Below, in pieces: positions 1 through 64,000 of a DNA stretch of 64,000 bases. The notes under the pieces are model-generated. The model was not told the origin of the DNA. It made no database searches and saw only the letters and a list, made by a program, of their open reading frames with translations. Position 1 is the first letter of the stretch; each line of letters starts with the position of its first letter. The stretch lies in the IMG/VR virus record IMGVR_UViG_3300042261_000762, positions 40,108 to 104,107 of that record; one strand, 5' to 3'. A program made the position numbers and the translations under genes. The DNA comes from a virus.

Positions 1-2
1 AA

Positions 3-128
3 GCTGGTCGTCTAAAACATGAGAAGAAACGTAAGAAAACACGTGAAGAGATTGAAGTAACAATTCCTATCAACAAAAATGAAGGAACTGCTATTTATAA
101 TGCTCTTAAAGAAAGAGCTGAGGATTAA
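3..128 (+). CDS. C-terminal end of an unknown protein (5' truncated)
   Basis: The third frame is open from the window edge to a TAA at 126-128 and encodes a basic then acidic tail (about 41 residues, rich in K, R and E). It is followed 46 bases later by a strong intrinsic terminator, which supports a real gene end. Function cannot be judged from this fragment. Confidence 0.6.
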   Translation, partial: AGRLKHEKKRKKTREEIEVTIPINKNEGTAIYNALKERAED

Positions 129-174
129 TATCATTAATGGTGGTGTCCCTCTAATGCGTCCCTTTCTTATTATT

Positions 175-206
175 ACCGAACTACGTTAATAGTTCGGTTT
201 TTTTTT
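175..206 (+). terminator. Intrinsic terminator
   Basis: A perfect 9-bp stem (ACCGAACTA / TAGTTCGGT) with a six-base loop is followed by nine T residues. It ends the transcript of the gene entering from the left edge and isolates it from the VWA/MoxR operon. Confidence 0.85.
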
Positions 207-238
207 AAACTTACCTTTCATTAATTTGTATATAATAC

Positions 239-439
239 ATGATAGATATAATTGAAAAAGAACAAACAACAATCAATCAATTTGGATGCGAAATCAGTAT
301 TGATTGTAAATACGTTTCATCTGTGGAAGATGAAAGACGTAATAGAATAGCATATGTCTATGAAATAGATAAAAAGACTCTATATGTCTTGAATAAGAAT
401 TTCAAAACTCTAAAAATAGAATACGTCCCGAATGAGTAA
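239..439 (+). CDS. Hypothetical protein, 66 aa
   Basis: A small acidic protein with no motif I recognise. It is the first gene of a tightly packed plus-strand operon and its end overlaps the start of the VWA-like gene by 8 bases, which suggests translational coupling. The stretch before it contains an AT-rich box (TTAATTTG) close to the Bacteroidota minus-7 consensus. Confidence 0.6.
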   Translation: MIDIIEKEQTTINQFGCEISIDCKYVSSVEDERRNRIAYVYEIDKKTLYVLNKNFKTLKIEYVPNE

Positions 440-1787
440 TAATCATCCAAAAATAACTAATTCTATTGATGTGATGATTTCTGATGCCATGCTTGGTCTT
501 CAGTATTATGGCGAATTTTGCCAGTATATAAATTTTAAAAATTATCACGCTATTGGAACTTGTGGAGTTAGAGTAGATTTAGCTGGTATGCGTTATTTCT
601 ATAACGAAGAATTTGTTGATGAAATGACACAAGGAGAAATGAATTTCATCATGTTACATGAAGTTCTTCACCTTTTATGGGATCATCAAGCAAGAACAAG
701 AAGATGTGGTTATGATCATGAGCTTAGCAATATAGTTCAAGATATGATTATCAATGATGTTATTAAAACTGATATTATTGATAAGATGGAGTATAGTAAT
801 AAAATAAATAAAAGAAATTGTCATTTTGCTGATATTCCAAGAAAAGAAGTAATGGTAAAACATGCCGATGGTAGTAAGACCGTTGGTAGAGAAGTTTGGG
901 TTTTAGAAAAACCAGCAGAATATAAAGGGAAATTGTCATACGAAGAAATGTATGAATGGATATACGGCGAGAAACAAAAATATGATGAATGGAAAGATCA
1001 TTGTGAGTGCGATAAAAGCTTGCCATGTAAATGTAATAGAAAAGACGGCGGAACAAAAGAAGGCAATCAGAAATGTAAATGTCAAGAATGTCCTGTAAGT
1101 AATTATTTGCGTGGCATTTTTGAGAAAATGGATATGGGTTTATTAGAATGGTTAGATAAACATTTACCTAGTGATATTCCAGAAGATTATAGAAAAAGCA
1201 TAATAGAGAATGTAAAAAATAATCTTAGAGCAAGAGGATTAGAATCTGCTGATATTCTTGCAACTTTAGATAAGATAACAAAATCTAAAAAAGATTATAT
1301 TAAAAATATAAAAATAGGTATAAATGAACTTTTTGGGAATTATAAAAATAAATCAATAACTAAAAGAAATAGAAGATCTATAGAAGGAGTAAAAGGTAAA
1401 AGAAAAGAATCTTACGCTCTTAATGTTCTGCTGGATGTTTCTGGAAGTATGGAAGGATATTTTGAAAAAGCGTTATCTTATATTTTTCAAAATGGTATAA
1501 AAATAAATCTTATACAATGTGATACTGTGGTAAAAGATTACATGGTTATAAAAGATAAAGCCCATTTTAGAAAAATAAAAATAAATGGATTGGGCGGGAC
1601 AATTCTTCAACCAGGTATAGATTTCATATCATCAAACAAAGATTTGAGCGATTTGAATACTTTAATATTAACAGATGGAATGACTGATGAACTTGATGTA
1701 ACAAAACTCAAAAAGACTATGATTATAAGTCATAATCAGAAATGTAAAGTAATAGGCGAGGCAAGACAAATTGTAATAAAAGAATGA
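432..1787 (+). CDS. VWA-like protein with N-terminal metallopeptidase-like domain (DUF2201 type)
   Basis: The 451-aa product has an HExxH-type motif (HEVLH, residues 76-80) in the N-terminal domain and a C-terminal von Willebrand A-like domain with the MIDAS pieces DVSGS, a conserved GGT and TDG. A cysteine-rich insertion (residues about 190-220, CxC and CxxC pairs) may bind zinc. This architecture matches the putative metallopeptidase/VWA family that is normally encoded next to a MoxR AAA+ ATPase, and such a gene lies at 2471-3700. By analogy the pair would act as a chaperone-like machine remodelling or inserting metal into a partner; the target is unknown. The function is inferred from family and neighbourhood only. 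Confidence 0.8.
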   Translation: MSNNHPKITNSIDVMISDAMLGLQYYGEFCQYINFKNYHAIGTCGVRVDLAGMRYFYNEEFVDEMTQGEMNFIMLHEVLHLLWDHQARTRRCGYDHELSNIVQDMIINDVIKTDIIDKMEYSNKINKRNCHFADIPRKEVMVKHADGSKTVGREVWVLEKPAEYKGKLSYEEMYEWIYGEKQKYDEWKDHCECDKSLPCKCNRKDGGTKEGNQKCKCQECPVSNYLRGIFEKMDMGLLEWLDKHLPSDIPEDYRKSIIENVKNNLRARGLESADILATLDKITKSKKDYIKNIKIGINELFGNYKNKSITKRNRRSIEGVKGKRKESYALNVLLDVSGSMEGYFEKALSYIFQNGIKINLIQCDTVVKDYMVIKDKAHFRKIKINGLGGTILQPGIDFISSNKDLSDLNTLILTDGMTDELDVTKLKKTMIISHNQKCKVIGEARQIVIKE

Positions 1788-2227
1788 ATTGGACTTATAA
1801 GGAAATAAATTATTTTGATTTTTTGTTGGAATTTCCAGAAGTAGTAGATACTTTTTATTTACCAGCTGGTATAGATCCTTTATTCTACATAGAATATGTA
1901 AAAGAAATTCATAAAACTAATCCAACTAAAAAACCTTTGATAATATTAGATAATGTGAAGTTATCAGAAGTTGTACATAGATGCATTAAAACAAATGAAG
2001 AAAAATTCGATATATTTAGAGGATATTTAAGTGTAAAAGTGAACAATGATGAAATTTTTCATGTAAAACCAACAAAAAATCTTTTAAGTTACGAAAGAAA
2101 TAATTTGAAAGAATTAGAAGGAGAATTTACTATAATATCATCATTTCCACCGGGTTATTATAATTTTGATGAAGTGGAAATGAAAAACTTAAAAAGAGAC
2201 CTTTTAATAGGTAAAATGTTTAGATGA
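1784..2227 (+). CDS. Hypothetical protein, 147 aa
   Basis: It overlaps the VWA-like gene by four bases (ATGA) and the next gene by four bases, so it belongs to the same operon. There are no recognisable motifs, signal peptide or membrane segments. Its position between VWA-like and MoxR genes suggests an accessory role in that module, but this is inference. Confidence 0.65.
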   Translation: MNWTYKEINYFDFLLEFPEVVDTFYLPAGIDPLFYIEYVKEIHKTNPTKKPLIILDNVKLSEVVHRCIKTNEEKFDIFRGYLSVKVNNDEIFHVKPTKNLLSYERNNLKELEGEFTIISSFPPGYYNFDEVEMKNLKRDLLIGKMFR

Positions 2228-2481
2228 AAACAATTAATATAAATGGTGACATATTTCATTTACAAAATGACGAACTTCATAGAGAAGATGGTCCAGCTAT
2301 AGAATTTGCTAGTGGTATTCAATGGTGGATGCAAAGAGGTAAATTACATAGAGAGAATGGACCTGCGATAGTCGATAAAAGAGAATTTATTGAATATTGG
2401 CTAAATGGAGAATCAGCCACAGAAGAAGAAATAATCAACATTAAAAGAAATAAATGGATAGATAAAAGTTATGAAAATTGA
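2224..2481 (+). CDS. Small HRExGPA-repeat protein
   Basis: The 85-aa protein has two copies of an ELHREDGPA / KLHRENGPA repeat, each followed by an aromatic stretch with a central tryptophan. Such repeats are common in small proteins of large phages and resemble MORN-type beta repeats. Its ATGA start overlaps the upstream gene and its end overlaps the MoxR gene. The biochemical role is unknown. Confidence 0.7.
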   Translation: MKTININGDIFHLQNDELHREDGPAIEFASGIQWWMQRGKLHRENGPAIVDKREFIEYWLNGESATEEEIINIKRNKWIDKSYEN

Positions 2482-3700
2482 CGAGAAAAGATACACTCTA
2501 TTATCAGATAGAGAAAGATTTTATTTTGATGTATTAGCATCAGGAAATTCCCTCTATTTAAGAGGAAGACCAGGAACAGCAAAATCTGCAATTGGACTAT
2601 CAATGTCCAGAAAACTCAAGATCAGATATGTGGATAGAAGATTGAGTCAGATCGATGAGACAGATATTGGATTATACCCAGTATTAGATGATGGATTTAA
2701 GAATTTAGAAAAACTTGGAAAATTAATGGAATTTGGTTATCTAACAAATGAAGAGTTTAATGAAATGAAAAAACCAATCCTCGATAACATCATCAACGGG
2801 CAAGTTGATATTCTTCATTTTGCTGTTCCAGATTGGGCATTTTCAGCCAACGTTGAACCAACTATCGTTCATTTGGAAGAATTGAATAGGGCTAATCTTC
2901 ATGTAAGAAACGCTGCTCTTCAATTATTAAATGAAAGACAAATAGGCGATTTGAAACTAAATGATAATGTATATATCATGTCTTCTGGAAATCTTGGTGA
3001 AGAAGATGGCACTGAAGTTGATGAAATGGATTTGGCTTTAAGTAATCGTTTAGTCATAGTAGATCATGATTTGCCTTATGAAGAATGGATTAATGAATTT
3101 GCTCAATATCATGTGTGGCAAATAATTATAGATTATATAAGAGCAAATCCCGGTGAATACTATAAATTACCAAATGAAAAAGAATTAAGATATGCCACAC
3201 CTAGAAGTTGGACAAATTTATCAAAATTCATAACCCATAAATGGGGAAGAGAACCAGACTTAAAGGAAAATGTTATTCCTTTCTTATTACATAGCGGGAA
3301 ATGTTTTCTGGGGTCGAGTATAACAAATTTCACAAGATATTGTCAAGATATTTCTAATATTAATATCAATGATATTTTAATACGTTGGGAAGAAGTTAGA
3401 GCTGAAGTGGCTGGATTTAATAGATCAAGAATGTCGGAATTAATATCTAATTTGAGATACATGGATCTTAGGACACTAGACGAACTTCAATTTAGAAATT
3501 TATTAAATTTCCTATCCTCATTAAAAGACGATGATGAATTGACAAGTTACATAATTCATATACTTGACAGCACAAACGAATCCAATTATGATGTGAATAG
3601 TAGAATCATAAAACATTTTGATAAGAAAGTAAGAGAGTTAAGAAGTTATACAAGTCAAAATTTAAAGAAAGCTGAAACGACTGCTACTCCTCAGGTATAA
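2471..3700 (+). CDS. MoxR-type AAA+ ATPase
   Basis: The 409-aa protein has a Walker A (GRPGTAKSA, near residue 33), a Walker B with the EE variant (IVHLEELNRA), a sensor-1 Asn (MSSGNLGEED) and an arginine-bearing SNRLV segment, the signature of MoxR-family AAA+ ATPases. These work as hexamers with VWA-domain partners to remodel client proteins, and the VWA-like gene at 432-1787 is in the same operon. The start overlaps the upstream gene by 11 bases. The C-terminal about 150 residues are helical and unrecognised. Confidence 0.88.
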   Translation: MKIDEKRYTLLSDRERFYFDVLASGNSLYLRGRPGTAKSAIGLSMSRKLKIRYVDRRLSQIDETDIGLYPVLDDGFKNLEKLGKLMEFGYLTNEEFNEMKKPILDNIINGQVDILHFAVPDWAFSANVEPTIVHLEELNRANLHVRNAALQLLNERQIGDLKLNDNVYIMSSGNLGEEDGTEVDEMDLALSNRLVIVDHDLPYEEWINEFAQYHVWQIIIDYIRANPGEYYKLPNEKELRYATPRSWTNLSKFITHKWGREPDLKENVIPFLLHSGKCFLGSSITNFTRYCQDISNININDILIRWEEVRAEVAGFNRSRMSELISNLRYMDLRTLDELQFRNLLNFLSSLKDDDELTSYIIHILDSTNESNYDVNSRIIKHFDKKVRELRSYTSQNLKKAETTATPQV

Positions 3701-3716
3701 AAAATAATTATTATAT

Positions 3717-3929
3717 ATGACAGTAAACTATGAAGATAATATATTATATGTTGATTATGTTAATATGAAACACAGAATGATTCTCTATAACAATAGATCT
3801 AAAAGAATAAGATTGATCTTAGGACAAATTATAGATGAACAAAATTTTGATATAACTGTAGATACTATAAAACATTTACCGGAAGATATTAACCTTAAAG
3901 TTAAAGAATATATCAGAACTATATTTTAA
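3717..3929 (+). CDS. Hypothetical protein, 70 aa
   Basis: A short protein with a basic centre (NNRSKRIRLILG) and no family I recognise. It sits 16 bases after moxR and its stop codon lies inside the promoter-like element of the next gene. Confidence 0.55.
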   Translation: MTVNYEDNILYVDYVNMKHRMILYNNRSKRIRLILGQIIDEQNFDITVDTIKHLPEDINLKVKEYIRTIF

Positions 3930-3935
3930 TATATA
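3924..3935 (+). promoter_or_regulatory. Candidate phage promoter, leaderless type
   Basis: TTTTAATATATA lies exactly five bases before the ATG at 3941. The same element with the same 5-6 base spacing precedes 11361, 17901, 15899 (minus) and 50561 (minus), which argues for a phage promoter whose transcripts start at or next to the start codon. Confidence 0.55.
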
Positions 3936-3940
3936 GATTC

Positions 3941-4975
3941 ATGATTAAATTATTTGATAATTTCATTAATGAACAATACGAATTAGATCCTTACGGTGAA
4001 GAAAATTTGGATGATAATGTTAAAGTTAGAATTGCCAAATGTAAAAAAGATTTCAAAATAGGGCGTGATAAGGTAGTGCTGTTTCATAAAGGGGATGAAT
4101 ATGAAATAGTAGATGATCACGATTGGGACGGATTTATGATTCTCAAAACTCAAATACATGGAACTCCACATAATCACGCAATACCATTAAATAACATGTA
4201 TAAAGATTCTTTTTGGAAACATTTTATTATTAAAGAAAATATTAAATCTGATGTAGATCCTTATGGTGAAGAAAATTGGAATGATTTGGAGCCAGTTGAT
4301 GATGTAGTTCTAAGATTTCGAAATTATTATAAATGTGTTGAATGTGGCAATGAATGGGAAGATGAATGGGATTCTACTTGCGATGATGAATGTCCAAATT
4401 GTGGCACTATAATGACGCCATATGAAAGCGAAGATATAAATGAATCTTTTACAGAGGATGATCCTTATGGTGAAGAAATATGGAATGACATTAAACCGGA
4501 TCCAATAAATAGAGATACTGAAATAGAAATTGGTGATAAGATATATTATCATTACGATAGAAATAATATCGAACCAGCATTCATGGGTGAAGTTGAAAGA
4601 ATAATTAATCACCCTAAGTTTGGATTTGTTGATTATTTAATATCTGGAAAATATTCTCGAGAAATCAGTAAAATGAATTTGATTGGATGTGGGGCTAGAA
4701 TAATAAAAAGGACAAATGAGACAATAAATATTGATCCTTATAATGAAGAAAATTGGAAAGATGAAGAGGAATTTAATATTGGTGATGAATTAATTTGTAA
4801 AGAAGATATAATGACATCTACTGGCAAATATTGGCTGTTTCATCAAGGAAAAACGTATAGTATAATTAGAGTTACACATGATTGGATATTCGTTCTCACG
4901 AAATCTTTAGGACACGAAGTTAATATTCCTTTCACAAGAAAGGGCATTTGGAAAAGTTTCGATAAAAAAAATTAA
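3941..4975 (+). CDS. Multi-tag protein with capsid-targeting-like N-terminus
   Basis: The N-terminus MIKLFDNFINEQ resembles the T4 internal-protein targeting peptide. Four DPYGEE/DPYNEE-type motifs separate roughly 80-residue blocks. Blocks 1 and 4 are alike (both with a D-x-W-x-F/I-x-L-x-T-K/Q pattern following a GDEYEIV-like strand, SH3/KOW-like in appearance), so the protein may have grown by duplication. Block 2 holds a zinc ribbon (CVECGNEWEDE, then CPNCG). I infer an internal virion protein; there is no enzymatic motif. Confidence 0.75.
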   Translation: MIKLFDNFINEQYELDPYGEENLDDNVKVRIAKCKKDFKIGRDKVVLFHKGDEYEIVDDHDWDGFMILKTQIHGTPHNHAIPLNNMYKDSFWKHFIIKENIKSDVDPYGEENWNDLEPVDDVVLRFRNYYKCVECGNEWEDEWDSTCDDECPNCGTIMTPYESEDINESFTEDDPYGEEIWNDIKPDPINRDTEIEIGDKIYYHYDRNNIEPAFMGEVERIINHPKFGFVDYLISGKYSREISKMNLIGCGARIIKRTNETINIDPYNEENWKDEEEFNIGDELICKEDIMTSTGKYWLFHQGKTYSIIRVTHDWIFVLTKSLGHEVNIPFTRKGIWKSFDKKN

Positions 4976-5002
4976 AAAGTTTTTTATTTCACAGATATTT
5001 CA

Positions 5003-5010
5003 TATCTTTG
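5003..5010 (+). promoter_or_regulatory. Bacteroidota-type minus-7 box
   Basis: TATCTTTG fits the host consensus TAnnTTTG. It sits four bases before the ATG at 5015, with T-rich sequence about 25 bases upstream where the minus-33 element would be. It differs from the TTTTTwATATATA phage element and may mark genes read early by host RNA polymerase. Confidence 0.5.
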
Positions 5011-5014
5011 TAGT

Positions 5015-5248
5015 ATGAAAATTAAGTACTACGGATACGATTGTATTTTTCTTCCAACTGGACATATAGGGAAGATTATGAATGAATTGGATTCATTCAA
5101 ATCTTTATGCTGGGACCCGAATAAGAAAGAATCTTATTACAAAGAATATCCTCCTCAATGGGGTATTTATTGGTATGGTGGAGATCAAATACGACAAAAA
5201 GGAATGCCAAATTATTGGCAAGATAAAGATTTAATTCAGATATTATGA
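5015..5248 (+). CDS. Hypothetical protein, 77 aa
   Basis: A small aromatic-rich protein (WGIYWYGG near the middle) with no family I recognise. It follows a host-type promoter box with almost no leader, and its stop overlaps the next small ORF (ATGA). Confidence 0.6.
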   Translation: MKIKYYGYDCIFLPTGHIGKIMNELDSFKSLCWDPNKKESYYKEYPPQWGIYWYGGDQIRQKGMPNYWQDKDLIQIL

Positions 5249-5467
5249 AATCAAATGCTCAGAGATTAGGTGTGTTTTTATCAATTTTAACAATAATTGT
5301 ATGTGGAATTATTGGTGGAATGTTATGGTGCAAGATTTTTAGATTTTTGTAAAGGACACCCATATTGGATTTCTTCATGGATTTTGATTCTTCTTATTTT
5401 TGTAAATCCAGAAACATCTTATGATTTTTATAAAAAAATCAGTTATTTTTTTAGAATAATTTTTTAA
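5245..5467 (+). pseudogene. Small membrane protein interrupted by a frameshift
   Basis: An ATG overlapping the previous stop opens a 35-codon ORF with one membrane segment (LSILTIIVCGIIGGMLW). A second frame continues directly from the same place (FCKGHPYWISSW and a second hydrophobic stretch) to a TAA at 5465-5467. Joined by a one-base shift near 5341-5350 they give a coherent protein of about 70 residues with two membrane helices. It is either a decayed gene, a sequencing indel, or a frameshifted product. Confidence 0.5.
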
Positions 5468-5483
5468 TTAAGCAAACTTTTTG

Positions 5484-5491
5484 TAATTTTG
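5484..5491 (+). promoter_or_regulatory. Bacteroidota-type minus-7 box
   Basis: TAATTTTG fits TAnnTTTG. A 14-codon ORF (5508-5552, MEKIDIFWLIYNKV) and then the small ORF at 5565 follow, then a terminator, so this is probably a short independent transcript. Confidence 0.35.
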
Positions 5492-5564
5492 TAGTACAAA
5501 TTAAGAAATGGAAAAAATTGACATTTTTTGGTTAATATATAACAAAGTATAAAAATTAAATATT

Positions 5565-5688
5565 ATGAACTTTCGAATAGAGAATATGATACAAGAACAG
5601 ATGCAACAGATGGATAATCTGATTGGATGGACTATATCGTATTGACAAAGTTCTAGATGATATAAACAAAACCCAATCAGAAAACTGA
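5565..5688 (+). pseudogene. Tiny Q-rich ORF with a probable frameshift
   Basis: A 26-codon ORF starts at 5565 and stops at 5643-5645. A shifted frame continues as GLYRIDKVLDDINKTQSEN to a TGA inside the terminator stem at 5670-5695. The shift-joined product of about 40 residues looks more gene-like than either half. It is one of several frameshifts in this window. Confidence 0.3.
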
Positions 5689-5699
5689 TTGGGTTTTTT
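5670..5699 (+). terminator. Intrinsic terminator before the tRNA cluster
   Basis: An 11-bp perfect stem (AACCCAATCAG / CTGATTGGGTT) with an AAAA loop is followed by six T residues. It separates the small ORFs from the tRNA genes that begin 15 bases later. Confidence 0.85.
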
Positions 5700-5713
5700 G
5701 TTTTTTGACATAT

Positions 5714-5784
5714 GCTCCTATCGTCTAAAGGAAGGATTCGACTTTTTCACAGTCGGGATGCGGTCTCGGGATCCGCTGGGAGTA
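5714..5784 (+). tRNA. tRNA-Glu(TTC), T-arm degenerate
   Basis: The acceptor arms GCTCCTA / TGGGAGT pair with two wobbles, and the anticodon arm CGACT-TTTTCAC-AGTCG gives anticodon TTC. The D-loop is shortened, and the T-loop reads CTCGGGA instead of TTCGAAT with one broken T-stem pair. No CCA is encoded. A regular tRNA-Glu(TTC) occurs at 8883-8957, so this copy may be a poorer duplicate. Confidence 0.7.
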
Positions 5785-5823
5785 CAAAAGATTAAGTTCT
5801 TTGACATATTGGGAATAAATTAT

Positions 5824-5948
5824 AGGGAGGTAGTGTAATGGCTAGCACGACGTAATTCAACAAAAGTATTTTGACAAAAATATTTACAGCAAATCAAAAG
5901 AAGAGGCATCATAAGCCGTATGTGGATGTTCGAATCATCCCCTCCCAA
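5824..5948 (+). tRNA. tRNA-Met(CAT)-like gene interrupted by a 53-nt insertion
   Basis: The 5' part (acceptor GGGAGG, D-arm GTGT...GCAC, then ACG) and the 3' part (GC, loop ATCATAA, GCCGT, then a canonical T-arm GGATG-TTCGAAT-CATCC and CCTCCC) are separated by 53 nt at about 5853-5905. Removing it exactly gives a perfect 5-bp anticodon stem ACGGC/GCCGT and anticodon CAT. The insertion is in the 5' anticodon stem, not the usual intron site, and is too short for a self-splicing intron. The first acceptor pair is A-A. It could be a broken gene or need unusual processing. Confidence 0.55.
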
Positions 5949-6029
5949 CAAATTGAGAAATGGACTCATCATTCCGAATTTAAACGGTCACAAAAAATTC
6001 CATTGACAGTCTGGAAAGACAGACGACAT

Positions 6030-6111
6030 AGCAACGTGCCGGAGTGGTCTATCGGGGATGTCTCATAAGCATCTGGCTTTGCCTTCGTGGGTTCAAACCC
6101 CACCGTTGCTA
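6030..6111 (+). tRNA. Class II (long variable arm) tRNA with CAT anticodon
   Basis: A perfect acceptor (AGCAACG / CGTTGCT), D-stem CCG/CGG, anticodon arm GATGT-CTCATAA-GCATC, variable arm with GGC-TTT-GCC, and canonical T-arm GTGGG-TTCAAAC-CCCAC. Class II tRNAs in bacteria are Leu, Ser or Tyr, so a CAT anticodon on this body is unexpected. The discriminator is A, as for tRNA-Leu. No CCA is encoded. What amino acid it accepts cannot be told from sequence. Confidence 0.75.
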
Positions 6112-6116
6112 CACAT

Positions 6117-6199
6117 CGCGGGGTCGAGTAGATGGCCCAGCTATCTGGTCTCCAGGTCTCCCCAAAAGGGAGTCGTAGGTTCGAATCCTACCCCCGCTA
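6117..6199 (+). tRNA. Degenerate tRNA with long variable arm, anticodon unclear
   Basis: The acceptor GCGGGG / CCCCGC and a canonical T-arm (GTAGG-TTCGAAT-CCTAC) are clear, and TCTCCC-CAAAA-GGGAGT forms a long variable arm. The anticodon arm does not make a seven-base loop: only ATCTGG-TCT-CCAGGT folds. An AGGTCTCC / TGGTCTCC near-duplication suggests a local duplication disrupted it. Its first bases and spacer match those before the initiator tRNA at 7690. Confidence 0.45.
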
Positions 6200-6213
6200 C
6201 TAAAAACAAACAT

Positions 6214-6289
6214 GGCCTCCTAGTGTAATGGTTGAGCATTTCTCCCTTTGAAGGAGCGGGTATTGGTTCGAATCCAGTGGGGGCTGCCA
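6214..6289 (+). tRNA. tRNA-Gln(TTG)
   Basis: Acceptor GGCCTCC / GGGGGCT, discriminator G and an encoded CCA. The anticodon loop CTTTGAA between CTCC and GGAG gives TTG. The T-arm ATTGG-TTCGAAT-CCAGT is canonical apart from one wobble. Confidence 0.8.
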
Positions 6290-6292
6290 AAT

Positions 6293-6363
6293 TGTTCTTT
6301 GGTGTAACGGGAGCATAAGTGACTCTGAATCACTCAGTCCTGGTTCGAATCCAGGAAGAACAA
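6293..6363 (+). tRNA. tRNA-Gln(CTG)
   Basis: Acceptor TGTTCTT / AAGAACA is perfect, the anticodon arm AGTGA-CTCTGAA-TCACT gives CTG, and the T-arm CCTGG-TTCGAAT-CCAGG is perfect. The three bases after the discriminator are not CCA. Confidence 0.88.
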
Positions 6364-6386
6364 CAACAAAAATAGGAGATAAAAAT

Positions 6387-6644
6387 ATGAAAGGTATTAC
6401 ATTTAAAATCAACGGAGAACTTTCAGAAGAAGGTAAAAAGAAACTTCTGAAACACATTGAGGAAGGTAGAAAAAAAATGGAAGCCAGAATTGAAAAGTAT
6501 AGAAAATACTTCGATCTTTTAGAAAAAATGAATAAAGATAATAGACACGAAGACTTCATTTATTTAGAGAATGGTAAACATTATATAGTATCTTGGGACA
6601 GTGGGAAATGGTCAGATCCGAGAGAAATTACATTTTTGGAATAA
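6387..6644 (+). CDS. Hypothetical protein, 85 aa
   Basis: An ATG preceded by an AGGAG-like stretch follows the Gln tRNA. The product is Lys/Glu-rich and probably helical in the first two thirds (KKLLKHIEEGRKKM), ending in a short beta-like part (YIVSWDSGKW). I recognise no family. It lies inside the tRNA cluster. Confidence 0.6.
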   Translation: MKGITFKINGELSEEGKKKLLKHIEEGRKKMEARIEKYRKYFDLLEKMNKDNRHEDFIYLENGKHYIVSWDSGKWSDPREITFLE

Positions 6645-6913
6645 ACTTAAAAAACGAACCTCGAACTTTTTATACATTAGAAACACATTGTAGAGGAAAT
6701 CTAATAATTGAAAGAATAGAAGAAAAAATAAAACAAAAACAAAAGAACTTCATACATGGTTTTATGTTAAGAAGGAAAGTAGAGAGACCAACTTATGAAA
6801 AACTAATTGACGAGATAGAAAATCTTGGACTAGAGGGAGTTGGTAGAAAATATGGAGTAACTGGTAAAGCGATTAAAAAATGGGTTATTACATATCAAAA
6901 ATATAATATATAA
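6593..6913 (+). pseudogene. Remnant of a phage homing endonuclease (C-terminal helix-turn-helix)
   Basis: The last 40 residues (RPTYEKLIDEIENLGLEGV, then GRKYGVTGKAIKKW) match the C-terminal HTH typical of phage HNH endonucleases. No HNH catalytic domain is present, and the apparent start overlaps the preceding gene in another frame. I read it as the 3' remnant of an endonuclease gene that had entered the tRNA cluster. Confidence 0.55.
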
Positions 6914-6918
6914 TGTAT

Positions 6919-6994
6919 TGATCATTAGCGCAATTGGTAGAGCGTTGGGTTTTGGTCCCAAAGGTTGGAGGTTCGAACCCTCCATGATCAACCA
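6919..6994 (+). tRNA. tRNA-Gln(TTG), second copy
   Basis: Acceptor TGATCAT / ATGATCA perfect, D-arm AGCGC...GAGC, anticodon arm TTGGG-TTTTGGT-CCCAA giving TTG, T-arm GGAGG-TTCGAAC-CCTCC perfect, with CCA encoded at 6992-6994. It is the best formed tRNA of the cluster. Confidence 0.92.
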
Positions 6995-7006
6995 AAGTTT
7001 TTTATT

Positions 7007-7528
7007 ATGAAGAAATTATTTACTATATTATTCATTATTATATCATTCTGTCTAAACGCCCAAACAAAGGGAACTTTCACAGATAATCGTGACAATAAAA
7101 CCTACAGATGGATAAAAATAGGCGAACAAGTTTGGATGAGGGATAATCTAAAATATAAAGATACAATATTTTATGATTATAAATCTGAAAAAAAGAATGA
7201 TACATTAAAACTAGTTGCTTCTTGTCCAGATGGATGGCATCTACCAACACTAATAGAATGGAATCAATTGTTTACTACTCTTGGAAGAGTAAATGCTGCT
7301 AATAGATTGCAAGAAGAAAATAGTTTTGATTGTTTATTGAATGGTAGATATAATGCTGATATAAAATCAGTTGAAAATAGAGGAACACATGCATATTACT
7401 GGACTTCGACTGTTAGAGATGAAAATACAATGTGGACAATATTTATATTTTATGGTTCTGGAATGACAAGTAAAATAGATGGTGATAAGAGATATGGTTA
7501 TTCTATAAGATGTATAAAAGATAAATAA
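7007..7528 (+). CDS. Secreted FISUMP-domain protein
   Basis: I start at the ATG at 7007 because an upstream in-frame start would lie inside the tRNA and mask a clear signal peptide (MKKLFTILFIIISFCLNAQ). The mature part is a FISUMP domain, found in Fibrobacter and Bacteroidota surface proteins: DNRDNKTYRWIKIGEQVWM, then CPDGWHLPT and a closing YGYSIRCIKD. A second FISUMP protein is encoded among the fibre genes at 58383. The role may be at the cell surface of the infected host; no catalytic site is known for this domain. Confidence 0.8.
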   Translation: MKKLFTILFIIISFCLNAQTKGTFTDNRDNKTYRWIKIGEQVWMRDNLKYKDTIFYDYKSEKKNDTLKLVASCPDGWHLPTLIEWNQLFTTLGRVNAANRLQEENSFDCLLNGRYNADIKSVENRGTHAYYWTSTVRDENTMWTIFIFYGSGMTSKIDGDKRYGYSIRCIKDK

Positions 7529-7563
7529 TTTTCCTGAAATTTTTTTAATTCGTAAATAAGTCG

Positions 7564-7571
7564 TATTTTTG
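7564..7571 (+). promoter_or_regulatory. Bacteroidota-type minus-7 box before the second tRNA group
   Basis: TATTTTTG matches TAnnTTTG and lies 40 bases upstream of the Met tRNA at 7611. It probably drives the tRNA group from host RNA polymerase. Confidence 0.45.
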
Positions 7572-7610
7572 TATTGTTAAATCAGTTCATTGAATTATTG
7601 AAAAATATAT

Positions 7611-7684
7611 GGCGGGGTAGAGCAGAAGAAGCTCGTCGGGCTCATAATCCGAAGGTCGTGGTTGAGCATTTCCCACCCCCGCAA
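7611..7684 (+). tRNA. Initiator-like tRNA-Met(CAT) with altered T-arm
   Basis: Acceptor GCGGGG / CCCCGC with a mismatched first pair, D-arm GAGC...GCTC and anticodon arm TCGGG-CTCATAA-TCCGA (CAT) resemble an initiator tRNA. The T-arm is abnormal: GTGG, then TTGAGCATTT, then CCCAC, 19 nt instead of 17 and without TTCGA. The stretch TGGTTGAGCATTTC also occurs in the tRNA-Gln at 6214, suggesting exchange between tRNA genes. Confidence 0.55.
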
Positions 7685-7689
7685 CACAT

Positions 7690-7764
7690 CGCGGGATGGA
7701 GCAGAGGTAGCTCGCAAGGCTCATAACCTTGAGGCCGAGGGTTCGATCCCCTCTCCCGCAACCA
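7690..7764 (+). tRNA. tRNA-fMet(CAT), initiator
   Basis: CGCGGGA / TCCCGCA leaves the C1-A72 mismatch that marks bacterial initiators. The anticodon arm is CAAGG-CTCATAA-CCTTG, the T-arm GAGGG-TTCGATC-CCCTC is perfect, and CCA is encoded at 7762-7764. Confidence 0.88.
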
Positions 7765-7767
7765 AAT

Positions 7768-7840
7768 GGTCTCGTAGCTCAGGGGTGAGAGCAGGAAGCT
7801 TATACCTTCAAGGTCGGTGGTTCAATTCCATCCGGGACTA
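7768..7840 (+). tRNA. tRNA-Ile(TAT)
   Basis: Acceptor GGTCTCG / CGGGACT, D-arm GCTC...GAGC, and anticodon loop CTTATAC giving TAT. This reads ATA, a codon heavily used in this AT-rich genome but minor in most bacteria. One anticodon-stem pair is mismatched. No CCA is encoded. Confidence 0.78.
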
Positions 7841-7850
7841 CAAATAAAAC

Positions 7851-7924
7851 TGGAGTGTAACTCAGTTGGTTAGAGTTCGAAGCTTATACCTTCGCGGTCG
7901 GGGGTTCAAGTCCCTCCACTCCAA
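7851..7924 (+). tRNA. tRNA-Ile(TAT), second copy
   Basis: Acceptor TGGAGTG / CACTCCA perfect, anticodon arm CGAAG-CTTATAC-CTTCG perfect (TAT), T-arm GGGGG-TTCAAGT-CCCTC with one wobble. No CCA is encoded. It differs in body from the copy at 7768, so it is not a recent duplicate. Confidence 0.85.
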
Positions 7925-7928
7925 CAAT

Positions 7929-8048
7929 AGATAGTAAACCAGCTTCCCTATTCGCGACGGTGCCTATCCTACAAGGCCGGAACCATTAGCACCCGAGGGA
8001 ACAATTAAGGTGGGAAGGGCGAGTCTCCCAATCTAACTGGAACTATCT
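7929..8048 (+). ncRNA. Unidentified structured RNA of about 120 nt
   Basis: The ends pair perfectly (AGATAGT 7929-7935 with ACTATCT 8042-8048), followed inside by CCAG 7939-7942 with CTGG 8037-8040. Inside, GGTGC 7959-7963 pairs with GCACC 7989-7993, and TTCCCT 7944-7949 pairs with AGGGAA 7996-8001. CTTCCC 7943-7948 can alternatively pair with GGGAAG 8012-8017, so two exclusive folds exist, as in a switch. There is no coding frame. It is not a tRNA, and I could not match it to a known riboswitch or ribozyme core. It lies between the tRNAs and the gene at 8085. Confidence 0.6.
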
Positions 8049-8084
8049 TAAATTTTAATAAATAAATCAAAAAAACAACTAAAT

Positions 8085-8309
8085 ATGAAGATTCTCAGAA
8101 AAGGTGACGATTTCGTCAAAATGAATGACGCTACTGTTCAGGACATTGCGAAAATTGAAGATAAGATTAAAGATGGTTGGAAGTATTCTCCAAAGAAAGA
8201 TTACAAGGATTTTTATAAAGCCGAAAAGACAGCGACAGAAGTAAAGACCGAAGAGAAGAAAGAGAAGAAGGCAAAGGAAAAGAAAGAAAAAAATAAGAAT
8301 AAAAAATAA
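8085..8309 (+). CDS. Small protein with Lys/Glu-rich tail
   Basis: The 74-aa product has a folded-looking N-terminal part (MKILRKGDDFVKMNDATVQ) and a low-complexity tail of KEKK repeats from residue about 45. The basic tail suggests nucleic acid or ribosome contact, but this is inference. It starts 37 bases after the structured RNA, which could control it. Confidence 0.6.
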   Translation: MKILRKGDDFVKMNDATVQDIAKIEDKIKDGWKYSPKKDYKDFYKAEKTATEVKTEEKKEKKAKEKKEKNKNKK

Positions 8310-8330
8310 TATATATCCATAAAAATTATT

Positions 8331-8876
8331 ATGTATAAGATAATTGTAAAAGGACCAGCTGGCGAATCAAATGTTTCTGATAGAAAAAAATTAGACGGCA
8401 TTGATTGTCAGGACGAATTCTCTGAATATTTTCATGAAGCTTGGAATATAGGGGGAAAAGAAGATAGAAATCAGCAGAATTTGATTGATAAAGGAGTATC
8501 CGGTGGTTATATGAGGTTCGAATATGAACACAATAAACTATACGTAATAGTTGAGTATAATTCCGATGAAAAATTAAACGATGATGAAATCGAAGAGTTG
8601 AAAGACTACACCCAAGGTCAACTTTCCGACGGTATTGGTGAGGGATTTGAACAACAACCAGTCATGTATGAGAACGATAAAGAAATTTTTATATCTCCCT
8701 GGTTTAGAGGACAAAAACTAAAAGTTGAACAAATTGAAGATGATACAATTGAACCAAAAAAGAAAGTCGCTGAAGATGATAATACATATTGGGAAGACCA
8801 ATGTAAAAAAGATATAGAAAAAATGAACGCTTTAATGGACGAATTAAAAAAACTCCTCGATAAAGATAAAAAATAA
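8331..8876 (+). CDS. Hypothetical protein, 181 aa
   Basis: An acidic protein with an early KGPAGESNVSDRKKLDG segment and a predicted helical C-terminus (EKMNALMDELKKLLDKDKK). I recognise no family. It is followed four bases later by a tRNA-Glu gene. Confidence 0.65.
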   Translation: MYKIIVKGPAGESNVSDRKKLDGIDCQDEFSEYFHEAWNIGGKEDRNQQNLIDKGVSGGYMRFEYEHNKLYVIVEYNSDEKLNDDEIEELKDYTQGQLSDGIGEGFEQQPVMYENDKEIFISPWFRGQKLKVEQIEDDTIEPKKKVAEDDNTYWEDQCKKDIEKMNALMDELKKLLDKDKK

Positions 8877-8882
8877 CTAAAC

Positions 8883-8957
8883 GCTCCTGTCGTCTAATCG
8901 GTTAGGACATCGCCCTTTCACGGCGAAGATTTGCGGGTTCGAGTCCCGTCGGGAGTA
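8883..8957 (+). tRNA. tRNA-Glu(TTC)
   Basis: Acceptor GCTCCTG / CGGGAGT, anticodon arm TCGCC-CTTTCAC-GGCGA giving TTC, and a canonical T-arm TGCGGGTTCGAGTCCCGT. No CCA is encoded, so the phage CCA-adding enzyme (19316-22630) or the host enzyme would complete it. Confidence 0.92.
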
Positions 8958-8970
8958 CAAAAAATTTACC

Positions 8971-9041
8971 GCCCTATCGACTAACAGGCTAGGTCACCGC
9001 TCTCTCACAGCGGAAATTCGGAATCGTACTCCGATAGGGTG
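8971..9041 (+). tRNA. tRNA-Glu(CTC)
   Basis: Acceptor GCCCTAT / ATAGGGT, anticodon arm CCGCT-CTCTCAC-AGCGG giving CTC, T-stem TCGGA/TCCGA with loop ATCGTAC, which departs from the usual TTCGA. No CCA is encoded. A homing endonuclease remnant begins exactly at its 3' end on the other strand. Confidence 0.75.
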
Positions 9042-9153
9042 ACTCCTTTCAATATTAAAGATATAGTAGATTTTGCACATTTAAGTTTTCTTGCAATATC
9101 TATTTTTTTAGACCCATCTTTGTATCTATTTTATCCCACACTTTTTTATCCAT
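9041..9153 (-). pseudogene. Homing endonuclease remnant (helix-turn-helix)
   Basis: Read on the minus strand, one frame encodes YKDGSKKIDIARKLKCAKST and ISLILKGV, a helix-turn-helix like those found in phage HNH/GIY-YIG endonucleases. A start ATG at 9153 is in a different frame and runs into a stop, so the gene is frameshifted and has no catalytic domain. It abuts the tRNA-Glu(CTC) gene. The rest of 9154-9255 holds only AT-rich sequence. Confidence 0.5.
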
Positions 9154-9255
9154 AGTTCGTTTTCTTTTGAGTAGATAAAAAAATTGAACTATTTCTATTT
9201 TATAAACAAGTACAATAATGTATAATATATACTATGTAAAAAGAATCAAGTTTTT

Positions 9256-9498
9256 ATGAGAATAATAGCACAATCTTTACTGTTTATACTCAACAAGTGG
9301 AATTTATCAATGGATGAATTCAATCCTATTGGTAAATTTTTATGGTATATACCAAATTTTCTAAATAACGTTTTAACACAGATTTTTTATTTCTGTTTAT
9401 TCCCGTTTGTCTGTTTGTATTTTTATCTACACGAGAAGTCACAACTATACATTTTAATGTATAAGTTATTTTTAATACTTTTGAAAATTAATCAATAA
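9256..9498 (+). CDS. Small membrane protein, 80 aa
   Basis: Strongly hydrophobic, with two or three membrane segments (FLNNVLTQIFYFCLFPFVCL and YILMYKLFLILL). It ends convergently with the gene at 9488, overlapping it by 11 bases. No family is recognised; coding is likely but not certain. Confidence 0.45.
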   Translation: MRIIAQSLLFILNKWNLSMDEFNPIGKFLWYIPNFLNNVLTQIFYFCLFPFVCLYFYLHEKSQLYILMYKLFLILLKINQ

Positions 9499-10321
9499 CT
9501 CTAATTGGAGCCTGTTTAATGTGGTCTAATTCTGAGAACGGTGGTTTATAAACATGCCATCTTCCTTTTGGATCTAGTAATACTATTTCCTTCTTACGAT
9601 CTCCTGGTTCTTTCATTATAACATCAGATACAAGGAATCTATCCTTGAATTTATATCCTCTTCTCATTTCATTTCCAATCCCTTCAGGAGTCATTATTAT
9701 AGTTTTATTTAGAAGTTGATCTTTTACTAATTTTATTATTTGATTATCAGTCATTCTTCCGAAATCCTGTAGAGAAAACGAAACAGTATTATCTTCTCCT
9801 TGTTCTTCCCATTCTTCTTCACCATACGGATCTTCTTCATCGTGATTAGCTTCTTCTTTGCCATCCTCATTTTCTAAGACTCTTAAAAATCTTCTACATC
9901 TAGCCAATCCCTCTTGTTTTTTATGATTTCTAGCTAATTTATCTGGGTTCCTCATTATATTCTCTATAACTACTTTAATATCTTCCGCTAAATCCGCGTA
10001 GTTATTTTCGGCATACTCTTGAGCCATGTGATCAACTAGGGTTTTAAGATCTTCGTCAGACATTTTATCCATAGCTTTGTTTGTCAAATCATGCATATTA
10101 TAAAGAAGACCTAATTTTTTGGATCTTGCTATAAATATATCTAATTCTCTAAAGACTCCTCTCATCGGTTTCGACCAGAAAAATAATGCTTTTAATACTC
10201 CTAATAAAGCATGTGCTTTAGCAAAACTATATTCGAGTTTGACTCTTCTACCAAATCTTTTAACATCTTTCCAATTTAATTCTTCATTTACAAACTCATC
10301 GTATCCTTTAATATTGTTCAT
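9488..10321 (-). CDS. Putative internal virion protein with CTS-like N-terminus and DPYGEE tag
   Basis: Begins MNNIKGYDEFVNEELN, a close match in pattern to T4 internal-protein targeting peptides, with a predicted cut after FVNE. A basic, helical domain (residues about 15-150) is followed by an acidic linker carrying EEDPYGEEEWEE (about residues 165-176) and a C-terminal beta-rich part. No enzyme motif is seen. It is the last gene of a three-gene minus-strand block. Confidence 0.7.
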   Translation of the reverse strand: MNNIKGYDEFVNEELNWKDVKRFGRRVKLEYSFAKAHALLGVLKALFFWSKPMRGVFRELDIFIARSKKLGLLYNMHDLTNKAMDKMSDEDLKTLVDHMAQEYAENNYADLAEDIKVVIENIMRNPDKLARNHKKQEGLARCRRFLRVLENEDGKEEANHDEEDPYGEEEWEEQGEDNTVSFSLQDFGRMTDNQIIKLVKDQLLNKTIIMTPEGIGNEMRRGYKFKDRFLVSDVIMKEPGDRKKEIVLLDPKGRWHVYKPPFSELDHIKQAPIRVID

Positions 10322-10331
10322 GTTCTCTTAA

Positions 10332-10622
10332 TTATTTATATGTTGGAAGATTTTCCCAATATTTTTTTTGGAATATACTTAAAGGTTTTTCTTTCTTCAA
10401 AACATTTCCAAAATTAATAGGTTTTACTTTATTTCCATATTTGGCTAGAACTCTCCACTTATAAGGTTTCTTACCTATATATCTTTTTGGAACATTAAAT
10501 CCTGGGAAGTCCTCACCGTTGTATCGTACGAAATTTGGAAAAATTTGAACATTTTCAAGTTTTCCTTCGTTTATGTTATTATAAGTATTAAAATTTTGTA
10601 CTCCCATATTTTTATATTTCAT
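10332..10622 (-). CDS. Hypothetical basic protein, CTS-like
   Basis: The 96-aa product is rich in K, N and aromatic residues. An internal Met gives MGVQNFNTYNNINEGK, which fits the F-x-x-Y/F-x-x-(I)NE pattern, so the true start may be at 10607. There is no DPYGEE tag. It lies between two CTS-bearing genes. Confidence 0.6.
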   Translation of the reverse strand: MKYKNMGVQNFNTYNNINEGKLENVQIFPNFVRYNGEDFPGFNVPKRYIGKKPYKWRVLAKYGNKVKPINFGNVLKKEKPLSIFQKKYWENLPTYK

Positions 10623-10628
10623 TTTATA

Positions 10629-11297
10629 TCAATCCATTGGAATAGATCCTAATGGATCCATTAAAAAATATCCATCATTCCAGTTTTTAGTAAAATCGTT
10701 CCATTCCTTGTTAGGATCATTTACACGATGACGATATGATCTGACATGATGCATCTTATTTTTAGATAAACCTGTTCCTTTACAAAATCTACATTTTCCT
10801 TTTCCTTCTGGATCTCTTCCAGTCCCATCGCAATATTCACACACTCCATTTAAGCTACCCTGTACTCTCTTTTTACCTTCACTTGTCATAACAGAATCTT
10901 GTTCTACATTATTTACATTATCTTTAGTTCCAAAATTAATTTTAACATATTTATAATATTTATTAACAATATCCTGAGCTGTTCTTTTAGAATCTTTAGA
11001 ATTATCTACCATTCTCTTAACTTCTGAAGCTTTCTCTGCTCCTAAATTAAAGAAAGAATTACAAACCTTATCTATATCTTGATCATTGGCATTAGGATTC
11101 TTTTTCAAAAGCATAGGTTTAAGAATAATTTTCATATGTTCTTGTATTTGTTGAAACTTATTTTCACTTCTTATATAGTCTGGATTATTAGACATATCAT
11201 CTGATGTTACGCCCACTTCTTGTCTATTCATGGGCCATTCATTAGAATATGTTTGTTCTAGAACAAATTTGTCGAATTTTTTTATAAGTTGGCTCAT
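10629..11297 (-). CDS. CTS-like protein with DnaJ-type zinc finger
   Basis: N-terminus MSQLIKKFDKFVLEQ is CTS-like. A helical middle is followed near residue 150 by two CxxCxGTG units (CEYCDGTG and CRFCKGTG), the DnaJ cysteine-rich fold, without a J domain. Similar orphan zinc fingers occur at 49948 and inside the dnaJ at 15919. A promoter-like element lies 21 bases upstream. Role unknown, possibly protein or nucleic acid binding. Confidence 0.7.
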   Translation of the reverse strand: MSQLIKKFDKFVLEQTYSNEWPMNRQEVGVTSDDMSNNPDYIRSENKFQQIQEHMKIILKPMLLKKNPNANDQDIDKVCNSFFNLGAEKASEVKRMVDNSKDSKRTAQDIVNKYYKYVKINFGTKDNVNNVEQDSVMTSEGKKRVQGSLNGVCEYCDGTGRDPEGKGKCRFCKGTGLSKNKMHHVRSYRHRVNDPNKEWNDFTKNWNDGYFLMDPLGSIPMD

Positions 11298-11318
11298 TTA
11301 ATTGTTCATATTTTATGA

Positions 11319-11331
11319 TATATATAAAAAA
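11319..11331 (-). promoter_or_regulatory. Candidate phage promoter, minus strand
   Basis: On the minus strand the element reads TTTTTTATATATA, 21 bases before the ATG at 11297. Together with the plus-strand element at 11342 it makes a divergent promoter pair. Confidence 0.5.
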
Positions 11332-11341
11332 CTGAAAATCG

Positions 11342-11355
11342 TTTTTTAATATATA
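11342..11355 (+). promoter_or_regulatory. Candidate phage promoter, leaderless type
   Basis: TTTTTTAATATATA ends five bases before the ATG at 11361, the same spacing as at 3941. This supports choosing 11361 rather than the ATG at 11355 that overlaps the element. Confidence 0.55.
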
Positions 11356-11360
11356 TGTGC

Positions 11361-12371
11361 ATGATAAGAAAATTTGAGTTATTCGAGTCCAAAGAACCAT
11401 TTAATCCAAATATACATGAAGGAGATAGAATAATAATAACCAATGGAAAACATAAAAATCAAACTGGAGTGGTAATATTTGTGGAATCTCCAGAAGATTG
11501 TGGATTTATCGTAAACGATGTTGAAGTTAGAATGGATTATACTGAAAAGGAAATAGGGTTTAAATTTTCAGATATCGAAAAATTAGATCCAATCGTTAAT
11601 GTTACATCGGAAGACCCATACGGTGAAGAAGATTATAGAAACGATCCATGGGAAACATTTAGATATATAGAATACATAAGAGAAAACGAACTTAGGCTTG
11701 ATGGTAAGCATGGATTCTTTATGTTCTTAAAACTCATAGACGATATGAAGATGCATTTTATTAAGACAAATCATTTTCTTAACGTTGGTAAATATCAATA
11801 TTTCTTTACAACAGAAGCAATAAGAAGAAAAGATGAATTTATGGCATATTTCAAAGATTCTTTGTCTCTTAAAGTTACTTGTAGTACTGCTTTAAGAATA
11901 AAAGATGAAAGATTATCTTTTTATTTCGGTGTTAAAGGAAATAAATTGGAATATGGATTCCACGACGACATGAAAAGAGATATTTATAAGACTGGAATAT
12001 TTGATATAAATACAAGATATTTAAGAAGTTTAAAATCTTATAAATGTTTAGTTCTTATCGAGAATATATTAAAATATTCTAACATATCTAATTTGAATCT
12101 TCTACAAGAAATTAAATCGCATTTTAAAGGGTGGTATGAAGGAAAAGGTAATGTATTAATATTGAATGAAAACATGATTAGAAAAACTCTTAAAAGAGAA
12201 GATATACATGATGATGCTAAAGAATCTGTAGCTTTATTACAAAAGTATGAAAAATGGTGTGAGAAATTTAAGTGGTGTAATAAAGTATATTATTATATAG
12301 ATAATGAGGAAGAGAATGAAGTAGATTTTTATATTAAAATAAAACCTAAAAAGAATGTTGAAGAAGTTTGA
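11361..12371 (+). CDS. CTS-like protein with DPYGEE tag and KOW-like segment
   Basis: I choose the ATG at 11361 (MIRKFELFESKEP) because it matches the shared N-terminal pattern and the promoter spacing; an in-frame ATG two codons upstream is possible. Residues about 15-50 (EGDRIIITNGKHKNQTGVV) look like a KOW/SH3-type module. One DPYGEEDYRND follows, then a 230-residue domain of unknown fold. Its end overlaps the next gene by 17 bases. Confidence 0.7.
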   Translation: MIRKFELFESKEPFNPNIHEGDRIIITNGKHKNQTGVVIFVESPEDCGFIVNDVEVRMDYTEKEIGFKFSDIEKLDPIVNVTSEDPYGEEDYRNDPWETFRYIEYIRENELRLDGKHGFFMFLKLIDDMKMHFIKTNHFLNVGKYQYFFTTEAIRRKDEFMAYFKDSLSLKVTCSTALRIKDERLSFYFGVKGNKLEYGFHDDMKRDIYKTGIFDINTRYLRSLKSYKCLVLIENILKYSNISNLNLLQEIKSHFKGWYEGKGNVLILNENMIRKTLKREDIHDDAKESVALLQKYEKWCEKFKWCNKVYYYIDNEEENEVDFYIKIKPKKNVEEV

Positions 12372-12690
12372 ACAGTTTAATGATCCTTATGGTGAAGAAA
12401 ACGATGATGTAATGTTAGAGCCACCTGAAGATTATTCTGGAGAAAATAGAAATCTGGAAGAAATTCTATCTGTTCTTGATAAAAAAGGATTTATAGAGGG
12501 CGATGATTTATTCGATGAAGAGTATGATATTATTGATAATAATTTAGTTGATATAATATATAGAGGAGTAAATTTATCAGATAATTGTAATCTTTTTCAA
12601 CTCGGAGAACTTATTGTTAGTCTTGATAAAGGAGATGAATATGGCCAAGGTTATTATCTGGCCAAAATAGATAGAATGGAAGAAGAATGA
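12355..12690 (+). CDS. Small acidic CTS-like protein with N-terminal DPYGEE
   Basis: MLKKFEQFNDPYGEEND places the tag immediately after the CTS-like peptide, showing the two elements as adjacent units. The remainder is acidic (pI clearly low) with no recognised domain. It overlaps genes on both sides by 4-17 bases, typical of this operon. Confidence 0.68.
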   Translation: MLKKFEQFNDPYGEENDDVMLEPPEDYSGENRNLEEILSVLDKKGFIEGDDLFDEEYDIIDNNLVDIIYRGVNLSDNCNLFQLGELIVSLDKGDEYGQGYYLAKIDRMEEE

Positions 12691-13007
12691 TAAAAAGATA
12701 TAAAATATTTGAACAAATTGACGATCCTTATGGTGAAGAAGTTGATGAATTCACAGACGGAAAAGACGAATTTGATGTAGAAGATCTTGAATTTTTAAAT
12801 GGAAACGCTGAAACAAAATTCACATTAAATTATAAATTGTTTAATGATTGCATTACGTTTGAAGTATTTTACGATGATATGGGATATAATTATTATGAAA
12901 TATATAATAAAAATGAACTCCCTGAGAATATAATAAATTTATTAGAAGAATACAATGATGAAATTAGAATAAAATTACAAGAAGATATAAGAAATGGGAG
13001 ATTTTAA
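12687..13007 (+). CDS. Small acidic CTS-like protein with N-terminal DPYGEE
   Basis: MIKRYKIFEQIDDPYGEEVD again joins the CTS-like peptide directly to the tag. The rest is acidic and looks like a small alpha/beta domain. ATGA overlap with the upstream gene; 14-base overlap with the downstream gene. Confidence 0.66.
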   Translation: MIKRYKIFEQIDDPYGEEVDEFTDGKDEFDVEDLEFLNGNAETKFTLNYKLFNDCITFEVFYDDMGYNYYEIYNKNELPENIINLLEEYNDEIRIKLQEDIRNGRF

Positions 13008-13338
13008 GAAATATAACGAATTTTTATTAACTGAAAGAAAAAAGGATCTTTTTAGTATGGTTCTCAACGATATTAATATAAACGTTGATGAAGTAGTAAA
13101 ATTGTTATCAGAAAAATATAATTTTGGATGTTGGTTCTTATACAATAATGAAAACAATATAGCAATTGGATATTATCAAACATCAGACGATAGTAAAGAA
13201 AACGTAAATAAAATAAAAGAATTTTTATTTGAAAATCTTCCATACGTACAAAAAGTCGATGTTTATCCCGATGATAATAGAATGATGCTAAGATTTATAG
13301 AAATTGGTGATCCTGTGAAGTTTAAATTTTATTTTTGA
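12994..13338 (+). CDS. CTS-like protein, 114 aa
   Basis: The N-terminus MGDFKKYNEFLLTERK fits the CTS pattern; there is no DPYGEE tag. The body (residues 20-114) has alternating helices and strands and no known motif. Confidence 0.62.
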   Translation: MGDFKKYNEFLLTERKKDLFSMVLNDININVDEVVKLLSEKYNFGCWFLYNNENNIAIGYYQTSDDSKENVNKIKEFLFENLPYVQKVDVYPDDNRMMLRFIEIGDPVKFKFYF

Positions 13339-13377
13339 TATTATTTTAATTTTTTTTAATAAAAAAAATTATTAAAT

Positions 13378-13686
13378 TTGTTGAATGAAGAGTTAAAAAT
13401 AGAAAAAATGAAAGTCTTATCAGAGAAAGAATTTGGGGTCATCTTTCACAAAAAGGAATCTTTGAAATTTAACAATCTGTATCTTACTTTTAAGTATCTT
13501 TGTATATGGTCGCCTTTTCTAGCGTTTATATGGTATATTGTGCCAAATCTTTGGTTATTTCCAACAATACTTCTTATTACAGTAGCTTCTTGGTTGTGTA
13601 GTGTTAAAATGAAATCTTTGAGAGATATAAATTACTTGGCAAGTAAATTCTTAAAAAATGAATATTTAGAAGAATACTTTAGATAA
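13378..13686 (+). CDS. Small membrane protein, 102 aa
   Basis: TTG start assumed; an internal ATG at 13408 (MKVLSEKEF) is an alternative. Two membrane segments around residues 45-85 (YLCIWSPFLAFIWYIV and LFPTILLITVASWL) are flanked by cytoplasmic-looking charged ends. No family recognised. An AT-rich ATTAAATTTG stretch lies right before the start. Confidence 0.5.
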   Translation: MLNEELKIEKMKVLSEKEFGVIFHKKESLKFNNLYLTFKYLCIWSPFLAFIWYIVPNLWLFPTILLITVASWLCSVKMKSLRDINYLASKFLKNEYLEEYFR

Positions 13687-13699
13687 AACAAAAAAAACC

Positions 13700-13745
13700 T
13701 TGCCCGGGCACCAATGCAGGAGACCAGGACTTAAAGTCGGTTTTT
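13700..13745 (+). other. Possible tRNA-Leu remnant or terminator
   Basis: GCCCGGG near the start and CAGGACTTAAAGTC further on resemble the acceptor and anticodon arm of a bacterial tRNA-Leu(TAA), but no 3' half exists. The segment ends in GGTTTTT between convergent genes, so it might instead act as a weak terminator. The 79-base gap 13687-13765 holds nothing else visible. Confidence 0.25.
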
Positions 13746-13765
13746 CTATTTAATATCGAAAGATA

Positions 13766-14107
13766 TTAAGATCTCACTCTTCTAGAACCTTCTCCCCAGT
13801 TTCTAATACCTGTTTCCGACCATTTTCCTCCTTCATAATTAAAATACATAGCATCAGGATGCTCGGCTATGAATGTTATAAACTTCTGAGCGGCTTCTGA
13901 ATCTTTTTGTAACCATTTATCATATACCACTTTATATTTAGGATTTCTGGCTATCATTTGTTTACCTTTTTGTACTAATTCTTCGGGTGTCAAGAATCCA
14001 GCTCCTTTTCTGACAGCATTACCAACACCTTTCCAGTCTTCTCCTTTAAATGGATTGAATTCTTCGTTTGTATATGTTTCAAATGTTTTTAAATGATTAA
14101 GTTTCAT
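13766..14107 (-). CDS. CTS-like protein, 113 aa
   Basis: MKLNHLKTFETYTNEEFNP is CTS-like, followed by NPFKGEDW, a diverged form of the DPYGEEDW tag. The C-terminus is basic (GEGSRRVRS). A helical LTPEELVQKGKQMIARN segment suggests a small helical domain. Function unknown. Confidence 0.62.
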   Translation of the reverse strand: MKLNHLKTFETYTNEEFNPFKGEDWKGVGNAVRKGAGFLTPEELVQKGKQMIARNPKYKVVYDKWLQKDSEAAQKFITFIAEHPDAMYFNYEGGKWSETGIRNWGEGSRRVRS

Positions 14108-14124
14108 ATCTAGTTTTTTATTTT

Positions 14125-14760
14125 TTATTCATCGTCATCAAAATCGAAGTCTATATCTTCTATTTCAGATTTATTCTCGTCCCATTCGTCATCTTCACCG
14201 TAGACTTCTTGTTTGGCTTGATTCAATAATCTTTTTCTCGTGCCTTCACCAGGGTCGAGATTTCCTTTTTTCTTGGATTGATTTCTTCTCCATTCTTTTA
14301 ATAGTCTTTGATAAACTGCGTCTACTTCACTATCACCAATTTCGTCTTCTATTAAATCATCATCGTCTTCATCTAAATCATCTTCGTCATCATATGGACC
14401 ATCTACAACCATATCGAAGTTTACTATGTATTTGACTTCATAAGTTTCAGATGCTCTTTCAAGATAATCTAGTGTTACTTCATACATTCTTTTCTTTTTT
14501 GCTCCTTCGGTAACTTCTAAAGTTAATTGTTCGTTAGGATCGATATATTGGAAATCTTGTTCAGTAACGTAAAATGACATAACAAGTCCTTCATCAGGAA
14601 CAAATTCAAATTTAGGTTTTTTAACTCTATCAAATATATCTCCAGCTATTTTCTTAGCTGTTTCTATGACTTCATTTGGAACATCATCCAACGATCTAGC
14701 TTCCTTATCAGAATCAACGGCCTCATTAACAAAGTGTCTATATTTTCTGAGTATGTCCAT
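14125..14760 (-). CDS. Acidic CTS-like protein
   Basis: MDILRKYRHFVNEAVDSD is one of the best CTS matches (FVNE then A, like the T4 cleavage site). A beta-rich centre is followed by a very acidic stretch (DDEDDLDEDDDDLIEDE) and a diverged tag VYGEDDEWDE near the C-terminus. No catalytic motif. The promoter-like element at 14786-14803 lies upstream. Confidence 0.68.
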   Translation of the reverse strand: MDILRKYRHFVNEAVDSDKEARSLDDVPNEVIETAKKIAGDIFDRVKKPKFEFVPDEGLVMSFYVTEQDFQYIDPNEQLTLEVTEGAKKKRMYEVTLDYLERASETYEVKYIVNFDMVVDGPYDDEDDLDEDDDDLIEDEIGDSEVDAVYQRLLKEWRRNQSKKKGNLDPGEGTRKRLLNQAKQEVYGEDDEWDENKSEIEDIDFDFDDDE

Positions 14761-14785
14761 CTTTAATAATTCTTTTGTTTTGCTT

Positions 14786-14803
14786 TATATATTAATATAA
14801 AAA
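14786..14803 (-). promoter_or_regulatory. Candidate phage promoter, minus strand
   Basis: Minus-strand TTTTTTATATTAATATA lies about 26 bases before the ATG at 14760. It is a slightly longer form of the recurring TTTTTwATATATA element. Confidence 0.45.
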
Positions 14804-14840
14804 ATTCATTTTTTTATTTTCTTGATAATTTTCTTTTTCT

Positions 14841-15899
14841 TTACTTAAGAAAGTCTGGATCCTTATTTTCGAAATAATCATATAGTAATGTATAGATTTT
14901 ATCTAATTTCCTATCCATTTTTTTACCAACTTTATTGAAATATCTTGTATATCTATCCAATGTGGCGTCTAATTCAACCTCTGTTATTTTTTTATCTATG
15001 TCTATTTTGATTGGAATGTTTTTGAAAAAATCTTCTACACTATCAAATTCAGATATTCTTTTACCTAATTGTTTCATTACAGTAAAGAAAATTAATTTCT
15101 GGTCTGTTGTTGTTACGGGCGTTGTTTTGCCATCCTTTGTTCTGGCTTTTACATTAAACATTTTCTTCACATCAACATTTGATAAATCTCTAGCTAATCT
15201 AAATTCATAATTTTTTCTTTTAGTGAAATAATCTCTTAATTCTTGAACGTTCTTAATTTTTCTATATTTTAATTTGCCGTATAATTCTGCCACAAAAGAT
15301 CCTTGTTCTATATTTATCGATAGATAAACAAGACTAAGAAAATCTCTATATGGGAAAACATCAAAACTCTCTTTCAAAATATTATTTCTTAAATATTTTG
15401 GATTGAATTTCATTTTAGTCTTACCCATTTTAACAAATTGTATAGCGTGATTTACTTCGTGATAAATATAATGTTTCCATATTTTATCTCTAAGTTTTCT
15501 ATGAGTAAATGAAAAATGGAAAATATATCCGTCTTTTGTTAATTTGGAATGTAGCGGATCAAAAGAACCTTCAGATTTAGGATCAAATTTTTCTGTTTTA
15601 CCACTGGAGTTTATTACATTTACAGAACTCCTATAATTTATTATTATTTTATATAAATTAATATCCAATTCGGGAAGTTCATCTATATTTATTACATCTC
15701 TTTGTCTATGTCTCCCCAAGAGTCTTTGTAATAAAGGTAAATTTTTCTTATTTTCTTTATTTTCCTTTTGAAAAACGTAAGTCTTGTCCGGTTCAGCCTT
15801 GTTTAATTTATTAATAATAAAGTCAGATAAAACTTCAACATCTTTATTAACTCCAAGCCTTTCATTCACGAAACTATAATATTTATGAATAGACATCAT
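14841..15899 (-). CDS. Putative zinc metallopeptidase with CTS-like N-terminus
   Basis: MSIHKYYSFVNERLG is CTS-like. A zincin motif HEVNH lies near residue 150 (YIYHEVNHAIQ), in a helix as expected for catalytic zinc binding. The third ligand is not evident. The rest is basic and helical. With its targeting peptide it could be a packaged protease that acts in the capsid or the host; this is inference. The promoter-like element sits five bases before the start. Confidence 0.6.
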   Translation of the reverse strand: MMSIHKYYSFVNERLGVNKDVEVLSDFIINKLNKAEPDKTYVFQKENKENKKNLPLLQRLLGRHRQRDVINIDELPELDINLYKIIINYRSSVNVINSSGKTEKFDPKSEGSFDPLHSKLTKDGYIFHFSFTHRKLRDKIWKHYIYHEVNHAIQFVKMGKTKMKFNPKYLRNNILKESFDVFPYRDFLSLVYLSINIEQGSFVAELYGKLKYRKIKNVQELRDYFTKRKNYEFRLARDLSNVDVKKMFNVKARTKDGKTTPVTTTDQKLIFFTVMKQLGKRISEFDSVEDFFKNIPIKIDIDKKITEVELDATLDRYTRYFNKVGKKMDRKLDKIYTLLYDYFENKDPDFLK

Positions 15900-15904
15900 A
15901 TGTC

Positions 15905-15916
15905 TATATATAAAAA
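15905..15916 (-). promoter_or_regulatory. Candidate phage promoter, leaderless type, minus strand
   Basis: Minus-strand TTTTTATATATA is followed by five bases and then ATGATG of the metallopeptidase gene. Confidence 0.55.
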
Positions 15917-15918
15917 TA

Positions 15919-16929
15919 TTATTTTAGAAAATCGTAATCTATAATGATATTAATTTTTATTAGAAGATCGCCTCTCTGATGGGGATTCATCAATAACCCT
16001 TTTCCAGCTATACGTAAAAGTTCCCCGTCTTTTGTTTTTGGTGGAATTTTCAGAGCATATTTTTTACCATCGAGATGCTCATATTCAAAATCATATCCAT
16101 CAACTGCATATTGATAATGTAAATCTAAATGATAAATAAGAGTAGCTCCTTCTCTCGTGTAATGTGGATCATGATTATATTCCGCGTCAATAATTAAAGT
16201 GCCAACTTTATTGGCATAATGTTTCGATTGATGTCCCATTCCTTTAATATATTTGACAAAACTTTTATCTACTGTAAAAACATTACCAAAAGCAAATTCC
16301 TCTTCTTTTGGAATTACTTTACTGCCATTACATTTTGTACAAGTTCCCGTATGAATTTTTCCAGTTCCATTACAATATTTACATTTGGTGAATCCGTCGC
16401 CGCCCTTACCATCACAAGCATCGCATTCAAACTCATCTCCTTTTGGATCAAACCCCGTGAAATTGCAGTTATTACATTTTACATTGTGTGTAAATTTAAC
16501 TGGTATATTGCTATTATTATAAACATCTTTTAGTGTAACTTTAGTTGGAAAATGAATATCTAAATCTTCTGGAAATTCTTCTTTTCTATTAAAAATATCT
16601 CTAAAGAAAGGATCATTAAATGGACTTCCAAAATTACCAAAAGCTTCAAAAGGATTAAATCCACCACTACCACCAAATGTGAATCTAAATCCACCAAAAT
16701 TATTCGGGTTGTAATTTTTCCCATGCGGACTTTGAATATCATATCTACTACGCATTCCTTCGTCGCCTAACGTTTCATAAGCTTCTGAAAGATCTTTAAA
16801 TTTATTTTCATCACCTCCTTTATCTGGATGATGTTCTTTTGCTAATTTTCTATAAGATGAAATAATTTCCTTACTAGTTGCATCTTTATTTAATCCTAAT
16901 ATTGAGTAATAATTTTTTTCACAATTCAT
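15919..16929 (-). CDS. dnaJ: DnaJ/Hsp40 co-chaperone
   Basis: The J domain occupies residues 5-65 with the HPD motif at 34-36. A glycine/phenylalanine-rich stretch follows (FGGFRFTFGGSGGF), then a cysteine-rich zinc-finger region with CxxC pairs (CNNC, CDAC, CKYCNGTG, CTKC) and a C-terminal substrate-binding domain. This is class A DnaJ order at a slightly short 336 aa. It would stimulate host DnaK, probably for capsid or replication protein folding. The start overlaps the LAGLIDADG gene upstream. Confidence 0.93.
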   Translation of the reverse strand: MNCEKNYYSILGLNKDATSKEIISSYRKLAKEHHPDKGGDENKFKDLSEAYETLGDEGMRSRYDIQSPHGKNYNPNNFGGFRFTFGGSGGFNPFEAFGNFGSPFNDPFFRDIFNRKEEFPEDLDIHFPTKVTLKDVYNNSNIPVKFTHNVKCNNCNFTGFDPKGDEFECDACDGKGGDGFTKCKYCNGTGKIHTGTCTKCNGSKVIPKEEEFAFGNVFTVDKSFVKYIKGMGHQSKHYANKVGTLIIDAEYNHDPHYTREGATLIYHLDLHYQYAVDGYDFEYEHLDGKKYALKIPPKTKDGELLRIAGKGLLMNPHQRGDLLIKINIIIDYDFLK

Positions 16930-17836
16930 ATTTATACCATTTTCTTTTTAATATAGGAATATCTATATTTCTGATAATAGAAATCAATTTGTCAGCTTTA
17001 CTACCGGTTATTTGTATAATAAAGGAATTGTGGGTTGGATATATCTTATTTTTTTTTATTTCTATAATTTCCCCTAAAGTTTCTTTTACCCATTTTATAA
17101 TATGGAAGCTACCTATTAATTGAATTCTCATATTGTTTTTATTTTTGTATATGCAACCATCACCGTCTATTAGACCAGCCATATAAGATAATTTATTTTC
17201 AAAATTATCTATATTTGGCGGTTTTAATGTCAAAGATTTTGCTGGGGTTATTTGAAAATTATTAAATAGATCGTTGATAATATCTCTAGAGTACAATTCT
17301 ATTATGGAATATTCTAAAATATTACCAGTAGCAGTCTTGTTAGTTTTATTTCTAATAGGGGCATCAGTCATTAAAGTTTTTTTAAAGAGTTCTAGATGAT
17401 CTACATCTTTTTTTGATAATTTTATTCCTACCCCGTATGTTCCCTTTCTGATATATCCATCGGCGGCAATAAACCCAGCCCAATATGAGTTTAAATTGTT
17501 AATGTTATTAAAGAAATCATGAAGAACTCTATATTTATAATTTATATAGATCCTATTACTTTTTAATTTTAATAATGTTGCTCTGTTTAATATAGAACTA
17601 TAAGTTCTATTTCTTAATAAACTTTTATAATCTTCAAATGGCATTTTCCCATATTTATCAGATAAAATCTCATCTTCATCTTTACTCCATGTTTTTTTAA
17701 GATTTAAGGAATTCATTTTTGAACTAATTGATATTTCAGATCTGCCAAGTTCCACAGATAAATTCTTTATAGTTTTATAAATATAATTTTCTTTTAAAAA
17801 TATTTCTTCGTCTAATGTCCATTTTCTTTTGTTCAT
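16919..17836 (-). CDS. LAGLIDADG homing endonuclease
   Basis: Two LAGLIDADG motifs (WAGFIAADGYI near residue 120 and MAGLIDGDGCI near residue 225) give a single-chain enzyme, with acidic residues kept at both active-site positions. The N-terminal about 100 residues contain Myb/SANT-like segments (WTLDEEIFLKENY, WSKDEDEIL) that may add DNA contacts. It is free-standing, not in an intron, and overlaps dnaJ by 11 bases. It probably spreads itself or nearby genes among related phages. Confidence 0.9.
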   Translation of the reverse strand: MNKRKWTLDEEIFLKENYIYKTIKNLSVELGRSEISISSKMNSLNLKKTWSKDEDEILSDKYGKMPFEDYKSLLRNRTYSSILNRATLLKLKSNRIYINYKYRVLHDFFNNINNLNSYWAGFIAADGYIRKGTYGVGIKLSKKDVDHLELFKKTLMTDAPIRNKTNKTATGNILEYSIIELYSRDIINDLFNNFQITPAKSLTLKPPNIDNFENKLSYMAGLIDGDGCIYKNKNNMRIQLIGSFHIIKWVKETLGEIIEIKKNKIYPTHNSFIIQITGSKADKLISIIRNIDIPILKRKWYKYEL

Positions 17837-17881
17837 GCCTCATTAAATTCTTTAAAAGTATATATTATTTTTATAAAATGG

Positions 17882-17894
17882 TTTTTTATATATA
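17882..17894 (+). promoter_or_regulatory. Candidate phage promoter, leaderless type
   Basis: TTTTTTATATATA is followed by six bases and a GTG start at 17901. Confidence 0.5.
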
Positions 17895-17900
17895 GAATGC

Positions 17901-18902
17901 GTGATAACTAAGTTTAAATTATTTGAAGCCAATAAGTACACAGACTATGATCCTGATGGTAACTTTAACGTCGGTGATAGAGTCATTGTTAATGGTCATT
18001 ATGTTAATATAACTTTCAAGGGGGAATCAGGAACAATAATTAATTTTTATGAAGCCGGAGATAATAGTAAAAAAAGGGAGATTTTAATTAGATTTGACAG
18101 TAGATTTAATACAGATTTAATGTCGGGTGATAACAATGAAGATCCAAGTGGGACTTCATATTATGTCACTAGTGATTTGGTAGAATTGGAAGATAAAACT
18201 CCTGGGAAAATTAAATGGTATAGTAAGGGTCTTTGGGAGAAATATAATGAAATAGATCCATATAATGAAGAAGACTGGGATGACAAGAATCAAATATTTG
18301 TAATGTATAAAGGTTTTATGGCGGGCGAAGGACAAAGCTATCATTTACATGTAGTTGTTAATAAACATTATGGTGGAAACACAAACGGTCAATATCTTTG
18401 GGATGTAGATAAAAGAGGAATGCCTGATGTTGTTAAATGCGTTTCAGTATATGATCCACGTAGACATAAATTTGCTAGTAGTGAAGAAATAGAGAAATAT
18501 TTAGATTTAGAAAAATTAGAGTCGGTATTTAATTATAGAAATGGTGAAGTTAGAGAAAGTGTTAAATGGTATAAAAATGGAAATTTTGAAAATGAGCCAG
18601 AATGTAAACATGGTAAACATGAATATGTATTAACTCAGAAAGCAACATTTGATAAAAACACATTAAAACCATATTATAAAAATGAAATAAAATGTAAAAG
18701 ATGTGGTAGTGTTAAAAAATATTGTAAGCACGCTTGGTCATATTATGATCTAGTTACACAAGATAGGAATGGAAATAATAAAGTAAAACATTTGTTAAGA
18801 TGTACCAAATGTGGAGAGTATGAAACAGATTTATCAAAAATGCCAAAAGAAAAGGGTGATAGTTTTTCGACAAAAATTAAAAAAATAATCAAAAAGAAAT
18901 AA
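17901..18902 (+). CDS. CTS-like multi-domain protein with DPYNEEDW tag and zinc ribbon
   Basis: GTG start inferred from the shared N-terminus MITKFKLFEANK and from promoter spacing. DPDGNFNVGDRVIVNG resembles a tag fused to a KOW-like strand; DPYNEEDWDD occurs near residue 118. The C-terminus has CKRCG and CTKCG pairs (zinc ribbon). Two NGxxE segments following KWYKNGNF/KWYSKGLW look duplicated. Function unknown, probably an internal protein. Confidence 0.68.
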   Translation: MITKFKLFEANKYTDYDPDGNFNVGDRVIVNGHYVNITFKGESGTIINFYEAGDNSKKREILIRFDSRFNTDLMSGDNNEDPSGTSYYVTSDLVELEDKTPGKIKWYSKGLWEKYNEIDPYNEEDWDDKNQIFVMYKGFMAGEGQSYHLHVVVNKHYGGNTNGQYLWDVDKRGMPDVVKCVSVYDPRRHKFASSEEIEKYLDLEKLESVFNYRNGEVRESVKWYKNGNFENEPECKHGKHEYVLTQKATFDKNTLKPYYKNEIKCKRCGSVKKYCKHAWSYYDLVTQDRNGNNKVKHLLRCTKCGEYETDLSKMPKEKGDSFSTKIKKIIKKK

Positions 18903-19319
18903 TTGATAACGAAATTCAAAATATTTGAAAATAACACATTTAGTTTTAAGTTGGATGATATTCTATCACGAAATAGAATGCAAACAAATAGTGAAGCTGA
19001 TCCTTACGGTGAAGAAGATTGGAATAATATTAATGAGGATTCTATAAAAAAAGAATTGATGGGAATAGTTTTAAATAGACACGTCGAGTTTAGAACTTTA
19101 TCATCAGAAGGACCTTTATATAATAAAAAAGTTATCAAGGGTGTTGTTAAAGATGTTATTGTCAAATGGATACCCCATCATCTTGAATATTGGATACTTT
19201 TTTTAATTAATGGTAAAAATCATTATGTTTATCCTAATTTAGATATAAAAGTTAAAGAAAATTTAATGGAACACATAGATATAGATCCTTATGGAGAAGA
19301 AAAATGGGATGAAGAATGA
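18903..19319 (+). CDS. CTS-like protein with two DPYGEE tags
   Basis: A TTG start directly after the previous stop gives MITKFKIFENNT, the common N-terminus. One tag (DPYGEEDWNN) lies near residue 35 and one at the very C-terminus (DPYGEEKWDEE). Between them is a small beta-rich domain. The ATGA overlap couples it to the next gene. Confidence 0.66.
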   Translation: MITKFKIFENNTFSFKLDDILSRNRMQTNSEADPYGEEDWNNINEDSIKKELMGIVLNRHVEFRTLSSEGPLYNKKVIKGVVKDVIVKWIPHHLEYWILFLINGKNHYVYPNLDIKVKENLMEHIDIDPYGEEKWDEE

Positions 19320-22300
19320 TAAAGAAATTTAAAATATTTAAGATAAATGAAGGAATGTCATTAAATGACATAATATCCAAAGCTGAGAACAAAGGATACG
19401 GTGGAGATATTAGATATATCAAAAAAGATCTAGAGAATAATTTTCTTAATAAAAGAGTCAGAATATATAAAAAAGGCAAACCTTATGTAGAAATAGATGT
19501 GGGAGCAATAGTTCGCGAAGGATTCACTTTTTATTTTGAGGCGTTGGAAGTTTTAGATATGGGAAATCGCGGCATGTATTGGAATTCTTATTCAGAAGCT
19601 GAGAAAAATACAATGATTGGTTTAGTAAAAGGACAAGATACTATTTTTATAAGAATAGACAGCGACGATGATATAGATATTATTGGTGAAGCGGATATTA
19701 AAAAGATAACAAGAAAGAAAGAACAGAGAAAATTAAGAGAATTAAAAAAAGACGTAGATCCTTATGGTGAAGAAGATTGGGGAGAAGACACTAATAAAGT
19801 AATATCTAAATATGATATAAATAGCCCAGATGGACAAGAAAATTTATACAAAAAAGGCGAGGAATATGAAATCGAAACAAACGCAATACACGGTGATCTT
19901 ATTGGAGTAAAAACAGAATTGTCATTTGGACAAAAATATGTTCATTATTTTAGAAGAGAAGACTTCAATGATTATTTTGATAGAATAACAGAATCAATTG
20001 AAAATTTAGATCCTTATGGCGAAGAAAATTGGAATGATGATGAATCTCAGCTTTTTTTGGATTCAATTACTCGATACTTAGATATAAATGCAAAAATACA
20101 TAATATTAAAGATAAATGGTATATTTATTTTGAAAAAGATGATGAATTTTATAAAATATGCAACAATGACGCTGGAAAAATACTTTTATATAATCGCACA
20201 AATCATCATTCAATTGAATTAGTTGATAATGATATAGGTACAAAATTCGATTGGCTAAATATTAGATTAGCTATGCAAAAATTAGAACATAAAAAATCCT
20301 ATGCAAAATTTCAAAATGAAAAAAGAGATTATAAAGACGTTGATCCTTATGGTGAAGAAATTTGGGCTGAAGAAGATGAATATAATTGGATTTATATTAA
20401 TGATCCATATGCTGAAGATGCTAATCCAACATTGAATTTATTAGAGCAACAAATAGGTAAATTTATTGTATTTAAGATTGATTGGACAAATGAATATAAA
20501 GAAGGAGTTTTACAATCTGTTATGATTAATGTGCTTGGAGAAATAGAATTGGAGGTTGATAATCATTTTTATCTATTAGACGAAAGAGAAAGAATAGGAG
20601 TAGCAAAGGAAAATATAATAACGGAACAGTATGATGAACAAGATCCATATGGTGAGGAAATTTGGAATGAAGATCCAAAATTTCAAATAGGAGATAGAGT
20701 AGAATTTGCAAAAGATCCACCCAATAGATCATATTATTATCTGATTGAAGAATTTTTCCCGGATGATCGATCGTATAGATTGAGCATACACGATAAAAAT
20801 ACCAATGAAAGATTTCCTGGTCATGTTTTGATAGATGAATTTAATTTAAAATTAGAAAATATAAAGGAAGAATTCAAGTGGAGAAATAAAAACTATATTT
20901 ATTATACTCAAACATTTATGGATAATAATAAAGTCAATAGAATAATGGAAAAAATTAGTCCTGAATGGATTACTAATAATCCTGTGGCTTTTGAAACATA
21001 CAATAATAAATTATACTTAACTGAGGGACATCATAGATTTGAGGCTTGTTTAAGAAAGAATGATAAAAATTTATTAGAAACTTTATTTAAAACTGCTTTA
21101 TATTATCCAGTGAAAAGAGAACCTAGAAAATTTAAGAAAAAATATATTCCTGAAGATATTAAAATGATAAAAGAAAATAAAGAAATAACAGACGAAAAGA
21201 TAAAAGCAACCATTGATTTTATTTCTAAAACAATAAAAGGCACTGAATGGGAAGGTAAAGTTTATATGGCTGGCGGCGGCGTTAGAGACGAACTCATGGG
21301 CAGAACTTCAAAAGATATAGATTTACTTATTAATGTACCAGACGGCGGAATAAACTTTGCTATATGGTTTACAAAGAAATTGAAAATATACAGAGAAGAT
21401 AAAAATCCTGTTATCTATCCAAGATTTGGAACCGCTAAATTTACTCTAAGAAAACAAAAACATAACGGATTAGATTTATCAGGAATTGATATTGAATGTG
21501 TTATGCCAAGAAAAGAAACTTATACTGAAGGAAGTAGAGATCCAGAGGTAAGTCAAGGCACACTTAAAGATGATGTCGATAGGAGAGATTTTACAGTTAA
21601 TAGTTTGTTGAAAGATTTATCTACTGGGGAAATTCTAGACTTAACAGGAATGGGTAAAGAAGATATTAAAAGGGGAATAGTGAGAACTTCACTTAATCCT
21701 GATGTTATTTTTACTGAAGATCCTTTAAGAATGTTAAGAGCTATAAGATTCACAGTTAAATGTGATTGGGATTTACCTTTATTTATGATTAGAGCCTTAA
21801 AGAAGAACGCAAAACAACTTCAAATAATATCTTCAGAGAGAGTTCAAGATGAATTGAACAAAATGTTATTAACAGGTCATCCTGATAAGGCTATAAGATT
21901 ACTTCAGATAACGGGGTTGAGTAAATATATTTTCCCTGAACTTGATAAACTTATAAAAATGAAACAAAACAAGCATCATAAATATGATGCTATGCGTCAT
22001 TCTTTAGAAGTATTAAAGAATACTCCTCCAGATCTTGTAACAAGATTGTCTGCTTTATTACACGATATAGGTAAAAGTAAAACAAGAGAAATAATTGATA
22101 ATGAAGTTCATTTTTATGAGCATGAAAGGATTGGCGCATTTATGGTAAGGGATATATTAAAAAGGTTGAGATATCCAAAAGAAATAATAAATGCTGTTGT
22201 TATTGCAGTTGAAAATCACATGAAAACAAAACAGTCTGGAGATAAGGGAGATTTAAGTGATAGATCTTTAAGAAAATTGAAACAAGATTTGGGTCCACAT

Positions 22301-22630
22301 CTTCAACAAACATTAGATTTAATTCACGCTGATAATATATCACATTCAGAAGAATCTAACATGCCAAATCAAGTAACTAATATCTTAAAAAGATTTGCTG
22401 ATTTGGAAGAAAGAGATAAACAAAAACAAAAACCAAATCCTTTAACTGGCAGCGAAGTAATGAAAATACTTGATATTAAAGAAGGACCAAAGGGTCCAGA
22501 AGATTCTAAAATGCGTCCTATTGTAGGAAAAATATTAAGATTATTGGGCGATATGTATTTAGATGACCCACATATGAGTAAAGAAGAATTAACTGAAATA
22601 GTCAAAAAATCATACGAAGAATATAAATGA
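19316..22630 (+). CDS. cca: CCA-adding enzyme fused to a tagged N-terminal region
   Basis: The 1104-aa protein begins MIKKFKIFKINEGM (CTS-like) and has four DPYGEE tags in its first 460 residues, separating small blocks. Near residue 569 EGHHRFEACLRKN resembles the ParB/sulfiredoxin-like core. From about residue 640 it is a bacterial tRNA nucleotidyltransferase: GGGVRDELMGR, DIDLLI (catalytic DxD), RRDFTVNSL, EDPLRMLRAIRF, then an HD domain (LLHDIGKSK). It should add or repair tRNA CCA ends, fitting the tRNA genes here that lack CCA. The fusion with tags and a targeting-like peptide is unusual. Confidence 0.85.
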   Translation: MIKKFKIFKINEGMSLNDIISKAENKGYGGDIRYIKKDLENNFLNKRVRIYKKGKPYVEIDVGAIVREGFTFYFEALEVLDMGNRGMYWNSYSEAEKNTMIGLVKGQDTIFIRIDSDDDIDIIGEADIKKITRKKEQRKLRELKKDVDPYGEEDWGEDTNKVISKYDINSPDGQENLYKKGEEYEIETNAIHGDLIGVKTELSFGQKYVHYFRREDFNDYFDRITESIENLDPYGEENWNDDESQLFLDSITRYLDINAKIHNIKDKWYIYFEKDDEFYKICNNDAGKILLYNRTNHHSIELVDNDIGTKFDWLNIRLAMQKLEHKKSYAKFQNEKRDYKDVDPYGEEIWAEEDEYNWIYINDPYAEDANPTLNLLEQQIGKFIVFKIDWTNEYKEGVLQSVMINVLGEIELEVDNHFYLLDERERIGVAKENIITEQYDEQDPYGEEIWNEDPKFQIGDRVEFAKDPPNRSYYYLIEEFFPDDRSYRLSIHDKNTNERFPGHVLIDEFNLKLENIKEEFKWRNKNYIYYTQTFMDNNKVNRIMEKISPEWITNNPVAFETYNNKLYLTEGHHRFEACLRKNDKNLLETLFKTALYYPVKREPRKFKKKYIPEDIKMIKENKEITDEKIKATIDFISKTIKGTEWEGKVYMAGGGVRDELMGRTSKDIDLLINVPDGGINFAIWFTKKLKIYREDKNPVIYPRFGTAKFTLRKQKHNGLDLSGIDIECVMPRKETYTEGSRDPEVSQGTLKDDVDRRDFTVNSLLKDLSTGEILDLTGMGKEDIKRGIVRTSLNPDVIFTEDPLRMLRAIRFTVKCDWDLPLFMIRALKKNAKQLQIISSERVQDELNKMLLTGHPDKAIRLLQITGLSKYIFPELDKLIKMKQNKHHKYDAMRHSLEVLKNTPPDLVTRLSALLHDIGKSKTREIIDNEVHFYEHERIGAFMVRDILKRLRYPKEIINAVVIAVENHMKTKQSGDKGDLSDRSLRKLKQDLGPHLQQTLDLIHADNISHSEESNMPNQVTNILKRFADLEERDKQKQKPNPLTGSEVMKILDIKEGPKGPEDSKMRPIVGKILRLLGDMYLDDPHMSKEELTEIVKKSYEEYK

Positions 22631-23529
22631 AAGAATCTCTAATTACATATAAAGATTATAAAAGAAAAAGAAATTTCGCTATATGTGTTCATGATGTGGT
22701 CGAATACGATTATTTAATGGATTTTTTAGAAGACAATAATTTTATATGGGGTGGATCAAGAACTCCCGTTAGGGATTTAAATCTCGCTAGATATATTGGA
22801 GTTGAAGGAATATATATTTATATATCTTCATATAAAACTATTTCTTGGTCTGGATCATATCCCAAATCTGAAAAAGTTGTACAATTTAATGATTTTTTTG
22901 TTAGAAGCAATATGAAAAAAATAGAAAGACCTGATCAAGATCCTTATAATGAAGAAGATTGGGGATATGAAACAAATGAACAATCTGACGCGGAACAATA
23001 TGCAAAATTTCAAGATTATTATGGTAGATTAAAGGCTAAAAAAGAAGATGACGATTTATTTCCAATATTTAAAGTTGGAGATGAAGTAACTCCTGAAGAT
23101 CCATATGGTGAAGAAGATTGGTCTGATAATTTTTATGAAAAAATGACAATTAAATTTTCAAGATTTTCTAAAATACAAGAAAATTCAAAGGATGAAGAAA
23201 TAATTTATATGAAAAATTTGTATGAAGAATATGATTATGTGTCTGATATTATAGAATATCTTAAACCGAAAATAATTGGTCATGAAATTAAAATTCAAAA
23301 AAGAGATGAGAAAGGAGGGTGGAAAGATTTTATATTTGGATTAAATATTAATTATTATATTGAAAATATTTCAGGACATTATAATGATGATTTGAAAATA
23401 ACATTATTAGTTAAACCAAAAGAAATTGGATGGGTTATGATTGATGAAAATTGTATATTAATAATAAAACCAATAGTTCGGGTTTTTTCTAAAAGCGATC
23501 CTTATGGTGAAGAAGTTTGGGAAATGTAA
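22627..23529 (+). CDS. Tagged protein with three DPYGEE/DPYNEE motifs
   Basis: Tags at about residues 103 (DPYNEEDWGY), 157 (DPYGEEDWSD) and the C-terminus (DPYGEEVWEM) divide it into three blocks. An N-terminal MKESLITYKDYKRKRN is only weakly CTS-like, but after the second tag an internal MTIKFSRFSKIQEN looks like a CTS, as if two proteins had fused. ATGA overlap with the CCA-enzyme gene. Confidence 0.66.
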   Translation: MKESLITYKDYKRKRNFAICVHDVVEYDYLMDFLEDNNFIWGGSRTPVRDLNLARYIGVEGIYIYISSYKTISWSGSYPKSEKVVQFNDFFVRSNMKKIERPDQDPYNEEDWGYETNEQSDAEQYAKFQDYYGRLKAKKEDDDLFPIFKVGDEVTPEDPYGEEDWSDNFYEKMTIKFSRFSKIQENSKDEEIIYMKNLYEEYDYVSDIIEYLKPKIIGHEIKIQKRDEKGGWKDFIFGLNINYYIENISGHYNDDLKITLLVKPKEIGWVMIDENCILIIKPIVRVFSKSDPYGEEVWEM

Positions 23530-23544
23530 AAAAGAATAGAAATA

Positions 23545-23670
23545 ATGAGAGATTGGTTTTTTCTTTTATATTTTGGAATAATAGGATTTATAGCAATAAT
23601 ATTCATGTTCCTATCTTATATGGGAATTTTATTATATTATCCAATATATTTATTAATAAAAAAATTATAA
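23545..23670 (+). CDS. Tiny membrane protein, 41 aa
   Basis: An ORF of 41 codons encodes one long or two short membrane segments (LLYFGIIGFIAIIFMFL, MGILLYYPIYLL) ending in KK. It starts 15 bases after the previous stop and ends six bases into the convergent PPK2 gene. It could be a holin-like or accessory membrane peptide; only hydrophobicity supports coding. Confidence 0.4.
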   Translation: MRDWFFLLYFGIIGFIAIIFMFLSYMGILLYYPIYLLIKKL

Positions 23671-24882
23671 TATAGGATATACTATTTCTGGAAATACTTG
23701 AAGTATTTCTTCCTTCTTGTTTTCATAAGGAATCTGATTTAGTATATATCTCATAGCATTCAATTTAGCAAACCTCTTATCGTTGGAATCTACAATAATC
23801 CAAGGCGATTTCTCTGTCGAAGTCTTTCTAAACATTTCTTCTTTATAAGCAGAGAAAGCATCCCATTTTTCCATAGCCTTAGCATCATTTGGACTAAATT
23901 TCCAATATTTCAATGGACTGGTTTGTCTCAATTTAAATCTTATTTTCTGAGTACTGTCTGTTATAGAAAACCAGAACTTAATTAGATAATAACCACTATC
24001 TATCATTTTATATTCAAATGGTAATACTTCTTGCATAAATTCTTTATATTGTTCCGTTGTACAATATCCCATTACTGGTTCGACGACAGCCCTATTATAC
24101 CAGCTTCTATCATAAAATGCTATTTGTTGACTACTTGGAAGAACTTCCAAATATCTTTTAAACCAATTTTTCTTCTCTTCATCTGAAGGTATTCCGAATG
24201 TATTTATTCTATATGAATTTGGTGGAAGATTTTCAACAGCACTCTTTATAAAAGATCCTTTACCCGCAGCGTCTCTTCCTTCTAATACAATGATGAGTTT
24301 TTTATTATTTGATTTCAACCATTCTAACATATGTAACAATTCAATATGTAATTGTGCCTTTTCAATTTCAAATCTATTTCTCTTCATTCTAAATCTTGGC
24401 GCTTCAGCAACTACTTTTCTCCATTCATCAAATTCTTTTCCACTTAAATATGGATCATAGTAAACGTCTTCAGTGTCTATATCATCGTGAGTATCTTTTA
24501 TATCAATATTTTGTTCTTGGTTGTACATTATTTTCAATCTCTTAGGAATAGTTGATATATAGTCATTAAAATAAACATCAATTTTCTTTTCCTTCCCCTT
24601 TAACATTAGGTTATTAATTCCTCTGAAAAAAGTGTCAATATTTAATTCTTCAACTACTTTTCTATCAACAGTGCCTTCTATTTCTTGAAGTAAAGCTTTA
24701 TCAATTTTTCTGATTTCGCCTTTCATTATTTTATTCTTATATGATGTAAGAATTCTAATAAGATCTGTTTCTAATTTTTCAATATCGTCTTGACTATCGA
24801 AATAAGATCTAATGTTATGAAGAAGTTTAGTAAATTCCTTCTTTAAGTCCTCATTGAGAAATTCACCATAGTTATTTATCAT
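23665..24882 (-). CDS. ppk2: Polyphosphate kinase 2 with CTS-like N-terminus
   Basis: Residues about 150-395 are a full PPK2 domain: Walker A GRDAAGKG (near 204), the Walker B/lid region FYDRSWYNRAVVEPVMG, and conserved KFWFSIT and SPLKYWKFSPND segments. PPK2 moves phosphate from polyphosphate to nucleotides, so it could make NDP/NTP for the phage from host polyphosphate. The first residues MINNYGEFLNEDLK match the packaged-protein pattern, and the 150-residue N-terminal extension is of unknown fold. It is transcribed alone, divergently from a secreted-protein gene. PPK2 is rare in phages. Confidence 0.9.
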   Translation of the reverse strand: MINNYGEFLNEDLKKEFTKLLHNIRSYFDSQDDIEKLETDLIRILTSYKNKIMKGEIRKIDKALLQEIEGTVDRKVVEELNIDTFFRGINNLMLKGKEKKIDVYFNDYISTIPKRLKIMYNQEQNIDIKDTHDDIDTEDVYYDPYLSGKEFDEWRKVVAEAPRFRMKRNRFEIEKAQLHIELLHMLEWLKSNNKKLIIVLEGRDAAGKGSFIKSAVENLPPNSYRINTFGIPSDEEKKNWFKRYLEVLPSSQQIAFYDRSWYNRAVVEPVMGYCTTEQYKEFMQEVLPFEYKMIDSGYYLIKFWFSITDSTQKIRFKLRQTSPLKYWKFSPNDAKAMEKWDAFSAYKEEMFRKTSTEKSPWIIVDSNDKRFAKLNAMRYILNQIPYENKKEEILQVFPEIVYPIL

Positions 24883-24904
24883 TTAAAAGAATGCTTTTTC
24901 TTTC

Positions 24905-24916
24905 TATATATAAAAA
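24905..24916 (-). promoter_or_regulatory. Candidate phage promoter, minus strand
   Basis: Minus-strand TTTTTATATATA lies 22 bases before the PPK2 ATG at 24882. Confidence 0.5.
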
Positions 24917-24964
24917 TATTTTTTCTAAAAATAAACTTTAATACGATGATTACATATCATATTT

Positions 24965-25432
24965 ATGAAAAAGCTATTATTAACTCTGTTATCATTCTTG
25001 GCTTCCGTAATTGTCTTTGGCCAAGTTCAGTTTGATCAAATGATCAACATCGACGACTATTTAGGTCTCAATAAACAACAAATTAAAAAGGTAATGAAAT
25101 CTGAAGGTATAAAACCAAACATTTCAGATAAATTATATGTTATTGTTAATGAAAAAGGAAGTTGGGATTTAGATGAAAAGAATTACTCTTATATATTTGA
25201 CTATGATGATTATCATATAATATCATCATTTAATAATATTACAGATAAATGTGTTCGCACACACGTAAAAACTAAAATAGATTATTTTTATGATTATGTT
25301 AAATTATTTGATAAAACATACAAGAGAAGTAATAGCGATTTAGTTTGGTATGGTGCAGATGTAAAAATAGTTATACACTTTATAATATCAGAAGACAAAT
25401 ATTATATGGGAATATATTACGAAAAACAATAA
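24965..25432 (+). CDS. Secreted/periplasmic protein, 155 aa
   Basis: A signal peptide (MKKLLLTLLSFLASVIVFGQ) precedes a soluble domain that begins with a GLNKQQIKKVMKSEG helix. It resembles in layout the protein at 25672 (GMDKKDVMKDI...), so the two may be distant paralogues. No family recognised. Export by the host Sec system is expected, making it a candidate envelope-acting or exclusion factor. Confidence 0.68.
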   Translation: MKKLLLTLLSFLASVIVFGQVQFDQMINIDDYLGLNKQQIKKVMKSEGIKPNISDKLYVIVNEKGSWDLDEKNYSYIFDYDDYHIISSFNNITDKCVRTHVKTKIDYFYDYVKLFDKTYKRSNSDLVWYGADVKIVIHFIISEDKYYMGIYYEKQ

Positions 25433-25448
25433 AAAATAACTAAAAAAG

Positions 25449-25640
25449 ATGGAAGTAAAAGAATTGCAATTTATTAAAGGAAAAACCTTAAATGAAGCTA
25501 AGAAATTAGTTGAACCATTCTGGATTGAAGAAACCAGAGTTGATGGAGTTGATAAATATGTTTCGGCTGAGCTACATAAGAAAAGAATTTTAGTTGAAAC
25601 TTCCAAAGGAATAATTACAAAAATTATAGGAAATTATTAA
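25449..25640 (+). CDS. Small protein resembling I78-type protease inhibitors
   Basis: The 63-aa product has the outline of a potato-inhibitor-I/I78 fold: KGKTLNEAKKLV, an RVDG loop, a basic stretch HKKRILVET and a final KGIITKIIGNY. The match is weak and the reactive-site Asp is not clearly placed. It lies between two secreted proteins but has no signal peptide. Confidence 0.45.
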   Translation: MEVKELQFIKGKTLNEAKKLVEPFWIEETRVDGVDKYVSAELHKKRILVETSKGIITKIIGNY

Positions 25641-25649
25641 AATAAATAT

Positions 25650-25657
25650 TAAATTTG
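25650..25657 (+). promoter_or_regulatory. Bacteroidota-type minus-7 box
   Basis: TAAATTTG fits TAnnTTTG and lies 15 bases before the ATG at 25672. A clear minus-33 TTTG is not seen. Confidence 0.35.
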
Positions 25658-25671
25658 TAAAAAGAAAAGTT

Positions 25672-26166
25672 ATGAAGAAAATTTTTATGACATTGATTGG
25701 TATTGTATTTACAATAACCACTTTATTTGGACAAACTTTCATTGGCATGGATAAGAAAGATGTAATGAAAGATATTAAAGTTAACGCTAAGAGTATTGGA
25801 AAGCCTGAAAAGGATGATAGAGGTTATTACTCTATTACTGCTAAATTTGATAATAACACAAACATGTATTCATTTACCGATGAAGATATGTGTTATTTCT
25901 ACATGATTATGGAATATTATAGTTTAGAAAGATATAACTTTACTCTAAATTATTACGACCAAAATTATTTGAGAATTTATGATGATAGAAAAGAAAATAA
26001 ATTTGATAATACTGTAACTATTTGGAAAGAACCAAAAGGAGAAACTCTCATCTATAGATGGATTGTAGTAAATTATAATACTGGTGTCATGTACACACTC
26101 TATCTAACAAAAGAAAATTACGAGAATAATAAATATTCTTATTTGAAATCACTATTAGGGAGTTAA
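25672..26166 (+). CDS. Secreted/periplasmic protein, 164 aa
   Basis: Signal peptide MKKIFMTLIGIVFTITTLFGQ, then a domain starting FIGMDKKDVMKDIKVN with many Tyr and Asn residues. It shares layout and probably ancestry with the protein at 24965. Function unknown. Confidence 0.68.
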   Translation: MKKIFMTLIGIVFTITTLFGQTFIGMDKKDVMKDIKVNAKSIGKPEKDDRGYYSITAKFDNNTNMYSFTDEDMCYFYMIMEYYSLERYNFTLNYYDQNYLRIYDDRKENKFDNTVTIWKEPKGETLIYRWIVVNYNTGVMYTLYLTKENYENNKYSYLKSLLGS

Positions 26167-26189
26167 AAATGAAAATAAGAATAAATAAA

Positions 26190-26692
26190 GCCGGGAATAA
26201 AAAACATCTTCGTACAAGATAACGAATCAAAATCTAAAAAAAGGGACACTGAGGGGATTACACTTTCAGTGTCCTCCTTTTGAACAAGGAAAATTAGTTA
26301 GAGTTATAAATGGTTCGGCGAGTGGTATAAGAACTTAGTAAATGAAGAATTTGATGTTGATGTTGTGACAAGATACATCGGTTATTGATTTCGCTGTAGA
26401 TTTAAGGAAAAATTCACCAACTTACGGTAAATGGACATCCGCTACACTAACATCTGAAAATAAACATATATTCTGGGTGCCACCGGGATTTGCACACGGT
26501 TTTGTGGCATTAGAAGATGATACAGTTTTTTCTTATAAATGTACAAATGTATATAATAAAGAATCCGAAAGATGTATAATATGGAATGATGAGGATTTAA
26601 ATATAGATTGGCAAATAAAATCCCCAATATTATCGTTAAAAGATACTATGGGGATTTCATTTAAAGATTTTGAATCGCCTTTTATTCTATAG
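26190..26692 (+). pseudogene. Broken dTDP-4-dehydrorhamnose 3,5-epimerase (rmlC-like)
   Basis: Pieces of RmlC are recognisable in three frames: FVQDNESKSKK, then GTLRGLHFQCPPFEQGKLV, then VIDFAVDLRKNSPTYGKW and VPPGFAHGFVALEDD. The first shift is at an A7 run (26236-26242). Between INGS and VIDFAV about 60 extra bases have been inserted. The 5' end is missing. The gene once made a nucleotide-sugar epimerase for rhamnose synthesis and is now inactive, unless the indels are assembly errors. It ends convergently with the GS gene. Confidence 0.75.
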
Positions 26693-27701
26693 ATTTCATA
26701 GTTTTTAGAATTTTTCTTGTTACTCTATAAGGATCCATATTTGAAGCCGGTCTTCTATCTTCCAAATACCCCTTCCAATCATTTAAAGGAACAGATATAG
26801 GAATTCTAATTGATGCTCCTCTATCAGATAATCCATAAGAAAAAGTATTTATATCAGCAGTTTCATGATGCCCTGTCAATCTTTCATCATTATTTGACCC
26901 ATAAGCCAAGATATGTTCATCGTGGTTTTTTCTTAAAGCTTCACATATACTTGTAAAATATTCTCTGCCTCCTTCATCTCTCATTTTAGTATTCGAAAAA
27001 TTAACGTGACACCCACTCCCATTCCAGTTTCCTTTAACTGGTTTTGGGTGAAGTTCTATTTTTAGACTATATTTTTCTGATAATCTATTTAATAAATACC
27101 TAGCCAACCAGAGATCGTCCGATGCTTGTTGTGCCCCTTTTCCAAATAACTGAAATTCCCACTGTCCAAGTAATACTTCAGCATTTATCCCTGTTACATC
27201 AAGACCAGATTCTAAACAGGCATCTAGGTGTTCTTCAACTAATTGTCTAGCCTCAACGTGTCCGTGACCTACTGAGCAATAATACATACCTTGTCCTTCT
27301 GGATAACCATTTTCAGGAAAACCAACTGGTCTATTTGTTTTAGGATTTATTAGTGTATATTCTTGTTCAAACCCCCACCAAAAATCACTATCATTTGAAT
27401 ATTCGTTTAATTTTGCCCTTCTATTAGAGATATGTGGCGTTCTGTCTGGATTAAGAACTTCGCACATAACAAGAAAAGCATTTTTTCTCTGTGGATCTTT
27501 TATCATTCTAACTGGTTTTATCAAACAATCAGAAGAATGACCGTCTGCTTGTTGAGTTGAACTTCCATCGAAACTCCACTCTGGCAATTGCCACGGATAT
27601 TGAAATTCTTCTTTTAGAACTTTAGTTTTGGATCTAAGATTTGGGTCGGGTCTGTACCCATCTAACCAAATATATTCATAACGGTATTTCTCAAGTATCA
27701 T
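26682..27701 (-). CDS. glnA: Glutamine synthetase, GSII (eukaryotic-like) type
   Basis: The 339-aa length and signatures fit the short GSII class: beta-grasp YIWLDG...LRSKTKVL, PEWSFDGSSTQQA, the catalytic WWGFEQEYT, VTGINAEVLLGQWEFQ, and GSGCHVNFSNT with the ATP/Glu-site residues. GSII has no adenylylation site. It makes Gln from Glu, ATP and ammonia. It is transcribed alone from the promoter at 27792-27804. A phage-borne GS may feed nucleotide synthesis or offset host nitrogen limitation. A complete, conserved enzyme is rare in phages. Confidence 0.92.
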   Translation of the reverse strand: MILEKYRYEYIWLDGYRPDPNLRSKTKVLKEEFQYPWQLPEWSFDGSSTQQADGHSSDCLIKPVRMIKDPQRKNAFLVMCEVLNPDRTPHISNRRAKLNEYSNDSDFWWGFEQEYTLINPKTNRPVGFPENGYPEGQGMYYCSVGHGHVEARQLVEEHLDACLESGLDVTGINAEVLLGQWEFQLFGKGAQQASDDLWLARYLLNRLSEKYSLKIELHPKPVKGNWNGSGCHVNFSNTKMRDEGGREYFTSICEALRKNHDEHILAYGSNNDERLTGHHETADINTFSYGLSDRGASIRIPISVPLNDWKGYLEDRRPASNMDPYRVTRKILKTMKSIE

Positions 27702-27728
27702 TCTTTATAATTTATTTTTTAAAAACAG

Positions 27729-27755
27729 AAAAGGGTGGAATTATCCACCCTTTTT
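27729..27755. terminator. Bidirectional terminator
   Basis: An 11-bp perfect stem (AAAAGGGTGGA / TCCACCCTTTT) with an ATTA loop has T-rich sequence on both flanks. It lies upstream of the GS start, so on the minus strand it should end the incoming operon transcript, unless GS transcription starts at 27792 and reads through. Confidence 0.6.
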
Positions 27756-27791
27756 AGTTTATGTTTTTATTGTAATTAATTTCATATATCT

Positions 27792-27804
27792 TATATATTA
27801 AAAA
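27792..27804 (-). promoter_or_regulatory. Candidate phage promoter, minus strand
   Basis: Minus-strand TTTTTAATATATA, about 90 bases before the GS ATG, with the terminator hairpin between them. This placement makes an attenuator possible. The gap 27702-27894 otherwise shows only a 16-codon ORF. Confidence 0.4.
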
Positions 27805-27894
27805 TATTTTTTTGTTTATTTTAATCGACTTCTGACCAGTTACATATTCTTTCCCGCTGAAGCTTTCATTTGATTTAATTTTAAAGACATATTT

Positions 27895-28140
27895 TTACCA
27901 AGATGAAGCGAATTTTTTATCTCCCCAGTGAAAATCAATAAAATTAACTTTACACGGTTTTCCTATTAATCTAATATAATATGTGTTATCTTCAAAACCA
28001 AAGGTGTCTTGAAGACAATCCATAATAGTAGATTTCCCTGCACCGTTATCTATTTTTTCTAGAAATATAAAATCTTTTAATGTTTTCTTGGTTACTTCTT
28101 CTTCCTCAGTATGTTGTTCGTTGAATTTTAAAACTTTCAT
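27895..28140 (-). CDS. Hypothetical protein, 81 aa
   Basis: MKVLKFNEQHTEEEEV resembles a short CTS. A GAGKST segment (residues 33-38) mimics a P-loop, but the protein is far too small and lacks other NTPase motifs. ATGA overlap with the upstream gene. Confidence 0.55.
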   Translation of the reverse strand: MKVLKFNEQHTEEEEVTKKTLKDFIFLEKIDNGAGKSTIMDCLQDTFGFEDNTYYIRLIGKPCKVNFIDFHWGDKKFASSW

Positions 28141-28535
28141 TTGAAGTCATTGTATTTTTTTATTCTTTCATCGACGGAATCTTTTCCATACCACTTTATA
28201 TTTCCACCGTTGAAATTATTAGCATCCATTTCATTTAATAATTCATCTTTATATTCTTGTGCTTTTTTCTTAGTTCCTTTGGAATAATATCCTCCTTTGT
28301 AATTAATTATATGATCTAAAGTATTTTTTATAAATTCCTCTGCAGTCGTTACTCTTGTGCCGACTACTTTCATGTTTTCTCCTTCTACTGTAATAGATCC
28401 ATTACAACACTCACCCCATCCTTCTTCCATTAAATCTTGATCCATTTCTGTTAATCTCTCAGATTCAAACCAACGAGGATAAGCTGATCCATCTCCACCA
28501 TTACCGACTGAATACCATAAAGTTAATTTTGCCAT
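28137..28535 (-). CDS. Hypothetical protein, 132 aa
   Basis: The first 60 residues (LTLWYSVGNGGDGSAYPRW, then EEGWGECCNGSITVEG) look like a small beta domain known from phage conserved hypotheticals. No motif for an activity. It sits in a tight minus-strand operon. Confidence 0.58.
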   Translation of the reverse strand: MAKLTLWYSVGNGGDGSAYPRWFESERLTEMDQDLMEEGWGECCNGSITVEGENMKVVGTRVTTAEEFIKNTLDHIINYKGGYYSKGTKKKAQEYKDELLNEMDANNFNGGNIKWYGKDSVDERIKKYNDFK

Positions 28536-28538
28536 ATC

Positions 28539-28964
28539 TTAAAAATTTTTGAAATCGTTGAACCTATGAATATTTTTCAATTCTTTTGGTGGTTCTTTTT
28601 CTTTCATTATTTTTTCTTTTAATCTTTTATTTTTCATCGCGTTTAACATACCTGGACATGTACAACCCCATACTGTTTCTGGCCAGACTATAGATATTCC
28701 ATTACCGTGTTCTGAACCACAATAGGGGCAATAAGCATAATTGCCTTTATATTTTATGGGCAACATATCTAGTTCTTTAGTGTCACTATCGACTATTCCT
28801 TTTTTTAATTTATCTTCAATTTTTTCTATCTTCACTGCTTTTCTCATTCCTTCACAATCACACATTTTTACGATATCTGCATATACATTAGATATACCAT
28901 TACCGAATTCTCTATTACAATAAGGACAATATAAATAATTCCCTCTACTTTTTATAGGTAGCAT
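28539..28964 (-). CDS. Protein with two zinc-binding repeats
   Basis: Two copies of a roughly 55-residue unit start with MLPIKSRGNYLYCPYC / MLPIKYKGNYAYCPYC, each with a second cysteine group (MCDCEGM / CTCPGM). Each probably binds one zinc ion. Internal duplication is clear. Its promoter-like element is 18 bases upstream. Confidence 0.68.
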   Translation of the reverse strand: MLPIKSRGNYLYCPYCNREFGNGISNVYADIVKMCDCEGMRKAVKIEKIEDKLKKGIVDSDTKELDMLPIKYKGNYAYCPYCGSEHGNGISIVWPETVWGCTCPGMLNAMKNKRLKEKIMKEKEPPKELKNIHRFNDFKNF

Positions 28965-28981
28965 ACTATTTGTTTTTTATT

Positions 28982-28994
28982 TATATATTAAAAA
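28982..28994 (-). promoter_or_regulatory. Candidate phage promoter, minus strand
   Basis: Minus-strand TTTTTAATATATA, 17 bases before the ATG at 28964. Confidence 0.5.
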
Positions 28995-29000
28995 TGAAAT

Positions 29001-29477
29001 TTAATTTATGCCAAATCCTGAAAAATAATCGCCGCCTTGGTTGTCATCTAGTATGGTGTAATCGAATTCTTCACCTAATACTATTTCTATTCCGTATTTA
29101 TTATTGAAATATTCTGTGGCATATTCGTCAGCTAGATAATACAACTCACCTACTGGACCTATAGATGAAAAATGAACATGATCTTCTAAAATCATTTTTT
29201 CCATTTCATTAGAAAACAAAATAATATTCAATATACTTTGAATCTCTTTCATATCTAATCTTTCATCGCCATTTTGTATTAACTTATATTGGCTGTATGG
29301 TGTGATTTCATTTAGTAAAAGATATGATGTTATATTATTCTCTCTTAAAAAACTTTCAAGAACTGGAGAAGATTTTATTTTATGCACTATTTGTTTAGTA
29401 TAATTAATAGTTTTGAGGTCGAAGTGTTCTCCCCATCTGTTAAAGAAATCATTTATTTCACCTATTAGAGACATCAT
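29001..29477 (-). CDS. Hypothetical protein, 158 aa
   Basis: An acidic, mainly helical protein with no motif I recognise. It lies in the minus-strand operon that continues upstream to 39857. Confidence 0.55.
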   Translation of the reverse strand: MMSLIGEINDFFNRWGEHFDLKTINYTKQIVHKIKSSPVLESFLRENNITSYLLLNEITPYSQYKLIQNGDERLDMKEIQSILNIILFSNEMEKMILEDHVHFSSIGPVGELYYLADEYATEYFNNKYGIEIVLGEEFDYTILDDNQGGDYFSGFGIN

Positions 29478-29487
29478 AAATTATATA

Positions 29488-30234
29488 TTATTTTGCAAAT
29501 TTAAGTTTTAATACACTTTCCAAGAAATTTGTTCCAGGAAACATTAGATCTATATTCAATAAATAAGAATCCAATTCTTTATCGTAATCATAACCACTGA
29601 ATTGCATTTCATCAAAATTACTAAATAAACTTAAAGCATATTTATATTGAGACTCCTTATCAAAATAAAAGAAATCTTTTTCATTTAAAATATAATCTCT
29701 AAATATCTGAGTATTAAAATATTGAGATGTAGTAATAAAACTAATTTCATCAAATAGTGACTTGAATCCTTTTTTCAGATATATGTCAAAATCAAGATCT
29801 AGATATTCTATGATATATTTTAGGTTATTAGATATGTTTAGTGGATTTTCTGTAGCTATGTATTTTAGGCCGCTTGGTTCGAGATTCATTCCCATTTTAT
29901 TTAGCATAACATTCATAAGAGTTGGAAGGATGTCCCAACTATAATAGAAGAATGTTGGTATAAATTCGCTGTCTGGAGTAAGAATAAAAACAAATCTAAA
30001 ATCCTTATAATAAAAGTCAACGAATCTGCCTATTTTTTGATATTCATTTGATTTGAATATATCTTCAAGAATTGTTATGTCGGTTTCTTGTGGTATGATT
30101 ATTTTAATATAATCAAATAACTGTTTTTCTTTATAAACAAAAGGAATTTCATTACGAATTTCCTTTCCATCTAATTTATCAGAAACTTCTTTAAGAAGTT
30201 TAAGGAATTCAGGTCTTTCCAGTTTCCTGCTCAT
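29488..30234 (-). CDS. Hypothetical protein, 248 aa
   Basis: Acidic and rich in Phe and Tyr. No signal peptide or known domain. Overlaps the upstream gene by 26 bases. Confidence 0.58.
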   Translation of the reverse strand: MSRKLERPEFLKLLKEVSDKLDGKEIRNEIPFVYKEKQLFDYIKIIIPQETDITILEDIFKSNEYQKIGRFVDFYYKDFRFVFILTPDSEFIPTFFYYSWDILPTLMNVMLNKMGMNLEPSGLKYIATENPLNISNNLKYIIEYLDLDFDIYLKKGFKSLFDEISFITTSQYFNTQIFRDYILNEKDFFYFDKESQYKYALSLFSNFDEMQFSGYDYDKELDSYLLNIDLMFPGTNFLESVLKLKFAK

Positions 30235-30454
30235 ATAATTTTATTAATTCATTTTTTGCATCCATATAAGATGGAAAAACTTTAACATTGGCATATTCCA
30301 AATCGTTCTCAAGAATATATGCCCATCCATACCATTTTCTTTCTTTTATGGCATAGAACCACACGGCGTTTAATCTCTTCTTAGCGGTGAAAGAAGTCTT
30401 TGATATTGACCAAGTACTTACTTTTCTATATTTAACTATTTTATATTTTTTCAA
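30209..30454 (-). CDS. Small basic protein, 81 aa
   Basis: A basic N-terminus (MKKYKIVKYRKVSTWSISKT) and a central WYGWAYILEND. Overlaps both neighbours by 14-26 bases. Unrecognised. Confidence 0.55.
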   Translation of the reverse strand: MKKYKIVKYRKVSTWSISKTSFTAKKRLNAVWFYAIKERKWYGWAYILENDLEYANVKVFPSYMDAKNELIKLYEQETGKT

Positions 30455-30860
30455 TTAACTCATTAAATTTTTCTTCAAATATGATATTATCTGGTATTTC
30501 TTCAATTCTAAACATCATAGCCATTTCCTCGGGAGAATAGAAATTTAAATTTGTGCCTTCGCCTTTGTATGCAATAAAAAAATCTTTATCTGGATTCTCC
30601 TTTGCAAATACATAAAGTCCATGTATTTCTTGCATTATCTGTCCAACTGTTCTGCTAGGTTGTTTTTTCTTTGTCAAATCTTTTGTTATAATAGCATAAG
30701 ATTGTCCTTGCATACCGTGACACCTTCCATATATGGCTCCGAAATTTTGATAAGCATATAGGGCTGCACCTTTACCGTGTCGACCTTCTGTGTTAGCACC
30801 AAATACAAATATTTCATTAGGTAATAATTCTTTTATATCACCTTTATAAGTTCTTCTCAT
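30441..30860 (-). CDS. A1S_2505-type phage protein (macro-domain-like)
   Basis: I choose the ATG at 30860 (MRRTYKGDIKELLPNEIFV); a longer TTG start would run into the previous gene. The block IFVFGANTEGRHGKGAALYA, then GRCHGMQGQSYAI, is the signature of a phage family common in large phages that resembles the macro-domain fold. A second, typical macro-domain protein is at 38365. The family may bind ADP-ribose-like ligands, but no function is established. Confidence 0.7.
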   Translation of the reverse strand: MRRTYKGDIKELLPNEIFVFGANTEGRHGKGAALYAYQNFGAIYGRCHGMQGQSYAIITKDLTKKKQPSRTVGQIMQEIHGLYVFAKENPDKDFFIAYKGEGTNLNFYSPEEMAMMFRIEEIPDNIIFEEKFNELIEKI

Positions 30861-30862
30861 TT

Positions 30863-31399
30863 TTAATCCTCCCAAATTTCTTCACCATAAGGATCTAAAT
30901 CTGATATTATTTGTCCTCTTGGCTCTTCTGGTTCATTATTATTATATTTAAAATCTAAGTATGCCAAATGTCCAACTGGAGCTGACATAGGTTTAACAGC
31001 AACTAAATCAAGTCCAATAGTTTTAGCCGCCACTTTCATGGAAAGTGGTAATAACCCTTCGTTACAATCACGAATAGATGTTCCTTCATCATCCCAGTTT
31101 TCCTCACCGTAAGGATCTATTTCTGATATTTTTTGTCCTTTTGGTTCTTGGTGTGCATCCCAATAAGGGTCATAAGATCCAAAATAACCATTAATATCAT
31201 CTATAACTGGATTCTCACTCGGTTTAACCTTTACTAGATCAAGCCCAATAGTTTGCTTAGCTTTATTCCAAGTGTCAGCATTAATATTATCATTCCAATC
31301 ATCGTAGAAATTCCTCCACTCTGGTGATATACCAAGTTTGCTCCACCTATCTATTACTTCTTGGCGGGTATCTTTAATTTTCCCATTGTTCTTCTCCAT
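30863..31399 (-). CDS. Tagged protein with two gp23-like capsid segments
   Basis: Two related segments (QTIGLDLVKVKP, and KTIGLDLVAVKPMSAPVGHL) each end in a DPYGEE tag (DPYGEENWDD, DPYGEEIWED at the C-terminus). The second resembles T4 gp23 around its LIAFDICGVQPMNSPTGQ stretch. The ATG at 31399 lies inside the tag codons of the upstream gene, read in a different frame. I read it as a duplicated capsid fragment turned into a small tagged protein; the role is unknown. Confidence 0.6.
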   Translation of the reverse strand: MEKNNGKIKDTRQEVIDRWSKLGISPEWRNFYDDWNDNINADTWNKAKQTIGLDLVKVKPSENPVIDDINGYFGSYDPYWDAHQEPKGQKISEIDPYGEENWDDEGTSIRDCNEGLLPLSMKVAAKTIGLDLVAVKPMSAPVGHLAYLDFKYNNNEPEEPRGQIISDLDPYGEEIWED

Positions 31400-31748
31400 A
31401 TGGATCTAAATCTGAATATACTCTTTTTATTTCTTTTCTTGGAGTTCTAACTAAATGTTCTACCTCTCTTTTAATTATATCTCTTAAATTAGATCTTACA
31501 TCTATATTAAAGTAAGATCTCATATCTTCTAACATACTCCTATTAACAGAACAACTTATTTCTCTTCCGTCCAATAGTCTGATCCTCATTCTTGGAGCCC
31601 ATGTAGCCTCACTAATCATTTGAACAGACTGTATTCCATATTCTATCATTTCTTCTTCAGAGAATAAAGAATTATCTTTACTTGTAGTTTTCTCTATAAC
31701 AGGTTTTGACTGTTCTTTATATCTTTCCCAATTATTAAAAAAATTCAT
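31374..31748 (-). CDS. Tagged protein resembling a middle segment of gp23
   Basis: I choose the ATG at 31748 (MNFFNNWERYKEQ); a TTG start upstream lies within the previous gene's tag. The part NRSMLEDMRSYFNIDVRSNL aligns by eye with T4 gp23 IELAQDLRAVHGMDADAELS. It ends in KEIKRVYSDL and DPYGEEQWEN. It is one of five consecutive genes of this kind. Confidence 0.6.
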   Translation of the reverse strand: MNFFNNWERYKEQSKPVIEKTTSKDNSLFSEEEMIEYGIQSVQMISEATWAPRMRIRLLDGREISCSVNRSMLEDMRSYFNIDVRSNLRDIIKREVEHLVRTPRKEIKRVYSDLDPYGEEQWEN

Positions 31749-31749
31749 A

Positions 31750-32004
31750 TTATTCCTCCCAATCTTCTTCTCCAAAAGGATCTAGTTCAGAATATATCCT
31801 TTTTATTTCTTTTTGTTTTGACGGAATATTTATTGTAGAATAAAATCTATTATCTATCATAGTTGTTGCATACCTAGATTTAATAGTCTTCTTTGGAATA
31901 TTAGTTGAAACATCCACAACTTCACATGGTTTATAAGGCATGTAAACATAACCTTGATTATTTTTTATCCTTTCCATCTCTAGTCTATACATATTATAAC
32001 TCAT
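31750..32004 (-). CDS. Tagged protein resembling the C-terminal region of gp23
   Basis: YVYMPYKPCEVVDV and IKSRYATTMIDNRFY recall T4 gp23 near its C-terminus (IYYAPYVALTPL, then GFKTRYGIGINPF). It ends with KEIKRIYSEL and DPFGEEDWEE. The likeness is by eye only. Confidence 0.55.
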   Translation of the reverse strand: MSYNMYRLEMERIKNNQGYVYMPYKPCEVVDVSTNIPKKTIKSRYATTMIDNRFYSTINIPSKQKEIKRIYSELDPFGEEDWEE

Positions 32005-32007
32005 AAT

Positions 32008-32202
32008 TTAATCCTCCCAATCTTCTTCCCCAAAAGGATCTAAGTCTGAATATACTCTCTTTATTTCCTTTTCTGGCATACTGTGTAATACTGAATATTC
32101 TCTAATCCATGCCATTTTTTCTTCGTCTGTTATTTTAAGTTTGCGTTCTTGCGGTAAAACCCAACTCTTTACAGCTTTTTCTTTATCTATAATTAAATAC
32201 AT
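32008..32202 (-). CDS. Small tagged protein, 64 aa
   Basis: The C-terminal EKEIKRVYSDL and DPFGEEDWED are nearly identical to those of the neighbouring genes. The first 45 residues (with MAWIREYSVLHSMP) are of unknown origin; given its neighbours they may derive from a virion protein. Confidence 0.6.
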   Translation of the reverse strand: MYLIIDKEKAVKSWVLPQERKLKITDEEKMAWIREYSVLHSMPEKEIKRVYSDLDPFGEEDWED

Positions 32203-32205
32203 AAA

Positions 32206-32592
32206 TTAATCCTCCCAATCTTCTTCGCCATAAGGATCTAAATCTGTAAATTTTTGACCCTTTGGTACATGAGTACTATTATTGCTTATTCCTCCTGTTC
32301 CACTTGATCCACTTACTCCATGAGGACTACAAGAATAATAAGGTCTCCCTATTCCGGCAACTCCTGATGTTCCGCTAGTGCCTACTGCACCACTCATTCC
32401 CATTTTAGCCTTACTAAATCCTGGATCTGCCACTATATCGTAAGATAATATTTTGTGGGATTTAATATATCTATCTACTACTTCTCCTACTCCTCTACTA
32501 CAAACAACAAAATTAGCAGGCGCTGTTCTGCCAGCCTCTGATATTATATTAGAAGCTTCAAGTATCTTGCCTACTAATTTTTTGTTGTTCAT
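32206..32592 (-). CDS. Tagged protein with gp23-like segment and collagen-like linker
   Basis: SNIISEAGRTAPANFVVCSR resembles T4 gp23 VEIARQTGRGEGNFIIASR. A short GTSGTSGVAG / GVSGSSGTGG stretch, as in the fibre genes of this phage, follows, then FTDL and DPYGEEDWED at the C-terminus. It is the first of the five-gene tagged cluster. Confidence 0.6.
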   Translation of the reverse strand: MNNKKLVGKILEASNIISEAGRTAPANFVVCSRGVGEVVDRYIKSHKILSYDIVADPGFSKAKMGMSGAVGTSGTSGVAGIGRPYYSCSPHGVSGSSGTGGISNNSTHVPKGQKFTDLDPYGEEDWED

Positions 32593-32951
32593 AATTCTAT
32601 ACTTCCTATCCCCTCATTCCTATCTATACATATTGCTGTAGCCGAATTAGACCCGTCTGATTTCTTATCATTTATAACTATTCTCTCACCTCTACCTAAT
32701 CCCATAACAAGTTGATCATATACAACACCAGATTCAGCTAATTGTTTAATAGTAAAATCTCTTAAACATTCCCTTCTTCCTGTAGTTATAACAACATAAT
32801 AACCAGCCACTTCCCATTCGTCTAATTTTTCTTTAACTCCAGGTAAAAGAACTGTTTCATTATCTTTCAAGGATGACGAATGTCCTCCGTGATGTTTTAA
32901 TAAACATCCGTCTATGTCTAGAAAAATTACTTTACTACTATAATCTATCAT
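32589..32951 (-). CDS. HAD-superfamily phosphatase/polynucleotide-phosphatase-like
   Basis: The nucleophile motif FLDIDGCLL (DxD) is at residues 10-18, motif II TTGR lies near residue 57, and VINDKKSDG supplies the motif III/IV Lys and Asp region. At 120 aa it is a minimal, cap-less HAD. The substrate may be a nucleotide or nucleic acid end, by analogy with phage HADs. Confidence 0.75.
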   Translation of the reverse strand: MIDYSSKVIFLDIDGCLLKHHGGHSSSLKDNETVLLPGVKEKLDEWEVAGYYVVITTGRRECLRDFTIKQLAESGVVYDQLVMGLGRGERIVINDKKSDGSNSATAICIDRNEGIGSIEL

Positions 32952-34084
32952 TTATCTTTAAATTCTTTTTTATCTACTGATTGATAAAACTTAGAAAAAT
33001 CGAAATATTTATCAAATACATTTCTAATTTCCTCATAAGTCAGAGTTGGTAATATTTTCTCTAAAGAGAACTTATCCATCTCTATAAATTTATATCCATT
33101 ATTATGTAATAAGATGTTTTCTTTTTCGTATTTATTTTGATAGTATTTCTTAGTTATTTCAAATCTTTCCCTTGTTAAATATTTATCTGGATTATCTAAT
33201 ATATTCTTTATTAATTCCTGAACTTTATCTACATTCTTATTTGAAGTTACAGTCTCAAATATAGCTATGGCAGAATTATTAGTTACTTCTCTATTATAAC
33301 AATGAACAAAATACACAAGCCCGTGCTTCTCTCTTATTTCTTGATAAAGAGGAGATTTCAATCCGCCACCTAACATTCTTGTTATGAATTGAAGATGTGG
33401 GAAATGATCATGTATAATTGGTGATAAGTTAATAATAGAAGATTTATCTTTATAACTATTTCCTTTTTCATATATGAAATCGTTATCTACATTAAGAACT
33501 AACTCTTTATCTTCATAGGTTCTATTATCAAATTCCACTTTAGAGAAGAATTCTTCTGTCTTTTTATCTGTGCTTTTTGATACGTCTACAATCATAGTTG
33601 GTTTTCTGTATTGTAGTTCAAAGAAATCCTGACAATCTTTTAATGTTAGACCTTCTAAATCTTCTAGTAATCCTATTGCTTCATAATAACCATATAATTT
33701 TCTAAAAAGATTTTGACCGTGAGCGTCTGATTGTTTATTGAAAGAATCTTTATATTCTTCTATAACAATTTTTTTCTCATTTTGAAATTGCTCTTCAGTG
33801 ATATTGAAATTCTGAAGATGTTCGAAGAATTTCTTTTTCCATCTTTTAACATTTTTATCCATTCCAGTCATATAAAATACAATCTCTTTGTCTGAAGTAT
33901 ATGCATTCCAATGTATAGCATCTCTTTCGAAATCTTCCATTAGACTATCTATTCCTTTACATACAAGGTGTTCCATTATGTGTGAAATACCATAGATTCC
34001 TTTATGTTCATTCATTGTGCTTCCATAATAAGCAATGTAAAACCCAGATAAGGGTGTTGGTGATTTGATTTTCTTATAATTCAT
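32948..34084 (-). CDS. M16-family zinc peptidase
   Basis: The inverted zinc motif HIMEHLVCKG (HxxEH) is near residue 34, and a downstream Glu lies in the conserved helix with IEEYKDS. GGGLKSPLYQEIREKHGLVY matches the R/Y-containing substrate motif of the family's second domain. At 378 aa it is a single-pair M16 with both half domains. M16 enzymes cleave small peptides; a role in processing the many small tagged proteins is possible but speculative. Confidence 0.85.
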   Translation of the reverse strand: MNYKKIKSPTPLSGFYIAYYGSTMNEHKGIYGISHIMEHLVCKGIDSLMEDFERDAIHWNAYTSDKEIVFYMTGMDKNVKRWKKKFFEHLQNFNITEEQFQNEKKIVIEEYKDSFNKQSDAHGQNLFRKLYGYYEAIGLLEDLEGLTLKDCQDFFELQYRKPTMIVDVSKSTDKKTEEFFSKVEFDNRTYEDKELVLNVDNDFIYEKGNSYKDKSSIINLSPIIHDHFPHLQFITRMLGGGLKSPLYQEIREKHGLVYFVHCYNREVTNNSAIAIFETVTSNKNVDKVQELIKNILDNPDKYLTRERFEITKKYYQNKYEKENILLHNNGYKFIEMDKFSLEKILPTLTYEEIRNVFDKYFDFSKFYQSVDKKEFKDK

Positions 34085-34088
34085 ATAT

Positions 34089-35081
34089 TTATTTATTTTT
34101 AATTTTTATTAACATATCTTTATCTATAACATTATAGATTGAATCATCATTTTTTAAATATTCTTGATAACAAGTGCCATTGAATCTATCTGACCATCTA
34201 TTACTTTTCATTGGTTTATAAATGTCAATTTGAGAATCTTGAACTTCTTGTCCTGATAATAGTTTCAAAAGAAGATTTTCTTTTTCGACTGACCATTTTA
34301 TTAATCCAGTTAACCATTTTTTTAACATACAATCTTCCATAAAATAAACTAACCAAGATGTCAAGTGTAAAGCATAAGTTGGATAATCTGTTGATGATAA
34401 AAATTTTCTAAACCAGCTTTCACTTTTTGCTTTTTCGGTTATTGCATATAATTTATATCCATTATTAGCATCAGATTTTTCATCATAAACCCAACCTTTA
34501 CCATCCCAATTATGCCACAATCCTGTATTTGGATCAACATCCATATACCATAGACTATCTCTATCTTTATAACCTAACATTTTATATAATAGTTTATTCC
34601 ATAAAATACCAGGCACGAATTCTATAAGTTCGAATATTCCAAATAGATTTGTCCACCATTTACTTTTTGATGTTGCCATTCTAATCCAAACCCATAAAGT
34701 AGGACCCATAAGAAATCTCTTACTCAATCTAAATCTTAAATGTCTTCCTATTTCTTTAAGTTCTTTTTCATCTCCATTAAATTTCAATGAAGCCAAAGCC
34801 ATTATAGTTTGATCACGGCTCATGTCATTTTCGCCATATCTAGGATAACATCTTGCCCCTTGATAATAATATTTACCATTAGGTTTTTCGACTTTTGTAA
34901 AACATGATAATATTCCTTCTTTAAGAATTTTATCTCCATAAGAAATATAAGACATTGATGTTCTGTGACAAGCGTCAGCTTCTCCTATATTTTTTGGATT
35001 TTCCCAACCCTCGGGAGTTTGAAACATCATTTTTTTATTAATGTCAAAAAATCTATATGTTTTTGATGTAGTATTAAACAT
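34089..35081 (-). CDS. Hypothetical protein, 330 aa
   Basis: A Trp-rich protein with MSRDQTIMALASLKF, reminiscent of alpha-helical toroid proteins, and a hydrophobic segment near residue 160. No catalytic motif identified. Confidence 0.58.
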   Translation of the reverse strand: MFNTTSKTYRFFDINKKMMFQTPEGWENPKNIGEADACHRTSMSYISYGDKILKEGILSCFTKVEKPNGKYYYQGARCYPRYGENDMSRDQTIMALASLKFNGDEKELKEIGRHLRFRLSKRFLMGPTLWVWIRMATSKSKWWTNLFGIFELIEFVPGILWNKLLYKMLGYKDRDSLWYMDVDPNTGLWHNWDGKGWVYDEKSDANNGYKLYAITEKAKSESWFRKFLSSTDYPTYALHLTSWLVYFMEDCMLKKWLTGLIKWSVEKENLLLKLLSGQEVQDSQIDIYKPMKSNRWSDRFNGTCYQEYLKNDDSIYNVIDKDMLIKIKNK

Positions 35082-35096
35082 AATTTTAATTATTTT

Positions 35097-35303
35097 TTAT
35101 GAACTAAAATGTTCATATACAGTTTTTAATGGCATCAAATAACAATTATCCACATCACCTTCACTGGATTCTATGATTATTACTTGAACGTCATTTTTGT
35201 CGTTTTTATTTGTGAAACTTCTAGTTTCAGCGTAATAATATTGGTCCTTCTTAAAAGGACCAATATCTTTTACGCATTTTATTTTAACTTCTGTTATATC
35301 CAT
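35097..35303 (-). CDS. Hypothetical protein, 68 aa
   Basis: A small protein starting MDITEVKIKCVKDIGPFKKD, probably an SH3-like barrel by its strand pattern. Overlaps guaC by ten bases. Confidence 0.55.
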   Translation of the reverse strand: MDITEVKIKCVKDIGPFKKDQYYYAETRSFTNKNDKNDVQVIIIESSEGDVDNCYLMPLKTVYEHFSS

Positions 35304-36238
35304 CTTACTGAGTGTAAATCTTCTAATTTTCTACCTCCACCATAACTTATACTTGATTGTAAACATTCAGTCAAATAATCAAGATATTCCAAAGTGGAAA
35401 CATTTTTTAGTTTATTTAATTTTACAGTGCCTTCTATTCTATTTAATTTTTTACCTTGTCTTGTAGAAGCACTCCCATAAAATTCTTTAAATTTAACATC
35501 ATCAATTTCAACAACTCTTCCAGGCGAATCTAAAAAAGCTGACATCATACCACCAACCATAACCACAGAAGCTCCAAGAACTATAGATTTAGCAATATCT
35601 GCGGGGGATTTAATTCCACCGTCAGCTATTATGTGTTTCTTTGTTACTTTAGAACAATCATGAACAACAGAAGCTTGTATATTTCTACTACCAAAACCTG
35701 TTGTTGGATAAGTAGTACAAGCACTTCCTGGTCCAACTCCTACTTTTATAGCGTCAGCTCCCCAATTATCTAGGTCGACAGTTGCTTCTATACTAGCAAC
35801 ATTTCCAGCTATAATAAAACTTTTAATATCAAGATCTTTTAAAAATTTGAGAATTTTTTTCATCTTCTTACAATGACCGTGAGCTATATCTATAGTTATA
35901 AAGTCTGGTACTAATTTTTCTTTAACTAATTCTCTCATAAGATCATAAGAATCTTCATTCACTCCAATTGAAATTGAAGTTGGTAGATTTTCTTTTTTCA
36001 TGTCCATGATGAATTTTTTATTATCAACTCCAAATCTATGCATTATATAAAAATATCCATTTCTAGCTAAAATCTTAGATAATTCTTCGTCTATTACACA
36101 TTCCATATTGGCAGGTATAACAGGATTTTTGAATCTAAAATCGCCGAATTGAATATTTGTATCACATTCGCTTCTACTATCAACAGTACTATATCTTGGA
36201 ATCAAATTTATATCATCGTAGTCAAATTTTCCTATCAT
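35294..36238 (-). CDS. guaC: GMP reductase
   Basis: The N-terminus FDYDDINLIP and PVIPANMECVIDEEL match the Bacillus-type GuaC. The Cys loop GVGPGSACTTYPTTGFG and ADGGIKSPADIAKS complete the IMPDH/GMPR barrel. The length (314 aa) with no CBS domains favours GMP reductase over IMP dehydrogenase. It converts GMP to IMP with NADPH, shifting purines toward A, fitting the AT-rich genome. Neighbours include thymidine kinase and a nucleotidase. Confidence 0.9.
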   Translation of the reverse strand: MIGKFDYDDINLIPRYSTVDSRSECDTNIQFGDFRFKNPVIPANMECVIDEELSKILARNGYFYIMHRFGVDNKKFIMDMKKENLPTSISIGVNEDSYDLMRELVKEKLVPDFITIDIAHGHCKKMKKILKFLKDLDIKSFIIAGNVASIEATVDLDNWGADAIKVGVGPGSACTTYPTTGFGSRNIQASVVHDCSKVTKKHIIADGGIKSPADIAKSIVLGASVVMVGGMMSAFLDSPGRVVEIDDVKFKEFYGSASTRQGKKLNRIEGTVKLNKLKNVSTLEYLDYLTECLQSSISYGGGRKLEDLHSVRWI

Positions 36239-36420
36239 AAGTCTAGTTTTAATTGATTGGGATTTTCGTTTAATTTTTCTTTATCTTCTATGAAATCTAA
36301 TATTTTTTTATAACTATCATTCGATCCTTCCATGTAAGGAGATGGAGAACAGCCGTTTATATAACAATATCTTTCATTGCTTTTAATTAATTGTAAAATA
36401 TAATTCTTTACATCTTTCAT
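36235..36420 (-). CDS. Hypothetical protein, 61 aa
   Basis: A short helical protein (LDFIEDKEKLNENPNQ) that overlaps guaC by four bases. Unrecognised. Confidence 0.5.
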   Translation of the reverse strand: MKDVKNYILQLIKSNERYCYINGCSPSPYMEGSNDSYKKILDFIEDKEKLNENPNQLKLDL

Positions 36421-36422
36421 AA

Positions 36423-37409
36423 TTAATTTTTTATTTTTTCGTTTAATTCTAATAATCGATTAAACATATTAATTCTGAATATATCAGATATTCTTTTTAT
36501 AAATTTATCATATTTGATATTATCAACATAATGTTGGAACATTCCAATGTCCAATTTGTCTTCTGGTATTCTTGACATTCTGTTCATATTTTTTTCAAGC
36601 CATTTGACAGAATCTAACTCTATATTCTTTTTTTGTGATGTTACTGTATCATATAAATGGGCGCTTTCAGCCATCTTAAATTTCTCATAAGACTCTTTTA
36701 ACTCTTCAACATATGATGTATGATAATATTCGCCGCCATCGGTATATGAAAAATATAAAATTTGAGAATCTTTCAAGAATCTTCTCAAATTATCATTATC
36801 TGGATGTTGAATCCATGTATTTTCATTTTCCGCTGGCTTTACTATCATCGTTATTGGATCTAAAGAAGAGATATCAATGATGTTTTTTTGTTTATCATCG
36901 TATATTACTTCATAAGCCAGATACCCGTCTATTAATAATACTTTAATTGTATGATAAAAGCTAATATCTTCAACATCTACAATTTTTCTTATTGGGTCAT
37001 ATTTCGGATGACTATAGAATCCTTTTATGCTATCCCATATATCATCTGTTACAATATCAATAAAATTTTTAATTTCGTCTTTTATTGATAATTGCCTTAA
37101 TGTTTTTCTTTTTTCTAAATAAGTTCTATCTCTATAATCGATTGAAGATTTTCTATTATAAGATTCTTCTATTATGGATATTTTTGTTTTGGATTGTAAA
37201 GCGTTAATTCTTTTATTTATAGTTTTACCTAATTTGTCTAGATATTTTTCTTCATCCCCATAATCTTTTACGACTGTTTGAGTGATGCCCACATCCCATC
37301 CGTTTTCTTTTAGATATTCATTTATTAAATAAATTATTGTCGATTTTCCGGTATTAGACCAACCTTTAACAACGATCGACAGTTCGTTGATTTCTTTCTC
37401 TTTTTTCAT
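36423..37409 (-). CDS. P-loop protein fused to a portal-like segment
   Basis: The first 45 residues carry a Walker A (KGWSNTGKSTIIYL) like that of small nucleotide kinases. From about residue 140, VLLIDGYLAYEVIYDD, SSLDPITMIVKP and later SQILYFSYTDGG and YVEELKESYEKFKMAESAHL follow the pattern of T4-like portal protein gp20 (YVDGRxFYH, ELRYIDPRKI, a YLHKAIKPxNQLRMxEDA helix). The length (328 aa) is well below a full portal. It looks like a chimera of an NTPase start and a portal core fragment; activity unknown. Confidence 0.55.
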   Translation of the reverse strand: MKKEKEINELSIVVKGWSNTGKSTIIYLINEYLKENGWDVGITQTVVKDYGDEEKYLDKLGKTINKRINALQSKTKISIIEESYNRKSSIDYRDRTYLEKRKTLRQLSIKDEIKNFIDIVTDDIWDSIKGFYSHPKYDPIRKIVDVEDISFYHTIKVLLIDGYLAYEVIYDDKQKNIIDISSLDPITMIVKPAENENTWIQHPDNDNLRRFLKDSQILYFSYTDGGEYYHTSYVEELKESYEKFKMAESAHLYDTVTSQKKNIELDSVKWLEKNMNRMSRIPEDKLDIGMFQHYVDNIKYDKFIKRISDIFRINMFNRLLELNEKIKN

Positions 37410-37465
37410 TTTGATTTGATTATTTTTTGATTTGTTTTGGTTTTCATTTTGTTTTGTTTTGTTTT

Positions 37466-38362
37466 TTATATTAAATCTGACTCATCAATTTCGTCATTAA
37501 TTCCACATTCTTTACATCTATCCCACAATAGTCCTCCGGGAATACCTATATCATTGGGAGTAAATTTTTCTCCTTTTTCGTTACACATTACCATTTCATT
37601 ATTTAATTCCCAATCTCCTTTTTCTATGAAATGACAATATCCAGATTCTTGATTGTGTTTACTCGGATTGTGATCGGAATATGGGCAAGGTTTCTCATCA
37701 TAACAATAAACACCACTAGGTATTATTGATGTGTCCTTATTTTTTACTTTTTTACTTATTTCTAATAATTCTTTGTAACATTTTCTACAAAGAGGAATGT
37801 AACTATCATTCCCTCCTATTTCCACTTGTTCTCCTTCTGTTACTATATCTTTAAAATGACCATATAAGAAATCTTTTTTCTTATATCTTATATTTAATAC
37901 TGCTTTCTTTTCACAATTATGACACAGGGTTTTTAATTCTTCTATTTGATCTGCTAAAGTTAACATATAAATAGAACCTTCAAATGGTTCTGTTTGGAAA
38001 TCACTTCTTAGTCCATAAACGATAACCGGAATATTTAATTTATCTACTATGTCAGCTAATTCGTAGATGTGATGTTTCTTAAAGAATTGAACTTCATCTA
38101 CTAAAATACAATCATAATTATAATTATTTCTTGGTTTGTGAGTTCTAACATATTCAAATATGTTCATTTCGTCTGTAATTCCAACAGCCGGTTTTTCCAA
38201 ACCAGTTCTTGATTTTACGATATTATCACCGTATCTATTGTCTTTGGCTGATGTTAGTATAAGAACATTTTTGTGGTGTTCTTCGTAGTTGTAACAAGTT
38301 TTTAATAAATCTAAACTTTTACCTGCTCCCATTGAGCTATATCTGAAAAATAATTTTGCCAT
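37466..38362 (-). CDS. tdk: Thymidine kinase with C-terminal extension
   Basis: Residues 1-195 are a type II thymidine kinase: P-loop SSMGAGKSLDLL, Walker B CILVDEVQFF, YGLRSDFQTEPF and a zinc site (CHNC ... CRKC). An about 95-residue extension adds CYDEKPCPYSDH and CKECG, possibly more zinc. It phosphorylates thymidine in salvage. It overlaps no neighbour and lies in the nucleotide-gene operon with guaC. Confidence 0.9.
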   Translation of the reverse strand: MAKLFFRYSSMGAGKSLDLLKTCYNYEEHHKNVLILTSAKDNRYGDNIVKSRTGLEKPAVGITDEMNIFEYVRTHKPRNNYNYDCILVDEVQFFKKHHIYELADIVDKLNIPVIVYGLRSDFQTEPFEGSIYMLTLADQIEELKTLCHNCEKKAVLNIRYKKKDFLYGHFKDIVTEGEQVEIGGNDSYIPLCRKCYKELLEISKKVKNKDTSIIPSGVYCYDEKPCPYSDHNPSKHNQESGYCHFIEKGDWELNNEMVMCNEKGEKFTPNDIGIPGGLLWDRCKECGINDEIDESDLI

Positions 38363-38364
38363 AT

Positions 38365-38946
38365 TTACATTCCTATCGTATTATAATGTTTTTCTGATGA
38401 TTCTTCCCACGATTTTGGAAATTCATAAAGTCCTAACATTATATCATCATATGCCATTCTCATTTGTTTAGCACATAAATCATAAGGAACTTTACCTACA
38501 CCAGTACCGAATCCACTCATAGTTACAGTCTTAATTCTTTCCTCTTCTTGTTTCAATAAGAGAAATACCGCTCTTGCGGCAAGATAAACATTTGGAGTTT
38601 TTTCTAAAATCATTGGAACTCTCATTGTTGGTGCTGATATACAAAAAGGTATATCTCTATTGTCAGTTTCCACTAATTCAGCCTGACCAACAAGTAATTC
38701 GCCGTTGTATTTTTCTTTTATTTGTTTTTGTAATTTTTCTTGAACTTGCCAGCCAATAACCATAGATATTGCTAAATCTAAACCACCATCCATATATCCA
38801 AAAGAATTAGCTGGAGATACTACGCAGTCTGTTGGTAGATCAAAAAAGTCACCATGATGAACTATAACATCTGGAATATCTTTGAAAAAATATTTCCAGA
38901 TATTACACATGGGTTTATTTCTATCAATTAATTGAATTTTTGTCAT
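38365..38946 (-). CDS. Macro-domain protein
   Basis: The macro-domain core is clear: a GDFFDLPTDCVVSPANSFGYMDGGLDLAI opening (N in PANS), and VTMSGFGTGVGKVPYDLCA at the second phosphate loop. It likely binds or hydrolyses ADP-ribose adducts. With the A1S_2505-type protein (30441) and the ART-like protein (39963) it hints at ADP-ribose signalling or counter-defence in infection. Confidence 0.85.
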   Translation of the reverse strand: MTKIQLIDRNKPMCNIWKYFFKDIPDVIVHHGDFFDLPTDCVVSPANSFGYMDGGLDLAISMVIGWQVQEKLQKQIKEKYNGELLVGQAELVETDNRDIPFCISAPTMRVPMILEKTPNVYLAARAVFLLLKQEEERIKTVTMSGFGTGVGKVPYDLCAKQMRMAYDDIMLGLYEFPKSWEESSEKHYNTIGM

Positions 38947-39236
38947 TTACTTAAATAATCCTCTATTTCTTTTTTGGATCTTTCTTCTTCCTCTATTTGA
39001 AATTTAGCTTCTAATTCTTTTTTCAAGTCTGAAGCTAAATTAAACATGTTCAAATATTCTTCTCTGGATATTTGTTCCGATATATGATCATAAGCTATTG
39101 AATAGTTAGATGCTAAGTTAAATACAGATATACATATATCTCCACTTATGGTGCATCCGCCACTAAACCAAATATGGTCTGGGTGTTTTATTGATTTCAA
39201 GCTTTTATGAAAAGCTTCTATTAGTTTATCTTTCAT
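38943..39236 (-). CDS. Hypothetical protein, 97 aa
   Basis: Begins with a helix and ends in a coiled-coil-like acidic helix (EEEERSKKEIEDYLSK). ATGA overlap with the macro-domain gene. Unrecognised. Confidence 0.55.
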   Translation of the reverse strand: MKDKLIEAFHKSLKSIKHPDHIWFSGGCTISGDICISVFNLASNYSIAYDHISEQISREEYLNMFNLASDLKKELEAKFQIEEEERSKKEIEDYLSK

Positions 39237-39568
39237 CTTTTTATATCCTCATAATTTTCTGGCGCATCAGGATAAAAATCCTTCAACATTTCCCATTTTT
39301 TCAATTCTTCAAAATCACCTTTTGTTAATTGATTCAATCTAAGAGCTTTAGCCCAAGTGAACATTATTCTCAATTGATCTTTAGTAAATCCCCCTACAGT
39401 TCTTTCGGGTTCCGAATCTACTTGATTTATAGAATTTATTTTTTTATCTAATAATTCTCTATAATTTTTTTCTTTTTTAATTTTAATAATATCTGATGTT
39501 ATTCCTAATTGTTCCTCTATGAAGAGCAATCTTTCTTCTAAATTCGATATTCTTTCAGCTAATGTCAT
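39233..39568 (-). CDS. Hypothetical coiled-coil protein, 111 aa
   Basis: A leucine-rich coiled coil at the N-terminus (ERISNLEERLLFIEEQLGI) and a C-terminal helical domain. Overlaps the next gene by four bases. Unrecognised. Confidence 0.55.
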   Translation of the reverse strand: MTLAERISNLEERLLFIEEQLGITSDIIKIKKEKNYRELLDKKINSINQVDSEPERTVGGFTKDQLRIMFTWAKALRLNQLTKGDFEELKKWEMLKDFYPDAPENYEDIKR

Positions 39569-39569
39569 A

Positions 39570-39857
39570 TTAATAATTTTCTATTTCTTTTAAGACTCTA
39601 TCTATTTGTCTTCCGATGTCTAAAGGCAACATCATATTGGTTCTACATTGTTCCAATAAATATTTCATTCTCATAGACACATCGAGAAGAGCGGCTATGT
39701 CTTTTTCCATATTTTTATCCATTTTTTGTTTATTAGATGATTCTACTTGTTCTCTTAATTTTTGATTTTCCAATCTGAGATATTCAAGTTCGTAATTTTT
39801 ATCTTCATTTCCCCAACCAGGCAAAGCCCAAGGATCTTTTTTCTTTCTAGTTGCCAT
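39570..39857 (-). CDS. Hypothetical coiled-coil protein
   Basis: I choose the ATG at 39857 (MATRKKKDPWALPGWGN) because the 19 codons before it look non-coding and AT-rich; a start at 39914 remains possible. A coiled coil follows (LEYLRLENQKLREQVESS). It is the first gene of the long minus-strand operon. Confidence 0.55.
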   Translation of the reverse strand: MATRKKKDPWALPGWGNEDKNYELEYLRLENQKLREQVESSNKQKMDKNMEKDIAALLDVSMRMKYLLEQCRTNMMLPLDIGRQIDRVLKEIENY

Positions 39858-39931
39858 TTTAGAACATTCTTTTTTTGTTATATAATTTTTTAACTGAAAG
39901 GTTTTATTTATCAAAAAAACAATTTTTTGAA

Positions 39932-39943
39932 TTTAATATATAA
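39932..39943 (+). promoter_or_regulatory. Candidate phage promoter
   Basis: TTTAATATATAA, 20 bases before the ATG at 39963, in the divergent region between two operons. Confidence 0.5.
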
Positions 39944-39962
39944 CAAAAAGAAAATATTAACC

Positions 39963-40412
39963 ATGAAAGTTAAAACATTATTAGATTTCATAAACGAACA
40001 ATCTGGTAGCGATTACGATAAAATTTTTTGGGATCCATCAGGACCATATGGCGTTGGTAAGGCAGATAAACCAATTTATAAAAAGCTCAGAGAGAGAATA
40101 ATTCCCGGATATGATGGTCCGATTGAAGAAGAGGATGAAGATCCATTCATGTCCGGCCTTAATCAAAAAAGAAATTACAACAAAATAGAGAATGATGCTG
40201 AAGTTTTATATCATTCTGTAGAACCAGAAAATCTTGAAGATGTTATGGAAGAAGGACTTCATGGTCAAATATATTTAACAAAAACTCCACAAGAAGCACG
40301 TAAACATCATCCTATAGTCCTAAAAATAAACGTTAAAGGTCGTAAATTAACAGTAAAAGATGAAGGTTTTGTAGTAAAAGATGTTCCTGTAGATCAAATA
40401 ACTGAATTATAA
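39963..40412 (+). CDS. CTS-like protein with ART/RNA 2'-phosphotransferase-like C-terminus
   Basis: I use the ATG at 39963, giving MKVKTLLDFINEQSGSD, one of the clearest CTS-like starts; a start 12 codons upstream would lie in the promoter. The C-terminal 70 residues (LYHSVEPENLEDVMEEGL, then GQIYLTKTPQEARKHH) follow the H-x(n)-GL-x-YLT layout of ART-fold proteins such as KptA/Tpt1. T4 also packages an ADP-ribosyltransferase (Alt), so a packaged ART-like enzyme would be a parallel. Fold assignment is tentative. Confidence 0.55.
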   Translation: MKVKTLLDFINEQSGSDYDKIFWDPSGPYGVGKADKPIYKKLRERIIPGYDGPIEEEDEDPFMSGLNQKRNYNKIENDAEVLYHSVEPENLEDVMEEGLHGQIYLTKTPQEARKHHPIVLKINVKGRKLTVKDEGFVVKDVPVDQITEL

Positions 40413-40429
40413 AAGAAATTATAAAAAAA

Positions 40430-40939
40430 ATGACGGATAAAGAACAAAAATTATTAAATTCATTATATCAATTTTATTCTACTGAAGAAAAAAAACCTGT
40501 TGCTGGAAATTTTGAATTCTCTGAAGGAGATAATGTTATTTATAACAACATGGGAGAAAGACATGCCGGAGAAGTTGGTGTTTATAAAGGTAGAAGACAA
40601 GAAGATGGTAAAATTAAAATAAAATACGCTAATGTTATTTTTTGGGCTAATCCAAAATATGTGGCTCCAGCCAATACAGTAAAAGATTTATCTAGATTAT
40701 ATAGAATATTAGATCAAATGGTACAAGATGGAGATCTATCAAGATCAGTTGTGGATAAATTTAAAAGAGAAGTAGAACAAAAAACTCAAAGGAAAAAATT
40801 AGATCCATATAACGAAGAATCTTGGGATGACGATGAACCTGAGCAAATTATAAAACCACCTAGACCAAATCCTCCTCAACAAAGAAGACAAACCGCTGAC
40901 CCATGCGCCAGAGGCGGATATACTAGAGGAGGTTGTTAA
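40430..40939 (+). CDS. Tagged hypothetical protein, 169 aa
   Basis: FSEGDNVIYNNMGERHAGEV looks like a KOW/Tudor-type barrel. DPYNEESWDD lies near residue 125, followed by a proline-rich tail (PPRPNPPQQRRQ) and a final CARGGYTRGGC. No CTS-like start. Confidence 0.62.
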   Translation: MTDKEQKLLNSLYQFYSTEEKKPVAGNFEFSEGDNVIYNNMGERHAGEVGVYKGRRQEDGKIKIKYANVIFWANPKYVAPANTVKDLSRLYRILDQMVQDGDLSRSVVDKFKREVEQKTQRKKLDPYNEESWDDDEPEQIIKPPRPNPPQQRRQTADPCARGGYTRGGC

Positions 40940-40940
40940 T

Positions 40941-41813
40941 ATGATATTATACGGAAAAGAAATAGAACCAAGACAATATTATTGTCAATTATTCGATTGC
41001 GATTTAGAGGCAGTAGAAAAACCTTATATGAACATTCAAGTTAAATTAAAAGGATGTAATGCTGATTGTTTGTTCTGTGAAAGTAAAGAACCAGGTAATT
41101 TTGACGAAGATAAATATTTTGAAAAATTGAAGAAAATATCCGAGCAAGTACCAATTTATAAATTGAACTTCACTGGAGGCGAGCCAACACTAAATTTCGA
41201 AAGACTTAAAAGATTAATAAAAGGATCAATTGAAATCATACCCGATGTTTATATCGCTATAAACACCAATGGATATAACTTCGAAAGATTATTTGAAGAA
41301 AATATACATGAATTAGTTGGTAATATTCAATTATCAAGACACCATTATAGCGATATGTTAAACGATAAAATTCTTGGAGTTAAATCTGTTTCTAAAGATA
41401 CAATAAAATCTATCGCTTCGAAATTAGAGAATAAAAGACTTCTCAATTTGTCTTGCAATCTTATAAAAAGTTGTATTGATAATGAAGAAGAAATAATAAG
41501 ATATTTAGAAGAAGCATCAGCAATTGATATAAGATGGGTTGGTTTTGTAACTCTTATACCATTAAATGATTTTTGTGTAGATCAAAAAATATTATTCGAA
41601 GACATGAAATTGGAATGTGATAGGTTTATATTAACAAAACATTGGAAATATGAAAATAAATGTCAGTGTTATGGTTATGTGTATATTCCAACAGACGGTG
41701 GAGACCCAATAAGAGTTTATAATAAGAGAACTGAGAAAGCAGATCTTAAGAACATATTAGTCTTTGATGGGGAAAATTTTAATATTGGATTCTCAAATGA
41801 TGCTTTACTTTAA
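40941..41813 (+). CDS. Radical SAM enzyme
   Basis: The cluster motif CNADCLFC (CxxxCxxC) is at residues about 39-46, the SAM-binding GGEPTL near 84, and a NTNGY strand follows; a further CQCYG lies near residue 236. The fold matches radical SAM proteins of the QueE/MoaA/activase type. I do not see enough to name the reaction. A CX3CX2C with a short upstream region is compatible with 7-carboxy-7-deazaguanine synthase-like or pyruvate formate-lyase activase-like enzymes. Confidence 0.75.
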   Translation: MILYGKEIEPRQYYCQLFDCDLEAVEKPYMNIQVKLKGCNADCLFCESKEPGNFDEDKYFEKLKKISEQVPIYKLNFTGGEPTLNFERLKRLIKGSIEIIPDVYIAINTNGYNFERLFEENIHELVGNIQLSRHHYSDMLNDKILGVKSVSKDTIKSIASKLENKRLLNLSCNLIKSCIDNEEEIIRYLEEASAIDIRWVGFVTLIPLNDFCVDQKILFEDMKLECDRFILTKHWKYENKCQCYGYVYIPTDGGDPIRVYNKRTEKADLKNILVFDGENFNIGFSNDALL

Positions 41814-42434
41814 TGGTCTAGCATATATCTCCAACATATTAGATGGCGCTGGATCGTAATCATAAGGCTGTTTAACAACAACATTAGATTCTATTATTTC
41901 AAATCTTTTGGAAATTAGTTCATCCCATTGTTCTTTTGTCCTCATAGATTTGCCTGTATTTATTCCGCCAACATTAACTATTTTAACAGATACGAACAAT
42001 AATCCATTCATTGTAATAGTTCTATGAAATTCATCTAAAATATTTGATGTTTGTTCGTCATTGAAATAATGTAGAGATAATCTTGAAAATATAATATCAA
42101 ACATTCCCTCTCTAAATGGTAATTTTCCTTCACTTATGTCTTGTAATATCCATGTATTATTTGGTAAAATATCTTTTATTTTATTAATAGCAACATCACT
42201 TATATCTATTCCATATACATCATAACCTTTCTTATCAAAATATAAAGCATTAGATCCGTCACCGACTCCAACGTCTAGAACTTTTCCTCTTTTGATAATT
42301 GAAGATATTTTATCTATATTGTTATCTGGAGTGCTTTGTGTATATTTTCCTGTTCCAATTTTACCATATAAATCATTCCACATTTCTGTAGCACTACTAT
42401 ATTGTTCATTTAAGATGTGTGTGAATTTTCTCAT
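41805..42434 (-). CDS. SAM-dependent methyltransferase with CTS-like N-terminus
   Basis: MRKFTHILNEQYSSATEMW is CTS-like. The rest is a class I methyltransferase: motif I VLDVGVGDGSNALYF, motif II YDVYGIDIS, then FDIIFSRLSLHYF and FHRTITMNGLLFVSVK. The substrate is unknown; the fold resembles small-molecule or tRNA-type methylases (TehB/UbiE-like). Overlaps the small ORF upstream by ATGA and converges on the radical SAM gene. Confidence 0.8.
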   Translation of the reverse strand: MRKFTHILNEQYSSATEMWNDLYGKIGTGKYTQSTPDNNIDKISSIIKRGKVLDVGVGDGSNALYFDKKGYDVYGIDISDVAINKIKDILPNNTWILQDISEGKLPFREGMFDIIFSRLSLHYFNDEQTSNILDEFHRTITMNGLLFVSVKIVNVGGINTGKSMRTKEQWDELISKRFEIIESNVVVKQPYDYDPAPSNMLEIYARPLK

Positions 42435-42586
42435 GAATTATAATGCTCTAACTTTTTAGTTATCTCTTGATAAGTTTTTTCAGGAAGAAGTTTTTTAATT
42501 TCGGATATTTCATCCAATATCGGCAATACTACCGCCGTAACTTCTTCTAATTGTCTAAGTAATTTTATTTCTTCTGAATCTGCCAT
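42431..42586 (-). CDS. Small helical protein, 51 aa
   Basis: The ORF runs from an ATG at 42586 to a TGA overlapping the methyltransferase ATG. The product (MADSEEIKLLRQLEEVTAVV and so on) is acidic and helical, related in pattern to the protein at 56245 (DMAKPVLDEIAQ versus VVLPILDEISE). Confidence 0.5.
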   Translation of the reverse strand: MADSEEIKLLRQLEEVTAVVLPILDEISEIKKLLPEKTYQEITKKLEHYNS

Positions 42587-42602
42587 TTTATTTTATTTAT
42601 TA

Positions 42603-43334
42603 TTAAAACCAACCTCCGAAAAAAGAAGTCTGTTGTTTTGGTGGTTTAAGACAAGTAGATTTTGTCCACATATTAAAATAACCAGTTATTAATCCAAGTG
42701 ATGTGTTTGGTACTCTAATTAAATAATCACATTTATCAGTATTTGGAGAATCACAGAGGTTGTGATGTTTGTAACTTACATGATCTATTTTTATTACAGT
42801 TACTTGTTTACCGTGATGTAAATTCCACATATAAGGAAAACAATTAATATCTGGAACATATGTATATACTCCATTTACCTTAATTTTTTCTACTGATTTT
42901 TGATTTTGTTTTCCTGGTCCAGTTCCGTTTTTTATTGTTAAAGTCCCGTCTTTATCATCAATACTCCAATTTCCTGGTTTATGCCAAGGGCCATTTGGAT
43001 CTTTAGATTTCTGCTCTGGTTTAGCGACCGGTTTAGGCTCTGTCTTTTCTTTTTTCTTAAAACATTTGGTCCATGCTATAGTGATATTTCTTTGACATTC
43101 ATTGGCTTTTTTATATCTTTTGGCTTTTGGATACAAAGATTCTATTTCTTTCATCAAAGGCAACGCCATATCAACAAGAAATCTAAGTCTATCTTCCATA
43201 GCTTTATTTGAATTTGAATCTGAATCTGTATTAATAAAAGCTGGCATGCCATCCACGTCTTCAGCATTCTTATCTATTGATTCTGATAAAAACTTTTTAT
43301 AATTTTTATTAATTTTCCCAGTCTTCTTCTCCAT
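42603..43334 (-). CDS. CTS-like protein, 243 aa
   Basis: The ATG at 43334 lies inside the DPYGEEDW codons of the upstream gene in a shifted frame, and the product starts MEKKTGKINKNYKKFLSES, with a CTS-like NYKKFLSESI. A helical domain, a KPEP-rich linker (about residues 95-115) and a cysteine-containing beta domain follow. Function unknown. Confidence 0.62.
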   Translation of the reverse strand: MEKKTGKINKNYKKFLSESIDKNAEDVDGMPAFINTDSDSNSNKAMEDRLRFLVDMALPLMKEIESLYPKAKRYKKANECQRNITIAWTKCFKKKEKTEPKPVAKPEQKSKDPNGPWHKPGNWSIDDKDGTLTIKNGTGPGKQNQKSVEKIKVNGVYTYVPDINCFPYMWNLHHGKQVTVIKIDHVSYKHHNLCDSPNTDKCDYLIRVPNTSLGLITGYFNMWTKSTCLKPPKQQTSFFGGWF

Positions 43335-43644
43335 ATGGATCTTCTTTTGTTATTTTTCTTTTTCCCTGAGGATAATAAGGCACATCTTTGCCACTCATCA
43401 TCATACCCATTCTTATAGCACTTACATAAGAAAATATATTAGCTAATCCCATCTGACTAGCTGTTGTTTGATAGATTTCCGTCCCGTCTTTTATTTTTAA
43501 TACGAACATGTTGTTTTCTGTTACCATTGATAAATGTGGATATATTTTCCAAACCGCGGCCATTATTCCTTTTATGTCGTCAATAGTAACATCATCGCCA
43601 TGTTTCATTTGTTCTTTTAATATATCTTGAAATCTTTTAACCAT
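43309..43644 (-). CDS. CTS-like protein with C-terminal DPYGEEDW tag
   Basis: MVKRFQDILKEQMKHG is CTS-like; the protein ends KRKITKE and DPYGEEDWEN. Between them is a small domain with IDDIKGIMAAVWKIYP. The tag codons also hold the start codon of the next gene. Confidence 0.66.
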   Translation of the reverse strand: MVKRFQDILKEQMKHGDDVTIDDIKGIMAAVWKIYPHLSMVTENNMFVLKIKDGTEIYQTTASQMGLANIFSYVSAIRMGMMMSGKDVPYYPQGKRKITKEDPYGEEDWEN

Positions 43645-44216
43645 TACTTCATGTTATTTTCATATCTTAATTTTAACAACAAATAATCAGTAACTAAATC
43701 GTGGATTTTAATATTATCTATATCACCCAAACTTACTTTAACTACTCTATTTTCTTCTGTTATTTTTACGCTAGATTGTTTATAATCGTTATAATTTATA
43801 TTTAATAAACATATATGGTATTGACCAACATTATTATCTCCTTTGAATAATACTTTATCTACTTCTATTGGAAAAAGATTATTAAGTACTACTCCCGTTT
43901 TTTCATAAAGTATTCTTCTAACATTTTGCGTTGGAGTTTGATCATCATTAAAATCATCTTTGATGGTAGTAAGATAAAAATCTACTGTATTATATTCTGA
44001 TTTATCTTTATATTTGAACTTAAAAGCAGGACATTTTTCATATTTTAGAAGTATAAATCCATCGTCTTTGAAATATGGAAGTATTACGACTTGAGCGTTG
44101 CTTATAATAATATCTTTATCATCGAACTTTATAATAGATATTTCATCATTCTTGAAAAGATCTTCATTTGATTTTGTTTTTGGTTCATTCTTTTTTATTT
44201 TTGTAAATTTTTCCAT
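43644..44216 (-). CDS. Possible Nudix-like protein
   Basis: The middle part follows a Nudix order: AFKFKYKDKSEYN, then PTQNVRRILYEKTGVVL, a degenerate Nudix box lacking the first Gly and several Glu residues, so catalysis is doubtful. The basic N-terminus MEKFTKIKKNEPK is a poor CTS match. One-base overlap with the next gene. Confidence 0.45.
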   Translation of the reverse strand: MEKFTKIKKNEPKTKSNEDLFKNDEISIIKFDDKDIIISNAQVVILPYFKDDGFILLKYEKCPAFKFKYKDKSEYNTVDFYLTTIKDDFNDDQTPTQNVRRILYEKTGVVLNNLFPIEVDKVLFKGDNNVGQYHICLLNINYNDYKQSSVKITEENRVVKVSLGDIDNIKIHDLVTDYLLLKLRYENNMK

Positions 44217-44231
44217 ATTTATTTAATTTTT

Positions 44232-44582
44232 TTATCTTTCTAATTTTCCTACAAAAATTAAAGATCTGTCAACTTGAGCTTGCATGTAAGGATCTTCTTC
44301 TCCCCTGTTTCCATTATTAAAATTTATATTTATAAATTCATCTATGTTTTCACCTATTACTTTAGTCCTGGTATCTACAATATTCGGTCCTATTACGTTT
44401 TGATTAATATTCCAAATTATATAAACATATCCTCTAATAAAATGGTTTTCATAATTTCTTGTGCATAAATATATGTTATTCATACTTGTTATTTCCTGTT
44501 CTTCTACAGGATTCCATATTTCCTCACCATATGGATCTATTTTATTAAATTTCTCAAATGTCTTTATTATGCTTTTTTCCAT
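44232..44582 (-). CDS. CTS-like protein with N-terminal DPYGEE tag
   Basis: MEKSIIKTFEKFNKI is joined directly to DPYGEEIWNP. The remainder is a small beta-rich domain (IYLCTRNYENHFIRGYVYI). Overlaps the upstream gene by 16 bases. Confidence 0.64.
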   Translation of the reverse strand: MEKSIIKTFEKFNKIDPYGEEIWNPVEEQEITSMNNIYLCTRNYENHFIRGYVYIIWNINQNVIGPNIVDTRTKVIGENIDEFININFNNGNRGEEDPYMQAQVDRSLIFVGKLER

Positions 44583-44932
44583 AATCCGTCAAATTCTCCT
44601 TTTTTTAGTTGAGATCCGTCTGCTGTTACTAACCTATAATCGCCTGGTTTATTATTATCTATTAATAATTTAGCTCTTTCAAGATTAAATTTTAAAACTC
44701 TTTCGTCTCTATACTTAATGTTTTTTCCACCAGACATCGCTGTAAATTGGTTAAACTTACCATCTCTCATTTGCGTTAGAAAAAATTTTTTACCATGTTC
44801 CACTTTAAATATAGCCCATCCTCTTTCATACCAAGGCAAATCATCTTCAAAATCTTCTTCAGTATTATCTACTTCATCGAAATTACCTTTTTTATACCAT
44901 TTGATAGAAAATTCTTCAAACATCTTAACCAT
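44567..44932 (-). CDS. CTS-like protein, 121 aa
   Basis: MVKMFEEFSIKWYKKGNF starts with a CTS-like stretch and then the KWYKKGNF element also found in the 17901 protein (KWYKNGNF). No tag. A small alpha/beta domain follows. Confidence 0.62.
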   Translation of the reverse strand: MVKMFEEFSIKWYKKGNFDEVDNTEEDFEDDLPWYERGWAIFKVEHGKKFFLTQMRDGKFNQFTAMSGGKNIKYRDERVLKFNLERAKLLIDNNKPGDYRLVTADGSQLKKGEFDGLWKKA

Positions 44933-45548
44933 TTATATTAATTAATTTTTCAAAAGCCTCTTCCACTAATTGTGGACTTAATAATGTAATATCTGAAATA
45001 TTAAAATCACCTTCATTTCCTAAATTCCATCTCTGTATGACTCTTATAGAAACCTTATCCATCGGTTTCGAATCAAGAACATGCGGGGCATCATCTACTT
45101 GAACATCAGATTGATCCCATTTATCTAATGATCTAGGAACAAAAGATATATCATCATAAGGTATTTTATATTTTCTTATCCAGTCCATTGCTCCTTGTTG
45201 AGCATTCTTTCCAGGTTGGCATGTAACTATTCTAACCAAAATACCATTATTTTGTGTGTATTCATACACTTCTCTCATCGTTTCTACTGCTCCTACATAT
45301 GGTTTTGAATTTTTCCACATTTCATATCTATGATCGTCTATCCATTTATAAGGATCCATCCCATTATAGTCTAAAGAATGGTACCAATACCAGTCTGATA
45401 CTTGATTCGATGGAATGAATTTATTACCTGGAAAACATTTAGAATAAACGCAATTGAAGCTTTCGGCAAAATCGTTCAAGACTCCATCCAAATCTATTCC
45501 CAGTACCTTTTCATTTAAATGGTTGAATTTTTCGAAAGTTTTTAACAT
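44925..45548 (-). CDS. 5'(3')-deoxyribonucleotidase-like HAD with CTS-like N-terminus
   Basis: MLKTFEKFNHLNEKVLG is CTS-like and runs into the HAD nucleophile motif GIDLDGVLNDF (residues 17-27). VRIVTCQPG supplies motif II and VQVDDAPHVL motif IV. The layout matches the NT5C/NrdF2-like family of 5'(3')-deoxyribonucleotidases, which dephosphorylate dNMPs. The promoter element is 21 bases upstream. Confidence 0.78.
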   Translation of the reverse strand: MLKTFEKFNHLNEKVLGIDLDGVLNDFAESFNCVYSKCFPGNKFIPSNQVSDWYWYHSLDYNGMDPYKWIDDHRYEMWKNSKPYVGAVETMREVYEYTQNNGILVRIVTCQPGKNAQQGAMDWIRKYKIPYDDISFVPRSLDKWDQSDVQVDDAPHVLDSKPMDKVSIRVIQRWNLGNEGDFNISDITLLSPQLVEEAFEKLINING

Positions 45549-45569
45549 TAAGAAATCTTTGTTTTATGC

Positions 45570-45582
45570 TATATATAAAAAA
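45570..45582 (-). promoter_or_regulatory. Candidate phage promoter, minus strand
   Basis: Minus-strand TTTTTTATATATA, 21 bases before the ATG at 45548. It is divergent from the element at 45595. Confidence 0.5.
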
Positions 45583-45594
45583 CTAAAAATATAA

Positions 45595-45605
45595 TTTAAT
45601 ATATA
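45595..45605 (+). promoter_or_regulatory. Candidate phage promoter
   Basis: TTTAATATATA upstream of the gene at 45674 (68-base leader). A host-like TATCTTAG (one mismatch to TAnnTTTG) also lies about 30 bases before that start. Confidence 0.4.
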
Positions 45606-45673
45606 CGAAAGAGATATTTTGTTTTATTTAAAAAACGCTGTATCTTAGCTGTACAAAAAACAATTTTGAAAAT

Positions 45674-46246
45674 ATGAAATTTGGACAATTTTTAAGAAAA
45701 AAATCTCAAGAAGATAGAAAAGATGAATGGATTGAACAACCAATAAATCCAATCATGGAACAAAGATATGGTGACGATGACGATGACGATGATCGTCCTG
45801 GAAAATATCCGCCAAAGAAAGGAAAACCTGGTAAAGAAGAAAAATCTCATAAAGAATTTTATCCTGGGGATATATTAGTTTTGGTTGATAATAAACCATC
45901 TAGGAAAGTTCCACAAGATGCTTGGGATTTTCTTATGACATATAAAGAATTTAAGGTAAGAAAAATAAACGATAAAGGGCAACTAGATCTTGGTTGTCTA
46001 ATATCTAAAAATACTCCTGAAGGTGGTGTAGAAAAAAGATATATGTTCTCACCTAATAGATTCGAACTTAAGAATGCAAGACCTGAAGGATGGGTGAAAC
46101 CAGTTCCAGAAGGAGGAATAAAACCACTTGAAGTAGACGAAGATGGTAATCCTGTTACCGCTCCTGGATTTGCTTCAGAAGATGGTCCACATATGGATGT
46201 TAGAGCAACAGCACCTGGATTCTGGGATAATTTTCCTCTAAGATAA
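45674..46246 (+). CDS. CTS-like acidic protein, 190 aa
   Basis: MKFGQFLRKKSQED is a short CTS-like start, followed by an acidic DDDDDDD stretch near residue 37, a lysine/glycine linker and a KOW-like domain (YPGDILVLVDNKPSRK). After the TAA at 46244-46246 the same frame stays open for 25 codons to 46325 and encodes another acidic run (DLTDDDDDENVGRAYIA). The stop may be a mutation, error or read-through site. Confidence 0.65.
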   Translation: MKFGQFLRKKSQEDRKDEWIEQPINPIMEQRYGDDDDDDDRPGKYPPKKGKPGKEEKSHKEFYPGDILVLVDNKPSRKVPQDAWDFLMTYKEFKVRKINDKGQLDLGCLISKNTPEGGVEKRYMFSPNRFELKNARPEGWVKPVPEGGIKPLEVDEDGNPVTAPGFASEDGPHMDVRATAPGFWDNFPLR

Positions 46247-46343
46247 GCAGATTTGAGTGAATTCCGTTACGATTTAACCGATGACGATGATGATGAAAAT
46301 GTCGGTAGAGCTTATATAGCTTAATTTAAATAACAAAAAAAAA

Positions 46344-46373
46344 GAGATCCGATTAATTCGGATCTCTTTTTTT
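46344..46373. terminator. Bidirectional terminator
   Basis: A 9-bp stem GAGATCCGA / TCGGATCTC with loop TTAAT is flanked by A8-9 and T7 runs, between convergent genes. It should work on both strands. Confidence 0.88.
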
Positions 46374-46395
46374 GCGATAAAGTAAGTGAGTCGGA

Positions 46396-46806
46396 TTATT
46401 GTTTTATTGTTTTTAATTTATTAAGCCCCCAGAATATATCAACTATTCTACATTTAATAACACCGTAATATGGTTGTGCATTCCAACTTGTTGATTTCTG
46501 CGGTTTTTGTAACAAAGCAGTTACCCAGATTATATCTCCTCTTTTAACTTCTTTTACTCCGAGATCAGCGTTAAAAGTAGGTCCGCCTGATATGTTTTCT
46601 TCTAATTTAGCTATTCTATCTTTATCGGTTATGACTGAAGTTACCTGAACTATCTCAACTGGATCCGTAATTTTTTCTATATCGCCATTCTCCAGTTCTC
46701 TTAAAGCAATAATATCCGATGAAAGTTGATCAAATTCTTTTTTTCTTTTGAACTCTTTTACTTTTCCTTTTTTATATTCTTCAAAGTCTTTAGTTATATC
46801 AGACAT
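46396..46806 (-). CDS. Hypothetical protein, 136 aa
   Basis: N-terminal basic helix (KDFEEYKKGKVKEFKRKKEF) and a beta-rich C-terminal domain (KRGDIIWVTALLQKPQ). The start MSDITKDFEEYKK is a weak CTS match. Unrecognised. Confidence 0.58.
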   Translation of the reverse strand: MSDITKDFEEYKKGKVKEFKRKKEFDQLSSDIIALRELENGDIEKITDPVEIVQVTSVITDKDRIAKLEENISGGPTFNADLGVKEVKRGDIIWVTALLQKPQKSTSWNAQPYYGVIKCRIVDIFWGLNKLKTIKQ

Positions 46807-46829
46807 TATTTTCTTTAATATTTTTTAAC

Positions 46830-47186
46830 TTACCAATCTTCCTCTCCGTAAGGATCTACACTTCTCATTCTATCTTTTAATTGTTGTTTCTTGATCATCC
46901 ACTTATCAAAATCTTTTTTTTTAAGAAAATTGTTATGCCATTGAGTTCCTATTAGTATTCCGGATTCTATATCTATTATATCAAGAAGACCGTCTGATCT
47001 AGAATCAGTAACTCTATATGCATTACCTGTAGTTAGATAACGATTTGTGAATGTGCTATAAATAATATCTCCAACATCAAATGGTTGTTTTGGACCTTTT
47101 CCTTTAGGATGTTTCATTTCAGGAGCCCTGTGTGGAAGATTTGTCTCATATATGTATCTTTCAAATGATCTTATATTATTAAGCAT
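46830..47186 (-). CDS. CTS-like protein with C-terminal DPYGEEDW
   Basis: MLNNIRSFERYIYETNLP is CTS-like. The sequence ends exactly with DPYGEEDW and a stop, so here the tag is the C-terminus itself. The centre (FDVGDIIYSTFTNRYLTTG) looks like a small barrel. Overlaps the membrane-protein gene by eight bases. Confidence 0.66.
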   Translation of the reverse strand: MLNNIRSFERYIYETNLPHRAPEMKHPKGKGPKQPFDVGDIIYSTFTNRYLTTGNAYRVTDSRSDGLLDIIDIESGILIGTQWHNNFLKKKDFDKWMIKKQQLKDRMRSVDPYGEEDW

Positions 47187-47664
47187 TATTTCTCGATCTT
47201 TTTTGACTTCTTTTTAAATCGGATACCTCTTTTAATAAAAGATCCATAGTTTCTTTTATTTTTTTATATTCTTCGTCTTCTTCATCGTCTTCTTCTGAAA
47301 ATTCTTCAACATCTTCCTGAATGTCTTCAACATCTTCCTGAATGTCTTCAACATCTTCCTGAATATCCTCTACGTCTTCTTGAATTTCTTCAACGTCTTT
47401 TTGAATATCTTCAACATCAGAAGCAACAGATTCAAGTTTTTTGGCTTGAAAATTAACACTCATTTGAATAAATATAGAGAGGTAGATTGCTTCTAAAGAT
47501 ACTATTGTAGTTAATACTAATAGTACAGTGCTGATGTCTATTCCTAGAACATATAGAACGAAAAATACTATAAAAAGAACTGTATGAATAATTAATGATT
47601 CAACTGATCCTATCCATTTGATAGCTTTAGCTGAAAATGTCTCAAGTACCTCCCTTTTAATCAT
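47179..47664 (-). CDS. DUF1003-like membrane protein with heptad-repeat coiled coil
   Basis: Two membrane segments (LIIHTVLFIVFFVLYVLGI and VLLVLTTIVSLEAIYLSIF) with SIFIQMSVN match the DUF1003/iron-permease-like family. A cytoplasmic tail of about five VEDIQED heptads forms a long acidic coiled coil, encoded by near-perfect 21-bp repeats. It may anchor or organise a complex at the membrane; it is not a transporter by size. Confidence 0.65.
   Translation of the reverse strand: MIKREVLETFSAKAIKWIGSVESLIIHTVLFIVFFVLYVLGIDISTVLLVLTTIVSLEAIYLSIFIQMSVNFQAKKLESVASDVEDIQKDVEEIQEDVEDIQEDVEDIQEDVEDIQEDVEEFSEEDDEEDEEYKKIKETMDLLLKEVSDLKRSQKRSRNNA
47304..47418 (-). repeat. 21-bp tandem repeat (heptad coding)
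   Basis: About five copies of a 21-bp unit, each encoding one VEDIQED-type heptad. Copies near the centre are identical or differ by a base, suggesting recent expansion. Confidence 0.8.
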
Positions 47665-47717
47665 ATGTTAATCTCCTTATCCCATTTTAAATGAATTTAT
47701 TTCTTTATTATTTATAT

Positions 47718-49310
47718 TTACTCTGCTGGTGGTATTACCATCGGAGCGAACTTTTTCTTGACTTTAATATTATAATGAGTCAATCTTTGAAGTGTTCCTT
47801 CTTTACCAATAATTTCCATTATATCAAACAGAGAAGGACCATATCCCATTCCAGTTAAAACAAGTCTTAAAATTGGAGCAATATCTCCAAATTGAAGATT
47901 GTTTTGTGCTACATATCCTTCAAAAGCCTTTTGAATATTTTCTGAGCTCCATTCAGATACAGTTGCTAAGGCGTCTTTTAAACCAGCTAGAATTGCAGGA
48001 CTTTTATCGTTCCATTTATTTTTAACTGTTTTTTCATCAAAATTCGTTGGTGGTTTGAATAAATACATAGAAGCTTCATAAATATCACCAATGAAATTGG
48101 CCTTACCTTTATTCATTTGAACCATTTTTGCTACGGTTCTATCAGGAAGATTAATTCCTTTTTCTTTTAGAATAGGAATAAGTTTAGCTGTACATTCTTC
48201 ATCAGATACTTGTTTTAAGTATTGACCATTGTACCATTTAGCTTTATCAATATTAAATTTAGCTCCTGCTCTACCACAACGCTCTAATGAGAATGCAGCG
48301 ATAAGTTCATCCATACTCATTATTTCTTGTTCTGTTCCTGGATTCCAACCTAAGAAAGCTAAGAAGTTTACAAAAGCTTCTGGGAAATATCCTTCTTCTT
48401 TATATTTTAATGTAAATACGGAAAATCCTAAATCTTCAGCATTACGTTTTGATAATTTTCCGGCTCCGCCTGGGTTAAGTAAGAGAGCCAAGTGGGCAAA
48501 TTTAGGAACTTCCCATCCTAAAGATTTGTACAGAAAAACATGAAGCGGGGCACTTGGAAGCCACTCTTCACCACGAATTACATGACTCGTTTTCATTAAA
48601 TGGTCATCAACTATGTTAGCTAAGTGATATGTTGGAAGACCATCCGACTTGAACAGAACTTTATCATCAAGTGTATTTGTGTTAGCTTCAACGTTACCTC
48701 TGATAACATCCTCTACAACTATAATTTCATTTTCTGGAAACTTCGCTCTGATTACATGAGGAGTATTCTTAGCAAGTAAGTTTTGTACTTCTTCTGAACT
48801 CATTGTAAGTGAGTTCTTCATTGTCATTCTAGTAGTATGATCATATTGTGGTGATGCTACCCCTTTTTCGATCAATTTGGATTTCATATTTTCGATATCG
48901 TCTGGAGTATCAAAACAATAATATGCGTGACCTTTATCAATAAGTTCCTTGGCATATTTTGGATAAATATCATATCTCTCAGACTGACGATATGGACCAT
49001 ATGGTCCACCGATCCATGGGGCTTCATCCGGAGCAATTCCCATCCAATCTAATGATTTTTTAATATAATCTTCCGCTCCTTGAACGAAACGCTGTTGGTC
49101 TGTATCTTCTATTCTAAGATAGAATACGCCATTATATTTTTTAGCAAAAAGGTAATTATAAAGAGCTGTTCTTGCTCCACCAATATGCAAAAGTCCCGTA
49201 GGACTGGGAGCGAATCTGGTGCGAACCGTCCCAGATACACTTTCTTTCATCATACCAACGAATTTTTCAAATTCAGTAATGTTTATTAAATTCATGTTTT
49301 TCATGTTCAT
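47718..49310 (-). CDS. gltX: Glutamyl-tRNA synthetase with CTS-like extension
   Basis: A full GluRS: RFAPSPTGLLHIGGARTALY (HIGH region), LRIEDTDQQRFVQGAEDYI, RGEEWLPSAPLH and the KMSKS variant KLSKR near residue 285, then an anticodon-binding domain. Its sequence type is that of Bacteroidota GluRS. About 30 extra residues precede the catalytic core and include TEFEKFVGMMKESV, like the CTS of other genes here. It should charge the phage tRNA-Glu copies; whether it can misacylate tRNA-Gln is unknown. A complete aminoacyl-tRNA synthetase in a phage is unusual. Confidence 0.93.
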   Translation of the reverse strand: MNMKNMNLINITEFEKFVGMMKESVSGTVRTRFAPSPTGLLHIGGARTALYNYLFAKKYNGVFYLRIEDTDQQRFVQGAEDYIKKSLDWMGIAPDEAPWIGGPYGPYRQSERYDIYPKYAKELIDKGHAYYCFDTPDDIENMKSKLIEKGVASPQYDHTTRMTMKNSLTMSSEEVQNLLAKNTPHVIRAKFPENEIIVVEDVIRGNVEANTNTLDDKVLFKSDGLPTYHLANIVDDHLMKTSHVIRGEEWLPSAPLHVFLYKSLGWEVPKFAHLALLLNPGGAGKLSKRNAEDLGFSVFTLKYKEEGYFPEAFVNFLAFLGWNPGTEQEIMSMDELIAAFSLERCGRAGAKFNIDKAKWYNGQYLKQVSDEECTAKLIPILKEKGINLPDRTVAKMVQMNKGKANFIGDIYEASMYLFKPPTNFDEKTVKNKWNDKSPAILAGLKDALATVSEWSSENIQKAFEGYVAQNNLQFGDIAPILRLVLTGMGYGPSLFDIMEIIGKEGTLQRLTHYNIKVKKKFAPMVIPPAE

Positions 49311-49420
49311 CTTTTATTTTTTATAATCCAATTATATCCTAAATATTTATAATTATTTTTAATTATACTTCTGAAATTAATTTTTAATTTTTTTCTTAAT
49401 TCGTAAATAGAATTATATAT
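49307..49420 (-). pseudogene. Homing endonuclease remnant (NUMOD-like)
   Basis: A minus-strand frame ending in a TGA that overlaps the gltX start encodes NSIYELRKKLKINFRSII, then YLGYNWIIKNKR, resembling the NUMOD1-type C-terminal module of GIY-YIG/HNH endonucleases. No start or catalytic part is left. The rest of the gap to 49462 is AT-rich with no gene. Confidence 0.45.
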
Positions 49421-49462
49421 TTTTATTATAATGTGTATATGTATTGTTTATCTTTCATTCTA

Positions 49463-49939
49463 TTAAAAAAGCCAGTTTTCTTCTGGTTTGTAATCATTCA
49501 TATAATCGTTTATAATATCTTTTAATTTTTTATCTTCTCTTTCATCCCAATTTTCTTCGCTATATGGGTCTATATCAGATTCTTCTTCTACACTTTCCCA
49601 TACTTCTTCACCATAAGGATCTTCTGGATGTTCTTCCATCCATCTTAATCTTTTTATTTCAAATTCTTCTAATTTTCTTTTATATTTTTCTATTGTTTCT
49701 TTTGGAGCTTTTAATAGAAGTTTTTCTCCAACTATGTGACAAAATGGTTCTTCGTTGTCTATAAAACACACCTTGAATCTTCTAGGCCCGTGTTGGTATC
49801 CACGATAAGGTAAAGGAACTTCATCTATTATTTTAACAATACCTTTTTCTAGATGATTAAAATTTCCATTATAGATTGCATAATCTCCAACGTTTAAATC
49901 TCCTAATTGTTCATTTACAAAACTGTTAAAATTTAACAT
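49463..49939 (-). CDS. CTS-like protein with two tags
   Basis: MLNFNSFVNEQLGDLNVGDY is an excellent CTS match (SFVNEQ). A KOW-like barrel (VGDYAIYNGNFNHLEKGIV) follows, then DPYGEEVWES and DPYSEENWDE in the last 50 residues. No enzymatic motif. Confidence 0.7.
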   Translation of the reverse strand: MLNFNSFVNEQLGDLNVGDYAIYNGNFNHLEKGIVKIIDEVPLPYRGYQHGPRRFKVCFIDNEEPFCHIVGEKLLLKAPKETIEKYKRKLEEFEIKRLRWMEEHPEDPYGEEVWESVEEESDIDPYSEENWDEREDKKLKDIINDYMNDYKPEENWLF

Positions 49940-49947
49940 TAATTTTT

Positions 49948-50334
49948 TTATTTTTTTCTATAATTCAATTCATAATAATCTATATATCCTGTACCATTAC
50001 ATTCTGGACAATCAACTTCTTCGCCTGTGTCTTGGTCTGTCCATCCACCTTCTCCTCCACATTCATCACACATTTCATCATCTCTGTCACCACATAATTG
50101 CTTTAATTCTTCGTCTGTATAATTTAAAAGAGACTGTCTTATTAAATCACTTATGAAGTGTCTATAATCATAAGGATTATTAATTAGATCCTCTATTATA
50201 TCAGAAATCATTCTATCTCTATCTAATTCCATTGGTTTTTCATTCCAATTTTCTTCTCCATAAGGGTCTAATATATTATCCATGTCTTTTTTGTTTTCGA
50301 ATGCAAAATTATGAAAATTTTTTATATTTTCCAT
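49948..50334 (-). CDS. Tagged CTS-like protein with DnaJ-type zinc finger
   Basis: I choose the ATG at 50334 (MENIKNFHNFAFEN); a TTG upstream would start inside the previous gene's tag. DPYGEENWNE is near residue 25, and the C-terminus has CDECGGEG and CPECNGTG, a single DnaJ-type zinc site. Confidence 0.68.
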   Translation of the reverse strand: MENIKNFHNFAFENKKDMDNILDPYGEENWNEKPMELDRDRMISDIIEDLINNPYDYRHFISDLIRQSLLNYTDEELKQLCGDRDDEMCDECGGEGGWTDQDTGEEVDCPECNGTGYIDYYELNYRKK

Positions 50335-50342
50335 CAAAATTT

Positions 50343-50561
50343 TTATTTTTCTTCCCAATTTTCTTCTCCATAAGGATCATTAATATATTTTGGAGGATCT
50401 ATTTCTTTATTCATAATTAAAGCAAGAATATCATCTAATCTTTGATTAATATTTTTTTCCATAAGTTCTAAACGTCTTATAACTCTTCTTGCACCAGAGT
50501 AAGCATCACAAGACTCATCTATTTTTTCAAATTCATCTATTATTTCATTAAAAGATTTCAC
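50343..50561 (-). CDS. Small CTS-like protein with C-terminal tag
   Basis: GTG start set by the promoter spacing of five bases. MKSFNEIIDEFEKID is CTS-like and the C-terminus is NDPYGEENWEEK. The helical middle (GARRVIRRLELMEK) is short. Confidence 0.62.
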   Translation of the reverse strand: MKSFNEIIDEFEKIDESCDAYSGARRVIRRLELMEKNINQRLDDILALIMNKEIDPPKYINDPYGEENWEEK

Positions 50562-50566
50562 GTTCC

Positions 50567-50578
50567 TATATATTAAAA
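50567..50578 (-). promoter_or_regulatory. Candidate phage promoter, leaderless type, minus strand
   Basis: Minus-strand TTTTAATATATA, then five bases, then the GTG at 50561. Confidence 0.55.
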
Positions 50579-50627
50579 TTATTTTTTAATTAATTATATA
50601 TCCCAACCCGGATCTTTTAAACACATA

Positions 50628-51734
50628 TCACATATCTTCTCTACAATCAGGACAAACTTGGTCTAACATTAAAGCATATGGATAACGTTCTCCACATATT
50701 CTACAATGAGTATAATCAAGTTCTCTATCTCTATCATCTAAATAATCCAATATCCCTCTATCAAATTCTTCCTTTTCCTTATCTTCGTTCCAGTTTTCTT
50801 CACCATAAGGATCTAAATCATTTTGATTTTCGAATATCTTAAATTTATTATCATTCAAATATTTTCTTTTATTATAGTCGTGAATTTTAAAAACTTCTTC
50901 CCAACTTATTATTCCTTCTTCTGGTCTTGATATCTCATCCGTTTTAATTTTTTTGAAAATATCAATCTCTTTAATAACAAAATCTTCCATTATTTTATCT
51001 CTCAATGTATCTTTTTCAAGACTATTAAAATATCTAGTTTTTTTCTTTCTATTATTTTCTATATTTTTATTTTTTTTAATCTTTTTAATTCTAGCTCTTC
51101 TGCTACCAGCAAAATATGGATCTTCTATTACGTCACTAGCAACACCAATAACATCTGGACGTCTGAATGTTGCAGAATCAGGACCTTTATTGAAAGAAGG
51201 ACCGGCATTTTGTTGATCGCTATGACCCATAGAACCATATCCTGTTACATTTCTATAATCAGAATACTCGTTTAGTGGACTTTGACACATTATAAAATCT
51301 TCTTTTGAAATTTTAAATATTTTCAATATATCTGAAAATTTTAAGTCTTGAAAATCCCCTTCTCCTTGCCAATCGCATACATATACTTTTATTCCAATTT
51401 TATCATCCATTACTAATTTCTTTTCTTCTTCGTTTAATGGAATAAAATCCCAGTCTGGAAGAGGGAAAAATTCAAATGAATATCCTTTTTCAAAACATTC
51501 ACCAACAGCCATTAAATAATCACATGCTTTTGTTCCTTGAAATCTAAATTGAATTATACCTCCTTCTTTATTAACCGGATTGGCGTCGTTGTGATAAGAA
51601 GAAAAATAATAAAACCCACCGTCTTTTAATGCTACTTTTTGAATATCAAATCCGTTTAATTCTTCCCATATTTCTTCACCATATGGGTCTATTTTATTTC
51701 TATCTTGTTCGAATAATTTGAATTTTTTTATCAT
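50628..51734 (-). CDS. CTS-like tagged protein, probable fusion
   Basis: MIKKFKLFEQDRNKI and DPYGEEIWEE form the start. Near residue 305 a second NKFKIFENQNDL followed by DPYGEENWNE repeats the CTS-plus-tag unit internally, as if a second gene lost its start codon and fused. The C-terminus is a zinc ribbon (CRICGERYPYALMLDQVCPDC). The middle (NVTGYGSMGHSDQQ, GPDSATFRRPDVIG) may derive from a virion protein. Confidence 0.66.
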   Translation of the reverse strand: MIKKFKLFEQDRNKIDPYGEEIWEELNGFDIQKVALKDGGFYYFSSYHNDANPVNKEGGIIQFRFQGTKACDYLMAVGECFEKGYSFEFFPLPDWDFIPLNEEEKKLVMDDKIGIKVYVCDWQGEGDFQDLKFSDILKIFKISKEDFIMCQSPLNEYSDYRNVTGYGSMGHSDQQNAGPSFNKGPDSATFRRPDVIGVASDVIEDPYFAGSRRARIKKIKKNKNIENNRKKKTRYFNSLEKDTLRDKIMEDFVIKEIDIFKKIKTDEISRPEEGIISWEEVFKIHDYNKRKYLNDNKFKIFENQNDLDPYGEENWNEDKEKEEFDRGILDYLDDRDRELDYTHCRICGERYPYALMLDQVCPDCREDM

Positions 51735-51748
51735 AAAATTAATTTTTT

Positions 51749-52414
51749 TTAAAATCTGTTATCTTCTCTAAAATATATTTCTTCTCTATGCATTAGCCAA
51801 TCGAAGTGTTCACTACACAAATAAGTTGTTAAATTATGTCTCATTTCAAATTCTCTATATTGTTCTTCTTCAAAATGTGGGTTCCACGGATTTTCTTCTC
51901 CTACTTTATGACTTGCCATATTTTGACAACCAACTATCATACATTTAACTCCTTTAACAGAACCTGGTAATTTATGTTCATCCCCCCAGTTTTCTTCCCC
52001 GTAAGGATCTATTTTATTTTTACCTCTTTTATATCTCTTATTCTCATCAATCTTATTTTCAATTCTTTTCTTCATTTTATTTATGAGTTCGTCTAATTGA
52101 AGAATAAAATTTTCTTTGGATGTTATGTTTGTTGTTTCTGTTTTTGTTTCATTCCCTCTTTCGTGTGATAATTGTAATGTATTTTGCCCGTGTAATTCAT
52201 AGAAATCGAAATTAAATCCCTTAAATTTAAATTCTATGGTTCTACCTATCTTTGGATAATCTGGATCAGCATCCATGTATGTAAAATTCTTAACTCCTCT
52301 TATATTTTTTATAAAATCGATGTAATCGTCAAATGGAAATTCATTCCAATCTTCCTCACCGTAAGGATCGATATTAGAGTCGATTTGTTCAAATATTTTA
52401 AATTTTCTTATCAC
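51749..52414 (-). CDS. CTS-like protein with two tags and a zinc-binding end
   Basis: MIRKFKIFEQIDSNI then DPYGEEDWNE; a second DPYGEENWGD near residue 138 starts a Cys/His-rich module (CMIVGCQ ... CSEHFDWL). A single small domain separates the tags. ATGA overlap with the gene upstream. Confidence 0.67.
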   Translation of the reverse strand: MIRKFKIFEQIDSNIDPYGEEDWNEFPFDDYIDFIKNIRGVKNFTYMDADPDYPKIGRTIEFKFKGFNFDFYELHGQNTLQLSHERGNETKTETTNITSKENFILQLDELINKMKKRIENKIDENKRYKRGKNKIDPYGEENWGDEHKLPGSVKGVKCMIVGCQNMASHKVGEENPWNPHFEEEQYREFEMRHNLTTYLCSEHFDWLMHREEIYFREDNRF

Positions 52415-53238
52415 TTAATTCTTTTTAATTTTTCTATTATTGGATCTATTCTTCTTTTAAGACCATATAAAATACTAGTCCCTTCAAAAGCGTCATTCCA
52501 AACATGGGCTATATATTTAATTCTAGCAATAGTTGCTTCGTCAATTTGACCATCACTCTTTTTCAAGAAAGATAAAATTTTCTTTTCTATTGTATCAGGT
52601 TTTGTATCTTTTAATAATTCAATAACTTCAGACATATTTTGTAATGTATCTAATAGATCAATAAATCCACTAACATCAGTGTGTACTGATTCTTGCGCCC
52701 ATTCACCTTCTACATAATTATATTTAAATTTTTTATTTTTATCTTTTTCTCCCCATTCTTCTTCACCATAAGGATCATGTGCTTGAATTTTTTTTCTTTC
52801 TTCTTCTTGTTCATCTTTATATTTTCTTGTAGCGACTGGATCTAATTCCAACATGTGTTCTGGAACTCCTTTTAATGTTCTTATAGTATCAGTTCTAGTT
52901 ATAGAATCCTTTTTACATCGTCCTTCTTCATCATAAATTAGATGCATAATTCCACTATAAACATCTAAAAATTCTATAGCATATGTATTTGTTTTAGATT
53001 TTGCAAATGGAATTTCAATATAACGATCTCTATCTATTCTATCGCCGATTCCTTGAAAAAAACTTCTACCTTTTTTTCTAGTTCCATATGAAATTTTACA
53101 TAATTTACCATCAAGTTCTTTATCGTTAGGATTATGATATATACAAATATCACCGCCATGAAATTTATGTTTATGAAAATGGTGTTCCAAACCCATTATT
53201 TTTACTTCTTCGTTATATTTCTGAAATTTCTTTATCAT
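52411..53238 (-). CDS. CTS-like protein with DPYGEE tag
   Basis: I choose the ATG at 53238 (MIKKFQKYNEEVK), which matches the family N-terminus and overlaps the preceding stop (ATGA); a TTG five codons upstream would lie in the tag of the previous gene. A barrel-like domain (FHGGDICIYHNPNDKELDG) is followed by DPYGEEEWGE near residue 163 and a helical C-terminus. Confidence 0.67.
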   Translation of the reverse strand: MIKKFQKYNEEVKIMGLEHHFHKHKFHGGDICIYHNPNDKELDGKLCKISYGTRKKGRSFFQGIGDRIDRDRYIEIPFAKSKTNTYAIEFLDVYSGIMHLIYDEEGRCKKDSITRTDTIRTLKGVPEHMLELDPVATRKYKDEQEEERKKIQAHDPYGEEEWGEKDKNKKFKYNYVEGEWAQESVHTDVSGFIDLLDTLQNMSEVIELLKDTKPDTIEKKILSFLKKSDGQIDEATIARIKYIAHVWNDAFEGTSILYGLKRRIDPIIEKLKRIK

Positions 53239-53376
53239 AAATTTTCTGACCAATCTTCTTCACCATAAGGATCAAAGATTTTATTTTTATTTTTTTATTT
53301 CTTCTAATTTTGTTCTTTGTTCATCGATGGCATTTTTCTTTTTTCTAAATATATTAAATTCTTCAAATGTTCTCAT
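53235..53376 (-). pseudogene. Small CTS-plus-tag gene with a frameshift at an A7 run
   Basis: The ATG at 53376 starts MRTFEEFNIFRKKKNAIDE, CTS-like, and meets a TAA after 29 codons. One base further in frame, after a run of seven A (53290-53296 as T on the plus strand), the sequence continues as NKNKIFDPYGEEDWSENL to a TGA overlapping the next ATG. Joined, it is a typical 47-residue CTS-plus-tag protein. Either an error, a mutation or slippage. Confidence 0.55.
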
Positions 53377-55901
53377 TATGTCCAATTTTTATTTACATAG
53401 TTATCAGTATAAATATTTCTATCTGCATTATCAGCCAATAATACTTTTTCAGCGTTAGCAATATAGTATTGATTTAATACATTCCTTATTTCATTATCTG
53501 GAATTATATCTGTTAATATTCTTAAATTAGTATATTTAATATTAGTTCCTTTTATTTCAATGTCAGATTCATGTGTGAAAGATTGATTTAACGTATCTGT
53601 GTACTTAACATCTTTAACAGTTATATAATCTGTTGATAAATTTCTAGACTCTTCTTGATTATCTACGGGTTTATATCCGGCACTTATTAAATAAGTATAT
53701 CCAGTTGAGTCCGCCCAATTTATAGATTCTACTTGATAAGAAGTAGGATTAAAGAACACTATATTATAATCATTTTCTCTTGTGTGCAAATTCAAAGATA
53801 ACGTTTGTTGTCTTTGATCTATGTTTATTACAAGAGAATACCAAATATTGGTCAATAGATTTACATTCTGTAATTTATAATATTGTTCATTTAATTGGAA
53901 ATTAATATCTTTTTTGAAATACCATAATCTATATCCTGTTTTAGTAGTTTCATCGTAATTATCTAATAACCAGAAATTAGTATTTTGATCAACGTTATAT
54001 AATTCTATAGCATTTTTATTCGGTTTTTCTGGTGTCCATCCATTATTGAAATTAAACCAACATATTATTGATCTGTTTGTTGATTCCGTAAAAGTATTAT
54101 CGGTCTTTTTATATACTATAGCAGTTTTTCCTATAGCCTTACTAAAATCATAATGACTCTTCGATACATCAAAATTACCATTTGTTATTAATTCTTGAAC
54201 TCTAATTACTTTATTATTAACAACGTAACGCATAGGATCAAAAGTAAATGGTTTGAATTGTTCGATATTAGCGATCATTTCTTCTTCATTTTTCTTTTCT
54301 GGGCCGAAGAGTTCGCTCATTGTAGTATTTTTTGTAAGAGTATCGAGTAAAGCTTTTGATTCTTCGTGTAAGTTTCTGATGTTTGCTTTTTGTTCGTATT
54401 TTTCTAATATTACTTTATAATAATATCCAGCGTTCATTACGTCTCTGAATACTTGTGCGTGTTTTATGTAATATAATCTATTTATAGGGCACATGAATAA
54501 TATGTCATTCTCTGAAGGACGTGCTGTTATTCCAAATTTACGTTTAAACTCATCTTTCAAAATATGAATTTCGAATGTATCAAAGAGATCAAGACTAAAT
54601 TGATTAAATTTAATCATGTTATCTGGGAATTTATTATCAGGCACAAGAACCTTTATTTTTTTCATATCAACTATATTGAATAATTGATATTCGTGTAATA
54701 TCATATCTTCACCATTTGAATCTGGATCTGTTAAATGATAATCAACTTCCCAAGCAAATATGTTATTAACATCATTTGCTAACTTATTAGCAAATGCCAT
54801 AATTTGTGTTATATCATATGGTTTCCATAATGTATCTGTGTTAGCTTGATTCTCTGCTGTCATTCCAGCCATAACTCCACCAGCTGGCACTGTTCCATTA
54901 GAACTTAAAGGGCTCGTGGAATAACAACTTAATCCTTGTGTCCAAAAATTCATATTTAGATCATATGGTGTCATCGCTCCTGTCGGAGTACCATTACCTG
55001 GTGCTATTCCATAAGATACTCCAGATGTAGTCGGAATATTAAATCCACAAGAATCTGTCGCTCCCGTTGATTGATTTATATAAGGTACTAAACAGTCTTG
55101 TCTTATTCCATATCTATTTGTTTTCAGATAATTAGCTGAAACGTTTTGAAAATTTCCAGTTAAAATAATATCATAAACGTTATTTGGTTGATCTGATTCT
55201 ATATATAATTTCACTTTATATTCAATTCTAGCAAACCTTAAATTATTAAATCTAAAAGTTGATATATTAGATTTTGTAAGTGGTTCCCATTTTGAATAAG
55301 TTCTTCCATTGTCTTGTGTAACTCTATACATAATATCAAGATTACCTGGATCATCCGCTATAATTTGAAAGTCACTCAAAGAGAATATTTTATAAATATC
55401 TTTTGGTATTAAGATAACTGCGTTGTCCTCTTCTGTGCCTCCAGACAGAGTAAAGGGTCCATCTGTATAATTGAATTCATAATCTCCATAAATAACCAAT
55501 GCTTGTGAGTATTGATCATCCCCAAAATAGATATTAGTTCTTGGGTGTTGTGCGTCATTCGCTCCATCGTCTACTCTCATTATAAAGAACTCAATATCAA
55601 AAGGAACATTCGGAAGACAAGTTATTCCGGTAATTGATTCTATTGGCATCATGTCACTCCAACAATCTTGACATCTAGCTCCTTCATTGTCATATTTATT
55701 TTGATATTTGAAAAATATCTTGACGTATTGCCATGTTTTTTCTCCTCTTATGATGTCAGTATATGCTCTTATATTTTTAACTCCTGTAATGGGAGCAGTT
55801 GGTCTAAGATACAACGTATTGTTTGTTGGGGACAAAATTTGATAACCAATGAAATTCATTGTAAAAGTGCCGTCATACATTTTATTTAAGAGATAATTCA
55901 T
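53376..55901 (-). CDS. Large virion structural protein with LamG-like domain
   Basis: The 841-aa protein has the character of a baseplate or fibre-attached structural protein: beta-rich, few Lys/Glu clusters, no enzyme motif. Residues about 620-760 (RSIICWFNFNNGW ... NIWYSLVINIDQRQQTLSL) fit a concanavalin/LamG-type carbohydrate-binding fold. No CTS. It is divergent from the fibre operon on the plus strand. Confidence 0.65.
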   Translation of the reverse strand: MNYLLNKMYDGTFTMNFIGYQILSPTNNTLYLRPTAPITGVKNIRAYTDIIRGEKTWQYVKIFFKYQNKYDNEGARCQDCWSDMMPIESITGITCLPNVPFDIEFFIMRVDDGANDAQHPRTNIYFGDDQYSQALVIYGDYEFNYTDGPFTLSGGTEEDNAVILIPKDIYKIFSLSDFQIIADDPGNLDIMYRVTQDNGRTYSKWEPLTKSNISTFRFNNLRFARIEYKVKLYIESDQPNNVYDIILTGNFQNVSANYLKTNRYGIRQDCLVPYINQSTGATDSCGFNIPTTSGVSYGIAPGNGTPTGAMTPYDLNMNFWTQGLSCYSTSPLSSNGTVPAGGVMAGMTAENQANTDTLWKPYDITQIMAFANKLANDVNNIFAWEVDYHLTDPDSNGEDMILHEYQLFNIVDMKKIKVLVPDNKFPDNMIKFNQFSLDLFDTFEIHILKDEFKRKFGITARPSENDILFMCPINRLYYIKHAQVFRDVMNAGYYYKVILEKYEQKANIRNLHEESKALLDTLTKNTTMSELFGPEKKNEEEMIANIEQFKPFTFDPMRYVVNNKVIRVQELITNGNFDVSKSHYDFSKAIGKTAIVYKKTDNTFTESTNRSIICWFNFNNGWTPEKPNKNAIELYNVDQNTNFWLLDNYDETTKTGYRLWYFKKDINFQLNEQYYKLQNVNLLTNIWYSLVINIDQRQQTLSLNLHTRENDYNIVFFNPTSYQVESINWADSTGYTYLISAGYKPVDNQEESRNLSTDYITVKDVKYTDTLNQSFTHESDIEIKGTNIKYTNLRILTDIIPDNEIRNVLNQYYIANAEKVLLADNADRNIYTDNYVNKNWT

Positions 55902-55924
55902 AATTTAAAAAAAGGCATTTTTAA

Positions 55925-55943
55925 TTTAATATATATATAAAAA
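55925..55943. promoter_or_regulatory. Candidate divergent phage promoters
   Basis: TTTAATATATA on the plus strand and TTTTTATATATATATT on the minus strand overlap here between the 841-aa gene and the plus-strand virion genes. Confidence 0.45.
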
Positions 55944-55973
55944 CAAGAAAACCAAAAAAATTAGTAAAGGATT

Positions 55974-56225
55974 ATGAATAATCTAAGGACTTTTGAAGAA
56001 TTTAAATGGCCTTTCAATTTTGGAAAGAAAAAGACAAATATTATAGATAATAATGATCCTTATAGTGAAGAAGTAGATGATCATGATAACGAAAAATCTT
56101 GGTATTATGAAGATCTACCGTCAAATGATTATAATAAAATACATTGTCCTTCATGCGGGAGTAGTGATACCTATGAAGAAAGATATGATTGGCATGTTTG
56201 CAATAACTGCAATAGTTGGTTTTAA
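55974..56225 (+). CDS. Small CTS-like zinc-ribbon protein with diverged tag
   Basis: MNNLRTFEEFKWPFNF is CTS-like, NDPYSEEVDD is a diverged tag, and CPSCGSSDT ... CNNCNSWF forms a zinc ribbon at the C-terminus. Confidence 0.66.
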   Translation: MNNLRTFEEFKWPFNFGKKKTNIIDNNDPYSEEVDDHDNEKSWYYEDLPSNDYNKIHCPSCGSSDTYEERYDWHVCNNCNSWF

Positions 56226-56244
56226 AAAAAAATAATATAGAAAT

Positions 56245-56472
56245 ATGAGAAAAAGCAATAAGAAACTTAAAACTTTTGAACAATTCGAAGAGGTTGAAGT
56301 TGTGATTGATAAAAAAAGATTAACTGGACTTATTGACATGGCCAAACCAGTTCTTGATGAGATAGCACAAATGGTTCAACAAGAAGACGAAAGAACAATT
56401 TCAGTTGAAATGTATAGTAGAATCGTGGCAGCGTCTGAAGCTTTGGAGGAACTTGCAATAATGTATAGATAA
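56245..56472 (+). CDS. Small CTS-like helical protein, 75 aa
   Basis: MRKSNKKLKTFEQFEEVEV is CTS-like with a basic start. The rest is helical (LTGLIDMAKPVLDEIAQMVQ) and similar in pattern to the small protein at 42431. No tag. Confidence 0.6.
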   Translation: MRKSNKKLKTFEQFEEVEVVIDKKRLTGLIDMAKPVLDEIAQMVQQEDERTISVEMYSRIVAASEALEELAIMYR

Positions 56473-56489
56473 AAAAATAAAATAAAAAA

Positions 56490-57689
56490 ATGCCATATAT
56501 ACAACCTAATATATTATTAACACCAACAGAAAAACTCATAAAACCATATGAGTGTGCTTTCATTGTTATTGAAGGACCTAATATGAAAGGCAAACTCAGC
56601 CTTGAAGGTTTGGAAATTAAATATGATTCTTTTTATTTATCTCAATTAACCTTGAATGAGAATTCTAAGGATCAACCTCTTATGTATGGATTTTTAGGAG
56701 AAAGTGTTACATATTTAATGATTAGGGCAAAATATATGCCTTTAGATCCTAACTGGGCATTAGAAACGGATCAGTATATTCAGTATTATTTTAAGGATGA
56801 TCCGGGTCAAGTAAGATCAATGAGCCAGCTTTTAGTATTAACTGGGAATAGTACTAATAGAATTCCACAAATATTTTTCAATAATCCTAGTACTAAATAT
56901 AAAGTTTATCTTGAGGTATTGATGGCAAATCTACCACAACCTGATCTTAAGAATTTGCAGCAATACACTAATAGTAGTTCATTCAGCGGATTATATTATA
57001 ATTCTATTATATCTGATGTTGTAAATTACATTTCGCCAACCTCAACTGGATCTACAGAACTTCAGATTATAGATATTAACAGTAATCCAGTTTTAATAAT
57101 ACCTTATGTGAATATAAGAACAGTATTAAAAGTAAATGCTACTACATTAATAATTGGTCTTGATACTGAAGAGAAAGTAAAATTGGAATTTTTAAGTGAA
57201 TTTAATTGTGATCAAGCAAATAGTAGAATAAATTGGGTATTAGAATTAACAAGAAGAAGATATTTAACGAAAACGGATCCTCCTATAGATACTACTTCTC
57301 CTGTTATTACTTGGAATGATGTTCTTTCTGGAACAACAACAGGAATAACCAGTGGAACTACTACTATTTACTTAATACCGTCTGGACAAACATATTCGGA
57401 AACAAATATAAAAGAAATATTTTTATCTGGTATAACTGATAATAGAGACGGAGAAATAAGTATATATGACGCTATAGTCGAAATGCACGAATTGAACGAT
57501 ATTGTTCCTACAACAGGGATAACAAATATAGGAACATACGAAATATATATTAGTGTTAGAGACATAGCTAATAATTGGTACTATGCCGACACTAGATACG
57601 TATCTATATATACGACAGAAGACAATATAATTGAAACCGGGTATTGGGATGATGACGGAATATGGATTGATATAATACCATGGTTCTAA
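56490..57689 (+). CDS. Virion structural protein with Ig-like C-terminal domain
   Basis: The 399-aa protein has a beta-rich N-terminal 250 residues and a C-terminal Ig/HYR-like domain (DTTSPVITWNDVLSG ... GTYEIYISVRDIANN), typical of surface or fibre proteins that contact host glycans. It starts the fibre-gene series on the plus strand. Confidence 0.65.
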   Translation: MPYIQPNILLTPTEKLIKPYECAFIVIEGPNMKGKLSLEGLEIKYDSFYLSQLTLNENSKDQPLMYGFLGESVTYLMIRAKYMPLDPNWALETDQYIQYYFKDDPGQVRSMSQLLVLTGNSTNRIPQIFFNNPSTKYKVYLEVLMANLPQPDLKNLQQYTNSSSFSGLYYNSIISDVVNYISPTSTGSTELQIIDINSNPVLIIPYVNIRTVLKVNATTLIIGLDTEEKVKLEFLSEFNCDQANSRINWVLELTRRRYLTKTDPPIDTTSPVITWNDVLSGTTTGITSGTTTIYLIPSGQTYSETNIKEIFLSGITDNRDGEISIYDAIVEMHELNDIVPTTGITNIGTYEIYISVRDIANNWYYADTRYVSIYTTEDNIIETGYWDDDGIWIDIIPWF

Positions 57690-57705
57690 AATAATTATAA
57701 AATGA

Positions 57706-58386
57706 ATGAGCGATTGGATATATTCAGGCGAAGATGGTTCATTAGTAAGGGCTAAACTAAATGAGCTCCACGATTACGTTTATGAAATACTAGAGGGAAC
57801 TAGTGGAAGTAGTGGCAAAAGTGGCACAAGCGGTAAAAGTGGCACAAGCGGTTCTTCAGGTAAATCTAGCTCATCTGGAATATCTGGGTCTTCAGGAACA
57901 TCTGGAACAAGTGGTACATCTGGAAGTTCTGGAGTTGATGGAAACTTTTATGGAACTTCAGGCACATCAGGGGTTAATGGGGAATTTTTAGGATCCAGTG
58001 GAACTAGTGGAATAAATGGAACCAGTGGAACTAGTGGAATAAATGGCACTAGCGGTACTAGCGGAATAAATGGCACTAGCGGTACTAGCGGAATAAATGG
58101 CACTAGTGGGTCTAGTGGCATAAGCGGAACTTCGGGCACTAGTGGAGATAGCGGCACTAGCGGAACTAATGGTTCGAGCGGGACTAGTGGTTTAACTGGA
58201 ACGAGTGGAACTAGTGGTTTAAGTGGAACTAGCGGGACAAATGGGACATCGGGTAGTTCTGGTAGTGGGAGTTCAGGAACGTCTCTTGTCACTAATGGAA
58301 TAACAACAATAACGGTTTTGACGCAAGCTCAATATGATGCCATAACAGAGCCTAATTTAACAACACTTTATATAATATCGGGATGA
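57706..58386 (+). CDS. Collagen-like (GTSGSSG) fibre protein
   Basis: A 30-residue N-terminal anchor (MSDWIYSGEDGSLVRAKLNE) is followed by about 150 residues of Gly-x-Ser/Gly-Thr-Ser triplets, a collagen-like triple-helix pattern, and a short C-terminal cap (TTITVLTQAQYDAI). Phage collagen-like fibres form trimeric rods. The ATGA overlap with the FISUMP gene suggests coupled assembly. Confidence 0.82.
   Translation: MSDWIYSGEDGSLVRAKLNELHDYVYEILEGTSGSSGKSGTSGKSGTSGSSGKSSSSGISGSSGTSGTSGTSGSSGVDGNFYGTSGTSGVNGEFLGSSGTSGINGTSGTSGINGTSGTSGINGTSGTSGINGTSGSSGISGTSGTSGDSGTSGTNGSSGTSGLTGTSGTSGLSGTSGTNGTSGSSGSGSSGTSLVTNGITTITVLTQAQYDAITEPNLTTLYIISG
57800..58275 (+). repeat. Collagen-like coding repeat
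   Basis: Nine-base units encoding Gly-Thr/Ser-Ser. Blocks such as GGAATAAATGGCACTAGCGGT recur several times. Confidence 0.85.
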
Positions 58387-59354
58387 AATTTTATTATAAT
58401 AATATATCTGGAGATACTGCTTATATGGGAAGTACTCTTGTTTCTAATTTTAAGATAGGAACAACTGAATCTGTAACAGATTATGATGGTAATGTTTATA
58501 CGATAATAAGAGTAGGAAAACAAAAATGGTTTCAACAAAATTTAAGAGTAACACATTTAAATGATGGTACTCTTATTACTAATTTAACTGGGGTAACAAC
58601 GCCTAATTCAATATTTTACTCTTGGTATAATAATAGTTATCAAACAGGAATAACTTATGGAGCTTTATATAGTGGATATGCAGCATTAGATTCTAATATA
58701 GCTCCAACTGGGTGTCATGTTCCAACAATAGAAGAGGTATCAGAATTATTTGATTATAAATTGAATGCAGGCGCTTTAAAAGAAACTGGATTTACATATT
58801 GGAATAGTCCTAATTCAGGTGCCACAAACTCTACTTATTTTACTGCTTTACCTGGCGGTTTAAGATGGCATGATGGAGATTTTTATTATATAAATATTGA
58901 TTGTAATTTATGGACTGCTTCTTTGTCAACATCTAGTGATTTGTGTTATTGGGGAGCTACCTATAGCACAAATGTCATGAATAGAGGACAATTTTATAAA
59001 AATGAAGGATTATCTATTAGATGTTTAAAAGATCAGGTTTTGAATAAGCCAACTGTTTCTATATCTATAAGTGACATAACTCAGAGCACGGTTGATGTAA
59101 CAATGACTATCGCATCGACTACAAGTGTCACTAGAAGAGGAGCTTGCTTTACTTACGGTACAGATAGAACTACGCCAACAACAACATTGAATAATGTATC
59201 TTTGAGTGGAACAGGAGATGGGACTTTTACATTTACAGTAACATTAGATGCAACGGGATTAATACATCCAAGAACTTATGATATAAGAGGATTTGCGCAA
59301 AATTCAGATGGTTTGGGATATAGTAATACAATTACATTTACTACATTATCATAA
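58383..59354 (+). CDS. FISUMP-domain fibre tip protein
   Basis: Residues 25-220 are a FISUMP domain (DYDGNVYTIIRVGKQKWF, APTGCHVPTIEEVSELFD, closing LSIRCLKDQ). A C-terminal fibronectin/Ig-like domain (TVSISISDITQSTVDVTMT) follows. Next to collagen-like rods it fits a receptor-binding tip. It may mimic host surface proteins, since this domain is common in Bacteroidota. Confidence 0.78.
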   Translation: MKFYYNNISGDTAYMGSTLVSNFKIGTTESVTDYDGNVYTIIRVGKQKWFQQNLRVTHLNDGTLITNLTGVTTPNSIFYSWYNNSYQTGITYGALYSGYAALDSNIAPTGCHVPTIEEVSELFDYKLNAGALKETGFTYWNSPNSGATNSTYFTALPGGLRWHDGDFYYINIDCNLWTASLSTSSDLCYWGATYSTNVMNRGQFYKNEGLSIRCLKDQVLNKPTVSISISDITQSTVDVTMTIASTTSVTRRGACFTYGTDRTTPTTTLNNVSLSGTGDGTFTFTVTLDATGLIHPRTYDIRGFAQNSDGLGYSNTITFTTLS

Positions 59355-59360
59355 TTAAAA

Positions 59361-59372
59361 TTTAATATATAA
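59361..59372 (+). promoter_or_regulatory. Candidate phage promoter
   Basis: TTTAATATATAA, 18 bases before the ATG at 59391. Confidence 0.5.
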
Positions 59373-59390
59373 AATAAAAATTTAAATAAA

Positions 59391-60002
59391 ATGACATATG
59401 AATATAATCTAGATAATTTTATAGCAGTGCCAACTACGAGCGATCAACGACTTTTCATTTACAATAAAAATAATGAATTTGTAGATAGTATAATAGTAGA
59501 TTTATCTCATTATTTTGTAAAAAACAATTGTCTGGTTATAAAAATTACTAACAAAAATGATCTTATGTTAAGTTTTGAAAGTAGAACAATAGCCCAATTG
59601 GCGCTTGAAAAATTAGATAGATTTAGAAAATCTATTATGACGCTTAGTGGAGAATTAGTAAAACCAGAAAGACCTACATTAAATACTACTAATCTAAATA
59701 TGTGGGCGTGTGATATTATACCGGGTGTTGATTTTCAATTAATTAGTGGCGCCACAGTATCTCAAGTTCCAAAATCCAGAATAGAAGTTATAGTTAATGG
59801 AAGTAGTCATGTTCCGTGTGGTTATCCTGATGGTCTTTATATAGGTTGTTATTTTACATCGGTAGAAGATAATGGAGACCCATTAAAAGCTAGAGTTAAT
59901 GACGGTGATGTTCAATTGGGCGATAATTTATATTGGATTGGTTCTGTGGCCGGATTTGATTTAGATAGTACAGATATGCTAGATTATAATTATCTAGTTT
60001 AA
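59391..60002 (+). CDS. Virion-associated protein, 203 aa
   Basis: No tag or targeting peptide. An early TTSDQRLFIYNKNNEFVD strand pair, a helical centre and a glycine/cysteine-containing beta C-terminus (CGYPDGLYIGCYFT). It lies between fibre genes, so a tail or neck role is likely but unproven. Confidence 0.58.
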   Translation: MTYEYNLDNFIAVPTTSDQRLFIYNKNNEFVDSIIVDLSHYFVKNNCLVIKITNKNDLMLSFESRTIAQLALEKLDRFRKSIMTLSGELVKPERPTLNTTNLNMWACDIIPGVDFQLISGATVSQVPKSRIEVIVNGSSHVPCGYPDGLYIGCYFTSVEDNGDPLKARVNDGDVQLGDNLYWIGSVAGFDLDSTDMLDYNYLV

Positions 60003-60026
60003 TAACCTTTCTTTTCAAGATTTTTA

Positions 60027-60038
60027 TTTTAATATATA
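60027..60038 (+). promoter_or_regulatory. Candidate phage promoter
   Basis: TTTTAATATATA, 25 bases before the fibre gene start at 60064. Confidence 0.5.
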
Positions 60039-60063
60039 AGAGAAAAACTTTTACAGCTAGTTT

Positions 60064-63000
60064 ATGATCTTACGTGACTTGATTCAAGGAAAACAGATAG
60101 ATGATTCTACTATACAACAAAGTAATTTAGATTTATCTCATCCAGATAATCTTTCTTTAACTGGATATACAACAGACGCTATTAATTCGGCTGTTACTGT
60201 TGGTTACTTAAATTACAGATTGCACGAACTTTATACTGGTGGAACTAGTGGAATATCCGGTTCAAGTGGTGTGGATGGTTCTTTTTTCGGAACACACGGC
60301 ACAAGTGGATCTAGTGGAAAAAGTGGATCTTCTGGGACTAGTGGTATTTCTGGAACTAGTGGTATTTCTGGCACAACAGGAACTTCAGGTAGTTCTGGTA
60401 AATCTGGTAGAGATGGGCACGATGGAACTAGCGGAGTTTCAGGAACAGCTGGATCTTCCGGTAAAGATGGTATTTTCTATGGATCTAGTGGATCTAGCGG
60501 AGAAAGCGGAACATCAGGAACTAGCGGTTTAACTGGAACATCAGGATCTAGTGGATCTAGTGGTATATCTGGTAGTTCTGGTAAATCTGGTAGAGATGGT
60601 AAATCCGGAGCTAAAGGTACGAGTGGAACTAGCGGTTCTAGTGGTTCTAGTGGTTCTAGTGGGTCTAGCGGATCTAGTGGGGGTTCTGGAACTTCTGGGT
60701 CTTCTGGGTCTTCTGGTATAGATGGTATTATGTCTGTTTCTGGAAACCAGGGGAATATACAATTTAGAGACAATGGAGTGTTGGGTAATAATACGGGGTT
60801 AACGTTCGATAAAACTTACGCTTATTTTGGTTTGGGGACTGATATTCCATTAACAAAATTACATTTTTATGGAGAACAGATAGGAGGAGATGAGAATGAA
60901 TTTCAGCGCGGAAATTCTTTAATGATAGATGGTTTAGAAAATTCTGATAAAAATTTAGTTTTTTCTTCTTTAAATGATCCAAAATGGGCAAATCAAATTT
61001 ACCGCGATGAAAATGGCGAATATTTATATATTTATAATTTTCAAACAAACAAAGAACCTTTCGTCTTATCAAGATCTGGAAGAGTTGGTATAAATAAATC
61101 TTCCAATATCATGAATTATCATAGTAGATATACTGGTAATGATATGAACAATGATGATATGGATGTTGGGGGTGTATTTAATAGACTATATCAAATAATG
61201 TATGAAATTAGTATATCTTCAACTGGAATTACTGATAAAATACAATGGCGAAAATCTTACGATAACGGAATATCATGGGGAAATTTTTCTTCTGATATAG
61301 AATTATCAATAGATCCTATTTATCTTGAATACGGTGTAAATATTTTTTTTGAAAATGTTAACGGACACGATATCGATGATAAATGGACTTTTACTGCATT
61401 TCCTCAATTGCCAGAAGGAACATTTACAGTATCTCCAACCATGTTTGATGAAGTACAAACAACCGCAGATTATACATCAGAAGAACCAATTTTCAACGAT
61501 CAAACATATAACGCGTCAACCACGTTCGGAACTCTTGTCAAAACTTTAACAGGTTCAACATCAGCTTTTTATACAGGTTTCAAAATTCAATATAATAATG
61601 TTTATTTCAAGATAAATAAACAAGGGGCTGGAGTTAATTTAAAAGTAGAATACTTGACATTATCTGGCTGGACTGAGATGTCTGAAACTCAGGAAATAAT
61701 AGATCAAACAAATAATCTTACTCAATCTGGGTCTATTTTATGGGATAGATCTCAAATGTCAGATTGGATAAAATCGTTTTTTACTGGGCATACAGATGAA
61801 CAATACAATTTATATTGGATTAGATTTACATCTAAGACTAATGTTACAGAGTCTCCTATGGCCGACGTTATAACATTAAATGGATCATATAGATTTGCTG
61901 TTTATTCTGCTCATCTGGATTATGCTCCTTCTTTTTATATTGATGGACAAGGAAGAACTATACTTGGCGATTATCTGAAATTGGGGTCTGGTGTTTCTGA
62001 ATTACAAGGTTATTTGGGCATTAATACAAATGAACCTCAAAATTTAATTCATTTATACGGTCTGAAAACAATTCCTGATTTAGATGATGATATGTCTAAT
62101 AATATTCAAATAGATGGTGTTTCCGGTGGTGATAGAGGTATAGTATGGGCAGATGATGGCAATAAAAAATGGGAAGATTATATTTATAGAAATGAAAATG
62201 GAGAATATAAATATTTATATAATTACGAGTTAGGAAAAGATATTTATGTAGTATCTAAAAATGCTAGATTTGGAATTAATAAACAAACAAACGTTGGTGG
62301 ACCTTTTTCAGAATATCTCGGATTTGATAATGGTTCATTAAATGATTTAATTATAGGAGGAATTTATATAAATTCTGTTCCAATATTATACGAAATTATC
62401 ATATCACACGAGGGAGTCCAAGACGAATGTAGATGGAGAAAATCATTAGATTATGGGGTCAATTGGAATTTTTATTCTGATCCAATATCTTGTTCAACGT
62501 CAGAGACTGATCTGGAACTTGGATTAACATTTAAATTTTCGAATATTACGGGGCATAATACTTTTGATAAGTGGAGATATTTAGCATTTTCACAACAGCC
62601 AATTGGAACATTTAGTATAGCGCCAAGGCATTACGCTGGGGTTTTTCTATCAGGTAACACGACAAGAAATTATACTTATAATTCACAAAACAATTATGCT
62701 GAAAATTTTCCATTTTTATTTAGTGGGGATACTTCATATTTATATGTTGGAGATTATGTTGAATTTTCAACTGTTTTTTGTAATCTTGTTGAACATGTTG
62801 CGTCTGGAATAAATTTAGTAGCCGAATATTGGAATGGAACACAATGGATTGTTTTTTCTAATAGTGGATATTCGTATACAGATAATACTATAGAAGGAGG
62901 ACATAATTTAAGATTGAGTGGTAATATAGAATGGAATAAATCTTTATTGACTAATTGGGAACAAAAAGATGAATTTGATTTGAATTTATATTGGATTAGA

Positions 63001-64000
63001 TTTTATTCGTCTATTAATGTTACTTCATCACCGATAGCGAAAACTTTAACACCACATGGAAAATATCGTTTTTCAATATATTCCGCTCATTATGATTATA
63101 TTCCACAATTATATATCGATTCAATAGGAAATATAGTTACTTCAAAGTCTATTTATGTTGGAAATTCAAATCAAAATAATTCTTCTAATTTATTACAAAT
63201 TGGATATTCTGGAAATACATTATTAGAATTTAATACTGGTGGAACTCTTAGATTAAATATTTATGAATCTGGTTTTTTAAAAACAGATACTCACGGTAAT
63301 GTATATTACGATAATTCAAATTATGCCGGGTCTTCCGGAACCAGCGGGCAATCTGGATTAGACGGTTCTTCGGGGGCTAGTGGAACTTCTGGTATATCAG
63401 GAACCAGTGGTACTTCAGGATCCAGTGGCGCATCAGGCACTAGTGGATCCAGTGGCACATCAGGCACTAGTGGATCCAGTGGCACATCAGGTACTAGTGG
63501 GTCTAGTGGGACTTCAGGAACTAGTGGATCCAGTGGCACATCAGGTACTAGTGGGTCTAGTGGGACTTCAGGAACTAGTGGATCCAGTGGAACTAGTGGG
63601 GTGTCAGGAACACACGGAGTTAGTGGTACATCAGGCACTAGTGGATCCAGTGGCACATCAGGTACTAGTGGGTCTAGTGGGACTTCAGGAACTAGTGGAT
63701 CTTCGGGTACATCAGGAACTAGTGGAACCAGTGGAACCAGTGGAACTAGTGGGGTGTCAGGAACACACGGAGTTAGTGGTACATCAGGCACTAGTGGAAC
63801 TAATGGAACATCGGGAACTAGCGGTTCTTCGGGTACATCAGGAACTAGTGGAACATCGGGGTTTAGTGGTTCTAGTGGAACCAGTGGAACTAGTGGGGTG
63901 TCAGGAACACACGGAGTTAGTGGTACATCAGGCACTAGTGGAACTAATGGAACATCGGGAACTAGCGGTTCTTCGGGTACATCAGGAACTAGTGGAACAT
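60064..64000 (+). CDS. Giant collagen-like tail fibre (3' truncated by the window)
   Basis: An ATG at 60064 opens a frame with no stop to the end of the window (at least 1312 codons). After an about 60-residue anchor come collagen-like GxS triplets (60241-60725), then two related globular modules of about 350-400 residues (shared QIYRDENGEYLYIYNF / YIYRNENGEYKYLYNY and YDNGISWGNF / YGVNWNFYSD), then a second collagen-like stretch from 63328 running off the window. It is a trimeric side or tail fibre with tandem head domains. Confidence 0.82.
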   Translation, partial: MILRDLIQGKQIDDSTIQQSNLDLSHPDNLSLTGYTTDAINSAVTVGYLNYRLHELYTGGTSGISGSSGVDGSFFGTHGTSGSSGKSGSSGTSGISGTSGISGTTGTSGSSGKSGRDGHDGTSGVSGTAGSSGKDGIFYGSSGSSGESGTSGTSGLTGTSGSSGSSGISGSSGKSGRDGKSGAKGTSGTSGSSGSSGSSGSSGSSGGSGTSGSSGSSGIDGIMSVSGNQGNIQFRDNGVLGNNTGLTFDKTYAYFGLGTDIPLTKLHFYGEQIGGDENEFQRGNSLMIDGLENSDKNLVFSSLNDPKWANQIYRDENGEYLYIYNFQTNKEPFVLSRSGRVGINKSSNIMNYHSRYTGNDMNNDDMDVGGVFNRLYQIMYEISISSTGITDKIQWRKSYDNGISWGNFSSDIELSIDPIYLEYGVNIFFENVNGHDIDDKWTFTAFPQLPEGTFTVSPTMFDEVQTTADYTSEEPIFNDQTYNASTTFGTLVKTLTGSTSAFYTGFKIQYNNVYFKINKQGAGVNLKVEYLTLSGWTEMSETQEIIDQTNNLTQSGSILWDRSQMSDWIKSFFTGHTDEQYNLYWIRFTSKTNVTESPMADVITLNGSYRFAVYSAHLDYAPSFYIDGQGRTILGDYLKLGSGVSELQGYLGINTNEPQNLIHLYGLKTIPDLDDDMSNNIQIDGVSGGDRGIVWADDGNKKWEDYIYRNENGEYKYLYNYELGKDIYVVSKNARFGINKQTNVGGPFSEYLGFDNGSLNDLIIGGIYINSVPILYEIIISHEGVQDECRWRKSLDYGVNWNFYSDPISCSTSETDLELGLTFKFSNITGHNTFDKWRYLAFSQQPIGTFSIAPRHYAGVFLSGNTTRNYTYNSQNNYAENFPFLFSGDTSYLYVGDYVEFSTVFCNLVEHVASGINLVAEYWNGTQWIVFSNSGYSYTDNTIEGGHNLRLSGNIEWNKSLLTNWEQKDEFDLNLYWIRFYSSINVTSSPIAKTLTPHGKYRFSIYSAHYDYIPQLYIDSIGNIVTSKSIYVGNSNQNNSSNLLQIGYSGNTLLEFNTGGTLRLNIYESGFLKTDTHGNVYYDNSNYAGSSGTSGQSGLDGSSGASGTSGISGTSGTSGSSGASGTSGSSGTSGTSGSSGTSGTSGSSGTSGTSGSSGTSGTSGSSGTSGTSGSSGTSGVSGTHGVSGTSGTSGSSGTSGTSGSSGTSGTSGSSGTSGTSGTSGTSGTSGVSGTHGVSGTSGTSGTNGTSGTSGSSGTSGTSGTSGFSGSSGTSGTSGVSGTHGVSGTSGTSGTNGTSGTSGSSGTSGTSGT
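60241..60725 (+). repeat. Collagen-like coding repeat
   Basis: GTSG/SSG/KSG triplets in tandem; units of nine bases with frequent GGATCTAGT and GGAACTAGC. Confidence 0.85.
63328..64000 (+). repeat. Collagen-like coding repeat with nested 144-152 bp repeats
   Basis: GTSG triplets also form a higher-order repeat: a block encoding GVSGTHGVSGTSGTSG starts near 63591, 63743 and 63887, at distances of about 152 and 144 bp, and the last two units are almost identical to the window end. Recent expansion by unequal recombination is likely, and such arrays may be mis-assembled. Confidence 0.8.

Follow-up and report, generated by a model that had tools for sequence, protein, structure and literature searches.

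The Glutamyl-tRNA Synthetase Gene

The whole 64,000-nucleotide stretch (hereafter, the window) comes from a 104,107-base virus record, itself a fragment, and carries on its minus strand a complete gene for glutamyl-tRNA synthetase (GluRS; nt. 47718–49310, 530 a.a.), which opens with ATG and contains no internal stop codons. The product scored 481.8 bits against the NCBIfam profile gltX_bact (TIGR00464; cut-off 289.95) over residues 28–512, and comprises a catalytic domain (residues 29–359, nt. 48234–49226, minus strand; tRNA-synt_1c, PF00749, 1.4e-99) and an anticodon-binding domain (residues 389–512, nt. 47775–48146, minus strand; Anticodon_2, PF19269, 1.5e-29). The class I signatures HIGG (H42, G44, and G45) and KLSKR (residues 285–289) occupy invariant columns in a 12-sequence alignment, and the RFAPSPTG motif begins at residue 32. 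With both domains present, the profile cut-off passed, and the HIGG and KLSKR signatures invariant, this ORF is a real, complete bacterial-type GluRS, in agreement with the sequence-only reading that had called it complete and canonical.

The best solved relatives of the enzyme are 6brl and 6b1z, whose organism we take to be of the Elizabethkingia type. These Bacteroidota enzymes share the catalytic and anticodon-binding domains of the phage GluRS but lack two elements found at its ends, namely an N-terminal tag and a phage-specific C-terminal tail, KKKFAPMV (residues 512–530, nt. 47721–47777, minus strand). The tail is retained in three of four close homologues, the remaining one (L006) stopping after KKK. 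A short insertion after KLSKR, seen in phage and Bacteroidota relatives, is missing here (residues 290–303, about nt. 48400–48440).

The top GluRS matches in the phage collection were the 735-kb genomes LR756501 (hereafter, W01) and LR756503, at 77% identity over residues 2–527, followed by the 636-kb LR756504 (W02) at 47%; two IMG/VR contigs (G001 and G002) gave matches at 77% and 75%. W01 and W02 are probably the 735- and 636-kb genomes that Al-Shayeb et al. 2020 assign to the Mahaphage clade, for which hosts among the Bacteroidetes are predicted (PMC7162821). Two further genomes, LR756502 (W03) and LR745206 (W04), were used for comparison.

The N-Terminal Extension

Ahead of its conserved core, the GluRS carries an N-terminal extension (residues 1–23, nt. 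49242–49310, minus strand), which its tag score and codon conservation lead us to predict to be a capsid-targeting propeptide. The sequence-only reading had put the extension at about 30 residues; its existence is borne out, while the length was slightly overstated, as we measured 23 residues to the predicted cut and 27 to the start of the profile match. The extension is retained from the corresponding ATG in three close huge-phage homologues (75–77% identity), and upstream of this ATG the GluRS frame is open for two codons only. In the four close homologues the consensus reads M-K-[NK]-x-x-L-x-N-[IL]-T-E-F-[ED]-x-F-x-x-[ML]-M-K-E-S-V, with the F-x-x-F pair and MKESV invariant in all four. Pairwise differences among the four over codons 2–23 fell 27, 15, and 59 times at codon positions one, two, and three, respectively, and this excess at third positions marks the extension as a translated stretch. 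On these codon comparisons, the extension is shown to be translated and conserved, which rules out chance or a misread start as its origin.

Two features stand out within it. The pair F14-x-x-F17 (nt. 49260–49271, minus strand), both residues being invariant (4/4), is the equivalent of Y4 and F7 in the T4 internal protein IPIII. The predicted prohead-protease cut, M21-K22-E23/S24 (nt. 49239–49250, minus strand), follows the hydrophobic-x-Glu rule of T4, lies in an invariant MKES (4/4), and includes an internal ATG. The place where IPIII-type processing would fall after the second aromatic residue holds V-G-M, with the invariant MKE/S three residues further on. An AlphaFold model built with 15 sequences (mean pLDDT 79.8) placed a separate, low-confidence helix at residues 11–22 ahead of a normal GluRS fold, with pLDDT below 50 for residues 1–14 and 20–26. 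No hydrophobic core of an export signal was apparent by eye in the extension.

We compared the enzyme with Bacteroidota GluRS, as the sequence-only reading had suggested for defining the extension. Of 24 Bacteroidota GluRS loci, 23 had a readable RFAPSPTG motif; each of these has its nearest in-frame ATG four to eight residues ahead of the motif, and two show a further candidate ATG at 18 and 42 residues. None of the 23 scored above 0.1 for the tag described below, and the tag is thus missing from every readable locus. The extension is also missing from four other phage GluRS (L128–L131), and together these loci rule it out as a universal GluRS feature. The GluRS of W03 and W04 lack it, though W03 has the tag system.

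A Phage-Wide N-Terminal Tag

Unsupervised motif discovery from random seeds was run on residues 2–45 of 841 W01 ORFs, the GluRS of this phage being one of them; the start methionine was excluded, as it swamped the search when retained. The strongest N-terminal motif was IKKFkeFlkEl (I-K-K-F-x-x-F-[LI]-[KN]-E), with a log-likelihood of 768 against 338 for the best motif in an internal control (residues 62–105, 682 ORFs). Its information content is highest at the aromatic columns, 4 and 7. At column 10, Glu occurs in 36% of the 136 W01 ORFs chosen by columns 1–7, over a background of 7%, and in 32% of the 66 W02 ORFs chosen in the same way.

We then scored residues 1–30 of all ORFs of at least 140 a.a. 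at a threshold of 10, with two internal control windows per protein; as ORFs were chosen by a simple longest-ORF rule, some starts are wrong. Tag carriers made up 111/549 ORFs in W01 (7/1098 control windows), 18/83 in the source record of the window (1/166), 28/96 in G002 (2/192), 33/451 in W02 (8/902), and 47/332 in the first 400 kb of W03 (4/664). In a Bacteroidales chromosome, of which the first 400 kb were scored, 1/280 ORFs and 0/560 control windows reached 10. A score of at least 9.5 was obtained for 28 of the 96 ORFs in the window, including GluRS at 10.45; among the 166 internal control windows of the source record, one scored 9.9 or more. Scores for the related GluRS are 10.9 (W01), 10.0 (G001), and 11.1 (G002), while that of W02, a diverged enzyme with an extension unalignable with the others, scores 12.3.

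The sub-form found in GluRS, [LIM]xN[ILV]x(1-2)[FY]xxF, occurs N-terminally in 18 of the 980 ORFs of W01 and is absent from 752 internal controls; one W01 protein, for example, opens with MDLKNITPFEEFKKILEASV. The form LKNIT-x-F-[ED]-x-F also opens the unrelated W01 proteins at 27867–29933 and 202404–202934, and another example of the tag is MIKRFNNFVKES. By these motif scores, the GluRS extension is shown to be one member of a tag family that a large minority of the proteins of these phages carry.

Basic and aromatic extensions have been reported on rpS21 of huge phages (PMC7162821). An identity of these with the present tag is unsupported, given that the rpS21 frames in W01–W04 are 64–70 a.a. 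long and leave no room for it.

Tagged Proteins and Their Genomic Context

Upstream of GluRS lies a run of tagged genes on the same minus strand (nt. 49463–53253; ORFs 49463–49939, 49948–50358, 50343–50561, 50628–51734, 51749–52414, and 52411–53253) with scores of 11.8–14.1, and the tag is found on 9 of 16 GluRS neighbours compared with 31 of 162 ORFs of the source record. We scanned 30 tagged ORFs against Pfam (ten each from W01, the window, and W02); 22 had no Pfam family, and seven had one at 0.001. Tagged proteins of the window include a 1104-a.a. protein (nt. 19316–22630) whose C-terminal half holds a CCA-adding tRNA nucleotidyltransferase, a polyphosphate kinase 2 (PPK2; nt. 23665–24882; PF03976, 1.1e-76), and a 5′-nucleotidase-like protein (nt. 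44925–45548). The W01 counterpart of the CCA-adding protein (154863–158564) is tagged as well and has an additional cytidine deaminase domain, and the opening of the W01 ORF at 152222–153436 resembles the tagged PPK2 sequence. The tagged W02 ORFs with a Pfam family encode FMN reductase-like and WG-repeat proteins. Two further tagged W01 ORFs gave weak nucleotidyltransferase matches (457823–459457) and zinc-motif matches below cut-off only (7451–9568).

W01 has 28 ORFs with a T4 homologue, for the most part enzymes of replication, packaging, and nucleotides, and not one of them reached a tag score of 10 (0/28 versus 111/549, Fisher p 0.005, the 28 not all being at least 140 a.a. long); the highest score among them was 9.7, for a gp46-like ORF. 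Among aminoacyl-tRNA synthetases (aaRS), GluRS is the sole tagged one found. Untagged are the TrpRS/TyrRS-like (score 2.7) and HisRS-like (−0.2) ORFs of the source record and a ThrRS-like ORF of W02, all named by eye, and these rule out the tag as a feature of all phage aaRS. Class II aaRS-like matches were also noted at W02 220940 and G000 15060.

The heptamer TATATAG occurs within 60 bases upstream of 37/154 tagged versus 41/687 untagged W01 ORFs (Fisher 4e-10), which suggests a candidate late promoter shared by tagged genes. It was not seen upstream of GluRS; among the tagged genes of the window that it precedes are those at 17901 and 50343–50561.

A second peptide, DP[YF][GS]EE-x-W-[EDN], is also repeated. 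Its carriers number 27 among the 162 ORFs of the source record and 89 among the 980 of W01 (38 and 104 copies, respectively); G002 has 17 among 171 ORFs, and W02 none among 896. It often sits at the extreme C-terminus or directly behind the tag, and 45 of its 89 W01 carriers have the N-terminal tag. In the window it is found at 3941–4975, 12355–13007, 18903–19319, 30863–32592, 43309–44582, 46830–47186, and 49463–52414.

Resemblance to the T4 Head-Targeting System

We applied the tag model to T4, which was absent from its training set. The tag of ipII and ipIII includes Met1 as its first residue and is missed when scoring starts from residue 2; all ORFs were therefore scored over residues 1–30. 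Of 246 T4 ORFs, ipIII and ipII (both opening MKTYQEFIAEA) ranked first and second with a score of 15.0, followed at ranks 12–14 by gp24, ipI, and gp23; two other T4 ORFs also reach a score of 10. Alt, gp67, gp68, gp21, and gp22 were not recognized, so the model finds only the IP-like type.

In T4 IPIII, residues 4 and 7 are reported to act in targeting and residues 8 and 10 in processing, and its initial 10 residues are enough to bring foreign proteins into the head (PMC9026906). The aromatic and Glu columns of our tag coincide with the targeting and processing residues as given in that source, and T4 offers a model in which a similar tag brings foreign enzymes to the cell (PMC9026906). Like the targeting sequences of IPI, IPII, and IPIII, the GluRS tag is N-terminal and short, with an aromatic pair three residues apart and a candidate hydrophobic-x-Glu site ahead of a small residue, and relatives of the phage encode a candidate gp21-type protease. 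Unlike in T4, the cargo is an aaRS, the spacing from the aromatic pair to the candidate cut is longer, and far more proteins are tagged. The cut position of T4 IPI is likewise far from its FxxF pair. The sequence-only reading had termed the extension targeting-like and given no mechanism; that reading is partly supported, the sequence evidence supplying a mechanism in that the extension matches a phage-wide tag resembling the T4 capsid-targeting sequence.

Head genes of the T4 type are present in the relatives. A gp23-type capsid protein was found above the Pfam cut-off in W01, W02, and G002, and a portal-like ORF of W01 matches T4 gene 20 (1.3e-29). The long ORF directly before the W01 capsid gene, with a corresponding order in G002 and W02, encodes a candidate gp21-like protease; its Pfam matches in the three are weak (22–25 bits against a cut-off of 27), and it aligns with T4 gp21 at the motifs GE[LF][ND]HP and VSSR, which we take to hold the catalytic His and Ser. 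The W01 protease has Glu at residue 9, as in the LIE-9 site of T4. MAFFT did not place the cut site of the capsid protein itself against that of T4, and so the cut HQMNE/N is assigned by eye only. The 104-kb source record gave no protease match and no convincing capsid protein.

Proposed Function and Alternative Explanations

We regard the extension as a probable capsid-targeting propeptide of the T4 type, which would package GluRS into the head and be cut off at MKE/S to leave a normal N-terminus. Carriage in the virion, which the sequence-only reading had raised, would thus be expected from the sequence resemblance, and since the extension looks like the T4 head-packing label, the virus may inject ready-made GluRS with its DNA. 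The course that we propose runs from docking through cleavage and carriage in the virion to injection and benefit. GluRS would be synthesized with a short helical tag, whose F14 and F17 would dock it onto the scaffold core of the growing prohead, where the gp21-like prohead protease would cut after Glu23 (MKE/S24). The cut enzyme would begin eight residues before RFAPSPTG, like the host enzymes, and on entering the next cell with the DNA could charge tRNA-Glu from the first minutes. Counting against this proposal, the GluRS tag has no Glu at column 10, and the candidate cut has Met where T4 prefers Ile or Leu. The untagged GluRS of W03, a phage that does have the tag system, the missing TATATAG ahead of the present gene, and the sub-cut-off protease matches also weigh against it.

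The internal ATG invites other readings. The codon for M21 is ATG in all four close homologues, so a second, untagged GluRS product is possible, and the sequence-only reading had named use of a downstream start as what would refute an extension; this conserved ATG speaks for such a start, while the codon-level conservation of the extension weakens the objection. That translation should start only at M21 (MKESVSG...), the upstream part being barely or never translated and the product an ordinary cytosolic phage enzyme, appears very unlikely. Such a start would lie 11 residues ahead of RFAPSPTG, near the usual four to eight, but the codons before M21 are open and show the third-position excess with T, E, F, and F invariant, a matching tag stands on unrelated proteins, and the W02 GluRS has an unalignable tag of its own. 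Use of both starts, with a long form being packaged and a short M21 form working in the cytosol of the producing cell, is unlikely. In its favour, besides the conserved ATG, the annotation of T4 gene 21 includes an internal start yielding a smaller protein. On the other hand, Met would also serve simply as the hydrophobic residue ahead of K-E, no start signal was found, and the W02 GluRS lacks a Met at this place.

The remaining readings accept the long form and differ in its role. The tag could be a phage-wide localization or docking peptide for a non-capsid site, such as a replication compartment, a membrane, or a partner protein; more than 100 carriers in one genome, compared with the handful in T4, and the DPYGEE peptide that accompanies the tag would suit this. 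Its coincidence with the T4 capsid-targeting residues and the untagged state of ORFs with T4 replication homologues argue the other way, and we regard such a role as rather unlikely. A tRNA-binding or regulatory element of GluRS itself seems highly improbable, even though phage aaRS can differ from those of the host and the enzyme also has a phage-only C-terminal tail, for the same tag occurs on unrelated proteins including the CCA-adding enzyme and PPK2, and the extension is predicted to form a loose helix off the core.

A broader form of the packaging proposal is more tentative, and we hold it somewhat less likely than even: phages of 600–735 kb may bear T4-type tags on at least 100 proteins and carry a head kit of GluRS, CCA-adding enzyme, and PPK2, with the M21 start giving a second GluRS form that stays in the cell. 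If true, the kit would bring tRNA repair, charging, and ATP supply to act on the host ahead of phage gene expression. As for why glutamate would be the amino acid served, one idea is resistance to a host toxin that acts on GluRS.

Both halves of the packaging proposal have precedents, as T4 capsid-targeting tags and huge-phage aaRS are already known, and what would be new is their pairing. A Bacteroidetes-type GluRS has been published for Mahaphages of 600–735 kb by Al-Shayeb et al. 2020, with a GluRS tree (Extended Data Fig. 7; PMC7162821), and the text of that paper dealing with capsid, N-terminal, packaged, virion, or glutamate makes no mention of an N-terminal tag on GluRS. In the giant phage SPN3US, head proteins bear N-terminal propeptides that are cut by the prohead protease, and inner head proteins are thought to be targeted by them (PMC5694885). 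The position at the N-terminus is as predicted here for GluRS, whereas the SPN3US propeptides are mostly much longer, often exceeding 100 residues, with only that of gp45 having 20 (PMC5694885). Among the papers listed in our search of the open-licence literature, we found none linking aaRS to targeting into the capsid or packaging in the virion. If the proposal is true, the virus delivers a working translation enzyme along with its genome, and the tag would give a sequence rule predicting which unknown Mahaphage proteins are injected, making the head content of giant phages directly testable.

Other Features of the Window

Ten tRNA genes were identified by ARAGORN at nt. 5714–9043 (three Glu, three Gln, two Ile, and two Met); the set is skewed towards the amino acid served by GluRS and its neighbour. 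At the other end of the window, nt. 57706–64000 hold glycine-rich, collagen-like frames (GTSGSSGKSGTSGKS) that probably encode a tail fibre.
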